Below, piece by piece: positions 1-64,000 of a stretch of 64,000 nt of DNA. Made by a program: the position numbers and the translations under genes. Within the stretch, counting starts at the first letter, position 1, and every line of letters starts with the position of its first letter. Source of the DNA: Romanomermis culicivorax (lineage: Eukaryota > Nematoda > Enoplea > Mermithida > Mermithidae); contig CAWUHX010000247.1 in assembly GCA_963922205.1 (NCBI GenBank), forward strand, positions 124,001 to 188,000. The letters are read 5' to 3'. Below the pieces are notes generated by a model. That model had not been told where the DNA came from and did no database searches. It was given only the letters and a program-made list of their open reading frames with translations.

Positions 1-2622
1 TGCATTAATGGGTTCAAAATCATCAAAATCGTATAATGTAGTATGAGTTTCGTTGGTTTTTGGGGTTAAAAATGCATTACGATGTGGGGTGCTTTTGTCT
101 AATTGTACGATAATGCCTTGTTCGGTTAGAATGCTATCTTGGATTTCTGGGCAATTGGGGTTCGAAAAAACTGTATTTTTAACGGAGAATGCACCTTGTA
201 GCTCTTCTATTATCATGTGTGTTTGCGTGAGTTTGATGGGATGTGTATTTTTGTATTCGAAAGGACATAGGTTTTCAAATGCTGTTTCATTCCAGATAAT
301 GGATCCGTCGGCTGTGACACAATGGCCTGATGTCGGTTTGCATGACCCCAGGTCGCCTAATGTACCTGTCATAGATTTTCCATTCCAAGATGCTATTTGT
401 CCTATTTCTATGATGACGTTAGTGACCGAGGTACAATGGTCTGTACAACACCATGTGTATTCTACGCTTAGGGAGTTATTTGTTGACCAAAATCCTGGTT
501 GGGTTTCGTATAATTTTTGACCGTTGTGTTCTTTGTCTATAACGATTGCCTTACAAACATGTGGGGTTAGATTTTGCATTTCGGTTTGGTCGAAGACAAT
601 ACCTTTTGATCCAAAAAATCCTGTATTAGTACAAATTTTGCGTTTGCGGACACTGCATTTGTATGCGTCTGTAATGTGGGGCTTAGTGGAGGGGATATAG
701 ATTTTTCCGAATGTCTGTACGGGTTTGTCTACTGTGGAAGGGGGCATGCATGATACAAGTTTTGGTATGCTGACTGAGTGACCGCTCAATGAAGTTCCAC
801 ACATCTGAAATTGGGCACTACACGATGTGGGGATTATTATACAAAGAAAAATACAAAACATCGGCCAATAGAATGTTTTAGTGGAGGCGGCGGGGCACTG
901 TATGTTTCCGTTGTGGCCGGTTTGGTGTTGGGGCTTTTGGTGTTGTCGTTTTGCGATTTTGCGCTGGGGGGGTGGCCGGTTTGAAATCTGAACGTTCTGT
1001 AAAAGTTTGGAATTTGAGTTATGGGATGGGGTTTGGACTTGCTTACTTGCGGGGGTCGGTAGCAATGTTTGGCGGGGGCGGAATTGGTAGGGTTCGGGGG
1101 TCAGGCCATGGAGAAGGGATAACAAGTTGCGGCCTGTTTTCGACGGGGTTTCGGGGGCGGTGGGCGGCGTTGTGTCCTGCTTTCGGGGGATCTTGTAGCC
1201 TACGGGGATGGTGGGCGGCGATTTTTCGATTTTTTCGGCTTCAGGCGTGGGGGGTGGTGACATGGCGCACCAATCGGGTACGTCCAGATCAAGGACGTAT
1301 TCGTCACTGCGGCGGTGGGTGTTGGGCATGATAGTTCCTAAAGTAGTCTGAGGGCCGTTAGTTATGGCGGGTAATTTTGAGTAAAATGCGGGGTCGTCAA
1401 TGTCCATGAGGGGTTGGGGTTGCCTGTACTCAATGCAATTTTGAATATTACGACTCTGCTGATTTGGACAATACCTGCTTGTATGACCTCTCTGCTTGCA
1501 TATAAAACATTGAAAATTGGAGTAGGGTTTTGAAGGGCAGTTATCTGATCTATGTCCTGTTTGGGAGCAGTGGATGCATGGGCTTTTACAATCACGTGTA
1601 CTGTGATTATTACGGAAACAGATTGCACATGATTTTCGGGTGCCTACTGATTTACAGTTACGAGCTACGTGTCCGATTTGTCCACACTGGAAGCATGTGG
1701 GTTGCCTAGGGGTGGTATTGTTCCTGTAAGCATTATTCCTGCTGAAAGTATTGTTACTGAAATTGTTGTAGCTACTCTGTTGCGGGGGTTGAGGTTTTTG
1801 TTTGATCTGCAACTGTAAATCTTTTACTTGTTGTTCTAACTGATGCAAAAGGTCCTGTTGGTCTGTATTTTTGGTTAGGGAAAAGATGGGTTCGGGTTTT
1901 GGGGGTATAAATGGAAGGGTGTTAGATTTCAGCTCATTTCTAAGGATTTGTTGTTCAATGTAAGCTGCTTCGTCTGACATTTCTTTTAGAGTTGCGAACC
2001 TTCTATACTTAATTGCTTCCCTGATTTCGTTTTGCATGCCTTCTACAAAGAGGGGTTTTATGATCATTTCTCGTGCGTCTGTGTTAAAGTTAGGGTAGGC
2101 GAGGGTTGCGAGATGTTCTAGATCAAATAAGAATTCCGTTACTGTTTCTGACCGCTTTTGTTTTCTTTCGCGTAAGAATTGTTGATGTAGCTCATTATCT
2201 CTATTGTTTGGGAAAAATGCCTGTAATGCGACTTTATACTGCTCGTATGTGTGGGGAGGGTTTTCGGAATTCGCTAAACTTTTGAATTTAGCTAACGCGG
2301 CTCCTCCTAAATGAATTTCTAAACATGCCAACTTTAACTGTACGTCTGTATCTTTCATGCCTTGGAGTGCCATGAATTGTTCTAATCTTTTGTTCCATTC
2401 ACCAAAATGTTGGGTCACACCGCCCGTGAATACTGTAGGTTTCGCGTAGAAATTGTTTGCCATGTTATTACGAATGTTTGCTGTTCTTAGATCGTCTATT
2501 AGGGTAGGGTTTACTGTATTCTGATTCAATTGTGTGCGTAGGGTACGAAAATGTTCTGAAAACAAATCGTTTATCTGTTCTCTAACGATTTCTCCTAAAT
2601 GATCTTGCGTTTGGTGGGTCAT
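1..2622 (-). CDS. Gag with four zinc knuckles fused in frame to a glycoprotein-like region (3' end outside window)
   Basis: An uninterrupted frame of 874 codons runs from ATG at 2622 to the window edge. I checked every in-frame triplet and found no stop. The first in-frame ATG is used; the frame is open upstream only to 2853. Residues ~1-250 contain a retrotransposon capsid-like region. Four CCHC knuckles follow at 1468-1695, all CX2CX4HX4C (for example CFQCGQIGHVARNC). A ~200-residue proline-rich, low-complexity linker comes next. Near residue 585 there is a hydrophobic stretch (MFCIFLCIIIPTSCS) like a signal peptide, then at least 270 residues rich in Cys and Asn-glycosylation sequons (NET, NNS). 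There is no protease or reverse transcriptase between the two parts. The second half resembles a viral-type envelope ectodomain in composition only; its family is not established. Confidence 0.75.
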   Translation of the reverse strand, partial: MTHQTQDHLGEIVREQINDLFSEHFRTLRTQLNQNTVNPTLIDDLRTANIRNNMANNFYAKPTVFTGGVTQHFGEWNKRLEQFMALQGMKDTDVQLKLACLEIHLGGAALAKFKSLANSENPPHTYEQYKVALQAFFPNNRDNELHQQFLRERKQKRSETVTEFLFDLEHLATLAYPNFNTDAREMIIKPLFVEGMQNEIREAIKYRRFATLKEMSDEAAYIEQQILRNELKSNTLPFIPPKPEPIFSLTKNTDQQDLLHQLEQQVKDLQLQIKQKPQPPQQSSYNNFSNNTFSRNNAYRNNTTPRQPTCFQCGQIGHVARNCKSVGTRKSCAICFRNNHSTRDCKSPCIHCSQTGHRSDNCPSKPYSNFQCFICKQRGHTSRYCPNQQSRNIQNCIEYRQPQPLMDIDDPAFYSKLPAITNGPQTTLGTIMPNTHRRSDEYVLDLDVPDWCAMSPPPTPEAEKIEKSPPTIPVGYKIPRKQDTTPPTAPETPSKTGRNLLSLLHGLTPEPYQFRPRQTLLPTPASKQVQTPSHNSNSKLLQNVQISNRPPPQRKIAKRQHQKPQHQTGHNGNIQCPAASTKTFYWPMFCIFLCIIIPTSCSAQFQMCGTSLSGHSVSIPKLVSCMPPSTVDKPVQTFGKIYIPSTKPHITDAYKCSVRKRKICTNTGFFGSKGIVFDQTEMQNLTPHVCKAIVIDKEHNGQKLYETQPGFWSTNNSLSVEYTWCCTDHCTSVTNVIIEIGQIASWNGKSMTGTLGDLGSCKPTSGHCVTADGSIIWNETAFENLCPFEYKNTHPIKLTQTHMIIEELQGAFSVKNTVFSNPNCPEIQDSILTEQGIIVQLDKSTPHRNAFLTPKTNETHTTLYDFDDFEPINA

Positions 2623-2844
2623 TCTTGGTTTACGATGGGATTTCTGCTTAAATGCTTCAATTTTTGCTTCACGCTGTATTCGTTTAAATGTATCGCTTAA
2701 TGCTTCGTTGGAGGGGGTTTCCAGTTTGCTTAATACGAATACCGTCTTACTGTAGGAAATGATTACTACTGTATTACTAATGCTTCTAAACGCCCGGATA
2801 AGAGTACACCTAACTGGGGGCAGGGAGTTCCACTGGTTAACGTA

Positions 2845-2859
2845 ACGGTACGGTCACCA
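2845..2859 (-). other. Candidate tRNA primer-binding site of family A
   Basis: Six bases after the LTR end the minus strand reads TGGTGACCGTACCG. It starts with TGG, as expected for pairing with a tRNA 3' CCA end. The tRNA was not identified. Confidence 0.5.
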
Positions 2860-2864
2860 AAATA

Positions 2865-3710
2865 TGTAACGACCAGATTTCTGTGAGGTACTTTACTTGG
2901 ACCAATCGGTCGATACGGCGGGGCAAATACGGGGCAGGGCGAACGGTTACAACAAACAACGGGTAATTCGACGGTCGCTTGAACGTCGACAAATAAAACG
3001 CGCTTCGAATAAAAACGGATGGGGGCCTCGGTTTAAATGCTTTCGAATAGTCGGCCGCTTGCAAATGTATAAAGACGGGGCGAACGCGGATCAAAAAATA
3101 AAACGATACCAGAATAAGAACCAGAATATAATGATCAAAATCACGCTTTGCTTCTTCTTTTATACGGCGATTTTGGCCACTCCCTGGACGCTGCGGGAGG
3201 TCGAGCTTCTGTCCATCTTCTTCCGCCAATCGTCGTTTCCGGCTACGCTTTTTATGCTTTCTTAGTTACGCCTCTCTAACGCTTTTCTGGTACCGTATGC
3301 TTTCTGTGCTTGCTTCCTGTATCGGTTTCTCTGTATACACATGTTTTATGGGGCCGCCGCTACTGTTACACTTGAGACTACTGTACGGCGGGGCTTCTAC
3401 ATATTTTACTGTGTGCAGGTGTTGTTTACGATTTTTACTGGGGATTACGGTAGCTGTGGAATGTGTAGTTTAGTGTAGATTCTAGGGGAACAGCTGCCGT
3501 TTGTGCAAATTAATTAGGGCATCTTAATTGGGCTACCGGGGTGTGAACGGATCAAAATAAAGTACTTCACGTAATTTTGTAGGAATGTTTGGGTGTGAAT
3601 CCCAGACATCCTTGAGACATAAAATGTGAAAAATAAAATAATATCTAATAAATGTCTATTACATACAGTATGCTACATATTTACAGTACTGCTTTAGCAG
3701 GTACGTTACA
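2865..3710 (-). repeat. 5' LTR of family A
   Basis: The 846-bp LTR begins TGTAACG and ends CGTTACA. It aligns along much of its length with the solo LTR at 51484-52364, for example the shared stretches around 'gtgtagattctaggggaac' and 'aataaagtacttcac'. The orientation is set by the Gag frame that follows on the minus strand. The right flank is AATATTGCCA; the matching target duplication would be outside the window. Confidence 0.85.
3157..3164 (-). promoter_or_regulatory. TATA-box candidate in family A LTR
   Basis: The minus strand reads TATAAAAG about 300 bp before the LTR end. The solo LTR has TATTTAAAG at the aligned place near 51750, preceded by the same flanking sequence, so the site appears conserved between copies. 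Confidence 0.45.
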
Positions 3711-5129
3711 AATATTGCCAGATGAGCGATTGGTCCGGCAAGTTTGCATCAATTAGTATGAACCCTTTTCGCCCCATTGCACAATGGGCATTCAAATTTT
3801 GCCCACGTTATTGTGTGCTATTTTTTTTCACTGCGGACCAATGTAAATTTGCGTGTGCTTCATTTTTCCTGTGTAAATGGTTGGGCCTTTGACCGGCTAG
3901 TTATTCATTCATTTTTGTCTCATTCCGCCATCTCTCCATCTTTATTGACTGTCCTTTGTTTAAAATAAATTGTGTATATTGGCCATCATAACAGATACCT
4001 CATTAACCTTGTACATATGAGCCACCAGTAGAAGATAAACATACTAACCCACACAGCATTGAGTGAAGGTAACAATCCCTAAATTGATAGGCGAGTGCAG
4101 TCTAGGTTTCAACAGTTGAAATTCAAGGACGATTGAGGGAAGAACCTCAAACCTATAACATTATGCTCTCCATTAACTGGTCACTTTCCTTATGCAAATC
4201 CGAACATCATATCATTAAAGACGGTAAGACACTTCACATGCCACATGCCAAATCTCTTCTGCTACATGCATTCTACATTTCCTCATCATCATAACTTCGC
4301 TGACCAATGATCACATAGATTAGGGGTGTGCACAGGATTTAGAAACTTGTCCGCTTCACACCTGCATTACCTTGTCACCATGCGCACACACTGTCATCGT
4401 GCCTTTTCCTCTGAACACGTAGACTCGATGTTTCACAAACAAGTCATGGCCCCACACCTTGCAAATGTGTCATCAGGCACTGCTGCGTTCACACAGGCGA
4501 TGCAGGGCTGTTCTCGGGGATGGACATAGTCTATCTCATGGTTGCGAAGAAATAGCCAAAGTCGATGCAATTCGTGTCGACGCCGATTTGCATTGTTTGT
4601 TGTTTTTATAAAGTAAAATTGGCGGCCAGACCAGCCATATATTATATTGATTTTATTATTGTATATTGTGGAGTTTATTCGCCCAATTACAACGTCCCCC
4701 GCCTTTACAATTATTATCGACCTTGCAGTGGAGGGAACACAAGTTAGACCCCGGATCTCAGGAGAACCACCCAGCGTGCAAGTCTACATTTGCAACTCAA
4801 TTCTCGGCCTGACTTCTAGGTTTGTCCCTGATTCGAAGTTACTTGAGCTCAGAGTGTTTTTATAATCTGTTGTTTTTATAATCTGTCTTTAACTTATAAT
4901 CTATTTTTTATAAAATGCTTCCAAATAATGCATCTGGAAAGCAAGTACTATTTTACATTTTCAGCATTTTCTACCAAGCTGTTCGTCGTATGGAGCTTAA
5001 ATTTGGTGACGATACTCAACTAACACTTAGAAATTTTTTGAGTGAAAAAATGTAGAGTATAAGCTTCATGTGCAGGATTTTCAAGTCACCTAATATTTGT
5101 GTCATTTTTCGTTTTATTAGCATTTTATA
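3711..5129. other. Intergenic, no gene recognised
   Basis: AT-rich sequence between the LTR of family A and a gag fossil. Only short ORFs without family resemblance were seen. The stretch 4730-4860 is less AT-rich but gave no recognisable protein. Confidence 0.5.
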
Positions 5130-6265
5130 AAAAGCAGACTATATCAATTAGAACTGCAGAAAGACATAGCAAAATTCAAAAATTGGTATGATCTTTTGCA
5201 AGCAGTCCATGAGATAGAGCTAATGTACAGGAATGCAATGAGAACATTTGGGCCAAGAGAACAGCCCACGATGATAAATATGGCACAAACGGAAATTGCT
5301 GAGGAGCAGCAAGCCGATGTGAATGTAATCCAAAGGCCTTATAAAAGCACCCAAAAACGCAATAAGGACTTTAGGAGACCAAACACAAAAAGGCAAACTT
5401 CGATGTAATCTTCGCAAAATCAATTAATAAATATAGCAGATGAGGAAGTACTTGAATTACCTCCACAGCAGGCCATAATGCCTCGACAACAGCCTGTTGA
5501 GGAGCACAAAAAGGACTCTCTCATGGTGGCTTTATCTAAGGAATTTATTAAAATGGCACAATGTTATGAAGAAATTAGGAACTCTGCCAAAGCCCAAGAG
5601 GAAGCCATAACTGCTTTAACTCAGAAAGTTGATAAAGTGAAAATAAAAAGTCAACAAGAGGTTCAGCAGCAGCGAAAATGGTGTACTTACCATGAAAATA
5701 ACACCCAAAACACGATTGATTGTTGGACCTTGAATTTTTATAAGGGCCTACAAAATCGTGGAAGGAGTGGAAATAGTGGAAGAGGTTTTAGAAGAGGTAA
5801 TCCTAGAAGAAGTCTTGGAAATTTCCGAGGTAGGGGAAATTTCAGAGGTAATTTCAGAGAAAATTACAGAGGAAATAGAGGAGGTTTTGGTAACAAAGGT
5901 GAAAGGGGAGCTTATCAAGTTTTGTTTCCTGAGTAGGAGGCAGAAAGTTTGCAAGAATATGCGGAATTCCAGGAATACGTAAAGTTGAAGAAGCTCAGTG
6001 AGCAGATGAGGTTGTTACAGGCTACCACCCAGCCGATGTTACCAGGACCAAATCTAATGGACCAACAACCAGTAGTCATAAATCAGAGTTCAAATACTGT
6101 ATTGACCCTGCAGAAGGTAGTTAGTCAGTGGCAAGCCTCCAGGCAGACAGACCAACCATCGACTAGTGGTGTTAATAGTGTACAGCAAGAACCAATGATG
6201 GAGATGAAGTTGTGTGGTTTACATAATTGTGCCATGGAAAGTCGACCCAGAGAGAGTACTACATA
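5130..6265 (+). pseudogene. Decayed gag fragment related to the Ty3/gypsy element at 14-26 kb
   Basis: The translated plus strand matches the Gag of the large gypsy-type element in order. A segment at ~5144-5250 (FKNWYDLLQAVHEIE) matches its TWHDLAEDVHKID region. AKAQEEAITALTQKV-type coiled sequence and a knuckle at ~5680 follow, then an Arg/Gly-rich tail of GNFRG repeats. The last part, near 6150-6240, contains PSTSG-VNSV and matches the same motif in the larger element. A TAA at 5406, a second stop at 5934 and a frame change near 5945 break the frame. In the knuckle the second His is replaced by Gln (CTYHENNTQNTIDC). No LTRs were found around it, so it is an orphan fragment of a related family. 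Confidence 0.75.
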
Positions 6266-7667
6266 GCTATAAACTGTTTTTTCTGCACAATGCAGGATAG
6301 CCAAAAAAAGTTTTTGCATTGTGGTTTTCTCCTGCTGTCACAGTTTTGCCCCGTGCCTTTTCTCCCAATTGAGAAAAATATCGAAAAAATTTTCAGATTT
6401 TCTCAAAGTCGTTTTTCGGTTAAAACCCTAAAGTTATCCTAAATTTTTTTCGGAAAAACAATAAAAAAACCTAGATTTGGGTGAGAAGACCTGAACCTGG
6501 CACTACTGGTTGGCAACACTTTCTAAATTGGAAAAAATTATCCGCCTGCTACGTTACAATATGCAGTGAAGGCATCAAGTTAAAATGATAGTTCTTTAAG
6601 CTACTAGTCAAAAAAGTATGCAGGAGGAATGTCTTTTTGTGGCGAGAAATGCAGCCGGGAAGAAATTTCCATTATCCCGTCTGCTTCCATTCTGCTTCCG
6701 AAAAATCCATCCTGTTCCCGCCTGCATTCTACCCTGGGAACGCCAGAAAAGTGGTTGATAGCGGGAACGGCATACCATGCACACACCTGACATAAATTGC
6801 CTTTTCATTGAAAATCATGGAAATTATATGTGAATGAGCCGCCTTTCAGGAGATATTCTAGTAACACATGTGACCCCTGGTCACTGAAATGAATTTTTTT
6901 CAACAATATGAAATTAAGTGACCATCTTAAGAAACGATTATTTTCTCATTAAAGCAAAAATATGGACAAAAAAGCAAAATTTCAGACGGTTCGAGGAGGA
7001 AAATATAGGAATATAGTTAGGCTGTGGAAATAGAGGAAAATAGAATAGGGAAATAGTTTCAAACTCGAAATTGCAGCAGCATAATTCATTGCTGAATCCG
7101 TCTTGGTCTACTGTAGCTTAATCATTATTAGTATGATAACTATGAAAATCGTCTTGAAAATATTTTTCCTTAGCATTATCATTTTTGTACATATACGTTG
7201 TAAAAATGAACTTTTTTTGTTTTATCAGGAATTAAATAAATATCGTAATAACGAGGAAAACGACCTTACTCAACAAATTCCATCAATGATGAAATTTGAA
7301 ATGGAATTTTAGTTGAATGCCATTTTTCAGAATCAATTGACAGGTTGAAGTCCTCTGTCACACTGAGCTCAGGGAAAGTTCACCTAGAAATTGAAAGATA
7401 TTGTAGCCTTGTACAATGTGCTGTTTTTCCTTTTTATTTTTCTGTATATTTGTTCTGCATGTGTGGTCGTGTTGTAGTGCCAGTTTTTCGCCAGGGCGTT
7501 TTGCGAGCATAAATTATTTACATAAATGAATATTAATTTTTTGTGTGATAAATATAAAATTTTAGATCAGTTTGAGTAAAAGTAACAAGAGCCCAATGGT
7601 AAATTAGTATATTGGCAAGTTAGGCACTAAAAAACCACACTACATTACGTCTCCCAAAAAATTCTGA
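6266..7667. other. Intergenic, no gene recognised
   Basis: AT-rich DNA between the gag fossil and the protease gene. Short ORFs here (for example 7103-7312) are low-complexity and lack any family resemblance. Confidence 0.5.
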
Positions 7668-7673
7668 TTTTAT
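7668..7673 (-). terminator. Polyadenylation signal of the serine protease gene
   Basis: The minus strand carries AATAAA 24 bases after the stop codon of the protease, a usual spacing for a nematode poly(A) signal. Confidence 0.6.
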
Positions 7674-7696
7674 TACCAAAAAAATTTCACATCATT

Positions 7697-9011
7697 TTAC
7701 AAACGTGTCACTGTTTTGTTTTTCAAATCTTTTATGACAGAGGCTGCTTTTTCTAACCAATCCATTAGGCTAGAAACGTTCGTAAAAACTGGTGGATATT
7801 CAGAATCGCAACTGAAAACGTAGCTTGCAACACGATAAATTACTTGAACCAATTGGCCATTAATCCTTTCTGGACAAAACAATGGACCACCGGAGTCTCC
7901 CTGAAACATTTCTAAAAAGTCGACCGAAAAATTTAATTATTAACAGTAATTACATTGCACACAGAAACCATGCGGCCATCTCTATTAGCTGCAGCACAAA
8001 AAACTCGTTTCTTTGCATATGTCTCAATTTCGCTGTGGTCTCCAACCTTATGGAAACTGCGACACTTTTCAGCCGTAAATGTTTCAACATTGATTTCGTT
8101 TAAAATATTGGGATCTCCAGCTACATCTGAAATTAAATGTAAACAAGTAAAAAATGAGTTGTACCAACTCGAATAAATTGTCCTCATTTGTTACTAGATT
8201 AGCCGGGAGAAAATGGGGTAGCAGAACATTGCCATTCGTATCGACATAGACCAAGCTATGAAAATACCGCTATATAGGCAAACTTACCTGTGGCACCCCA
8301 GCCAATAGCCATGCATTGTGTGGGTTCACTTGGGAAACTATTTAGCGATGGTAAAGCTATCGGTCCCATATAACTATTAAATTTTACAGCTCTCTTCATC
8401 TGCACCAAGGCGATGTCACTCCAGCCACCTTTTCCATTCTCGAAATCCTTGTGAACAATAGCTTTAGCTAATGGAATATCATTTTCCACGTCTTGCGCCA
8501 TGTCCGATCTGTAGGCGCCGAGTCGGGCCACTGTGTCAGCTAGAACACCAGTTTTGATATTTCTGAAAATAAATGCCAATTTTTTAGACCACTTATTAGA
8601 AACAAACGCAAATTGAGAGCACTTGTCCAGTTGTTCAGTTGGTTAGAGCGTGTGGATGGTAGTGGCTTTTTTGGGTTCAAGCCCCGGACTGAGCCTAACT
8701 TCTGTTGAAAACACAAACAATAGGGACAGGTTGCCTCAAAATTATGAAACATATTTCATGGTGAGTAAAACATTACTGTATACAATGGGCTGCCGTCAGG
8801 AGGAAACTGGATGACATTGACTTTCCATTGGAAAGATTTTCATTGATCAATGATGCTCCGCAACCACTAATTTTGGTCATCCAAGGATACTCGAACATTT
8901 TGCTGCCTTCTCCTTTGATAATTCGAGACCGAGACTTCAATCGGGGCCATGTGCCCGCAGGCAGTGGTTTTGCATATGGATCCGCCCTGGGCTTGTGACT
9001 TGGAGGATGAG
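7697..9011 (-). CDS. Trypsin-like (S1A) serine protease, active triad intact, 5' exon missing
   Basis: Four exons join with consistent phases: 9011-8777, 8562-8288, 8126-7954 and 7900-7697, all GT-AG. Exon 1 of this set carries the activation site (SR then IIKG), YPWM, CGASLI and the His motif LLTAAHC. Exon 2 carries the Asp motif WSDIALVQ, and exon 4 opens with GDSGGP. All three catalytic residues are present. Two residues before the conserved Cys of the Ser loop is a Ser (VSVCNGDSGG), the primary-pocket position, so trypsin-type Arg/Lys preference is unlikely and a chymotrypsin-like pocket is inferred. The first exon found starts in phase 1, so an upstream exon with a signal peptide must exist; I could not locate it in 9014-9760. 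The gene sits 750 bp downstream of a catalytically dead homologue on the same strand. Extracellular action is inferred from the family. Confidence 0.88.
8600..8745 (+). repeat. tRNA-Thr-derived SINE inside a protease intron (antisense)
   Basis: The intron at 8563-8776 contains a tRNA-like stretch (about 8624-8697) with an A-box-like TTGGTTAGAGCGTG, a B box GGGTTCAAGCCCC and the anticodon loop ATGGTAG (GGT). The following ~45 nt (GCCTAACTT ... GGACAGGTTGCCTCAAA) also match the copy at 40.99-41.14 kb, so the repeated unit is longer than the tRNA. The acceptor stem is poorly paired, so this is a decayed copy. Confidence 0.6.
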
Positions 9012-9187
9012 CTATAATAAAAGAAGATTTTCATGGAATATATTGTTACATATTCTTATGGATATGTGGTGTAAACAGTGAAATTCACAAAACAGCTGTT
9101 GCATCTCTCTCGCCTTTTTATGATCCTGCGTATGTCCTCCGCAAATGTTGCCCCATACATAAACTTGTGTTTTTGTCTCTGCTTATT

Positions 9188-9190
<3 letters not shown>

Positions 9191-9223
<33 letters not shown>
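9191..9223. repeat. (TA)n microsatellite
   Basis: About 33 bp of uninterrupted alternating T and A between the two protease genes. Confidence 0.95.
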
Positions 9224-9227
<4 letters not shown>

Positions 9228-9763
9228 CATGCACGGCAAGAATTTTCCAGGGAAGAGGGTCCATGGAATTTTTCCCCTGGGGGGGTAGGGGGGTGGGTGA
9301 GCAAAAAAACAAAGAAAGGTTCTGCAAGCCTGTTTTTCATACAAAATATGCACAAAAATCATAAAAAAAAGCTGTCTTGGAAAAAGTTCAGGCGGGTGTT
9401 TGACGATTTTTTTTGGTCAGGGGGGATTGCTGGGGTCTTAGGTATGGGGGTTCCCCCCCCCCTACCCCCTCTATGTGTATGTACGATATATATGTATTTT
9501 TTGTCTGTTTTTCATATGTATTCACACTCTGGCATCATCATATTTACTATTTGCTTGTGTGAGGCTTTTCTCCAAAATAAATTACCATATCTATTCAGTA
9601 TATGGATTATTGTAGTGAGACTCAGTGAGTATACATACCACTTTGGATTATGTTTTTGAATGTCAGATCTATAGATTGATTTCCATTGTATTCTCTTTTT
9701 TAATAAAAAAGATTTTTGTTATTTCAGGGGGTCAACTTCCTACCACATGGATTGAAACACTTG

Positions 9764-11968
9764 CTAAATGAGTCTGGATATGCTCTCACATTTTTTTCCT
9801 GTCTCAAAAGTTAAATGCTGCATAGGAAAGCCATAATCTTCGCCTCTCCATAAGCCGACAAAATCGACCTGCTTGTTGGCCGTCGCCAGCAATACACACC
9901 AATGGTTGCCGTCCACATAGTTGACGGCATAGCAAAGTTTCATTCGCAAACAAAGCAACATACAATGGTGGTTCGATTCAGCAGTGCCGTAGCCAATCAC
10001 GTCAGCAAAATGGAATCCACCTTCACCTTTAATTTCAACATCTAATAAATTCGAGCCGCTTATAGCCAATCGTGGTTTTTTGATTGACTCAAGATCATAG
10101 TGCAAAGGTGCTTTGAATAATTGACCAAACTTTAGAATCAGTTTTCCTGCTTCATCGTCCGATGCATTCTGAAAATAAAATGTGTCTTTTGTATTCTCCG
10201 CCCCGTTTAACATTCCAGTTGAACAATCTTACACCCACTGGCGGCCATAGCAATGCCGTCCTTAACAGATGATCCTTTGGAATCTTTTTGGTTGTTCCCA
10301 TTTGGCGCATAACCTCTTTTATCCAAAAGTTGAGCACATCGTCAATTCTAGTGTGTACAAATTGTGCCTGACTGCATCGGCTATCATCAATCTGTAGGCC
10401 ATATAGCACCCAATTGGTTCCGTCTGACTTGGATTTGGATATGCTACATACCAAAGCGCTACCAGTTTTTAGCTGAAATCATATTCTGACGTCTACAACA
10501 TTGTTCAAATTTTGATATTCGTAGCAGTTAAATCAGTCTATTCAAGGTTGTGTAGAAAAGATACACCATGCAATAAGTGTAGCGCTGACAAAGATCATTG
10601 TAGAAATGGTGCTGTGCTTGAGATTTGAGAAAGGTGTAGAGAAGCAATGGAAAGCTAACTTTTCTGAACATAAGCCATTAAAAATGCAAAATTGGGAAAA
10701 ACTATATCAAAAATACGAATTTTTGAAAAAAATGATGAGGGTTGTCTTTTCGGCATAAAGAACTGTGTACAAATTGTATTCAAATAATTTGTTGACAAAA
10801 ATCAGAAATAACATTTCTCGACTAGTGTGAGTATGTTGACTAAAAGACAGGAAAACCACCAAAAAACAAAAAACCACAAAATTAGTAAAATTGCGAAAAA
10901 ACAAGGTGGAACTAAAACAGCAAAATTATTGTGGAAAGAGCAATATTCTCTACATAGATGTGAAAGTTCTAAAATTAAAGCCTCGACCAACGCTCTTTGT
11001 ATCACTCTGCACAGTGCTCTGCTTATTGAAACTGGCGTATTTTTTCTGCACCTATGAATAAGCCCACTAAACTACTATTGTTGAACCTTGCAATCAGGTT
11101 TATTGGCTGTAAGACACATCTTATGACTTTGATTGAAATTTGCGTCAATTCCTGTCCCGCATGCTCCGTCGAATGATGTTGATTTCAAATTAACAACAGT
11201 AAATTTCTCTGCTGAAATAGGTTAGCACTGAACAAACATTATTTTTAAAAAAAATCATAATTTTCAACCTCACATTGCTCTTTCGACCATCCAATCACTT
11301 TGCACCATTTTGAATCGGGTAAAACTGATTTCGTAGGTAAAGTAATTGGACGAATTTTTGTATCAAACATGATTGGCTTTTCCAGCATTATGATAGCTAT
11401 ATTGACAGCATCATTATTCGAAGAATACACAATGGTTTTTCGTTGAGATAAATGCATTCCCGATATTTTGATATCCACTGAATCTTGACTTTTGTTTAGT
11501 AAAAACACACTGTATCTATAACTGCAAGTATAAAATTTGGACAATCTTACCCATGAACGCAAGTTTTAGGAGTGACCAAAAATTTGGAGCTGATGCTTTG
11601 TTTTTTCGTCGATTTACCGAAAATGCGATAATCGGGCAATAAAATCCCATTGCAGTTTGTATTCACAATAACCACCAATGGAAACTTAGATACTATGTCT
11701 TTGGGCTTAACAGCCTGGCCTGTTCATGTTGAATTTTTCAAAAGTGACAAGAACTATATCAAAACATGTAACAACACCTGCTCAGTTACTTTTTTGTGTT
11801 TGAATCAATCGACCATTGTTAAACTGAAAGTGAAAAAATTATAATATATGAGGATGCAAGATGATACCATATCTTCCATAAGCTGACAAATCTTACTGTT
11901 CCATGAGTCTGATCAAATACAGAAGCTAAAAACATACAGTATACCAAAGATAGAATATATTCCGGCAT
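9764..11968 (-). CDS. Secreted serine-protease homologue, catalytically dead, with cysteine-rich tail
   Basis: Six exons, 11968-11897, 11714-11551, 11521-11274, 11211-11087, 10472-10233 and 10168-9764, give 1254 nt (417 aa) in a continuous frame. Exon 1 is a 24-residue signal peptide starting at MPEYILSLVYCMFLAS. The S1A fold is recognisable: FPLVVIV, a Cys pair around the former His site, GW, and a Ser loop. The triad is gone: TAAHC is replaced by TPKTC (His to Thr), DIAL by NIAI (Asp to Asn), and CxGDSGGPL by CKLKTGSAL (Ser to Thr, preceding Asp to Lys). The last exon adds ~135 residues with a C-x3-C-x5-C...C pattern (CMLLCLRMKLC) resembling a PAN/apple domain. It should be a non-enzymatic extracellular binding or regulatory protein. 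Intron 2 is only 29 nt. It probably arose by duplication with the neighbouring active protease. Confidence 0.85.
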
Positions 11969-12335
11969 TTTGTAATAGTGAAAATACATTTCTGGTCGAG
12001 TAGAATCCAAATATTCTACTTTGAATAAACAAACATGAATAGAGAAGCATTATCATAAAGGTATCGACTCTATTTATATGCACATTCAAAATGATTTCGT
12101 GGAAGAGAAGGCTATAACATATTTCATAGGCAATACTTGCTCGAGCATGAGGTAAACAGCCCAGCATGTCCTTTTGAGGCTGCAGTTGTATTCCTCACAA
12201 ATATCAAGGTCTGGCATGATGACATGGATTTGAAACATCAAGTCCAAAGGTTCACAGATGCAACATCCATGCATTGCCTCATTTTTCGTCTTGTTACAAC
12301 TTCCTTTGCTACTAGCACTACGGACACATTATTAC

Positions 12336-13200
12336 TAGAGCACGGATTTTTAAGTGCTGCACTTAATCTTTTGTTTTGATGGAATATACTTCCCATGCTT
12401 AGAAATGCAATTATCCATGGTGTCTGATGCAAAAGAATGCTAATTAACAGCACTTAATTGCACTTCATTTGGGGGTCTTGCACTTAATTGCACTTAATTT
12501 AAACTTTTTGTAAAAGTTGCACCTAAATGCATCGTTTTTAATTAAAAACTTGAAAAAACATGGTTAAAAATAGTTGAAAAGTTAAAAACTTTTCAACTAT
12601 TTTTAACTTTTTAACTAGTTTTAACTTTTTTAAAGTTAAAAACCCTTTTTTTAGTTAAAAACTTTTCAACTATTTTTAACATTTTAAAAGTTAAAAACGT
12701 TTTTAGTTAAAAACTTGAAGAAACATAGTTAAAAACTTGAAAAATAAGGTTTAATGAATAATCAACAGTGGAAAATTTTCAGTGATGCGCCTGATTTTTT
12801 GAATAGATTTGCCCGCGGAAAATATACAAGCAGTCTTGGCCGAAATCCTGATCTACAATGGTTTGTTTCTGACTCGAATCTGGAATTTAAATTTAAAACG
12901 TTGTTCACGACGTAGACGTAGAGCGTTTGTTTTCTCAATTGAAATTAATATTGTCTGATCACTGTCAAAGCTTAACATTTGAAAATATTGAAATGATAAA
13001 TATTGTTATGTTTAATAAGTTTCTTTTCAACTAAACTTGACAGTTTGCTGCCATTAAAACGTCTTATTGCAATTCATTAAGGCCAAAAATTAGTGTAAAA
13101 TTGGTTTTTTTGCACTTAGCTGTGCACTTAATTTGCCATTTTTTGCACTTAATTGGGCACTTAATTTGGACTTTTTTTGCACTTAAGAATCCATGCTCTA
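12336..13200. mobile_element. hAT-type non-autonomous transposon (865 bp)
   Basis: The ends are TAGAGCACGGATTTTTAAGT and, on the other strand, TAGAGCATGGATTCTTAAGT. An exact 8-bp target duplication ATTATTAC flanks it (12328-12335 and 13201-13208). The 8-bp duplication and the TAGAG terminus fit the hAT superfamily. Copies of GCACTTAAT lie just inside both ends. A central palindromic block at 12540-12740 is built from TTAAAAACTTTTCAACTATT-like units. No transposase ORF is present. Confidence 0.88.
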
Positions 13201-14003
13201 ATTATTACACACTATACCACTTGCTGTAGAGCCCTGCATAGACTGGAGTTTGTCTCCTTGTATTATCCAGGTTTGGAAGCACGACTTCAATATGAAACAT
13301 CAAGTATACAGGTTTAAAGTAAATTGTAAAATCTGCACTCCTTATGCATGGTCACAACTCCAAAGTTGCATTGTTTCATAATAAGAGTATTATTTCATAA
13401 TAAGAGTATTATTTCATAATAAGAATAATGATATGAAATAAGCAAAAAAACGAGAAAAGTCTATGCTAACTCAGCAGTGTAGAGTGAAAAATAATGCCAT
13501 GTGTAAAACGCACTCACTTAGAAAGGTGGTGCTTGTATATCAACAGTTTTGGTCATCCACACTAAAAAAAAGTAGAAAACTCTGTATGAAGCTCAGTCTT
13601 ACTGTATTCTAATGCAAAATAGCTGAAAATGCAACAGCGCAGCAACTTTTTTTGTGAATGAACAATTTATTATTTTGAGAAATGGAAAACAGTAAAAAAT
13701 CGATCAGTTTAATTAAAAATTATTTTGATAAAGGTGGTCTTACAGTATTTCTAAACACAAAAAATCAAGATGATGTTTATTCGAGGCCTAAGTGTGGCTG
13801 ACTACTCTCTTGTGACGCAAATTTGAGCTATTCCAAACCCCTTAGTTGGACTTTTCCCTGCACTTTAGTTTTCTTTTCTCCTTATCTTTTAGTTTTTCTA
13901 ACAAATATCTTATGAATAAATTAATTTTTCTGTCTTTCAAAATTTTTTCAATAACATGCTACATTGATGTGGTTTCATTGTTATAGTCGAGAGTATATTA
14001 TCT
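13201..14003. other. Spacer between hAT element and gypsy element
   Basis: AT-rich sequence without a gene. A short direct repeat (TTTCATAATAAGAGTATTA, about three times) occurs at 13375-13430. Confidence 0.5.
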
Positions 14004-14607
14004 TGTTATGTTTACTTCTCTGCTTAGGTCAAAAGACGTCAGCAATATAACTCGAGTCCTATTGGCTTGTACTCAATCGACTACTGCAGGTCACTCAATG
14101 GAGCTTCCTATTAGCAATCAACTAAACACAGTGCAACAGTTCTTAAGCAGAAATAAACACAACCTTCAGTCACTAATAAGTAACTGGAAACTCTAACTCT
14201 TGCAATCGAAGGGCACTCAGGGTCTCCCCAGATGCCTCCTAAAGGTCTACACAAACAACGAGAACTCACTACAACAATGTCCAAAGGAGCTGGGGCTTTA
14301 TCTTGGCTTTGGCTCCCATGTAATGCGGCTCCCCTATCAGCTTAATGCGCAAGTAATGTATAACAATAAAATAATAAATAGTAATAATATTATTATGTAA
14401 ATTTGCATGTCGGGCTGTCGACACTCGCCTTTACTGAGCCTAAAAGAACAATACAATATAAAACGGACGCCACTCGCCCAGGACACACCACAAGTATGAG
14501 AATGAATGAATGACCAACATTTCTCTTTTTGGTCGAATTGTAACTTTGTTGATTCACCAATTTTGCATAGATGTGGGATTGCTACTGCCGTAAGCACATC
14601 CCCAACA
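14004..14607 (-). repeat. 3' LTR of the gypsy-type element
   Basis: Matches 25292-25894 over its length with scattered substitutions and small indels. The minus strand just before it (AAGGCCCAAGGGA) is a plausible but weak polypurine tract. Confidence 0.93.
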
Positions 14608-14715
14608 TCCCTTGGGCCTTGAAACTGACCAACGGGAGGTGAAGAAGGAAACCGTGAGCGGGACTTTTACCTTTTACGGTGTGACCTACTACTCGATCCC
14701 AACTTCATAAAAAGA

Positions 14716-17398
14716 TTATGATCCGACCCTGAATAGTGTATGGGTCATAACCATCCTGACCTGACCCCAAAGGGTGTATGGGTCAAGACCACCTCCAACC
14801 TCAAGTCTTTTCACAAGGTTACCCAGGTCTGTCCAATGAGATGCCGAGAATGATCGATCATTGATCCAGCACCTGACAGATTGACGACTCTGTGTGCACT
14901 TGACTTTCCCCTGGCTTCGCCAGCATACCTTGAGGCTCCTAGGTACCTTCCTCCAATATTGATCGTCTCGTCCCATTGAGTGATGTGGAGTCTTTGGTAG
15001 CAGCATCCCAATCCTTTTAGTAATCTGCTCATCCTGGACAATCGGAATTTTTTCCGATTGCGCTTGACTTTCTATGCTGGACAAGTACTGTCTTGCATCC
15101 ATAGATGTTTGTATCACTTGCGGTGTAGGTAAGCCAGGGGCGGTGGCAGCATTTCTGTCTGCAGCTGCGTCACAACTTGTGGTTGTGGTTGCAGCTGCAT
15201 GACAAAAGGTGCTGTCATCGCGGATTCGGCTACTTCGGGGTCAGCGATCAAAATAAACAATATTGGGTCTTCGTCATCAACCTCTTTGCAGCTTTCCTCT
15301 CCCAGGAGGGCGGAATTATCCTCATCCTCACTCTCCAATTCCATGACGTCCTCGTCCACTTGACCTGACCGAACTGTGGGTTCATCATCAGGATCAAGTA
15401 TATCAGATTTCGTCCTGAAATTGGATTGTTTGGTTTCATTACCATATGTATAGGTAACCATAGGTAATTCCGTTGGCAGAGGCCTCGGGAGAATACACTT
15501 CTCAGGAAATTCATATGTATACATCGGATAGTCAGCCAGTATACATCTAATTTGACCCATCTGAAGAGTAGGCGTGTCTGGTGCCAGGCCATATCGCAGC
15601 GAGGGGGTTTTAACTCCAAATTCAGCATAGTAGAATCTGACATAGAAAAAGCAGTTGGCCCAATAATCCTTGTTATGGGTTATATTGTCCTTTGCTTTTT
15701 CTATCGAAATTGGAGAGCCTATTTTGTCCTGCAAGCGCAACCGAATAGGCATAAAGCCAAACCTATTTTGCCAGGTCGTTACCCTTTTGTCTTTTACAGC
15801 ATGTTCGGGTTCCATTGGCGGTAAAGATGCGACTATGCTGAAGTTCTGTAAAACCCTATCGTCAGTCTTCCATGCCATCTTCTTTATTAACTCTGCATCC
15901 TCCTTCGAGTAGGATTTGAGGAAATTATAATTTAATAATTCCCTCAGTATGTAATTGTAGTTCACACGGCTATGAGGCCCGAAAACAAAGAATGGTAGAG
16001 GAATTAAGTTGCATGCCTTTTCCAATGCAGAAAACTTTGTTGAGTCCATAACATGCTCGTAATTCCTCAAGTCCGCCATCCAGTGATCTCTGTCATACTT
16101 AGCCATACCAGTGTCGATTTCCACTGGTTTGTAGCAGTCCGTTCCAAGTTGAAACAATTGAAGCTGCTTCGATCAGTCCTGTCGAGGAGTTTTATTTATG
16201 GCAAGACCGGCTGTTATATACCACACAACATCTACCGGATCCGTCAATTTGAAAAACGAAACCCCTCGCAACATTTCTGTATGCAGTCAGTTTATCACCT
16301 CATTTGTCCTATTGACCTGTTGCTCCATTGTATCCATGTCCTCCGGATCACTTACATCTTCTCACTGATTTACCTTCTTTTTGCTTAGACCAGCTTTTAG
16401 GGCCTTGGGATAAACCCCAGACAGTAAAATGTGGTCCCTAGCTATAGCGGGATTTTTAATATCCGCAGGACACGCATACTCTGGCAGGTCATTATGAAAT
16501 TGCATAGCCCACCTGGGTATTACCTCTTGCCGCATCATGTGGTAAACCTTGAATAACTGCCTCTTTACAATGTCCTTCTCATCTAGGAAGTTTCGATCCT
16601 CGAACCCCGTTAGGTCTTGAGAGTACACCGTATAAAAGCGCAAAGCCAAGGTTTTCACTTGGGCCAGCGACAAAATATCAATGGGGTACGTTGCCATAAC
16701 CCCACTTAATTCACCGCAAAACCCATAGTGAAAAAACCCCAAAAATACGGCAATTGAGTAATAGGCATCTAGGCCAGCATACACAATTTCTGTATCCTGA
16801 ATCTTGGGTGCCAAGAACTTTTCTCCTTTTTCTCGTCCCATTGATATTTGCTGACATCAGCCAAGTAAAATTTGGTGAAAAGTCCTTTTAACCCGAGGTT
16901 TTCAGGACACAATCCTAAATCATGAGCGTGATTGGCCATGGGCCCCATCATCATTCTGACACAAATTTCACAGTCCCAGTATTTTCCAAATCCTTGGAGT
17001 ATACGGGCCTGTATAATTTTCGTCTTGTCATGAGCTGAGGCCACTGACCCCGATCGGTAGACGTTCAAAATTGCAACTAGATCGTCCACAACTTTGAAAC
17101 CAACCAAGAAACGATCCACCGATGAAAGGATTGAAATCAAAAGATCTCATTCCTACAGCTTCAATGTTGTAAGGTGGATGACAAAGCTGGAACCATCTAT
17201 ATGTGTAAATGACACCAGCCTAGCGAACTCTTTCCCTTCCAGGTTCTGGATCGCTACCTTATAAGGTATGATACATACCTCCGTCTACTTGACCTTTTCT
17301 ACGTCGAATCCGACAACACCTAGCCCCCGAAACAGGCTTGTGGCCAATTGCTTCAGGATTGGTTCGAGATTGCCCCCGTGGACCCTTTCTGGCTCCAT
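14716..17398 (-). pseudogene. Broken DEDDy-type 3'-5' exonuclease ORF carried by the gypsy-type element
   Basis: From ATG at 17398 a frame of ~890 codons can be followed through several nonsense codons and two frameshifts (near 16830 and 15120). The N-terminal 250 residues show the order typical of WRN/EXD2/MUT-7-like exonucleases. Motif I is GVVGFDVEKV (near 17305). A beta-strand region around VAIQNL and FVIHLTTL follows. Motif II is FLVGFKVVDDL (near 17095). After LGLKGLFTKFYLAD comes motif III, IVYAGLDAYYSIAVF (near 16770). Thus D, E, D, Y and D are all still present. The following ~500 residues (15114-16841 and 14716-15117) match no family I know; they end in an acidic, Pro/Gln-rich tail. 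It lies between integrase and the 3' LTR, the usual env position. Capture of a host exonuclease or a nested insertion are both possible. Confidence 0.65.
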
Positions 17399-18749
17399 TG
17401 GTCGTTGCAGCCATTAACCCATCGTGCAGGCGAACCATTGTTTGATCTCTCCCATGCAGACCAGACGCTTGATGTTGTAGTCTAAAAATCAAAAAGAATT
17501 TGCCCCTTTCAAAATGAGGCATTAGGCCACCACCACCAATTAAATAATCAAATTTGACTGGCACCAAATTAAGAGAAAGATTTAGTGTGGGGAAAAATAA
17601 ATTAATTAGTGAGGTTAGGTGTCAAAGTCATAAAGTAAGCAGGCCCAGTGGTTAATGCAAATGCTGCACCAATTTTTCAGGAACCTCACATTTGCACCAC
17701 CTCTCGCTTCTCAATGTCGGCCCCCGTCAATTTACCACTTACCCTAGCGATAACTTCACGCCTCGGTGCCAAAATTAAGTAGTGAATAAATAACCAATTA
17801 AGGTTTTAATTAATTCAAGAAATAAATTTAGTAAACCAGGGGCCTTAATAAAACCAAAAAAATGCTTCGGAATCAGATCCAAGGTGAAAACCATTAGATT
17901 TTGGCTTTTTAGGGCCCTAAATCCATTAGGTTTTTTCTTTTCACCTATCCTAACATTTTTAGAAACTTTTCTTCGAACTCGTTTTCCCCTTGGTTGGCCC
18001 ATTCAGAAAATTGAGCATGAAGAAATCATTCCTAAGACACCTAAATGGGCGAATTCGTCCCACATACCAAGAAATAAATTCATAAAAACTTACCGTCGGT
18101 CAAAAAATAACAATTGTTTTGGCAGCATTGCGGTTGGCCCACCTTAACGTGGTCGGCGTGTGCGCAATAATTTCGCGCAAAAGGCGGGAGGCCTAATCTT
18201 GACATTGGAAATCAAATTTTTTGAAAAATTTTTTAATTTTGCGTTGTATCTTCTAAAGTAAACAAAATGTTAAAGAACATTTATCGTTACTTCAATATCA
18301 ATACAATATACGAAATTACCAAAAATAATTTTATCGGGTCCTTGGGCTGGGCGAAAAATTTTGTTCTGAAAGATTTGTGCAGCCTGGAGCACAGAAAAAA
18401 CACGACTTTTGAAATTGAGAATGAAAATTGGCCATAAACCTCCCAAAATGTAACCCAAAAAATTTTAGCATCGGGTGTACAAATTAACAATATTATTCTG
18501 AAAATTTGACCCTTCGCTACACAAATTTAAAAAGTATTAAACGAATATAAATTAGTTAAATAACACAAAAAATAAAAAAAAGGATTATTCACATAAAATA
18601 CACGTATACCGCATTTTCAGCTAAAAATTTTTGGACACAGAAATAACGACCGGATGATCTACGGTCTCGGCAAGATTTCCAGTTGCCTTAACTGGAGTAT
18701 TCCCGAAGACCTGCAACATTTCGTGTTGAGACCATCTGGTACCTCCGTA
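17399..18749 (-). other. Spacer between integrase and the extra ORF
   Basis: AT-rich, with no convincing protein. ORFs at 17775-18002 and 18270-18490 are short and low-complexity. An upstream splice acceptor for a subgenomic message could lie here but none can be singled out. Confidence 0.45.
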
Positions 18750-19417
18750 TCAAAAGTATTTTAGCCTACTTGCCGATAGAACCTGCTTTTTAAGCAGGTT
18801 ATTCCAATGCCCTATTGTGAGCACATTTTCTTTCAATCTTTTATCATTGATGATGATATATGGTCCTTTCCAAGGTAACCCCAGTTTTTTCTGTCTGTCT
18901 ACTTTCAACAGAACCCAATCTTGATTTTTAAAACCAGAAGTTTTAATTTTGTTATCAAAATATTTCTTGCTGACCTTAGCGGCTTTTTGTATATTTTCGG
19001 TGATGCTTTTGTACAAATTTGTAAGATGGGTAGCCAAAACATACTTATAAGCCTCATAGTCATTAGGCATGACTATTCTAAGTGCAGCAGTGAAATTGAT
19101 ACCAAAATTCGCTTCATGCCCCCCAGCAGTGAAAATGGCAAGTGTTTTGTTGCTGCGTGGGGTGTGGCATTATATGCAAACACCACTGCACTCAGGTACC
19201 TTGGCCATTTATTGTTATCCTCAATTGCAACTTTTCACAGCTGCTTTATTAGAGTTTGGTTAAATCTCTCAACCATACCATTACCCTGTGGGTGGTATGC
19301 TGTTGTGAAAATTTTTCTGCACTCAAACAGTTTACAGACTGCTTTCATAAGATCTGAATTAAATCCAGATCCATTATCACTAAGAAGTTTCCTTGGGGTA
19401 CCATGCCTAAAGATCAC
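18750..19417 (-). pseudogene. Integrase catalytic end and C-terminal GPY/F-like module
   Basis: One segment (19235-19417) carries the second Asp (LLSDNGSGFNS) and the catalytic Glu (YHPQGNGMVERFNQ). A further segment (18750-19070) has a basic helix and WKGPYIII, the GPY/F-type module of gypsy integrases. Frame changes lie between the segments. Confidence 0.85.
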
Positions 19418-21006
19418 ATTGGGGTACCATGCCTAAAGATAAAAATCAATATAGCTCCAACCCATTTAGTGAAATAATCCTGAAAGACAATGACATATGG
19501 GTGACGTTCCCTCAAGGGAACAATGTCCACAGACACAATATCGAAGGGACCCTCCCCTATAATGGGTATCATTGGGGATATGGAGCTTTTACTGGGAGTA
19601 GCCACTTGGCAGACAGGACAAAACTTCAACCAATTTCTGACATCTTTTTCAATGCCAGGCCACCAGAACCGCTGTTTGACAATACTCAGAGTTCTTTTGA
19701 ACTCTTGGTGTGTCATTATAATGGCTCCGTGATATTGGTGAAGAATGCTGTCTCTGAGGGAATTTGGGACCACGATCTGATCATGGCCACATCCCTCAGT
19801 TTCCCTATAAAGAACTCCATTATCCTCATAGAATCCACTATGATACTTTGTAGTGCTTTTGACCCCTAATCTTTCCCAAAGTGGGCTAAGATTAGTGTCT
19901 TCTTTTTGCAATTGAGCGATAACCTTTAGATCAATTGAATAATTGATCTTATCATCATCCTTTTCTTCATTTTCTCTTTCCTTCACCTCTTCAGACTCCT
20001 TTTCTCTATTCAGGAAAAGCCAAGCAATGTTTTCAGGATCAGTTGGTACAGATGTACCCTGTTCTTGATTTTGTGCACTCTGATCCTGAAGTTTTGCTTG
20101 TCTTCTAGTTGCGACTGCATCACCTACCATAAGCTTCTGCATTTCATCTCTACTCTGCAATATATCTTTGGTAGTCTGTGCAATGTTGTCCTTTGTTACC
20201 ATCAATTCCTGAATATCCGTCAACTCCTTGGTCTGCTCGGGGACAATTTTTTTATCTCTACTTTCAATTTCTTCGTCTCTTATCCTCTGAAATTGTTGTA
20301 CCAATATTTGGCTTTCAATTTCATTGGTTTGAGTTCCGAAGTTACGAAATTGAATTTTGAAGACATATTCCCATTTTGGTGGGTTCTTGTCCATAGCCTC
20401 TTCGGGTTCATCTTTCCTGGAGAGAAAATCAGCCATTGCCTTTTGCCTACCAGGGACATACTCCAATCTATGATTAAATTGATTTATAATGGAATACCAT
20501 CTTTTCAATTTATCATCGATTTGAGTATTTACTTTCATAGATAAAAGAGGTTTATGATCAGTTTTTATCAATACTTTTTGTCCAAACAAATAGTGCCTGT
20601 AGAGTTTAAGACCACAGACAACCGCTAGGCATTCTCGCACTGTAGCACACAACTTCCTCTCGTCTTCCTTGAGGATTCGGCTGCTATAGGCTATTACCCA
20701 TTGGTCATCTTTAGTCTTCTGATAAAGTACTGCTCCCAGTGCGGTTCCACTGGCATCTGTTTGGAGAATGAACTCCGCAGTTCCATCCAAAACAGGATAC
20801 CGTAGAAATGGCACTGAGGTGAGTGCTTTTTTCAGTTCCTCAAACGCTTGGCGATGTTCCTCTGTTGCTTGGAACTTCTTCTTTCCCGTAGCGGTAAGCT
20901 TATACAACGGTTCTGCAAGATTTGCAAGGTTTGGGATGAATTTCTTACACCCATTGCAGTATCCCCAGAAATCGTTGCATATGCTTAATGCTATTGGGAA
21001 ATTCAA
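19414..21006 (-). pseudogene. RNase H and integrase N-terminal half of the gypsy-type element
   Basis: It begins with the RT-RNase H connection, then RNase H (LQTDASGTALGAVLY, IKTDHKPLLS, RLEYVPGRQKAMADFLSR). A ~110-residue acidic, Gln-rich linker follows. The integrase HHCC zinc-binding part (YHG ... TH ... FCPVCQ) and the first catalytic Asp (IVSVDIVPL) come next. The core is interrupted after KWVGAI by a 22-bp direct duplication and loss of roughly 20 codons. Confidence 0.9.
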
Positions 21007-22285
21007 ATTCGGTAATAGCCTTCACTTTTTTCAGATCTGGTGAGATTCCATTTTCGTCCAGTATGTGTCCAAGAAAATGAACACTTTTTGGAAGAAATTT
21101 GCACTTCTCCAGTTTAAGTGTTAGCTTTGCTTTCCGAAGAGCTTGCAAGACCAATTCTAAATTCTCTAAATGTTCTTCATAAGTCTTGGAGAACACAATG
21201 ATATCATCAATATAAACCAGGCAGATTCTCCAGACTAGACCATGCAACACTCTCTCCATCATTCTCTGAAACTCTGCAGGTGCATTTTTAAGTCCGAAAG
21301 GCATAACTTTGAACTGATATAGGCCTTCCTGACATATAAATGCAGTTTTCTCCTTGCTACTCTCCTCAAGTGGGACTTGCCAATATCCAGACTTTAGATC
21401 CAATGTGGTATAAAATTTGGCATTACCTAGACAATCCAAATAATCATCCATTCTAGGTATAGGGTACCTATCATCCTTAGTAACCTCATTTATACCTCTG
21501 AAATCCACAACTGGTCTCGTGGAACCGTCCTTTTTCCCAACTAGGAAAAGTGGAGCAGCCCACGGTGACCGGCTGGGTTCAATAACTCCTTTATCTAACA
21601 TGTCTTGGACTTGAGCTCTAATCCCTGATCTTTGGTTAATGGGAGCTCTGTAATAATGTTTTGCCACTGGCATTGCATTACCAGTATCAATTTTGCACGT
21701 AAGATACGGTGTTGTAGTTAAGGGATCATTGGGTAAGCTGAAAACATCCCTGTATTTAGACAGTTTTGCTACAGCTGTTTCCTTTAATTCCTCATCGATA
21801 TCAGCCTTGGAGATCATTTTATATAGCGCTTCCCTAAATGCCAATGCATCATGCACGGACATTCTGGGAGTGGCATTAAAATTATCTTCAACACTAAATA
21901 TCCCACAACTCGTACTTTGTACGTCTGATACTCCTGAATTTTCTTGTAATATTGAGTCACAGTAGCCTACAACCTGATTAGGTTGCAGTTGGCATCCGGA
22001 ACCCGTATTATTCGAAATCATCAGAACAAAGTCTTCCCGTTTACCATCAACCAGTGTGCTATCAACTCTGAATTTCTTTTCTTCTTTATTTCCTTCTATG
22101 ACCAAACAATCGAGATCTGTTTTAGACGATCGTTCCCATAATCTTGCCTTAATAAGCACATCAGTTCCGTGTGGTATGTATACTTTCGTACATGATACCA
22201 CTGGCACCACTATACCTAATTGGCAGATCCTGGGGTATTGATCCTCTTCAGGACTTGAATGTACTATAGTTCTTCCCCTATACAA
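20945..22285 (-). pseudogene. Reverse transcriptase of the gypsy-type element
   Basis: Canonical Ty3/gypsy RT order is seen: VVDFRGINEVT, YPIPRMDDYLD, TLDLKSGYWQVPL, MPFGLKNAPAEFQ, the catalytic LVYIDDIIVFS and the thumb with FLGH. The frame breaks at the junction with RNase H: FLGI is followed by a frameshift near 20950, after which the connection continues in the next ORF. The catalytic residues themselves are intact. Confidence 0.93.
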
Positions 22286-23637
22286 TCAATAGCTTGTATA
22301 TGACTCGCGTGATCTTTAGGTACAACACTTATAGCTTTCTCAACTCCATTAAGTTTAATGATACCTTTACCAAAATCTATCATTGCTCCAACATCCGGAT
22401 GTGCTAAGAAATCCGTTCCAATTATGAGATTTTCCTCCGCATTAGGAATGATTATGGCTTCCACCAAGAAAACTCCAAATTCACAATGCATTTTGAACTG
22501 TATGTAACCATGTGCATGTACTACTGCACCATCAGCAACAGTGACTTTTAGTATCTCAGGATATCCGGTATATTCTTCATCAAAAGCTTCCTTAAGAAAC
22601 CATGAAGACATCACCGAACACTGAGCACCAGTATCCACTAGAGCCTTGGTGTTAGTATTACATACGGTCACATTAATGTGGAATGGGAGAGTTCGAGGGA
22701 ATTTAGAAAACCTTAATCGTTCCTCCTGATTAGGAATTATCCCATGCTTGAACGCTTTCGTAACCTTTGAATAATCCTCTTTCATCATGGCACACTTCAA
22801 CACTCCAGGCCATTTCATCTCACTAACACCTTGACCTGTAGTGGCAATGCTATTAACACCTCCAGCAGATCCCAACTCTGTCTGACTGGACGTGGATGGT
22901 TGACTACTGGAAATGGCTTGCACACTTGGGCTCTGGTTACTGATTTGAGCCTGACCTTGAGGGGGAGCTGTGATCATCAGCTGTTGGCTAGGGGCTGGCA
23001 GTTTTGGTGCTATATAGAGTTGCTCATTCCGCAATCTATTCTGGTAATCCATGAATCGTTGATAAGTATCATAATCCATAGTATCACCATAATAACCTAC
23101 GGCATGAGCACCTCTACTGCTCCCGCCAACATATCCTCCTCTAAAGCCTCCAAACTGTTGCCTGAAACCTCTGTTTCCACCATATCGATTATCCCAATTA
23201 CGTCCTTGTGCATTTTTCCATTGAAGGGTTTTACATTCGGACGTGTCATGAGAGTTATTTCTATGGTATCGACAATATGATTTCCTGAACTCGTTTCCAC
23301 CAAGTTTTTGGGGTTTGCCCTTATTAACTTTGGCAGAAATTTCATTCAATTTAGCATCAGTCTTTTGGCTTATCTCCTGATAACACTGAGCCAACTTCAC
23401 AATCTCCTGTGACAACTTTGCTAGAACAGAATCACTGCTAGGTTCCTCAGGCTCTTTTCCCTTTCGGGGAGTAGTAGCCATTTGAGTCCCCTGTGAGTTA
23501 TTCTCTTCTATAGAAGTATCGGAATCCTTCTTTTCTGACACTAGGATCGGGGCTTGCTTCTCTCTCCTTGCTTGCTGTCGCATAGCTTTATTTTGAAACT
23601 GCCTTTGTGGGGCATTGCCAAATTTATTTCTACCGAC
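22264..23637 (-). CDS. Nucleocapsid knuckle and aspartic protease of the gypsy-type element
   Basis: In the same frame as the capsid ORF, separated from it by one TAA. It contains an unusual knuckle CRYHRNNSHDTSEC (CX2HX4HX4C), a Gly/Arg/Tyr-rich tail, a PSTSSQ linker and a retropepsin-like core with the active-site motif VDTGAQCS and a second half with the LIIGTDFL signature. A frame change around 22264-22285 links it to the reverse transcriptase ORF. Confidence 0.85.
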   Translation of the reverse strand, partial: VGRNKFGNAPQRQFQNKAMRQQARREKQAPILVSEKKDSDTSIEENNSQGTQMATTPRKGKEPEEPSSDSVLAKLSQEIVKLAQCYQEISQKTDAKLNEISAKVNKGKPQKLGGNEFRKSYCRYHRNNSHDTSECKTLQWKNAQGRNWDNRYGGNRGFRQQFGGFRGGYVGGSSRGAHAVGYYGDTMDYDTYQRFMDYQNRLRNEQLYIAPKLPAPSQQLMITAPPQGQAQISNQSPSVQAISSSQPSTSSQTELGSAGGVNSIATTGQGVSEMKWPGVLKCAMMKEDYSKVTKAFKHGIIPNQEERLRFSKFPRTLPFHINVTVCNTNTKALVDTGAQCSVMSSWFLKEAFDEEYTGYPEILKVTVADGAVVHAHGYIQFKMHCEFGVFLVEAIIIPNAEENLIIGTDFLAHPDVGAMIDFGKGIIKLNGVEKAISVVPKDHASHIQAIDCIGEEL

Positions 23638-25197
23638 TTAAGCCACTTCAGCTTGCCCTTCACCCATCGTCACCTCATTTATCACAATTGGAGACTCCGG
23701 AGTTCCTCTCTTTTTATAAGCAGCTGTGTTCCGCTTATCAATCTTGTGCACATCCTCTGCTAGATCATGCCATGTTTCATACTTTTCTCTTTGATCTAGC
23801 AACTCCATCTGATACTCTTCAGATGCTTTATACAAAAAGGTATCAATTATGAAACGATCTCTGAACTCTTCGGTCTTATTAGGATATAATCTGTCTACTA
23901 GCACACTTATTCTCTTGAGGAATTTCACTGGAGCTTCATCAAATTCCTGCTTTATGTTCATCAGCTCCCTTGTTTGCATACCGTCATTTGAATCTGGAGC
24001 TTGCACTTTGAGCAACTTTCTTCGGGCTTTTTCGTAACTTTTGAACCTTTTGGCAGTAGCTTTCGGTACACCCTTAGAAAGCGCTCGTAAGGCAGCCAGC
24101 TTTATTTTATCAGTAGTCTCTGAAGTAAACTCTGCCTCTAAATCATTTAGGAAGCTGAGAACCTGTGTCTCAGTCATGTCATCGAGGAGTAGCTTTGGCT
24201 TTACAGCCTTCACTATATCTGACACAGTAGGCTCCAATCCATCCACTGAGGAGTCATCAGAATCTGATGAATTTCCTCGTGTGGACTTTTTGGATCGTTT
24301 GTGCTTCGATGTAGTATGTTTGCTTTCCTTATGACTACCTGCTGCTTCTTCATCAGCCTCTTGGAAAAATTGAGCAACTATATCACTTGCTTGTTCTCGA
24401 ACAGCAAGCGGTTCAGTTACCCATTTTTCCGTAGAAACCTTTGATTTCACAGCAGGTTTGACTGTGAACTTTTGCTCTGACTCATCTGCTTCCATCTGCC
24501 GTAACCTTTGGTCATTGGCAATACAGGTTGCAGACGTCATTGGCAAAGTTCTACACATATCCTGAGTTTGCAATGATCTGTCTGTAGTCCTACTCACTCG
24601 GATATCCCTTTCCTTTTGATCCAGGACGAATCTTTCCAATAGTCCTTGGACTCCGATCATCGAATCGGCCATTTTGTCAATTTTGACATTTAGTCGTCTA
24701 ATTTCGTCGTCCTTTTGACTCATTTCGAATCGTAAGTCGTCCAATGGATCGTGACGGTAATCGTCCTGAATATTATCCAAATTTTCGTTTACGTATTCAC
24801 GATGATACATATCGAATCGCTGTCGAGGTCGTGGAAAACGTTCCTCTCTAAATTGATCAAACGGATCAATATGATCCTCGGCCAATTTCAGCCTTCTATC
24901 AATAGGCGCTAATAATTGAGCATCTCTATCTTCGGCAGTCAATAGTTCCTTTGCCGTGGCCATATTATTGATATTATTAGTGGCCATTATAGGCGCTACG
25001 GAAGTGGGAGCGCTTACTGGGTCCAATTTTACCTCAGCCTGCTGGCTTATGGCACTTGAGTCAAAGCCTTTCCGCTTGCTCGTAGTATTAGATACCACGG
25101 GCAGTGGGAAAGATTTATCCGACTCATCATGCCTTACACCAGGTGGAGTCCTCGGCAAAGTCGTACCAGAGGCTAAATCCTCAGCATTTTTGGACAT
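23638..25197 (-). CDS. Gag, capsid part, of the gypsy-type element
   Basis: About 520 codons from the Met at 25197 to a TAA at 23638-23640. An upstream in-frame region reaches the primer-binding site but has no ATG. The protein has a charged N-terminal region, a KHKRSKKSTRGNSS-type basic/serine stretch, and a capsid-like helical domain (KFLKRISVLVDRLYPNKTEEF ... ETWHDLAEDVHKID) near the end. The reading frame continues unchanged after the TAA into the nucleocapsid and protease ORF. Confidence 0.8.
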   Translation of the reverse strand: MSKNAEDLASGTTLPRTPPGVRHDESDKSFPLPVVSNTTSKRKGFDSSAISQQAEVKLDPVSAPTSVAPIMATNNINNMATAKELLTAEDRDAQLLAPIDRRLKLAEDHIDPFDQFREERFPRPRQRFDMYHREYVNENLDNIQDDYRHDPLDDLRFEMSQKDDEIRRLNVKIDKMADSMIGVQGLLERFVLDQKERDIRVSRTTDRSLQTQDMCRTLPMTSATCIANDQRLRQMEADESEQKFTVKPAVKSKVSTEKWVTEPLAVREQASDIVAQFFQEADEEAAGSHKESKHTTSKHKRSKKSTRGNSSDSDDSSVDGLEPTVSDIVKAVKPKLLLDDMTETQVLSFLNDLEAEFTSETTDKIKLAALRALSKGVPKATAKRFKSYEKARRKLLKVQAPDSNDGMQTRELMNIKQEFDEAPVKFLKRISVLVDRLYPNKTEEFRDRFIIDTFLYKASEEYQMELLDQREKYETWHDLAEDVHKIDKRNTAAYKKRGTPESPIVINEVTMGEGQAEVA

Positions 25198-25270
25198 TTT
25201 GAGCCCTAAGTCTTTGTAAAAACCTTTAGGTTTTGTGACACCTCGAGTGACTCTGCGCTCTTCCGTATTG

Positions 25271-25289
25271 CAAGTGTCAGAAGCCACCA
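25271..25289 (-). other. Candidate primer-binding site of the gypsy-type element
   Basis: Two bases after the 5' LTR the minus strand reads TGGTGGCTTCTGACACTTG, beginning with the expected TGG. The tRNA was not identified. Confidence 0.55.
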
Positions 25290-25291
25290 CT

Positions 25292-25894
25292 TGTTATGTT
25301 TACTTCTCTGCTTAGATCCGAAGATGTCAGCAATATAACTCAAGTCCTATCGGCTTGTACTCAATCGACTACTGTAGGTCACTCAAAGGAGCTTCCTATT
25401 AGCAATCAACTGAACACAGTGCAACAATCCTTAAGCAGAAATAAACACAACCTTCAGTCACTAATTAGCAACTGGAAACTCTAACTCTTGCAATTGAAGG
25501 GCACTCAGGGGCTCCCCAGATGCCTCCTAAAGGTTTACACAAATAAACAGAACTCACTATAATAATATCCAAAAGGACTGGGGCTTCACCTTGGCTTGGC
25601 TGCCGTGTAAGGCGACTCCCTCCAACCGCTCAATGCGCGAGAAATAGTAATAATATAAATAATAAATAATTATTATATTAATAATATGCAAATCTGGTGT
25701 GGGGCTGTTGACGTTTGCCTTTACTAGGCGATACAATACAATTTATATCGGACGCGACTCGCCCACGACACACCAAAATTGCGAAGGTAAACACGAATGA
25801 ATATTTTCTTCCTTTTTGGTGGAATCGTAACTTTGTCGATTCACCAATTTTGCATAGATGTGGGATTGCTACTGCCGTAAGCACATCCCCAACA
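25292..25894 (-). repeat. 5' LTR of the gypsy-type element
   Basis: On the plus strand it starts TGTTATGTTTACTTCTCTGC and ends CACATCCCCAACA. It is highly similar but not identical to the LTR at 14004-14607, indicating an insertion that is not recent. Confidence 0.93.
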
Positions 25895-27042
25895 AAAGTA
25901 CTGGCGCCACATGTGTACTAGCCTCCCCGCAGCTGGCGCTGGGACTGATCCTGTGATCAGTGCGAATGAGTACACAATTTCTGTTGATATATCACATGAT
26001 TTATTGCTCATATTGATTGTTTATTCCATTTAGGCTAGCTACATAAAGCTTGAAGCGGCAGCTTCAGCTTTATTAGCTAGGCGATCTTCCCTCCCCCTCC
26101 GCAACAGGCGGGGGGGGGGTGGCGGCGGTGTGTAGCAACTAAGAGAACAAAAAAGTAGAGTCCCGCGCCAAATTTAGGCTGTTGTCCTAAATGGGTCATG
26201 TTGGGAACCAATCGATAGATCTCATTGAGCTGATTCCGAAAAGTACTATATATGTCACATTATCTCAAGTTTTGACGGAGATGTGGGTGGGCCAAGTTTC
26301 GGCAACTTTTTTCTTTCTAGTCAAGTGTGACGTCATGCTTTTTTTCCAGCCGGAAAAATGACGTCATAGTAGTCGGCGGAAGGTCGGCTATGTTTTGTGT
26401 GGGTGCCACGGATGCAAATTTTTTCTAAGTCCAAGTCCTATCTTATAACATGGGCGTGGCACAATTTTACCCCTAAGCCCCCCCCTTCTATACTACTTGA
26501 AAAGTTCACTTCCTCAGGTTCTCCAAGAACCTTACTCTCAAAAATATGATTATCCAAAATGTGGACCTTGATTTTCGGATATTTTATTCTTTAGAAAATA
26601 TACAACAAAATCTAATATAATTGTAATAATAATAATAATATTATGAAGCCGCGCGAAAAACAAAAACAAGCAAAAAACGAAAAATGTCTATAATAAAACT
26701 TAGCAGTGTAAAGAAATAAATAATACAATGTGTAAAGTGCATTTTCCAAGGGAAAAAAACGGGCAGTCGTCTAATATAATAACAGTTTTCGTCCAAGATC
26801 AATAATGTAGCACCAAGAAAAAAGCAAAGAGGAAAACAAATAGTTTTCGAAAAAAAGAAAAGAAAAACGAAAATAATATATAAAAAAAATTTTTTATCAC
26901 ATTTTCGCCGTATATATTGATCGCGATTTCCTCGATGAGTTTGTAAAATTGTATTTCGTTGTTACAATTTAACAGCCGAACATTGTCGATCTTGATTTTG
27001 ATATTACGCGCAATAGTTTTTTTTTTCTTTGCTCCTAATTCT
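25895..27042. other. Spacer between gypsy element and collagen 3' end
   Basis: Contains a G-run (26107-26118), a short (AAT)n tract near 26625 and AT-rich sequence. It includes the 3' UTR of the collagen gene; a minus-strand AATAAA occurs at 26583-26588, 455 bases past the stop. Confidence 0.5.
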
Positions 27043-30000
27043 CTACGTTAAACTTCGATAACAAACTTGACATCTTGATACTCTTTCGCGAAGATTACCG
27101 GCTTTCAATGTTTGACTTTCTGGTATCTGGAACGAGAAGGAAAAAAAATCAGTTTACATTACATATCATGGTGTAAAGTTAAGCCTGATGTAAACTTGCA
27201 TAGAAAATCTCACCCTAAACATTTGGCTATCGTCTATCGTCGTAAGCCAGAAAGAAAATTTATTGGCGAAATAATGGCAAGTGCCGCGGGCGCCGTTACA
27301 TTCGATGAACGGCGTGGCCCGGAAATCTTCGAGGCACGAGCCCGGCGAACTCAACGATTGGCCGCCGCCTTCGGCTCCGGCGGCCGTATGCATAGCGAAA
27401 CTGTAACCGATCCACAATGATTGCCAGCCATTCGGGCAATCGGGCACCAAAAGCGTTTGCGAATGGACGGCGATGACGTTGGACGTCGTTTCACAAACGA
27501 CGCATCTAAAATGGCAAAAGGATAGAAAAAGTTGTCCCACACCCCCTCCTACACAACGCCTATGTTGAGAGTGGTTGCAGCGCGGGTCCTGTATAGGGTC
27601 AAATTTTTGGCCCGACTCAACCCAAGTTTGGTCAACTCCTGACCAAATGCAAACCCAAACCCACGGGTACCATGTGAAGTCTGGTAACAAACAACATTCT
27701 ACCCCTACCATCGATGTTTCAGACAATTCACGGGACACCCTAATTGGGATTCATCCATACCCTACAGTATGATCATGTAATATGATGTGCAAGTACGATG
27801 TGATGCATACGTTACAGTATGATCACATGACATGATGTGCAGGTACAGTTCATGTACTGCATTGTACCAGAATTTTCTAGAACCTTGTTGAATATGTCTT
27901 GAATAATGATTGGAATATGTTGAAAATAGATTAGCCTTATGATAATTGGTAAATATCCAACGAATAATAGCTGATAAATAGCTAAGTTTAACAAGGCCGA
28001 CTAAGACAACAGGGATGGTCACACCTTCCCCGCCATTGGCCAGTGGTGGGACAGCTCCAGCCCTTCAACACTGGTAACTATACCAGGGGCCCCTCTGTTC
28101 CTGGAAGGGACAGGGGTGTTGCATGGTAACTTAAACAACATTCCACCCATAGGATTGATGTTTCAGCCAATTCATGGAGTTCAGATGCCAGATATTTTTG
28201 TTAAGCCCTCATTAGGATTGTCATCCGTACCCTGACGTTGGCCAGTGGTAGGACAGCTCCAGCGCCACTTAGGAAGCCCTTCAACAGTGGTGACTGCTTC
28301 AGGGGCGTCCCTGTTGCTCCAACGGAGAGAGGTGTTGCATGGTAACATACAGCTGGGTATTCCCATGTGAGCAAATTCGCAATTGGGCGATTCCAAACGA
28401 GCAATCCAGATCTTTCTTCGTATGTATCTCTTTTTTCTTCGTTTCTTGTCTGTATTGATACTGTTTTTTTTGTTTATGTATATTTTTACGTTTTCATCTT
28501 TTGTCTCTGCTTTCTTTTATTTTCGTTTTTCTTTTCATCTACTTTTTTCTGTTTGGTTAATGAAACAACATTTTACAAGCTGCCATTTTAAAAAAAGTGT
28601 AGTCTCCAATATAATTCTTATAGAATTCGCCACGCTCTGTTTTCTATATAATTTTATCTTTGTAATTTTTTCTCCATTACTTTTCTTAGTTTTTTCCTTT
28701 TAAACTCTTCTGATTCTTACTTTTTTTTGTTGTTTTTTCACATTTTTTTCTTTCTTTCTCGCCACTATTTTTGTGTTTTCTTATTCATAACCTTTCCATT
28801 TTTCGAATTTTCTATTTCTTTCTCTTGGTTTTTTGTTTCTTCCAGCATTCTTTTGTTTATGTTTTTATGAAGATTTTCACACTTACAACGACGAAAGATT
28901 CAAGCATGTCGAACTGTACAAGAATTATACAGGAGACTACGGTTATTCAAAATGACAACTTCTAATGAGTTTTTTCATGAGTAAAAAAAGAAAAAAGTAG
29001 ATGACAAGAAAAAAGAAAATGAAATAAAACACAGACAAAATATAAAAATTCAAAAACATGAATAAGCAAAAACATCAACAATATACCCAGAAAAAGAAAG
29101 AAAGCTCTGTGCCAGGATGTCCGAAATACAAAAAGTCGATGGTTCGAACCCCTCGTTGACTTTTTTCAGGGTTGCCAAGTGATGAGAAAAACCCAAATTT
29201 AGGAGGTTTGTAGTTTTTGTGGGGTTTTTGTTTTTTCAAAAAAGATGTTTTTTTCAAAAAATTTGAGGTTTTTTACCAAAAATTTGTTTTTTTTTGATAT
29301 TTTAGGTTGTCAACATTGAATTCAAAAATTACCTGGAAATATACGGCTCGATTTCCCGTTCACCGACGGGCATCATAGGAATAGCGGCGCTGCTCGACAG
29401 CCAATAAGACTTGTCGTTTCGGGATGCGTAGTTACAAACGTTATTGAAATCACAAAATAAGAAAGGCATGGTGGAAAAACGCGGCAGGCAAGAACCGGCG
29501 TGACCTGCGAGATGAAAAAAAAATTGTACTGCACTGGTCAATTTGTGTAAACTTCCAAAATCCACGACTCACCCAAATCTTGATTGTGGGACTTTTCGTT
29601 TCCTTCTATATACAATAAAGAATAACCGTCCCATAATTTAGTTTGATCGGCGTAACATTCGGGCACCGATTCCGTTTGGCTATGGCGGACCATCAAAAAT
29701 CCGCCCCGATAAGTTGGACCCGGTGGTCCAGGGGGTCCATCACGACCTGGTTCACCTTGACCGCCTGGTAGACCTGGCAGGCCTTCGGCTCCTGGTCTTC
29801 CTGGAAAGGCATACATAATTTAATATGGTGTTAACTAACAATCAGATTTTTCTCCTCACCTGAATCGCCTTTCGGACCGGGCATTCCCGGCGAACCTGGG
29901 AATCCATTTTGACCTTGGAGGCCGAGATCGCCTTTCGGTCCAGGGAATCCGATTTGTCCATCTAGTCCAGGTTGGCCTACGGGACCAGGCAGGCCTGGTA

Positions 30001-33000
30001 GGCCTCGATCACCTTTGTCGCCCCGAGGTCCGGGCAAAATTTGTTTCGGTGGTGGACCTGGTTCACCTTTTTGTCCAGCGAAGCCGGGTACTCCGGGAGC
30101 ACCAGCCAGTCCGTCACGTCCAGGGAATCCAGCGTCGCCTTTTGGACCCGGTAGTCCTGCTTGGCCAGGTAGTCCGGGATATCCAGCATCGCCTTTGAGA
30201 CCATTTAAGCCCGGTTGTCCAGCATTTCCTAGGCATTAACTTTAATAAAATATCTACATTCCATCATATACTCCCTACTAAGTACCTTTCGGTCCAGGTA
30301 TGCCTGGCGTTCCAGGTCTGCCATCAAACCCACGATCGCCTTTGTCACCGAGGGGTCCAGGCAGTCCTGGTAGTCCCGCGTCTCCCTTCAGGCCAGGGAA
30401 TCCATCACGTCCACGTTCGCCCGGGATGCCTGATGGTCCGGGTTCGCCTTTCAGTCCTTGTTGACCCGGAAATCCTGGCAAGCCTTTCATTCCAGGAATG
30501 CCAGGCACGCCGTCCAACCCACGTTCGCCTTTGAGGCCAGCAAAACCGGGCAATCCATCTTTGCCAGGCAATCCTGGTAGTCCGCTGTCGCCCTTGGCAC
30601 CAGGAAATCCAATGCCAGCTTCTCCTTTTGGTCCAGGTAAACCCGACAAACCTTTCTCTCCGGGAATTCCATCCAATCCTGGTAACCCTGATGCTCCTGG
30701 TAATCCCGCATCGCCCTTCGGTCCTGGTATGCCCGGCGTTCCGTCCAATCCATTGAGTCCACGTTCACCTTTTGATCCAGGGAATCCTGGCATTCCTGCA
30801 TCGCCTTTGGGTCCTGAGAGCCCTGGTGATCCGGGCAAACCACTGAGACCCATTTCGCCTTTAGGGCCGGGCAATCCCGGTTGTCCGTCTTGTCCTTGGA
30901 GTCCTGGCAGTCCGCCAGCGCCTTTTTCACCACGTATTCCTGGCACGCCCATTCGTCCTTTTTCGCCTGGAATGCCCGCCAAGCCTGGTTGACCTGGGAA
31001 GCCCGACTCGCCTTTTGGTCCTGGGAAGCCATCGGCGCCTCGCTGACCTGGTAGTCCCGATGCTCCTGGTTGACCCTTTAAAGAGAAAAAATTAATCATT
31101 CTATAAAAAGTGTGAAAATTCAACTGCACTCACTCCATCGCCTTTGAGGCCAGGAAATCCTGGTACTCCATTGTTGCCTTTCGGTCCAGGTAATCCAGGT
31201 GATCCCGGTAATCCAGCCAATCCTAAATCGCCTTTCAATCCAGGATAGCCTTTTTCGCCAATGCCGTATTCCCCCTTGGGGCCTGGTAAGCCTGGGGCTC
31301 CATCCAAACCAGGGAGGCCAGCCGGTCCTCGTAAACCAGGTTGTCCTGGTAAGCCTTTGTCGCCTTTGCCTCCTTCGGTTCCCCTGGGACCCGGTTCGCC
31401 TTTGAAGCCTGGAAGGCCGGGGAATCCACGATCGCCCTTTGCTCCAAATGGTCCAGGTTGCCCTGGGATACCTGGCGAGCCTGGTAGTCCATCGTCGCCT
31501 TTGGGACCCGGAATACCTTGAAGAATTGGACAATTAAAGGCGTAGTCGGATTTTCAGAAGATCAACTTTTTACCTGGTATTCCATCTCTTCCACGATCGC
31601 CTTTTGTGCCTGGTTGCCCGTCTAAGCCTGGTCGTCCCAAGTCGCCTTTTGCACCCGGCAGGCCTGGGAACCCACTTTCGCCTTTCAAACCACGTACGCC
31701 AGGGACGCCCATTACACCTGGAAGTCCTGGTACACCCGCTAGCCCCTTGTCTCCTCGAAGTCCGGCAATTCCTGGTACACCAGGAAGTCCATCATCGCCA
31801 CGTTGACCCTAAAAAATAAATAGTAAAAAGTGTGTAAAATAAAAACAGCAAAAAATTTCTCCTAATATCTAAGGGGTCCCAAAGCTTTTATACATTTCTT
31901 TGTTCCTTGTTCTTTGTTCTTTTTTCTTTTTTTATTTTTTATTTTTTTCTTTTTTCTTTGTTTTTTGTTTTTTGTTTTTCCTTTTTTCTGTTTTGTGTTT
32001 TCCTTTTTCTTTTTCCTTTGTTATATTTTCTTTTTTCTCTCTTTTTTTTTATTTTATTTTTGTTCTTTTTTCTTTTTCCTTTTTTTCTTTCTTGTTTCTT
32101 CTTTTTCCTTTTTTATTTTTCCTTTTTTATTTTTCCTTTTTTATTTTTCCTTTTTTCTTTTTCATTTTTTCTGTTTTGTGTTTTCTTTTTTCTTTTTTCT
32201 TTTTTCCTTTTTCTATTTTCTTTTTTCTTTTTTCTTTTTTCTTTATTCTTTATTCTTTTTTTTATATTTCCGTTTTTTATTTTGTCTTTTTTCTTCTTTC
32301 TTCTTTCTTTTTTCTTTTTTCCTTTTGTTTTTTTTTGTTTTTTGTTTTTTCTTCTTTTTTTCTTTTTTCTTTTTTCTTTTTCTCTTTGCTTTTCTCTTTT
32401 TTCTTTTTTGATTTTGCTTTTTTCTTCTTTGTATGTTTTTCTTTTGTTTTTACTTTTTTCTTTTCCTCTTTTTCTTTTCCTCTTTTTCTTTTCCTCTTTT
32501 TCTTTTCCTCTTTTTCTTTTCCTCTTTTTCTTTTCCTCTTTTTCTTTTCCTCTTTTTCTTTTCCTCTTTTTCTTTTTCTTTTTCTCTTTTTCTTTTTTCT
32601 TTTCTCTTTTCTCTTTTGTTTGTTTTTTGTTTATTTTTCCTTTTCCTTTCTCCTGCTTTCTTTTTTCTTTTTGCTTATTTTCTTTTCTCTTTTTTTCTTT
32701 TTTCTTTTTTCTTTTTTCATTTCTTTGTCCTTAATTCTTTTTTCTTTTCTCTTTCTTTCCCGAATGACTGAGTGAAAATGCAAAAATTCACTTACAGGTA
32801 AACCTGGTGCTCCTGGCAATCCTTGTATTCCTGTGTCGCCCTCTTTGCCCGGTGGTCCTGGAAATCCTGCATCGCCTTTTGGTCCTGGTATTCCTGGTTG
32901 TCCTGGTAAGCCGTCCATTCCGCCATTACCCTTTTCGCCTCGTATGCCTGGCACGCCCATTTGACCTTTGATTCCTGGCAGTCCTGGTCGTCCATCAAAA

Positions 33001-36000
33001 CCACGTTCACCCTTGGTTCCCGGAAATCCTGGCAGCCCAGGTGAGCCAGTTGTGCCAATACCTGCATCTCCTTTTTCGCCCGGTCTTCCTGATAATCCTG
33101 GAAGACCATCATTACCCTTTGGACCTGGGAGTCCTGGTACACCAGGCAAGCCACCATCGCCTTTATCGCCTCTTATACCCGGTACGCCCATCCGTCCTGG
33201 TTCGCCAGCTGGTCCAACGTCGCCTTTCATACCCGGCAGGCCTGGTAGACCAATGGGCCCTGGTTCGCCTGGCAAACCAGCCATTCCATAGTCGCCCTTG
33301 TCACCCTTCTCTCCTGGATGACCTGATCTTCCTGGTTCGCCTTTTTGTAAAGCTTCTTGGTTGGGTGGTGCACCTGGTTCTCCTTGATCGCCTTTTGGTC
33401 CTTCCAGTCCATCGAATCCACGATCGCCCTTTGGACCAGGTAAGCCATGAACGCCTGGTTGACCAATTCCAGGGTTGCCTTTAGTGCCCGGGAAACCGGG
33501 CAAGCCATCTTTGCCCGGACGGCCTGGGAGGCCTGGTGTGCCGAATTCGCCCTAAAACTTTTCATGAGTAAAACAATGGGAAAAAATCTACAGTATGACG
33601 TTTTTGTGGGATTTACCTTATCTCCTTTCAGTCCTGCTAATCCCGGTTGTCCTGGCATGCCGCTAAATCCTGCATTTCCTTTTTGGCCTGGGAATCCTGG
33701 TAAGCCGGAGTCACCTTTCGGTCCGGGTAATCCTGGTGGTCCAATAGCTGGTGCTACATATGTTGGTTCACCTTTGGTGCCTTTCACACCATCCCGTCCT
33801 GGCAAGCCTGGAGGTCCCTGAAAATGTGGACAACGTTTTCAGGGTACGACTTTTTAAAACATAAACTGCTAGAATTTACCACTGGTCCCGATCTTCCAGG
33901 GGGTCCCGGCAGTCCGTCATCACCTGGTTGACCACTCGGTCCTGTTGGACCTTGATAACCACGTTCGCCTTGGGCTCCTGGTTGTCCATCATATCCCCGA
34001 TCGCCCTTTTCGCCCTTGACGCCTGGCTGACAAAAGTCGCACGTTCCGCCTATGTCACCCTTGGGTCCAGGTAGACCCGGGAGTCCAGGTTGTCCATCGC
34101 GTCCATCACGACCTTTTTCGCCACGAGGCCCCACTGGGCCTTGGGGTCCTTGAATGCCCTCCTTTGAGTCACCGGGTGAACCTAAAAACGAAGAATTCTT
34201 TCTATTGCCTGAAAATTTGATATGTAGGCTCCTGATGCATGAAATCATGTTGGAACTACTATTGTTACCTCTAACTCCTGGTGGTCCTGGTTCGCCTTTT
34301 CGTCCCGTAAGTCCATTAACGCCTGGTAGTCCATCTTTGCCTGGTAACCCAGGTATGCTTTGTCCCGGCGTTCCTCTATGTCCTGGTTCGCCCTTAGGTC
34401 CTGGTAATCCTGGCATGCCTGGTAAACCGCGATCGCCAGGCTGTCCTGAGAAGCCAGCATCACCTTTTTCACCCTTCTCGCTCATAGGTCCTTCACGTCC
34501 TGGCAAGCCGGGGGCGCCTGGACCGCCTGGTACACCCGGTGGTCCAACAGGACCAGCCGGGCCAGGGAATCCATCCGATCCAGGGGCGCCATCTTGACCC
34601 GGTCGTCCTTCGGGGCCCGGTTCGCCTTTAGGTCCATCGCGGCCTGGTCCACCCTTTGAAAAATGTGATCAAGTTTCGTTTCAGAGGGTCAAACAGTACT
34701 AAATACTTACTCCTGGCGGCCCCGGTGGTCCTTCCAAACCTTTGTCCCCATCCCTGCCTGGTAGTCCGCGATCGCCTTTCGGACCTGGTATGCCGTCCAT
34801 GCCCGGAAATCCATCAATACCGCGGTCTCCTTTGAACCCTGGCGGTCCCGAAAGTCCCGGCCGTCCTTCTTTGCCTCGTGGTCCAGCTGGCCCGCTAAGG
34901 CCCTTTTCGCCTTTCATACCCACTGGTCCCGGTAAACCCTGAAATTGCATACTGGATACTTGATAAGTCTAGATAACTAGGGTATTAGTTATCTTACTGG
35001 TCTGCCGGCATCGCCTGGATAACCTTGTAGTCCCGTTTCACCTGATTCACCCTGTAAAATACGGTGATTAATTTTGGGAAATTAGATTGCGTAATTAACA
35101 AACTTTGTCCCCTTGGGATCCGCGTTCGCCTTGGGGTCCGACGATTGAGCTGCGTCCTTGTTTCAATTCGGAAACTCCTGGTGGCCCGGCTGGGCCTAGA
35201 GGTCCAGGATCACCGGGTTCACCCTTGGGTCCTATAGATCCGATACCCGGATTGCCCGGCATACCTTTCTCGCCGGGTGGTCCCCTCGGTCCCTAAAATT
35301 GAGCTACTGCATATATATTTGCATTGGAGACTTACATGAAGTCACTTACCGGTAGACCGGGGTCGCCTCGATACCCTTTTTCACCTGGTAGACCATCAAA
35401 TCCGGGGCTGCCCGGTTGACCCGGTATGCCCGAAAGTCCAGCGTCGCCTTTTTCGCCTTTGATGCCTGGTGGTCCGAACGCCGGTTCGCCCTTTTGACCT
35501 TTACTGCCCGGAACGCCCGGAAAGCCGGGTAGACCGGGCGGTCCCGATTGACCGGGCACTCCTGGTCGTCCGTCTGTACCATTACAACCGTCGAATCCCG
35601 GCAAACCGATTGGACCTGGTGGTCCTTGTAGGCCCTAAAAAAGGAGGAAACGATGATTGGCCTAGGGTGCTGCTTCGGAATGTTCAACTCACGGGAATGC
35701 CGTTTATGCCCGGAAAGCCCGGCGGGCCGATTTTGCCCCTGTCGCCTTTGGGCCCTAATGGTCCGGGTAGACCCTTAAAAAAAGGGGTCGAAGGTGAAAT
35801 ATTTTGAAAAAATAAACTACAATCTTACTGTATGCCCTTTGTCACCTTTTTCGCCCGGGAGTCCTTCGGGACCCGGGTAACCTTGAGCACCTTTGTGACC
35901 CTGCGGCCCTTGGAGTCCGTGCGGTCCCTAGATAAAATATGCAAATTTTTTGCATTGTAAAGTAAGTTACGTTACAGTAAGGCTTACAGTGTCGCCTTTT

Positions 36001-38127
36001 TCGCCAATACAATAACAATCACGATTGGCGCAATCGGCGCATCGGTCATACTGTAATAGGATACAAAAAAAAATTTTACTTTTGACGAGCCGGATAAAAT
36101 CGCATTTCTTAGAAAACAGGAAAAAAATATTGTTTTGTTTTCCATTAAAGCATCAAAGTAACGGGTTTAGAAAAATTCTTTCCCAGAGAGAAAAGTCGAG
36201 CTCTAGAATTTTGTTTTTTTTCAATCCTTCTAAACAACATTCGTCCCGTAGCACTAAAAATAAAAATAAATCAAACGAAAATGCATGAAAAATAGCTTTT
36301 AGTATAGCTAGATGCGAAAGTTTTCGAAAAGTTAAAAAGAGTCGCCATAGATTAACACGGGGCATATTATAAATTTATAAGTTTAGTTCGATGCAAATTC
36401 TATCTGGGAGAAATTTGAATACGATTTTCGAATCTTCTTCCACAAAAAAAAACATGTTCGAAATGCAGATGAATCATTAATAATCTGAGCATAAAGCCAT
36501 AAAAAATTGTTTTACAGCAATAAAAGTTACATAATCGAAAAGTTCTCAAAGAGATCTATCGATCGGTGTCTAATTTATTAAATTTGGATCAAAATTGACC
36601 AAATTGTGAATTTACCTATGAATTTTGTGCTGACAGGGCTTCTTGATGAAATCATTTTTTAGATGTAATTCGATGTAAAGTTATTCTATAACAATATAGC
36701 TTATACTTTAGATTTTTTTGCGACTAAACAATGATTTGTAAACAAAAGTTCAAAATTTTATCAGCTAAATACTATCAAAATTTACAGTTAAATGAAAAAT
36801 CATGTAGCTTACTTTTATAATAATGTGGATGTCGTATAAAAATACCATTTGCATGATGCAAATCCTGCATTTTGCTCACTGTAGACTTTCGAAAGAATAT
36901 TACATCGACGTGTAAACACGAGAGAATTTTAATTTTACAATGATTAAAAAGCTAATTTTGAGCATTATTCCAACGGGAAATGAAGGAGGAAAAAAATAAT
37001 TAATTGCAAAATGTGTATCTTATTTAGAGCTTTCGATCGCTATGTAACATGCTAGGGTTTAATCGACAATTATCCAAACGTGTGTAAACTCTGATATCGC
37101 ATGTTCTATTAATATTACATTAATCGTTCAACGCCCGTAAGCATTGTTTACACTAAAATTTGCATAATCTGATTTTGCACTACGTAGTGTAAAGTAAGTA
37201 TGTCATCGCATGAAGTAGATTAACGCCCATTGATGCATATTTTTGTGTAAAGTACGCTTACAGTGAAATGTAAAATGATGCGTAAAATGTGCAGTTTACA
37301 CTTGGAAATATTGCGTAATATTTATGCAGATTTTGATTTATTGTCGCACAAAAAACCGCCTGTCAAGTGATGTAAAGTATGTTTTTCGTCACATGAAGTA
37401 AATATGCGCCCATTGATGCATATTTATGCAAATTTTTGTGTAAAGTGCATTTGCCTTTGGATACATGTGCACTTTACACTTGGAAACATTGCGTGAATGA
37501 TTTTGATTCATTTTCACATGCAAAAAAACTGTGTCAAGTGGTGTAAAGTATGTTTTTGTCACATGAAGTAGATTTGTGCCCATTGATGCATATTTATGCA
37601 AATTTTTGTGTAAAGAAGACTTGCAGTGGGATACATGTGCATTTTACACTTGAAAAAACACTGCGTATTTTTTATTTAGATTTTGACTAATTTTCACACA
37701 CAAAAAACTGCGTAAAGTGATGTAAAGTGTGTCTTTCGTCACAAGGGGTAAATTTGGGCCCAATGATGCATATTTATGAAAATTTTTGTGTAAAGAACAC
37801 TTGCAGTAGGATTCATGTGCACTTTACACTTGGAAACATGTATAATTTTTATACAGATTTTCACTCATTTTCACACACAAAGTGATGTAAAGTGTCTTTC
37901 GTCACAAGAGGTAGATTTGTGCCCGTTGATGAAAATTTCTGTGTGACTGCATAGGGCTATCTAATGAAAAGCAACATGCGTACTTTACACTCGCCTGATT
38001 TGTATGAGCTTCCATCTTGACTTTACACCACAAATGTGAGTTAAAAAATTTACACACTCACCGTCCACGTCGTTTGTATATGAATAATAAACAATAAAGC
38101 GTAAATAAACCTTAAAAATCGACCCAT
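27043..38127 (-). CDS. let-2: Type IV collagen alpha-2 chain, complete (20 exons, 1753 aa)
   Basis: Basement-membrane network collagen. Exons (minus strand): 38127-38062, 36050-35988, 35927-35829, 35773-35693, 35634-35350, 35292-35104, 35051-34998, 34938-34711, 34653-34269, 34181-33880, 33817-33617, 33551-32796, 31808-31574, 31516-31134, 31075-30286, 30228-29860, 29800-29573, 29504-29333, 27505-27214, 27126-27043. The sum is 5262 nt with matching phases. Exon 1 is a 22-residue signal peptide. Exon 2 is the 7S cysteine box ([11 protein letters not shown]). The interrupted Gly-X-Y helix keeps family cysteines ([16 protein letters not shown]). Exons 17-20 form the double C4 (NC1) domain: [77 protein letters not shown]-, PMMPV- and GGGQSL-type residues assign it to alpha-2 rather than alpha-1. 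Its length equals that of nematode LET-2. Introns 1, 12 and 18 are long and filled with repeats. Confidence 0.96.
27690..28350. repeat. Tandemly repeated blocks and a dispersed repeat in collagen intron 18
   Basis: Two blocks around 28035-28130 and 28243-28345 share 'ggccagtggt' ... 'cagctccag' ... 'ggtgttgcatggtaac'. Related starts occur at 27700 and 28140 ('gatgtttcag'). A dispersed repeat (27770-28010) lies between them; other copies are at 50140-50490 and 58010-58225. Confidence 0.7.
31880..32770. repeat. Pyrimidine-rich tract with 14-bp tandem array in collagen intron 12
   Basis: Nearly 900 bp of T and C on the plus strand (purines on the transcribed RNA). At 32454-32575 it resolves into about nine copies of a 14-mer (CTTTTTCTTTTCCT). 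Long ORFs on either strand here are low-complexity artefacts. Confidence 0.9.
37180..37940. repeat. ~175-bp tandem repeat in collagen intron 1
   Basis: At least four units, each starting near TGATGCATATTTATG (37232, 37414, 37584, 37763) and containing TGTAAAGTG, TTTACACTTG and GTCACA landmarks. Confidence 0.85.
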
Positions 38128-39424
38128 AATTTGTGAGTGTGTGTGTGTGTAAAGCGCAATTTTTATTACTTTAAATTTTTTCCATTATGATAATAAACGC
38201 CCATTATGGGCTAAGATAGTGTAAAGTTTAAAGGAAAATTGTTTCTTGTGATAATATTTTGCGATTTGGTCGTCGTCCTGGTCGTCCACTACTACTCCTG
38301 CGGCTGGTCTTTTAATAATCGATCATAAAATTTTGGTCTCAGGAAGGATGATAATAAGTATTATATGGTAATTAATTAGAAGGCTACTGCCCCAAAAACA
38401 ACAGTTGCGCGTCCGGAGAGTGAGAGTGAAGCAGCGGGCGAAGAATATGGCGGACGCAAATAACGCAAAATGCCGCTTAAAATGAAATTCTCCAAAGTTA
38501 TATAATATAAAATTGGTGGAAGAAAGAGAAGGAATTCTAGTCGAAGAGAATGGACATTTTTTGGAGAATGAGAGAAAGAAAGAAAAATCCGCTCCTCCTC
38601 AAACTGGGGCTAAAAGTTTTGATTACGTGTTTAGTAAAAGCTTTCTCTTATAAAGCTCTAGATAGTCCGAAAATGCTCCTTTCGTCTTTAAAAAGTGGCC
38701 AAAAGTTGGAAAATAGCAGCTTTGGGGTAGAAGAAAAGAGAAAGAGCAACAGCTGCCCCGAAAATTCATTTTCTGCTTGGTCGAAGAAACAAAAAAGCCC
38801 AAATTTTCTGCTCGTCTCAGGAAACGGCTTATATTCATTAAAAACATGCAAAAAGTACCCACACACACACACACAGGGGCATTGGAGGAGAAAATTTCTA
38901 GCTTCGGGGAAATTATTTTAGCACACATCACAAAAGTAGAGAAAATGCTGCCCGTTATCTAACAACATTTTTATCTTTATCAAACAAAAGGAATTTTATT
39001 ACTCTTTCCCCCGAAAAGCTTTCTACCTGACTTTTTGGCCGTACAACGTATATAATTTTTACCAGGCCATTAAAATATTTATTGGAGCAGATGAGTAAAA
39101 ATTTCTGCATGCATTATATTATGTTTACTTTTGACGCTTTTGGCGTAAAGTTAAAAAAATGACAATGTTTGACTAACGCCAGCTGATTTTGAGGCAAAAT
39201 GAAAAGTTTCCCAGAAATTGGACCAAAAATTTCCCATTTTCAGTGTGATTTCCTAGCTTGACGTCCTGGGTGCGAAAGTCCCTGACAGACCTTAATTGTG
39301 TCAAAATGGCACTCGGGTTGATAATAAAGATAATGAAAGGACCTAATCAGTTATTTTGCTAAATCACTTAATCATGTCAAAACCTTAGGTAGAAATAGTA
39401 TGCAACAGTACAGTCTGATCCAAT
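38128..39424. other. Upstream region of the collagen gene
   Basis: Contains a short (TG)n run near 38135 and a GC-richer patch at 38405-38460 that could be promoter sequence. No oppositely oriented collagen gene is present. Long ORFs at 38550-38960 overlap each other on both strands and resemble nothing known. Confidence 0.5.
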
Positions 39425-40483
39425 GGGCCCATCTCACTATAGCCACGATCACACTATAGCCGCTATATCACTATAGCCACCATATCACTACAGCCACCAT
39501 CTCACTACAGCTAATGTATCAGAATAGCCACCAAAATCTCACTAGAGCCACCACGACGCATAATAATGATCTCGCTACAGCCACGAGTGTCACATACCAA
39601 AAGTGTCACTACAGCCAACGTCTCAGAAGAGTCACTCAACAGAAAATGCAGAAAATTACTTGTTTTCTGCACAATAAATATTCTGTGTGTCCTATGTTTT
39701 AATTATCCGTTTATTTTTGCAAAAATAACTGTTAACCCATCAAACGCATTACATGACGCAAAAAGTGACCGATTTCAAGAACAATTTGATCATTATCTTG
39801 GTCGTTTATTATAGCACAGTGAACATTTTGGTATCTTTCTTTTGTGACATGTAAGTTAATATTCACTCAAAGAATTATCACTTCGATTTTCGGTGAAACA
39901 GATAGTGCAAGTTACAATCATCATTTGTGGAACAAACTAACAATTTTGGTTCCATGAACTGAGTTAATACAAAAACAGCCGCACCAAAATCCATTTTGGT
40001 CTTTGTAATGCTTGTACAAAATTCTTAGGTCTTTTGAGTTTTTATTCAATGCTTAGCAGTTAACACGGCCTCCTTATTTTTAGCATAATGCTTATGCAAA
40101 TGAGATGATGAGGCTCTCACCCATGCAACAATAATATTTTTTTAAATGGCATGAAATATGCTGCATCTATAGTCATTGCCGTATACTCGTACTTAAAAGC
40201 CCATTATGTAATGCCAATACACGTATCATGTACTAGTTGTTTATGACACTGCATTTTACAGGTTGTCCCTAGTGGCTGTATTGAGACATTGGCTGTAATG
40301 GTACCTTTGAATATGCGACACTGGTGGCTGTAGCGAGATCATTATTATGCGTCGTGGTGGCTCTAGTGAGATTTTGGTGGCTATTGTGATACATTAGCTA
40401 TAGTGAGATGGTGGTTGTAGTGATATGGTGGCTATAGTGAGACAGTGTCTCTAGTGTGATGGTGGCTATAGTGATGCACAATC
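39425..40483. mobile_element. Fold-back element with ~215-bp inverted arms
   Basis: The left arm (39425-39660) and right arm (40260-40483) are inverted copies made of 15-18-bp subrepeats such as TCACTATAGCCACCA. A longer shared core (CCACCACGACGCATAATAAT) is found in both arms. GATCCAAT occurs at both outer borders (39417-39424 and 40484-40491), a candidate 8-bp target duplication. No ORF of interest is inside. Confidence 0.75.
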
Positions 40484-40624
40484 GATCCAATCTCAACACT
40501 CAATCAACTGGAACTGCAGATGATTTGACAACTTTCTGAGCTCAACAACTCCCAATCAGCCGGTAGTAACGAGAAGTCAGGCCAAGAATTGTGTTGTAAA
40601 TGTAGACTCGCATGCATGGTGGTA

Positions 40625-41460
40625 CTGCAGAGTTTGAAAACTAGGGTGTAGCCGGGAGTCGAACTTGGATTACCAGCACACCAGGCTGATCTCCTCACCA
40701 GTAGACCACCACATCATGAAGTGAACCCAAATTAAGGTGCTCCATTTGGCTACGATTTTTAGCATACAACTCCAATGCTTGGTGGTCGTAAACCTAAGAC
40801 TTTTGGCAACTAGCAGCATACCTGCTGCTTTGAACTGCCTGCCAATGAACTTGCTGACTTTTTAGAAATGAAAATTATATGGAATTTTTCAAGTGAGAAT
40901 AAATTTGAAAAATTGGGTGTAGCCAGGAGTCGAACCTGGGTTACCTGTTGAGAGTGGCTAAAGCAGCCACCTCAACTACAAATTGCTGCAAAAAGAGAGC
41001 ACCTTTCCCGCTGCTTGGTTGGCTCACTTGGCTAGAGCATGCGGATGGTAGCCGCAAGGTCCTGGGTTCAAGTCCCAGACGGAGCCTAACTTTTACTAAA
41101 GCCCTGAGTAGCAGGAACTAGTTGCCTAAACATAACAGTACTCCGGGCTGATTATTCTCACCCCTAGACCACCACACCACAAGGCGAACCCAGATCAAAG
41201 TGCTCGCCTTAGCTACAATTTTTAGCATACAACTCCAATGCTAGGTGGTTGTTAACCTACGACCTCTGGCGAGTAGCAGCAAACCTGCTGCTTTGAACTG
41301 CCAACCAATGAACTTGCTGACTTTTTAGAAATGAAAATTATATGAATTTTTTGGAGTGAAAATAAATTTGAAAAATTGGGTGTAGCCAGGAGCCGAATCT
41401 AGGCTACCAGCATTCCAGGCTGATGTCCTCACCTCTAGACCACCATGCCACAACGTGAAC
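40625..41460 (-). repeat. Three tandem copies of a tRNA-like repeat, one split by a SINE
   Basis: Units start at about 40637, 40917 and 41378 with GGTGTAGCCAGGAGTCGAAC. On the minus strand each begins with GGTCTA and has a B-box-like AGTTCGACTCC, and the first copy has an anticodon loop CTGGTGT (GGT). Each is followed by a shared ~230-nt tail (ACTCCAATGCTTGGTGGTCG, AACTTGCTGACTTTTTAG). Copy 2 is interrupted at about 40990-41140 by a different tRNA-derived SINE. Confidence 0.7.
40990..41145 (+). repeat. tRNA-Thr(GGT)-derived SINE, well-preserved copy
   Basis: A cloverleaf can be drawn at 41013-41086: acceptor GCTTGGT/ACGGAGC (one G-G mismatch), D stem GCTC/GAGC, anticodon stem TGCGG/CCGCA with loop ATGGTAG, T stem CTGGG/CCCAG around TTCAAGT. 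It shares flanking sequence (GAGAGCAC before; GCCTAACTT and GTTGCCTAAA after) with 8600-8745, so it is a mobile repeat rather than a lone tRNA gene. Confidence 0.7.
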
Positions 41461-42970
41461 CCAGATCAAAGTGCTCGCCTTGGCTACATACAATTTTTAG
41501 CATACAACTCCAATGCTTGGTGGTCGTGAACTGCTCCAGAGATCCTGCTCCAAACTTGCTTTTTTATCTGCTGTGAGAAATAAATCAATTGTCTACTCTG
41601 TGAGGATGTTTTATTTCAGGGCTAATGTGCTTAAAAAAATATAAAATCGATAATAATGGCCAGTCGGGTCACGGATTTATCTTTTACTAAAAAGTATACA
41701 CAATGACCAAAAACATGAATGAACGACTTTTTTATGTGTGTTGTCCATGGGAATCAGAGTCGGCACAATTCATGTCGACTTTCCAGGATAATTTTTATAA
41801 CCTGGAGATAGACTGTGTCCATCCCCTACACCTGCCATTCCTCTTAGGCAGCTTCTAATAAATGATCTTCACTGACACATTCTAATGGGGTAAAATGAGG
41901 TCCATTGTAAAACGTTTGTCAATTTTGAAGAAAGATCAGCAAGTTGATACCAAAAGAGAGGCAAGATCGCATCGAGAAGACAGAAGAGACGTGGCTACTG
42001 TAGCCGGAAAAGTAATGTAGTCATTGTTGTTTTGTTTTGTTCTTCTGAGGGGTTGGTCATTGTTTTTTGGTCTGCGTGTGTTGGTAATTTGTGAAAGGAA
42101 GTGGTGTGAATATTTTTATAGCGTTGGTAAAGCGAAAATTCCAAATTTTATTTTAAGGCAAAACCAGGAAAGACTGAGAAAATGATGCTAGGTGGCCAAA
42201 ATGAACTGGTGGCTGAAGTGATCTAGTACTGGACGCTTATAGACTTTTAAGACTAACGTCTGCATTTATCACATTGCTCTGACCATAATTCGTATATAAC
42301 CACATGCTATTACATGCAGCATTCAACAGAAGACACCTGTGCAACATGTCAAAATGATAGGATGACATAACATGACATGACATGACATGACAATGACAAT
42401 GGCAATGGCAATGACATGACAACAACAAGAAGAAAGAATATACTCATGTTACAGGCCTGTGCAATATTTCGCAATGACACAACATCTCTTATTCGACCAG
42501 GGATCTATATAGACAAAAGATTTTCTGTCATTTAGAAACTCCTTCCAGGGTAATTAATTAGATTACTTGAACTTTCTGTAAAATCATCATAAAATAATTG
42601 CAAGCAATTGTAATATTAGCATGAATGGACAACTGTAACTGCCAGGATCGAGCGCCCGCTGTGGACACAGGGCGGAAGTGGCCAAAAGGAAAATTTGAAT
42701 AGCATATTCCCGATTTTAGTTTTTACTATTTTTTCTTTTTAATACTCTAGATTGATCTGCGCCATGTTTTTTATTATACGTTTATAGTCAATTCACACCC
42801 AATACACACTCAACACAGTAACTTGTATTGTTTTGTGAACATGCTGGTGGTGGATCTTATCAACAGTTTTGCCACTACAGGTTCCTTAGCCTAAGCTCAA
42901 GACTAAGCAAGCATAAGCCTAAGAATAAGCCTAAAGGCCGATGTATAGTAATCCGTAATCCTGACCCTTA
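41461..42970. other. Intergenic with simple repeats
   Basis: No gene seen. An (ATGAC/AATGAC/AATGGC)n microsatellite occupies 42362-42422. Degenerate GCCTAAG-like units occur at 42886-42937. An inverted end AATCCGTAATCCTGA at 42948-42965 recurs inverted at 48680-48700, suggesting an outer element into which the next one is inserted. Confidence 0.5.
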
Positions 42971-45900
42971 AGGCTCATCTATACTTCGTACGCAAGGCTT
43001 GCGTTGCGTGCGTTGCGTCCGTTACGGCAAAAATGCGGAAGTATGGATGCTCCGCTTGCGTTTCTTGCGTATTTTTCTTGCGTCCGAGTATGGATGCTCG
43101 GTTGCGTTGCTTGCGTTGCGCGCCTTACGGCCGACGCAAGCATACGCAAACGGTACAGTAGGATTCTTGACTTGACGCAAGGAACGCAAGAAACGCAAGG
43201 ATTTTCGCTTGTGTTTTCTTCGGATTTTCGAACTTCCCATTTCATTATTGATGCTGTTCATGCCTTCGTTGAGTTTTTTCTTTATTTTTTTCCAGTAAGT
43301 CGTCTGCCGCGGTTATTTTTCCGTAAAAATTTCGTTATTTGGGGGAAGCTTGGTTTGTGTGGGCAATCCAGACTTCTGAAATGTTGGATCAGCCCGGGTT
43401 TTTGGTTTTCTCAGGGGTTGTACGGGTGCCACTTTGGCATACCTGTAATTGGGTGGGGATTGGGAGAGCCTCCAACTTGGTGGAACCCTATACCCAAATG
43501 TTGCGACTCCCCCCGAACACCGTTTTTTTCCCCGAAGATTTTTTCCACATGAGAACCGGACCCAAAATTTTTTTCCTCATTTTGCAAAAATTTCCCACAT
43601 TTTTAAAAACGTTTATAATGTGTCTACGGATGCCTTTTTATGCATTTTAGGAGCATACCCAAGCATTTTGATGCTTTTTGATTCAGAAATCTGCAAAAAT
43701 TGGGAAAAAATTGAGAGAATTCTGGTTATGTTAGTCAAAATGAGCTCATGAAGAATATATTGGTGTTTTACAAGAGCAGAGAAAGCATTTTAACGACAGA
43801 GTTGTCATGAATTTATCCTTTATTTATATTTCTGTGGTTCCAATTAGGATAATCCAATTTTATTTAATTTTTGTCCCGGCGCGGAGCGCCAGAAAAAATT
43901 TTGGATTTTCACTTTCTAAAACGCTGGAAATTGAACCTTCACAACGTTGGGAAATAAATTAAAATCCGACTGATGAAGTATGATTTGTTCCCCATTCCAG
44001 CGTTGACTGTTAACTATTAGAAAATGAGATGAGCTAATTTGATTCATAGATTGATAGAAATTGTTGATAATTAATTAGTAAGTGGAAGTAGATATGCTAA
44101 CGGCCGCGCCTGATAAAAAATAATCATTATTATACCCCTAACCGGCGCGAAGCGCCCGAAAATTTCGAGATTTTGACCTTTTAAAGTCCACCAAAACGCA
44201 TATTTTCGATTTTGAATTCCGCAAAGTTTTTTTCCACAATGAAAACCATGTCCAAAATTTTTTTCCTCAAAAGACCCCATTTGAGGAAAAAAAACGGTGC
44301 CCCCCAAATCGAAAAAATTTGGAAAAGAATGGCGTTTTTTGGCCTTTCTTGGGCAAATTTTTGAAATAAGTATTTGGTTTTTTTTAGTCTTTTTTGAAAT
44401 TTTCGGGGACTCCCCAAAATTGTGGAAATTTCGGGTTTCCCACCCTTTTAGCACCGTAGGAAACTGCTTGAAGCGCTACATTGTGGAGGAAATTAGGAAT
44501 GTTGGAAAAAATCTGCGTTCTTTTCATACGAGTGAGAAAAAATCCATTCATCAAGACAAAAAACTAGTATTTCGATGCATTTTAGAATGTCGAAAGTTAC
44601 CGGCGCTCATACCTGTAACTGGGGAGGGTTTGGGGGTGGACCCACCAACTTGGCCAATCCTGTACCCAACCCCCCTCCCAGATTTAGAAAAATTAGAAAA
44701 AAATTGGGCAAAAAGAGTCTTTTTTGGCTTTTTTTGGGAAAATTTTCGACTTTTTTCTACCCCCCCTCCAAAATTGCTGGTTCCCCCCCCCCGAAACTGC
44801 TCAGAGCTCTTGCAGGTATGCCGGCGCTCTGCGCTAATTTCAAGCTTCGTTGGCAAAAACCCACTTTTCAAAATTTCGGATTGCGAATTTTTTGGGTTTC
44901 GGTTACTTCTGCATACTTGTAAGACCTTAGGTCGGTTGTAGGAGGTAAAAATCAGCCTAAAAGTCGAAAAAACCCTATTTGTTTGCCGCAATCACGAAAA
45001 TCTTTTTTTAAAGCCAGAATGGCACCTTTTTATCCTATTTTTGATTTTTTGCATGCTGAGTCAGTCGGGGCTTAGAGGCTCCTCAATTACAACTGTTTTT
45101 TCTGTTTGATAAGTTGTAATTTAAGTTCTTCACCACATTTTTGACAAATTTAGATATATTTACAGCCGTTACTCGTGGGCTTTTCTAGGTATGTTCGGGT
45201 TTTCTTTGATTTGATTGCTAAAAATTTTTAAACATAAGATCATTAAACCAAGTTAAAAAACCTAAATTTTTTAATTGGCCTACTAAACATACCCGTAATT
45301 GGCCCTGTACCCAACCCTCCTCGCAGACTGGGAAAAATTAGAGAAAATTGGCAAAAAAGTGCCTTTTTGGGAAAATTTAAGAATTTTTTGGACCCCCTCC
45401 AAAATTTCTGGTTTTACCCCCCCCCCCCCCACCGACTGGTCGGACTTCTTACAGGTATGACACTAAATTTGCATGAATTGAATACTATTTCTGCTATGAC
45501 GTGCAATCAATGTCACTGGGAATACAAAAGAATGTGAAAGTTTGTTACTAGTCGAGGCTCAAAATGTTAAAAAACCGTGGTGAATAGAAGAACGGAATCC
45601 TAATGTTCTAATTTTACATACCTGCTACACTATTCAACGCAATTCAAGTCGCAGTCAGGGCCGTTCTTAATGGTTTAGAGGCCCTCAATTTATTTTCAAT
45701 AATTATTATACACCATGCCATTTTTAGGTAATAGATGATTCACTAATTTACGTACTTTAAAATATCTAAAAACTACGTTATTACAAGATTCTAACTATTC
45801 ACTTATCAAAATACATGTTATTTGACCTTCATAGCACTCCTCTTCTGTATTTGTCAGTTGCGTATCATCCTCCATTTAACAAGGCTTAATTTAGGATAAT

Positions 45901-47366
45901 ATTTGTACTCTGGTATCAGAAAAATTGTCCGAATTTTACTACCCATTAGCATTACAAAGCGATTTATTCAATTGAGCGCTATTAAATGATTCACTTACCT
46001 CGTGAGATAATCCAGAATCAAATCCTGACTTACTTACACGGGAGCTACTGGATAGGAACGTACGCTGAAGCTAAAACAGGTAAATGAAATTTTTCGTCTG
46101 TATGTTTTCAACTTCTGACTGTCTTTAAAGTCATTAATTATAGATTTTTAATTTTTGTATTATTTTCATCCAACTAGATTTGAGTCCAGAGGTGCGTGCC
46201 GATTGTCCAGGACTATGGGAATAGTCCGAAGTTTCCTCGTACGCCGCTAATAATGAGATTTGAAACGAAACTATGGGTCATTTCACCCTAATCGAAAATA
46301 TTCTAGTCGATACTTGTCCCAATTTTGATCACTCCGCAAGTTAGTAGAATGATAAACGATATCTGATTTATAATCCTCAAGAATTAAATTGTAAAAGATT
46401 TATTATTTCTCAAAAATTTGATTATTGATTATTTTTGAATGTCGAAATCTATTATTTTCCATGTCTCACGTCTTAAAAATTCATAATTTCAACAGAACAA
46501 AGTTTTATTTTCAGCTGATCTTGCTCGACGTTTCGACCGCGATCGCCTCCACTGGCTTTCTAGCGTCGATTATTCCCGCGTACATCAAATATGTGATTTT
46601 CAGGTGAGGTTAAAATGCTTATCACAGCTTCCTGTAGAAGAATCTAAATTTTCATAGAAATTCTTTCTTGTAACTTGTTTTTCGTTTAGAAACTTCGACT
46701 TTTTGAACCATTGTTTGAAAAATTGTGAAAAAGCTTATATTTTGTGAAATTTTTCTTCAAAATATTCCAAATATACTATTCAAAGTTCTTCGCCTCCGAA
46801 AATTTGTTTCCGTATATTTGCATTCAATGAATTTATCTTCTGTTACCAGAAAGTCTCGATATGGCGAATGCGTAATTGGAAATCGCGGAGAAGAAAGATG
46901 AACATGAAATTGTGTGTCACCATTATGTAAAATTTGTTTTCTTCAGTAAAGGAGTAAAACTCAAGAAGTCTGTTCAATTTTCATAAGATTTCTCAAAATT
47001 CTTTCGAGAAAAGATGGTTAATCATTCCATTTAAGGTTAATTCTGCTAATCTCAGTTTAGTTGAAATGTTTTTGTTTGAAGAGGCGTACTATTTTTGGCT
47101 CAAATACTCATCTATTTCTCATAAATTCGCGAGAGACAAAATTGTAATTTGATTCGCAAGTTTTTGATTGCGCCATAATTCTTGCGTCCGTTGCGCTTCA
47201 AAGTCCGAGTATGGATAATCGGCTTGCGTTGCTTACGTCTCCTTACGTTGCTTCCGTTGCGTGCGTTGCGTCAGATTTTTTACGCAACGTAAGCAACGTA
47301 ACGCAAGCAACGCAACGTAAGCAACGCACGCAACGCAAGCCTTGCGTCCGAAGTATAGATGAGCCT
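42971..47366. mobile_element. PIF/Harbinger-like transposon derivative (4.4 kb)
   Basis: The ends are AGGCTCATCTATACTTCG on both strands, with one mismatch in the first ~46 bp. The subterminal regions are rich in GCGTTGCTTGCGTTGCGTGC-type repeats. TTA flanks both ends (42968-42970, 47367-47369), matching the 3-bp TWA target of this superfamily. Internally, blocks around 43440, 44610 and 45290 repeat each other (ACCTGTAA ... TACCCAA), as do 43870 and 44150. No transposase was recognised. A GC-rich exon-like segment is present near 46.0-46.6 kb. Confidence 0.75.
46035..46603 (+). pseudogene. Captured membrane-protein exons inside the Harbinger-like element
   Basis: Segments with GC-rich, coding-like composition sit at splice-like borders. 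One ends AAAACAG|GTAAATG (46079). The next (46181 on) continues the frame to the motif CPGLWE and a TAG. A third, 46515-46603, is bordered by TTTTCAG and GTGAGG and encodes a hydrophobic 29-residue stretch (LASIIPAYIKYVIF). A YW...GLW loop followed by membrane segments is reminiscent of claudin/PMP22-like proteins, but this is weak. The in-frame stop and incomplete set suggest a decayed captured gene piece. Confidence 0.25.
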
Positions 47367-47669
47367 TTAGTCCTAAGTTCCTGACCCGATAACGATCAGG
47401 AAAGGATAGGACCAGGTAAAGTCGTCCTTAACATCCCTAAATTTAAGGATCGGGACGACTACATGACAAATATTTTACAGTAAGATTAGATATTGAGATG
47501 CGTAAGTTGTACAGACGACACCAGACAGTAGGTTTTATACATTTTATCGATCTTGTACATTATTCTGATTATTTTTTTGTTTGCGTTCACGTTGCACATG
47601 TTTACATACATGCGTTTACATTACTATTTTGTTTATGATGTTTTTTGTTTATTTGTCATATTTTAATTC

Positions 47670-48250
47670 CGCCATAATCAATTCTTTTAATTTTAATTTT
47701 TTTAATTTTAAATTTTAAAATTTTTAATTTAAAATTTTTTAATTTAAAATTTTTTAATTTAAAATTTTAAAATTCTTAGTTTTGAATTTTATTTTATCTT
47801 TAAATTTGCTTATTTGAAATTTTAAAATTTTTTAGTTTTAAATTTTTAAACTTTAAATTTTTCAATTTTAATTTTTTTAATTTTAAAGTTTTTAATTTTA
47901 ATTTTTTTGATTTTAAATTTTTTAATTTTAAATTTTTTAATTTTTAATTTTTTAATTTTGAATTTTTGAATTTTAAACTTTTTAACTCTAAATTTTTTAA
48001 TCTTAAATTTTTTAATTTTAAATTTTTAATTTTAAATTTTTTAATTTTAAATTTTTTAATTTTAAATTTTTTAATTTTCAATTTTTTAAATTTTAAGTAA
48101 TCTAATTTGAAAAGTTTTCAATTTAAAATGTTAAAATTTTCTAGTTCTAAACTTTAATTTTTTTTAATTTTAAATTTTAAACATTTTAATTTTAAATTTT
48201 TTTTAAATTCATAAATTTTGACATTAAAATACATTAATTTTTTAGAAAGT
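47670..48250. repeat. A/T-only low-complexity array (TTTTAATTTTAAA)n
   Basis: About 580 bp composed almost wholly of alternating A and T runs with a loose 10-15-bp period, between the Harbinger-like element and flanking repeat sequence. Confidence 0.9.
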
Positions 48251-49270
48251 TAATTTTTTAATAAATAAAAACGCTGGAATCAATCAACAAAAGCCGCAAA
48301 TCTGCCGTTTTGTTTTAAACAAACATGGCAGCAGTATTACAACGCGCTGTAGTTGCAAAGTATTGCGCTTGCATAAAGTGCGCATATTTCACCGAAAAAC
48401 ATGAAAAATCTATTTCTAAGCTGACTACTCTATTTTATCTGGTAGCAAATTCTTAGTTTTTGCTAATTTTACTTCACTTTACATTCCAATTACCGGACAG
48501 GCTAAAGCCGTTACGCATTTAATGAGTATTTACTGCAGTGTGTAGCTTTCCCAATCCTTAAAAAGTACGGAAGGCTTGTACTTTGTTTCCGACATCAGGA
48601 AAGCCGATCCTTTCCTGATCAGGAAGACATCAGGAACACCTTTCCTTATCAGGTCGGGAATGCTATCCTGATCCTGATTTCAGGATTACGGATTGCCTGA
48701 GGATCGAAAATTCAGGGAACGAGCTTTCCTGACTCAGGAAAGGCCATTTTTTTAAGGATCTGGACGACTATAAATCAGTCTTAAGCCTAGTTCAGGTAGA
48801 ACTTGTGGCAGTAAAATTGTAATTAAGATCCCTTTTTAAGATTGTGTTTGGAGATTTGGGTAGAACTTCTATTGCAGACGTCATGTTGTTCCCCTTTAGG
48901 TTTAGGTAGTCAAGTCCCAGAGAGTCCGGTGAGAGAACTAAGTGGCTTGTTTTTGTTGGCATGTTGCATGCAACTTCCTTTGTATACAAGAAGGCCAGTT
49001 TAACTCATTCCCCATATCTGACTTACAATAATGAAAATATAAATGAATAATGAAAATGTAACATATGCGAATTTTGTGGAATCTAGAATCGAGTGTCGAG
49101 GTTAGTGTATTGCGATGAGCAACATTCCAAGCCTAACATGTGCTTGTGTCCACTATCTGCATTTTATGGTATTTTATCATTCATTCTTGGTGTTATTTTT
49201 TATGCCTGCTCGACTTCTTTTTAACTCATTCTTTTTATATTTTGTTGAGAACTGGAAATTTGTGAGCATA
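48251..49270. other. Intergenic, no gene recognised
   Basis: Contains short inverted words built on TCCTGATCAGGA (48600-48740), probably the right end of an older element. The rest is AT-rich without coding signal. Confidence 0.45.
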
Positions 49271-49709
49271 CACTACCAGGCGAAACTAACCCTCAAAAAT
49301 TCGCGTCCGAGACGCGTTCAGGTCGCGTCCAGGTCGCGTCCGGAACGCGTCTTTTTCCGCAGCACAAAGAAAACTTTCATCTTTCTTAGTAATTGACATT
49401 TATACAATAACTGCCAATCATAGTTCTTTCATAATGTGTAGTGGATATGCACTTTGTATTGACCTACAGTATGACAACAGTTGACCTTTTGTTTATATCT
49501 GGTAAATAATGTGTGCTTTCTATAGGGAGGTAAGAAGGAAGCCTCAGAAAAATTCTTTGGCTTTGCGTGACACAAGCACATAGCCTGTCAATTTTATTGT
49601 CGGTATAGTGTGCTTTTTGCGTCCTGGGTGCATCCCGGATGCGTTCTGGACGCGTTCCGGACGCGTCCTGGACGCGACCAGCATGCAGGTTTAGTTTCGC
49701 CTGGTAGTG
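49271..49709. mobile_element. Mariner-type MITE (439 bp)
   Basis: CACTACCAGGCGAAACTAA occurs at both ends in inverted orientation, and TA flanks each end, as for Tc1/mariner insertion. Just inside are repeated near-palindromic GCGTCCGGGACGC-type words (49305-49350 and 49618-49680). No transposase. Confidence 0.8.
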
Positions 49710-50491
49710 TACTTACCTAATCTTTAACAATTTTTCGAGTGAGAAATTTTAAAGCAAGTGCTCTGTGTTAATGATTTTGACGACAGTGATTTTTTCAATT
49801 CTGAAGCATATTATAAAGAACAGACTATAGTGTTGTTGGTATGTCATTGGAACTGTTGCATCTTCCTTTGTATAAACCCAAAGTTGAGATTAACTCTCTT
49901 ACTCTTTCCCTATCTGTCTAATGCCCTCAATGCAGATGATCAGAAGACCATCAGGAAAAAACTGAGCCCCAGACTTTTACAATGACTTCAGAAAAGGTAA
50001 GAATATGAGCAGTCCCATGGTCAGGTTTTGAAGTTCCATGGCCAGCACAGAGTACTTCCAATTTCGACTCTGCTGATGAAAAAATAGCTGCAGCACAAGT
50101 TCAAAGCCGAATTCCTAACAAGGAGTTTGTAGTGCTGTTGAAGATAGATTAGCCTCCAGATAATTGGTAAATAATCTAACTGGAATACTACCTTGTAAAT
50201 AGCTAAGTTTAATAAGGCTAAGTATCACAACATTATCAATGTACTAAATAGTACAATAAATACAAATGAGTGAATGTACAAAACAACACAGCTATATAGT
50301 ATCATCGAAAATCACAGAATGTTCTAGAACAACGTAGAATGTAAAAGAATATTGTAGAATATTATGGAAGGTTCTAGAACATTTCAGGAAAATATGGTGC
50401 ATGAAACGTACCTGCACATCATATTACATGGTCATACTGTAAGGTATGCATCACTTGTACTTGCACATAATGTAACGTGATCATATGTATA
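49710..50491. repeat. Spacer with a copy of the 27.8-kb dispersed repeat
   Basis: At 50140-50490 it contains AGATTAGCC, ATAATTGGTAAATA and TAGCTAAGTTTAA landmarks and a TGATCATA-rich end, shared with 27770-28010 and, inverted, 58010-58225. No gene was recognised in 49710-50140. Confidence 0.6.
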
Positions 50492-53005
50492 CAGTGGTGC
50501 TCGAAAAATGAAATTTTGAGGGCAAAAATTGTCGATTTTTTCACAAAAATCACCGTATCTACTGCTAAAGCTCAGAAGCACCAAAAAATTCCCTATAAAA
50601 TAGATAGTTTATGATGTCTTCTACCTGTTGACAAAAAATTACGGAAATTCATGTACTACTAAAGGGTCACACAACCTGAAGTTTGAACACTATCCCATAA
50701 ATGTATTTTCTGGAAGTTCCGACCTCCACTGTGGAACTACTAGAGTTTAATGAATTTCAAAAATGAGACAGTAATACAAGTTTCGTATGGTGAATATTAA
50801 GATATTTTCCAAACTCATGAAAAATAACATTCGCAGGGCTACAGTATCCAAAAGTTCGGAATTTTGCATTTTTTAGCATTTTTCTGTCTCCTTATGTGAC
50901 TTGAGATGTATCGGCTTAGGCATGAAGTAATTTTACTATTGACTGTGTATTTGATACATATAACAATGCTCTATGATGTGGTATGAAAATGTTTTCCGAA
51001 TTTTGCATTTTAAACTTTTTAGAAAGTTTTAAAATGCCAAAAATGAGACTGCAAAAATGGTGAAACAGCGGATTTCTCTCTACAAAAACGACCATATGTA
51101 CTGCTAAAGCTAAAAGCACCAGTCACGTAAGTAGACAGAAAAATGGTAAAAAATGCAAGAATTCAGAAATTCGGTATACTGTAGTGCTGAGAATTTTATT
51201 CTTTAATGAATTTGGGACTTATCTTAATATTTACCATACAAAACTTGTATTACTGTCTTATTTTTAAAATTTATCAAGCTCTAGTAGTTCCACATGTTGT
51301 AGAGTGTTTGCGCCGATTTTTCACAATTTTCTAATAGTTTAGTCGATTTTGTAAAAACACCCGCAGGTACAAATGTGTGACCATGGCCGACCTGGCCCAG
51401 CGCAACGATTACTATAGAAGACGAATTTTGTGAATTAGTTAGTGTTTATTGTTGATTATTCTCGTGTGTCTCGTCTCTTATAATGTAACGCCCAGATTTT
51501 AATGATACTTTGCTTGATCTTGTAGAACAGTAGGCGACGGTTCACAGTCCACGAGGATGACGTACAATGGAACGAAAACACGATAAGATAATGACAAAAT
51601 AATAACGCTGGATCAACAATCACTTGCTCGTCAACAATATACGATTACGCGTCACAATAAAACAAAACTCGCTTTTAAAAATCTTCTAAAAATCTTGCTT
51701 CCAAAAAAGACACCCTTGCAAATATCTGACGGAATCACGCTTTGCTTCTCTTTAAATACCGCTTCTGTGGCCACTCCCTTGGCTCGCAGGAGGTCTTGTT
51801 TCCGAAAATCTTCTTCTGCCAATCGCTCCTTCTTGCTTTTTTCGCTTCGCTAGTTTAGTCATGCCTTCCAATGCTTTCCTGGTACCATATGCTTTTTATG
51901 CTTCTCTTATGCTTGCTTCCTACAGTGGACTCAACCACGCCTCTGTGCTTCCGTGTATGCTTCTGTATCTATTTCCTCTGCCTATACTTGTTTTGTAGGA
52001 ATCATCGCTACTGTTCCACTTGAGACTATTGTCTGGCAGGGGCTTCTACTTTTTACTGTGTGCAGGTGTGTTTACAATCTTCATGAGAAATTAATGTAGC
52101 CATGGAATGTGTACTTTAGTGTAGATTCTAGGGGACCAGTTGCCGATGTGCAAATTAATTAGAGCGTCTTAATTGGGTCAATAACGACTACTGGGGTGTA
52201 GGACAATCAAAATAAAGTACTTCACATAAATTTACAGGAATGTTTGGGTGTGAATCCCAGACACCCTTTAGACGATAGATTAAGAAATGAATTTATATTT
52301 ATTAACCGAATATCACATAGTGTACAATATGTATTTACAGTAATGCGTTAGCATGTACATTACAATAATATAATTGCTATTTCGCCTGTACCTTACTGGT
52401 CTTGTTTTTATGTTGGTGAGATGTCATGTTTTTGGAAGGAGCGATTTATAAGTAAGTTTTAGAAATAAATGTTTAGTTAGAAAAGTGTTTCATTTGTGTC
52501 CAAAAAGTGTGTCACCTTGTCTGGCTAGTTTTAGTCAGGCATTTCTTGGGAAGGTAATGTTCTGTTCTTGACTTCTCGCCCCTGTGTGAGGAGTCATTCC
52601 AAGGTTTAGGGCAGGTGCAGGGATGCACTGGCGTTAAGGTCGATCCCTGGCTATCCCTCCTGCACTTCAATTCCTCTTACTGATTTCAACTCCTTCCTCC
52701 GACTTGACAGATCAAGGAGGCAAGGAATTGGTCAGAACCGCCCCAAACACTCATCTTATTTTCAAATACAACACACAGTGCGAGTCAAAACTACAATAAT
52801 AAGATAGTGTTCAAACATCAGGTTGTGCAACCCTCTATCAGTACATGAATTTCTTAAATTTTTTGTCAGCAGGTAGCAGACATCGTGAGTTATCTATTTT
52901 ATAGGAAATTTTTTGGTGCTTCTGAGTTTTACCAGTAGATATGGTGATTTTTATCAAAAAATCAACAATGTTTGCTTTCAAAATTTCATTTTTCGATCAC
53001 CACTG
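50492..53005. mobile_element. Tc1/mariner-type non-autonomous element interrupted by a solo LTR
   Basis: Inverted ends of ~220 bp begin CAGTGGTGCTCGAAAAATGA (left) and CAGTGGTGATCGAAAAATGA (right), each next to TA. Removing the solo LTR at 51484-52364 leaves about 1.63 kb with no transposase seen, so it is non-autonomous. Confidence 0.85.
51484..52364 (-). repeat. Solo LTR of family A
   Basis: 881 bp, starting TGTAACG and ending CATTACA, alignable to the 5' LTR at 2865-3710. A 4-bp target duplication ATAA flanks it (51480-51483 and 52365-52368), as expected for excision by LTR-LTR recombination. It is nested in the mariner-type element. Confidence 0.88.
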
Positions 53006-53528
53006 TATTCCGAATAAGGATTTTACACTAATGAATCCTACACTAAATTATGGCCCTTTCATTGACCTAATATTGGGCAAATTTTCAGAACACAATGTCT
53101 GATGGACCTAAACTTGCAAGGGTTGAACGAAGTGTAAATCAAAAATCGAAAATTTTCAACTTTTGTCTTACTGTAGCTACACGAATTTTGATTTTTAGAC
53201 GAAATGAGTATTATTTTCGTTCCTAATGCATCAAATTACACGAAATGTGTGATTTTCAGGTAGCATTAATTTTTTACTTATCACAGCTCTCTGTATAAAA
53301 ATCTAAATTTCCTCAGACATTGTCTCTTAACTTATCCCGCATTTTACACTAATCTAAATCATTTTTTGAATAAGAATTATTGTTCAATAAAATCGTTCTG
53401 CTGAGCAGTCGTTTTCTCTGATTTGCTCTGAGCAAAAAGAGCTGAAGTGTATTTATCATTTTCATATACATTATGGTAAATTTAATTTTTGTAATTTAAT
53501 AAATCTAAGCATCTTATTTAACAAAAAA

Positions 53529-56500
53529 TTATAGTGTAAAGTTTGCTGCAGCTACGCTCGTCGTATTTCGAGCCCATTGAGGAAAATCGTTATAGTCGAA
53601 CAGCAAACGACCCCAACTATTTGCGGCCAAAATAGCCGTCAACGTCGTATGGATATTCATAACTAAACCGAGTTTAATCTGGACGAAAGAGCAAAGAAAT
53701 TTACTTTACACTTGACTTTTTTTAAAGTTTAAACTCACCATATCCACCACTTGTATCAAACCCATGGAAAAAATGACCGCGTTAGCCGGCGTCCCGATGG
53801 GCAACATGAACGCTAAATTTATGGCCACTCCGCCGGCCATCACCAAATATAGAGGATTGATTTTCATTTCGATAGCCTACGAAAGTATCTTTACACCGTA
53901 AATTGTAAACTAGCTAATTACTTTACACTGGCTTTACAGCAGCGCAAATAACGGGCGTCATTATGGTGGCGATAGTAGCATTGCTGGCCGCTTCGGTGAT
54001 CACAGTTCCGATCAGAATTACCACGACTCCCATTTGCCAGGCTGATAAGGAATTAAAAGCCGAAAAGATTTCGCCGATGTAAAGCGAGAGACCCGAACTC
54101 TGAAGATGATCGTTTTAAAGTGTAAAGTACATTTGAGGCAAAAATTACTGTAATTTACACTTATGCCGTCAGCCATAGCCATCCCACCGCCTATTAAAAT
54201 GACCATGTCCCAGGGAAATTTGGCTTGCAAATATTTCCAAGTCATTAACGGACCCGGTGGGTTGGGTATTTGACCTTGAGGTGTAAAGTTGATTAATTCG
54301 CAAGTGTAAACTTGGCTTAAAATCTGCTTACCATCCGGGCCCGCTTCTTTACACCGCGGAATTTTGTTGGGCAGTACGAATAAAAGGCAAGTCATGAGCA
54401 TGGCGGCAGTAGCTCCCGAAACATAGCTATAAATCACTGTTGTAAACTGTCGCAACGAAATTTCACACTTTACACTTTTTACTTCGTCGTAAACAGATCC
54501 GACCAACCGGGCATAAATTCCGGCGAATGGAAGACCCATAGTAAAACTAGCACGAAAAACATTACCATCACCGACCATTGCTGGAAGCTACATTGTAAAG
54601 TATTGTGTAAAGTTGTAAATGTAAAGTGCCGACACTTTTTCACTTCATGGGGCCTAATTTTTCGTAGTGCATGCGCACCACTTGGCTGACGTTGTTGTTC
54701 CGAGCCGTGGATCTGAAGCCCCGGGGGCCGAAATAGAACAACAAGACCACGGCCCAGGCCACCAACGTATTGATGACGACCACCGGTATGCAATAGGCGC
54801 ACCAGGATAAGTAGGTCAAGCCGGTTTCTTTACCGTACGTTCTGAAACACTTTACACTCGGATTGTGAAGTGTAATGCAACTTTACAAAATATTTTCGTT
54901 ATCAATTTTACACTAGAATGCCAATATTGAACAATATAGTGTAAACTTAGGACAATTTCATACTGTAGATTATTTTACACCTTTACGCACTTCTCCATAT
55001 ATCCGAAAATAATGATATTCGATGGGCATCCCGTAATGGTTCCGATACCTCCGATGCTCGACGCGTGGCAAACGGCCAAAATGAGCATTTTACACAAATT
55101 CAATTCTTTTTGATTCAATTGTTCCGGAAGTAGTACGACATCTAGAAAAAACTTGTTTACACTCTAAAGACCACTAATGGTGAGATACTGCAGTTTTACA
55201 CGTGAAAATTTTTTTGTTACTGATCATTGAATACTCAATTTTTCTCCATCGGATTTAAAAGTTTTGTGAACTTCTCGAGCCTTTTCTCTGTTTACACTCT
55301 AAAGACCTTCATTGGTGAGATTACTGTAGGTTTACACTAGAAAATTTTCCCAATGATTACTGTAGCTATGCATAACTCTAAGTTTACACAGTAAAAAAAT
55401 TTACAAACAACATTTCTCCATCATAGCTACTATCGAAGACTGTTTGTAAACTACTTGAATTTTATTCTCTTTACACTCTTAAGACACCTTCACTCAAACT
55501 GCTGTAGCTTTACACCAAAAAAGTTTCAACCAAATTTTCTGCATCGGATTCAGGCAAGTGATGGCTGCTATCGAAGCTCGGTTTTAAAATGAATTTTCTG
55601 TTCACACTATATAGATTATCTTGTCACGCATTACTGTAGTTTTACACTGTATAAGTGTTACAATCAACCATTCTCCAGCAGACTCAACAAATTTGAGCCG
55701 ACACACATCTAGGTAAGTTTGTAAACTCTTTGGATTTTGTTGTTGTTCACACTCCTAACGCACCGTTACTGAGATTACTGTAGTTTCATACCAAGAAAAA
55801 GTTTTGTAAACTGATCCTGTAGCTGCTCCCAATCTTTTTCTGTAGAGTTGAAAAAGATCATGACTTCTGCCAAAACCCGGTTGTAAACTCCTTGAATTTT
55901 CTTTTTGTTGCTTACACTACTATTTTTCTGTTGTTTTATAACGAAAAAAAAAATTGCGACCAACTTTTTAGCTTCGAATTCAAAAAAGCCATAGATGGCT
56001 AAGAGTTTGTAAACTTCTGAACTTTTTTGTTTACACTCTGCAGATTATCTTTCCACAGATTACTGCAGTTTTAGACCGAAAAAAGTTACAACCAACCTTT
56101 ATCCATAGGATTAAAAAAGTTCCATAATTTTTTCACTATCAAAGCCCCATTGTAAAGTCCTGAATTTTTTTTGTTTGCACTCTGAAGATTGTCCTGTCAT
56201 AGATTGCTGTAATTTTTTACTGGAAAAATTTGCAACCAATCTTTCGGCGTCGAATTCAAAAAAGTCATGGCTACAAGTCTGTAAACTCCTGAGTTTTTTG
56301 CTAACACTTCGAATATTGTAGTAATTATACAAGCCCCGTGCCAAGGGCACATGAAAGATACCCCTATACAAAACATATACATCAAAGTTTTCCACTTTGA
56401 CTGTGCCAGGTGATACAGAGGGTGTAGAAAGTATAGTCGATGATGTAATAGGATCCGAATTTTGTTAAACATATAGTGTGATACATGGGATGTAGAAAGT

Positions 56501-59500
56501 ATGCCTGAAGCTTTAATGGGTAAAATTCGACTTCCATGTAGAAAGTATGTTGCAAGCTTCGACAAGTAAAATTCGACTTGCATGTAGGAAGTAAGCCCAA
56601 AGCCTTAATGGTTGAAGTTCGACTTCTGTGTAGAAAGTAGGTCCAAGGGCTGTCTTGGTCTAGTGGTTATAGCCTCTGACTGCTAGTCTCAAGAACCAGA
56701 TTCGATTCCGGGTGTAACCCGAAATTGAATTTCTGGGAGCTGGCCCAGGCAGACACAGCCTTTCATCCTCTGGGGGTAGATAAATTGTGTAGGTGAGCTT
56801 GGAACGCTGCTTGCCAGGGCCCACTCAGCCCAGTTAGCATGTTGGCGATAGTGCGGCGAATGAGGAGCTGGGCCTATTCCATTATAAGGTAGGTAGCCGA
56901 TCAAGTCCTGCTTGCAGGCAGATGCCAGCCTGTGGAATGTGGCCTCCACTGGGCGGTAAAAAGCACCCGAAGAGCGCCTCTCATACAAGGTGGGCACTTG
57001 TATGACCGTATAGTCCTGTAAAGCGTGCCTTTCCGGCTATAGGAAAATGGGTAAGTGTACCTGCAAAGATTCAAAAAAAAAGAAAGTATGTGCGAAGGTT
57101 CAAATGGTATATTATATCATTAGATCCTGGGAGTCACATCAAAAAATTTTTGTGGAGACATTGCCTCATAATTTTAATGTCCGAGCCAGCTGGCTGAGGT
57201 ACATTGAGATTGAATTATACCTATCGAAGTTTCAGGTGTACTTTTCACATAAGTCGAATTTTACCCTTTGCAGCTTCTGGTGTAATTTCTACATGCCCCC
57301 TATCCCCCAGTATCGTGCCTCACATTTAATGAAATTTGCGTCATTTTACATCATTGAATATACTTCCTACAGCCCCTGTGATACATATCTTAGAGTATAA
57401 TCACATAACATCGATGTACAGGTACATTTCATGTAATGCATTGCGCGGGAAAGTTCTAGAACCTTCTGTCATATCGTGCATTTATCTGTGCATACAGAAT
57501 GGAGATAGAAGCATGCCAAATGCTGTAGATCGTAGCCTGTATGTGTGTGCAGAACGTGGAAGAGAGGGTACACTCGGAGTGTCGAACAGAATTTATGCAA
57601 TGATAGTAGAATGCAGGAGATTGACAGGCTCATATAGAGTGCTATGTCAATTATCCACGGAACTTGCCTCAATTGTTCGAGGTTTTAGGATGCTGGAACT
57701 CGGAATGTGCTAGCTTATCCTTCTAGGAGTTGAACCTGAATACTCAAACTATTTTCCAAATAGTTTGACTCAGCCTAGACCACACGATTGGTTTTCATTT
57801 TACTAGCGATGCACAGAGCCTCACAAGAAACTGACCGCTCACTAAGACAAACAAAACAACAACTAACTTTATCACAAACTTGCTGTGAGTGTAATCTTCG
57901 ATGTTGTGAACCTTTGACAACTTCGAACTCCAAAACTTTGCATTCTTGCAAATCACTTTGAAAACTGATGAGTTTACACAGTAGTCAATTGGCGCCTTAC
58001 TACACTTCCACAATAATCTATAATATTCTTTCGTATTCTGCAAAGTTCTACAACATTCCATGATTTTCCATGATACTATAAGCTGTGTTGTTTTGTACAT
58101 TCATTCATTTTATTTATTGTACTATTTACTACTGAAATATTATATGTTGTGTTAGTTAGCCTTATTAAACTTAGCTATTTAGCAGCTATTATTCCAGTTG
58201 GATATTTACCAATTATATCAAGCGGTGCACCGACAATTGAGCGCCGGACAATTGAGCACCAACAATTGAGCGCCGACAACTGAGCACCAGACAACTGAGT
58301 GCCGTGACAACTGAGCGCCAGACATTTGAGTGCTGACAACTGAGCGCCGACTATTTAATGCATTATAATTGAGCATTTTTTTCATTTACTGAGCACTACG
58401 GAATACTAGCATTTCAGTGATTATCTACCGTAATGATTATCTACCGTAATGTATATATGTCCATACGTCTAATATTATGAATCAAACAAATATGGTCATT
58501 TTTGATTCGTATGACGAAGCCTAAGCCTAAGCCTAAGCCTAAGCCCCTAAGCCTAAGCCTAAGCCCCTAAGCCTAAGCCTAAGCCCCTAAGCCTATGCCC
58601 CTAAGCTTAAGCCCCTAAGCCTAAGCCTAAGCCTAAGCCTAAGCCTAAGCCTAAGCCTAAGCCTAAATGCAAAATAGTTACTTCAAACTGATTGGGTTAT
58701 TTATCTGACATTAAATAGTTGGCGGTCAGTTGTCGGCGCTCAGTTGTCGGCGCTCAGTTGTCTGGCGCTCAGTTGTCTCGGCGCTCAGTTGTCGGGGCTC
58801 AGTTGTCGGCGCTCAGTTGTCAGCGCTCAGTTGTCAGCGCTCAGTTGTCGGTGCTCAGTTGTCGGCGCTCAGTTGTCGGCGCTCAATTGTCGGGTCACGA
58901 TATCAAGCCTAATTTATTCTCAACTTAGTCCAGTCATTATTCAAGACACAAAGCCCTATATCACTTCCCATAATATACGAATTTGGATCATCGCCTATAC
59001 TTTCTACACCCCCTGTATCGTCCCGCACAGTTAAAGCAGTATACTTTGATGTATATATTTCATGCAGGAGTATCTTTTGTGTATATACCTCTCTGTACAG
59101 GCCCATATAACATACCTATTATCTTGTCAGAAATTACTGTAGTTTTACAATAGAAAAAAACTATTACAACCAACCTTTCTCCATCGGATTCAAAAAAGTC
59201 ATGGCTACTATGGATGCCCGTTTGTAAACCCCTTGAATTTTTTTCGCATCTTCTCGTTCCATTTCTCGGCGCGTTTCGTCCAATTCTTCAATTTTCATTT
59301 TGGATAATCGTCGATTAATCGGATGATCTTGGTGATTGGACGAAGCCAATATTATGGAATTTTGACGACGATTTTGCTGATGATCCGCTGCCGTTGCAGC
59401 AGCGTTTCGATCACCTTTTATCAATTCGATCAATATGGCTTCTATGATCGGTAGCATCATACCCGTGGCCGCCGCGTTACTAATCCACATGCTCAAAAAC

Positions 59501-61795
59501 GACGTAGCCGACATCAAGACGAACAAAATCCTTTAGTGTAAAGTGCGTAAAAATCTACACGCTTTACACAAATTTTACACAATTTTACTTTTTAACGTCA
59601 CCGCCCACCATCAATAACGATTTGAGAGCCAAACGTCTGTGTAAATCGGAATATTCGAAAGCTATGGCGATGAAATAACCGCCCATGAAAAGTAGCAACG
59701 AGTCCTAGAAGAGATTTTGCACTAAAAATAAGTTTACACTAGCGAAAAATATCAACTCTACACTGGAAGAAAAAGTCGAGAAAGTAGTTTGTTTGCATAA
59801 TGCTTGAAACTGGGAAGATGAATTTACACAAGCGAATCTACTTTACACATAACAAAAACGTCAATAAATCAGTTTACACTTATGAGAGAATGAGTCACCT
59901 CGTCCGTCTCCATAACACCTTTTGAAACCGGGTAGAGAACAGGTGATTAATTTCACAACGCCGAAAAATAGGTCGCAGGCCAACTTTACACCAGAAGGAA
60001 AAGTCAACAAATTAGTTTACACACAAGGAAGAATGCCTTTATAAAGCCTGTTGAAACCGGATAGAGAACAAGTGATTAAGTTTACACTGGCGAAAAATAC
60101 CAATTTTAAACTGGAGAAAAATAGCCGAGAAGTAGTTTACACTCATGAAAGAATTAGCCACTGCATAAGGCCAAAAATTCGGTAGAGAACAAGTTTACAC
60201 CAGCAGAAAATGGGTCACACGCCTACATTACACCACAAGAAAGATGTAGTTTACACTCACAAAAGAATAAGCCACCACATTCGACCCCATAACGCTTAAA
60301 GCCATATAGAGGAAGGGTAATAAAGTTTACACTAAGCAAAAAATGTAGTTTACACTCATGAAAGAATGAGCCACTACGTCCGCCTTCGTGACGGCTAGTA
60401 GCATATAGAGAACAGATGACTAAGTTTACACCGATGAAAAAGACAACTTCGCACTGAATAAAAACAATAGATAATTAGTTTACTATCATTGAACAATGAG
60501 TTGCTGCGTCCGCCTGCATAACGCCACATATTGGGTAGAAAAAAGTTTACACAGGCGCACCAGCTTTACACCAGATGAAAAATTTTATTTTACACTCATG
60601 AAAGAATAAGCCACCACGTTCGCCTCCATAACGCCTAAAACTAAGTAGAGAACGGGTGATTTAGTTTACACCCGCGAAAAACGCCAAGTTTACACCAGAT
60701 GAAAAATTTTAGTTTACACTAATGGAAGAATAAGCCACCACGTTCGCCTCCATAACGCCTAAAACTATGTAGAGATTAGATGATTTAGTTTACACCCACG
60801 AAAAACGCCAGCTTTACACCAGAAGTAAAAAATGTAGTTTACATTCATGAAAGAATAAGCCACCACGCTCGCCTCCATAACGCCTAAAACTATGTAGAGA
60901 ATGGATGATTTAGTTTACACTCATGAAAATCATCAACTTTACACCACAAGGAGAAATGTGATTTACACTCATGAAAGAATGAGCCACCTCGTCCGCCTCC
61001 ATAACGCCTAAAACTATGTAGAGAATGGATGATTTAGTTTACACTCATGAAAATCATCAACTTTACACCACAAGGAGAAATGTGATTTACACTCATGAAA
61101 GAATGAGCCACCTCGTCCGCCTCCATAACGCCTAAAACTATGTAGAGAATGGATGATTTAGTTTACACTCATGAAAGTTATCAATTTTACACCACAAGAA
61201 GAAATGTGATTTACACTCATGAAAGAATGAGCCACCACGTCCGCCTCCATAACACCTAAAACCATGTAGAGAACGGATGATTTAGTTTACACTCATGAAA
61301 GTTATCAACTTTACACCACAAGAAGAAATGTGATTTACACTCATGAAAGAATGAGCCACCACGTCCGCCTCCATAACACCTAAAACCATGTAGAGAACGG
61401 ATGATTAAGTTTACACCCACGCAAAAAATCAACTTTGCACTCGACGGAAAACCGTAGTTTACACTCATGAAGGAATGAGCCACCACGTCCGCCTCCATAA
61501 CGCCTAAAACCGGGTAGAGAACCAAAGGCAACAGGGCCGTGACGGGCAAAGGCAATACTTCGGTTACCCAATAGACCGACATGACCAAAACCACGTACAA
61601 ACATTTGTTTTCCTAAAAATCGTAGTGTAAAGTAGATTACACCAAAAAAGCCTACAGTAAACTTTTTTTTAGTACCTGCGTCGCTTTGTAAAACGCGAAA
61701 ATCAAACATAGAAAAATTGGCGTAAATATTAAAATTACCGTTGATCGAAAAATCCACAAAACTTTACAAATTTTATGCAAATTTTTAGGCAACAT
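53529..61795 (-). CDS. SLC13-family sodium-coupled di/tricarboxylate transporter, complete (12 exons, 618 aa)
   Basis: Plasma-membrane Na+/carboxylate symporter of the NaDC/NaCT/INDY group, similar to C. elegans NAC proteins. Exons: 61795-61676, 61612-61463, 59704-59589, 59530-59175, 55141-54991, 54841-54644, 54587-54483, 54426-54332, 54274-54159, 54099-53938, 53876-53739, 53678-53529. The total of 1857 nt is in frame. Landmarks in order: N-terminal membrane segment; YWVTEVLPLPVTALLPL; GGYFIAIAFE..DLHRRLAL; SFLSMWISNAAATGMMLP; SSIGGIGTITGCPSNIII; PWDMVILIGGGMAMADG; TEAASNATIATIMTP; AFMLPIGTPANAVIFSMG (the family signature). Exon 4 has a hydrophilic loop of ~50 residues (AATAADHQQNRRQNS) in the usual variable place. 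Both SNT motifs of the family read SNA here. Seven of the introns are 56-63 nt, intron 5 is 149 nt and introns 2 (1758 nt) and 4 (4033 nt) are long and repeat-filled. The exon 4 donor (AAAG|GTTGGT) is the least certain junction. Confidence 0.93.
55185..56330 (-). repeat. Tandem array in SLC13 intron 4 derived from the end of exon 4
   Basis: Seven or eight diverged units of 130-170 bp. Each contains, on the minus strand, a copy of the exon 4 tail: TTTACAAACGGGC-like, ATGACTTTTTTGAATCC-like, GAGAAAGGTTGGTTG-like, then a TACAGTAAT word. Conceptual translations of two units (55775-55963 and 56197-56583) still read KKIQGVYNRVLAEVM and GVYRLVAMTFLNSTPKDW, matching exon 4 (KKIQGVYKRASIVAMTFLNP). Confidence 0.75.
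56640..57050 (+). repeat. tRNA-derived SINE (~400 bp)
   Basis: The head has an A-box-like TGGTCTAGTGGTTA and a B box GATTCGATTCC (56660-56715). A GC-richer body follows, quite unlike the AT-rich surroundings, ending with TGTAAAGCGTGCCTTTCCGG, which resembles the conserved 3' part of some long SINE families. It interrupts a ~60-bp local repeat (GTAGAAAGTA ... GTTC). The minus-strand ORF at 56689-56997 is a product of this composition. Confidence 0.6.
58010..58225 (-). repeat. Copy of the dispersed repeat, containing the target of the telomeric-core element
   Basis: In inverted orientation it matches 27770-28010 and 50140-50490 (TTAAACTTAGCTATTT, GGATATTTACCAATTAT). Its continuation is found on the other side of the inserted element (CCTAATTTATT at 58908). 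Confidence 0.7.
58223..58899. mobile_element. 677-bp element with tandem-repeat arms and a telomeric-repeat core
   Basis: ATATCAAG is duplicated exactly on both sides (58215-58222, 58900-58907). The ends, CGGTGCACCGACAATTGAGC and the inverted CGTGACCCGACAATTGAGC, are near-identical. The left arm (to 58352) is a run of 13-16-bp units GACAACTGAGCGCC; the right arm (58722-58892) is the same run inverted. Between them lie ~165 bp of AT-rich DNA and the (GCCTAA)n block. The 8-bp duplication fits hAT-like or fold-back mobility. Confidence 0.85.
58519..58666. repeat. Interstitial nematode telomere repeat (GCCTAA/TTAGGC)n
   Basis: 148 bp of GCCTAA units with several GCCCCTAA variants and one GCCTAT. 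TTAGGC is the nematode telomere repeat. It lies 5 kb from any window edge, inside a mobile element within an intron, so it is not a chromosome end. Confidence 0.95.
59880..61462 (-). repeat. Tandem array in SLC13 intron 2 derived from the end of exon 2
   Basis: About 13 units of ~120 bp. Each carries, on the minus strand, GGCGTTATGGAGGCGGACGT and GGTGGCTCATTCTTTCATGA followed by GTGTAAA, i.e. the last ~50 nt of exon 2 with its 5' splice site. Units nearest the exon (60950-61400) are almost identical to each other; those at 59900-60500 are much more diverged. ORFs at 61256-61757 repeat GVMEADVVAHSFMSV because of this. Confidence 0.88.
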
Positions 61796-62080
61796 TTTTA
61801 GCAACCAAAAAAAACTGGCGTAGAATATAAAATTTGCGAAAAAAAAATTTTCGTCGTCACAATTTACATTATGCTACTTTGATCCCATTGTTTTTGAATT
61901 AATTTTATGCTAATTTGCGCCCATTTGGACGGAAAATTTTCACGCATGCGCGCCCATATTGGGTAATTTTTTTTGGAAAAGAGCCAACACGCTATATGCA
62001 TAGAGGAAACATTTTGTCGACGAATTTCCGATCCTACTTTAGCTTTATTGTAGCCGTCCATTTGGCATTTGGCCAATAGT
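61796..62080. other. Upstream region of SLC13
   Basis: Short AT-rich stretch before the first ATG (AAAATGTTGCC); it should hold the promoter and 5' UTR, but no clear TATA box was picked out. Confidence 0.4.
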
Positions 62081-64000
62081 AATTTATCATTTTATTTTTT
62101 CCGATTTTTATTTCTTTTTCGACAACCAAATTGCATCATTTTGTCATTTTTTATCCCAGTTTTGTGGTTATTTTTTGTCTTTTTTTGGTCGTTTTCCTCG
62201 TATTTTTTTGTAAGTTGTGTTTTTTCAATTTTTTGCAACTTTTCTTACATATTTTTATTCATTTTTTGCATTTTTTTGTTCATTTTCCTTTTTTTGCAAA
62301 ATTTTTGCAACTTTTTTTACATCTTTCTTATCATTTTTGACATTTTTTGTTCATTTTCCTTGTATTTTTTGTAATTTGTTTTTTGCAACTTTTTTGCAAC
62401 TTTTCTTACATCTTTTCATTCATTTTTTGAATTATTTTATTCATTTTTCTTGTTTTTTGCAATATTTTTGCAACTTTTTCTATACCTTTCTCTTCATTTT
62501 TGACATTTTTTGTTCATTTTCCTTGTATTTTTTGTAACTCGTTTTTTCCAACCTTTTTTGGGACTTCCTTTATTTCCAACTTTTTTGAAACTTTTTGCAA
62601 TTTTTTGTTTACTTTTTTCATTTTGTCATTTCGTCGCAATTTGTTGTTATTTTTTGAAACTTTTTCTTGAATTTTCTTGCGACATTTTTTTGCAACTTTT
62701 TTCCGTAATTTTCATTGCATCTTTTTCTTCATTTTTCTCACTTTTTTGTTTCATTTTCCTTGTATTTTTTATAACTTGTCTTTTTCTGCAACTTTTTTGA
62801 AACTTTTTTTAAATCTTTCTCTTCATTTTTTGCATTTTTTTGTTCATTTTCTTTGTATTTTTTGTAACTTCTCATTTTGCAACTTTTTTACATCTTTATC
62901 CTTATTTTTTGCATATTTTTTGTTCATTTTCCTGGGTTTTTTTTGTAACTTGTTTTTTTTGCTAACTTTTTCAGGGTTTTTTTTACATCTAGCTCTTCAT
63001 TTTTTGCATTTTTTTGTTCTTTTTCCCTGAATTTTCAGTAACTCATTTTTTCGCAACTTTTTTACATCTTTTTTTACATCTTTCTCTTGATTTTTTGCGT
63101 ATTTTTGCATATTTTTTGTTCATTTTCATTGTATTTTTTGTTACTTCTTTTTTTTGAAACTTTATTCGACTTTTTATATCTTTCTCCTTATTTTTTGCAT
63201 TTTTTGTTCATTTTCCTTGAATTTTTCTTTTATTTCTTTTTTTGAAACTTTTTTGAAACTTTTTTACATCTTTCTCTTTATTTTTCGCATTTTTTGTTCA
63301 TTTTCCTTGAATTTTTTGTTACTTATTTTCTTGAAACTTTTTGAAACTTTTTTTACATCCTTCTCTTCAATTTTTTGGCTTTTTTTTGTTAATTTTCCTT
63401 GTATTTTTTTAACATGTTTTTTTGCAACTTTCTAGAAACTTTTTAAAATTTTTTCATTTTGTCTTTTTTTGTCGCAGTTCCATAGTCATTTTTTGTCTTT
63501 TTTGTTCATTTTTCTTGTATTTCTTTCTAACTTGTTTTTTGCATTTTTTTGATAATTTTTTGTTATTTTTTGCGTTTTCTCAGTTGTTGCAGTTTCATTG
63601 TTATTTTTTTATCTTTTTTCGTTCATTTCCCCAGTATTTTTTGCAATTTTTTTAACTATCTGCAATTTTTTGTTGATTTTTTGCATTTTTGTGTGTGCAG
63701 TTTCATTGTTATTTTCTTCATTTGTTCATTTTCCACGTATTTTTTGCAACTTTTCACTATTTTTATACTTGCTTTGCAATATTTCTACTTGTTTTGCACT
63801 GTTGTATTTTGTCATTGGGTCTTGTAATTTTTTGATGCGCCTTCAAGTAATGGTTTTTCTGCAATTTTTTGTTCATTTTTGCATTGTTTCATTTTGTCAT
63901 TTTTTGTTGCAGCTTCGTTTGTGTTTTTTTCAAAATTTTCCCAATTTTTTGCCAATTTTTGTTTATTTTTTCGCACTGTTATATTCTGTAATTTTTTGTT
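62080..64000. repeat. T-rich satellite-like array
   Basis: Nearly 2 kb, extending past the window edge, of T-rich units with a loose 80-110-bp period. Recurring words are TTTGCAACTTTTTTACATC, TTTCTCTTCATTTTTTGC and TTGTTCATTTTCCTTGTATT. Overlapping plus-strand ORFs here (62069-63827) are poly-Phe/Leu products of the composition. Confidence 0.85.

What the first reader, a model, noticed from the sequence alone, without database searches (positions are those of the whole stretch)
14716..17398. A DEDDy 3'-5' exonuclease ORF inside a Ty3/gypsy-type retrotransposon
Between integrase and the 3' LTR the element carries a ~890-codon broken ORF with all catalytic positions of a DEDDy exonuclease in the right order: GFDVE, VGFKVVDDL and YAGLDAYYS. 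I know of no described gypsy lineage with such a domain in the env position. A captured exonuclease of the WRN/EXD2/MUT-7 type could trim RNA or DNA ends during replication, or interfere with host small-RNA silencing, in which MUT-7 acts in C. elegans. The ~500-residue region after the exonuclease domain matches nothing I recognise.
Basis: partly seen in the sequence, partly recalled or inferred. Interest (0 to 1): 0.87.

Follow-up and report, generated by a model that had tools for sequence, protein, structure and literature searches.

The report
Nematode retrotransposon carrying a DEDDy exonuclease
A jumping gene family in a mosquito-killing roundworm carries, where retroviruses keep their envelope gene, a large extra gene that looks like an RNA- or DNA-trimming enzyme; such cargo had been described from tiny rotifers, so this is a new and lively case of a known but unexplained habit.

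Summary
The window lies in the Romanomermis culicivorax genome. On the minus strand a Ty3/gypsy-type element (LTRs 25894-25290 and 14607-14002) has a broken ORF between integrase and 3' LTR with the DEDDy motifs in order. This copy is damaged and cut short. Other copies are better preserved: 17 of 115 scored copies have an uninterrupted frame of at least 1,355 codons, and the 9 copies whose flanks I fetched keep ORF3 between pol and a 3' LTR. A sister lineage (ORF3 36.5% identical) keeps the five catalytic residues D, E, D, Y, D. The two-lineage profile matches known DEDDy enzymes (hhalign probability 94-96%); without the sister it was 41-54%, and the window's pieces alone gave nothing significant. 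ORF3 is under purifying selection (exonuclease dN/dS 0.07-0.31, 8 comparisons). It seems to be made from a spliced RNA and ends in an RG-rich tail. A second family in the same genome has a clear PF01612 ORF downstream of integrase-like sequence. The claim that no gypsy lineage has such a domain is wrong: bdelloid Juno and Vesta do (PMC5408684). New variant of a known kind; my searches showed no nematode case. Most likely role (inferred): an RNA-bound 3'-5' exonuclease accessory to replication.

The parts
25290..25894 (-). 5' LTR (TGTTGG...ATAACA, then AG)
   Evidence: 511 of 599 ungapped positions identical to the 3' LTR
25271..25289 (-). putative primer binding site TGGTGGCTTCTGACACTTG, the same in the 7 other copies compared
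   Evidence: tRNA not identified
23638..25293 (-). gag frame
   Evidence: 97% identical to copy C33; no Pfam gag hit
22264..23637 (-). protease region; in open copies one frame with gag and pol
   Evidence: PF13975 E 1.5e-7
20945..22285 (-). reverse transcriptase
   Evidence: PF00078 E 1e-40
19414..21021 (-). RNase H and integrase zinc-binding part
   Evidence: PF17917 E 3.3e-28, PF17921 E 1.2e-18
18750..19169 (-). integrase C-terminal part
   Evidence: PF18697 E 3.3e-4, below its cut-off
18094..18205 (-). putative first coding exon of ORF3 with its own ATG, ending at GACG|GTAAGT
   Evidence: same donor in 9 of 9 copies; matches P0002
17482..18093 (-). putative intron (GTAAGT ... TTTTTAG)
   Evidence: P0002 reads across this junction; gene model, no RNA data
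16713..17338 (-). DEDDy exonuclease domain of ORF3 (broken in this copy by stops and a frame change)
   Evidence: domain established on other copies
14716..17481 (-). remnant of the ORF3 last exon; parts from the open copies at about codon 825 (window 15036-15025)
14002..14607 (-). 3' LTR

Best explanation
The feature is ORF3 of a high-copy Ty3/gypsy-type LTR retrotransposon family of Romanomermis culicivorax, seen here as one decayed, truncated copy. Shown by sequence: it sits between pol and 3' LTR in each of 9 copies examined, has an N-terminal DEDDy-type exonuclease-like domain with D62, E64, D136, Y240, D244 (numbering of P0004), continues for about 1,100 residues without a recognised domain but conserved in a sister lineage except for an acidic linker, ends in an RG/Q-rich tail, and has evolved under purifying selection. 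Inferred: it is translated from a spliced subgenomic RNA as retroviral env is, is an active 3'-5' exonuclease, binds RNA through its tail, and works inside the element's RNA-protein particle by trimming 3' ends of RNA or of single-stranded cDNA during replication. It is probably not an envelope protein.
For: Position and linkage: 9 of 9 fetched copies have gag and/or pol upstream and an LTR downstream; an upstream LTR was found in 8 of 9. 4-bp target duplications in 5 of 7 copies tested, and one LTR pair identical at 615 of 617 positions: recent insertion of whole units. 17 of 115 scored copies have an uninterrupted frame of at least 1,355 codons (my count). Domain; the sister lineage hits PF01612 at E 0.0069, under the curated cut-off. 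Catalytic residues identical in the sister. Of 20 loci: E64 in 18 (2 unaligned); D62 in 16 (1 N, 1 Q, 2 unaligned); D136 in 18 (1 N, 1 unaligned); Y240 and D244 in 18 each (1 unaligned; the one differing is the window's own locus, read there in the wrong frame). Selection: exonuclease dN/dS 0.07-0.31 in 8 of 8 comparisons, upper bootstrap limits 0.60 or less. Splicing: GTAAGT donor in 9 of 9 copies, a TTTTTTAG acceptor also in the sister, predicted protein P0002 spans the same junction. Tail: 10 of 12 RG pairs lie in the last 110 residues.
Against: No Pfam or NCBIfam hit to an exonuclease for the family's own ORF3 even in open copies, none in PDB, so the domain is very divergent and activity is not shown. 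Without the sister lineage the profile match is only 41-54% probable. P0002 has K where E64 stands. A hydrophobic stretch at residues 1142-1160 (mean hydropathy 2.16) has a hydrophobic counterpart in the sister (by eye), so a membrane role is not excluded. P0002 and P0003 are gene predictions; no RNA or protein data. Nothing shows the substrate. The dN/dS values all use one reference copy, so they are not independent.
Confidence: 0.55

Rival explanations
1. Counter-defence: ORF3 degrades or trims host small RNAs (or blocks their use) and so shields the element from RNA silencing.
For: DEDDy proteins act in small-RNA pathways (MUT-7, Nibbler recalled; mut-7, Maelstrom and EXD1 in passages of PMC5408684). 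The family is abundant and has young copies.
Against: No data on small RNAs; the RG tail and strict linkage fit a role in the element's own particle equally well.
Confidence: 0.25
2. Catalytically dead RNA-binding protein: the DEDD fold is kept for binding only, as stated for Maelstrom and EXD1 (PMC5408684 passage).
For: Long divergence from known enzymes; E64 replaced in P0002.
Against: All five catalytic residues are identical between two lineages whose domain is 42% identical and kept in nearly all aligned loci.
Confidence: 0.15
3. Envelope substitute: ORF3 helps transfer between cells, as the env position suggests.
For: Env-like position and likely splicing; one hydrophobic stretch.
Against: Enzyme-like domain and RG tail are not env features; only one hydrophobic stretch stood out in a simple hydropathy scan. 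Signal peptides and glycosylation were not tested.
Confidence: 0.06
4. Chance resemblance or a host gene caught in one element copy.
For: Window pieces alone give no significant profile match.
Against: 115 scored copies, a sister lineage with the same ORF3, shuffled controls.
Confidence: 0.02

Closest known systems
Bdelloid rotifer Juno and Vesta LTR retrotransposons with DEDDy ORF3 (Rodriguez, Kenefick and Arkhipova 2017, PMC5408684; abstract and found passages read)
   Same: LTR retrotransposon with an extra ORF downstream of pol coding for a DEDDy exonuclease instead of env; more than one lineage in the genome carries it.
   Different: Nematode host; ORF3 of about 1,390 codons over two putative exons with a conserved downstream region and RG tail; several near-identical open copies. 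I saw no length or sequence of the bdelloid ORF3s, so homology of the two is untested.
Terminons / Athena Penelope-like elements of bdelloids (PMC6431247, passages read)
   Same: Retroelements carrying a DEDDy 3'-exonuclease as accessory function.
   Different: Not LTR elements; giant and telomeric.
Second family (ORF3b) of the same genome, e.g. L053, L046
   Same: An ORF with a DEDDy domain downstream of integrase-like sequence.
   Different: 608-614 codons where longest; clear PF01612 match (E 1.4e-10 and 1.7e-13 in the 2 tested); no similarity to this ORF3 at E 1e-3 by tblastn in 10 loci.
Cellular DEDDy exonucleases WRN, EXD2, MUT-7 homologues, RNase D, NrnC
   Same: Order and identity of the catalytic residues.
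   Different: Too divergent for Pfam or PDB sequence search to find from this family.

Membership tests
DEDDy 3'-5' exonuclease (PF01612 superfamily) | D-x-E, D, and Y-x3-D in order | tested here: met
   Aligned on the matching WRN residues; identical in the sister; kept in 16-18 of 20 loci
DEDDy 3'-5' exonuclease (PF01612 superfamily) | PF01612 score over the curated cut-off | tested here: not met
   No hit; sister 16.6 bits against 23.6. In one search one of seven matches in frames of 1,232-1,398 codons passes with its neighbours; only the C9 one was read, so that the others are sisters is presumed
DEDDy 3'-5' exonuclease (PF01612 superfamily) | Profile-level similarity beyond shuffled controls | tested here: met
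DEDDy 3'-5' exonuclease (PF01612 superfamily) | RNase H-like fold | tested here: inconclusive
DEDDy 3'-5' exonuclease (PF01612 superfamily) | 3'-5' exonuclease activity | not testable with these tools
   needs the bench
Ty3/gypsy LTR retrotransposon | LTR pair, PR-RT-RH-IN order, short target duplications | tested here: met
   (duplications in 5 of 7 copies; none seen by eye for the window copy)
Ty3/gypsy LTR retrotransposon | RT phylogeny placing it in a named clade | not tested
   no reference set held
Bdelloid-type DEDDy ORF3 element | DEDDy ORF downstream of pol, before 3' LTR | tested here: met
   9 of 9 copies
Bdelloid-type DEDDy ORF3 element | Common descent with Juno/Vesta ORF3 | not tested
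   sequences not held; protein searches returned only R. culicivorax models

The most novel reading that the evidence does not exclude
Mermithid gypsy-type elements have taken up DEDDy exonucleases at least twice and keep them under selection as a spliced, RNA-bound enzyme that meets host RNA silencing or finishes 3' ends in replication: together with bdelloids, a recurring class of enzyme-carrying retrotransposons in invertebrate animals.
Probability: 0.35. Interest if true: 0.75.

Novelty: new variant of a known kind. Interest (0 to 1): 0.62.

Why it matters
The role of DEDDy ORF3s in retroelements has been left open: in bdelloids full-length copies are scarce, activity is undemonstrated, and intragenomic evolution showed no significant departure from neutrality (PMC5408684 passages). 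Here a family with many open copies, clear purifying selection and a sister lineage makes the question testable, in another phylum.

Tried and rejected
Profile tests on the broken window pieces: weak or negative. Single-sequence structure of one piece: useless, pLDDT 35.7. Protein database searches: three R. culicivorax gene models (P0001; P0002 and P0003); one search scored 7,998 candidates and found none. Viral contigs: none. Phages: none. Tree of 21 DEDDy sequences: the two element groups join with support 85/84, but the program warns of long branches, so no origin is claimed. Dating the window copy by its LTRs was rejected: from 25500 to 20701 it is 95-100% identical to young copy C33, from 20700 to the 3' end 82-94%, and 91% in the outer 5' LTR, so it looks mosaic and its LTR divergence is not an age. 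Considered and dropped: that P0002's gag-to-ORF3 junction is the real transcript; open copies have an ATG in the small exon, and the model's first junction is unverified.

Full report
Where this is. Protein hits name Romanomermis culicivorax. The window's genome has 359,112,060 bases in 595 contigs, which agrees with the published R. culicivorax v2 assembly, 359.1 Mb in 595 scaffolds (PMC10879605, passages read). It is a mermithid nematode.

The element. On the minus strand an LTR retrotransposon runs from 25894 to 14002. [quoted passage not shown] The LTRs run TGTTGG...ATAACA here and in 6 of 7 other copies (C338's 5' LTR ends ATAATA); two bases, AG, separate the 5' LTR from a TGG primer site. 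By eye the window copy shows no target duplication.

The observation. From this copy alone the exonuclease claim could not be proved: Pfam, PDB and home-made profiles gave nothing significant; only the YAGLDAYYS piece aligned with the right part of the profile (probability 10.6%, pairwise E 0.0029).

Other copies. Searching the genome with the downstream region gave 115 scored matches of 1,793 candidates, at 85-100% identity (a capped list). By my count of that table 17 of the 115 have a frame of at least 1,355 codons with no stop inside the match. I fetched the flanks of 9 copies in pieces. All 9 have an LTR after ORF3 and gag and/or pol before it; an upstream LTR was found in 8, in one of them (C544) cut by the end of the stretch. 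In 3 of the 9 gag-pol is one open frame of 2,233-2,234 codons. Gaps aside, LTR pairs differ at 2 of 617 positions in C33 up to 35 of 607 in C338; 5 of 7 copies tested show a 4-bp target duplication, C62 and C153 do not (duplications read by eye). Copies lacking ORF3 could not be found by an ORF3 query; that is a limit of the test.

What ORF3 is. Three of the 9 copies have a last-exon frame of 1,356 codons or a little more (C33, C62 1,356; C153 1,365), C349 1,338, the others 765-1,261. Exonuclease domain: residues about 51-262 of P0004. An alignment of 7 loci and P0002 against 16 DEDDy sequences (9 from PDB outputs, 7 bacterial loci) scored 32.8 locally (best of 200 shuffles 24.3; probability 41%) and 28.9 globally (best of 170: 14.7; probability 54%). 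A sister lineage on contig C9, with RNase H-integrase 53% and integrase C-terminal part 65% identical, carries a collinear ORF3 at 36.5% identity; its exonuclease domain is 42% identical, and residues 62, 64, 136, 240 and 244 (D, E, D, Y, D) are the same. With it in the profile the match is 94-96% probable (E 1e-7 local, 4.5e-9 global; 60 shuffles at most 19.0 and 11.3). In the alignment these positions fall on the WRN residues known as D82, E84, D143, Y212 and D216 (numbers recalled). Past the domain come blocks 38%, 36%, 42% and 45% identical to the sister, with an acidic linker at 20% between them, a basic stretch, and a tail with 10 RG pairs in the last 110 residues. Pfam finds nothing there above its cut-offs. 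The window copy parts from the open copies at about codon 825.

Expression. The last exon opens just at TTTTTAG|AC; its first ATG in frame is at codon 23. About 610 bases upstream a small frame begins with ATG and ends at GACG|GTAAGT; the donor is present in 9 of 9 copies, the exact acceptor pattern in 5 of 9 (the other four did not match the pattern), and a TTTTTTAG acceptor in the sister. Predicted protein P0002 reads FLTD-DYNIK across this very junction, and P0003 joins RT sequence to the same acceptor. These are gene models, so splicing is likely but not shown. An env-like spliced RNA is the natural reading.

Selection. Against copy L015, eight chosen copies give exonuclease-domain dN/dS of 0.07 to 0.31, with bootstrap upper limits of 0.60 or less; whole ORF3 0.08-0.28. 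Codons with stops were left out before counting. The window copy's value (0.19) includes its time as a pseudogene.

A second family. PF01612 searched over the genome gave 119 matches, 95 over the cut-off (89 alone, 6 with neighbours; my count). The ten best loci look like one family by eye: a frame of 608-614 codons in 5 of 10, shorter in the rest, with a clear DEDDy domain in the 2 tested. Integrase-like sequence precedes it in 7 of 10 (by eye, and by tblastn in L046 and L050), though Pfam did not call an integrase in the one frame tested (L053). In the one copy read further up, RNase H (E 2.8e-16), zinc-knuckle and, just under its cut-off, integrase zinc-binding domains were found, but no RT hit. 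So the genome holds at least two element families with DEDDy ORFs behind integrase. Whether they share one capture is unresolved.

What is known. [quoted passage not shown] later papers mention them (PMC6431247, PMC5718144, PMC6338049, passages read). The word nematode does not occur in that paper's main text. My searches for nematode cases (listings) showed none, within an open-licence library.

How it likely works. Shown: element-borne, DEDDy-like, selected. Inferred: active, RNA-bound, auxiliary to the replication particle. I put a little over half on a role in trimming the element's own nucleic acids, 0.25 on counter-silencing, 0.15 on a binding-only protein, little on env.

Noticed in passing
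window 14002-25894: The copy looks mosaic: 25500-20701 is 95-100% identical to young copy C33, 20700 to the 3' end 82-94%, and its own LTRs are only 85% alike.
   Followed up: partly
window 5121-6266, + strand: Remnant of a second, related element: frames about 30-37% identical to this element's gag and the region before its protease.
   Followed up: no
L046-L055, L057 (contigs C344, C253, C69 and others): A second retroelement family with a DEDDy ORF of up to 608-614 codons and clear PF01612 match.
   Followed up: partly
P0004 residues 1142-1160; sister L056: A hydrophobic stretch present in both ORF3 lineages; buried helix or membrane anchor not decided.
   Followed up: no
window 30278-34668, - strand: Collagen-like Gly-X-Y gene pieces (by eye).
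   Followed up: no
window 7697-9030 and 11245-11565, - strand: Trypsin-like serine protease pieces by eye (GDSGGP, TAAHC).
   Followed up: no
window 40644-41449: Three tRNA predictions (Thr, Thr, Ser) inside repeats about 81-85% alike: possibly tRNA-derived short repeats.
   Followed up: no
window 59794-61522: Long tandem repeat array with a period of roughly 110-125 bases.
   Followed up: no
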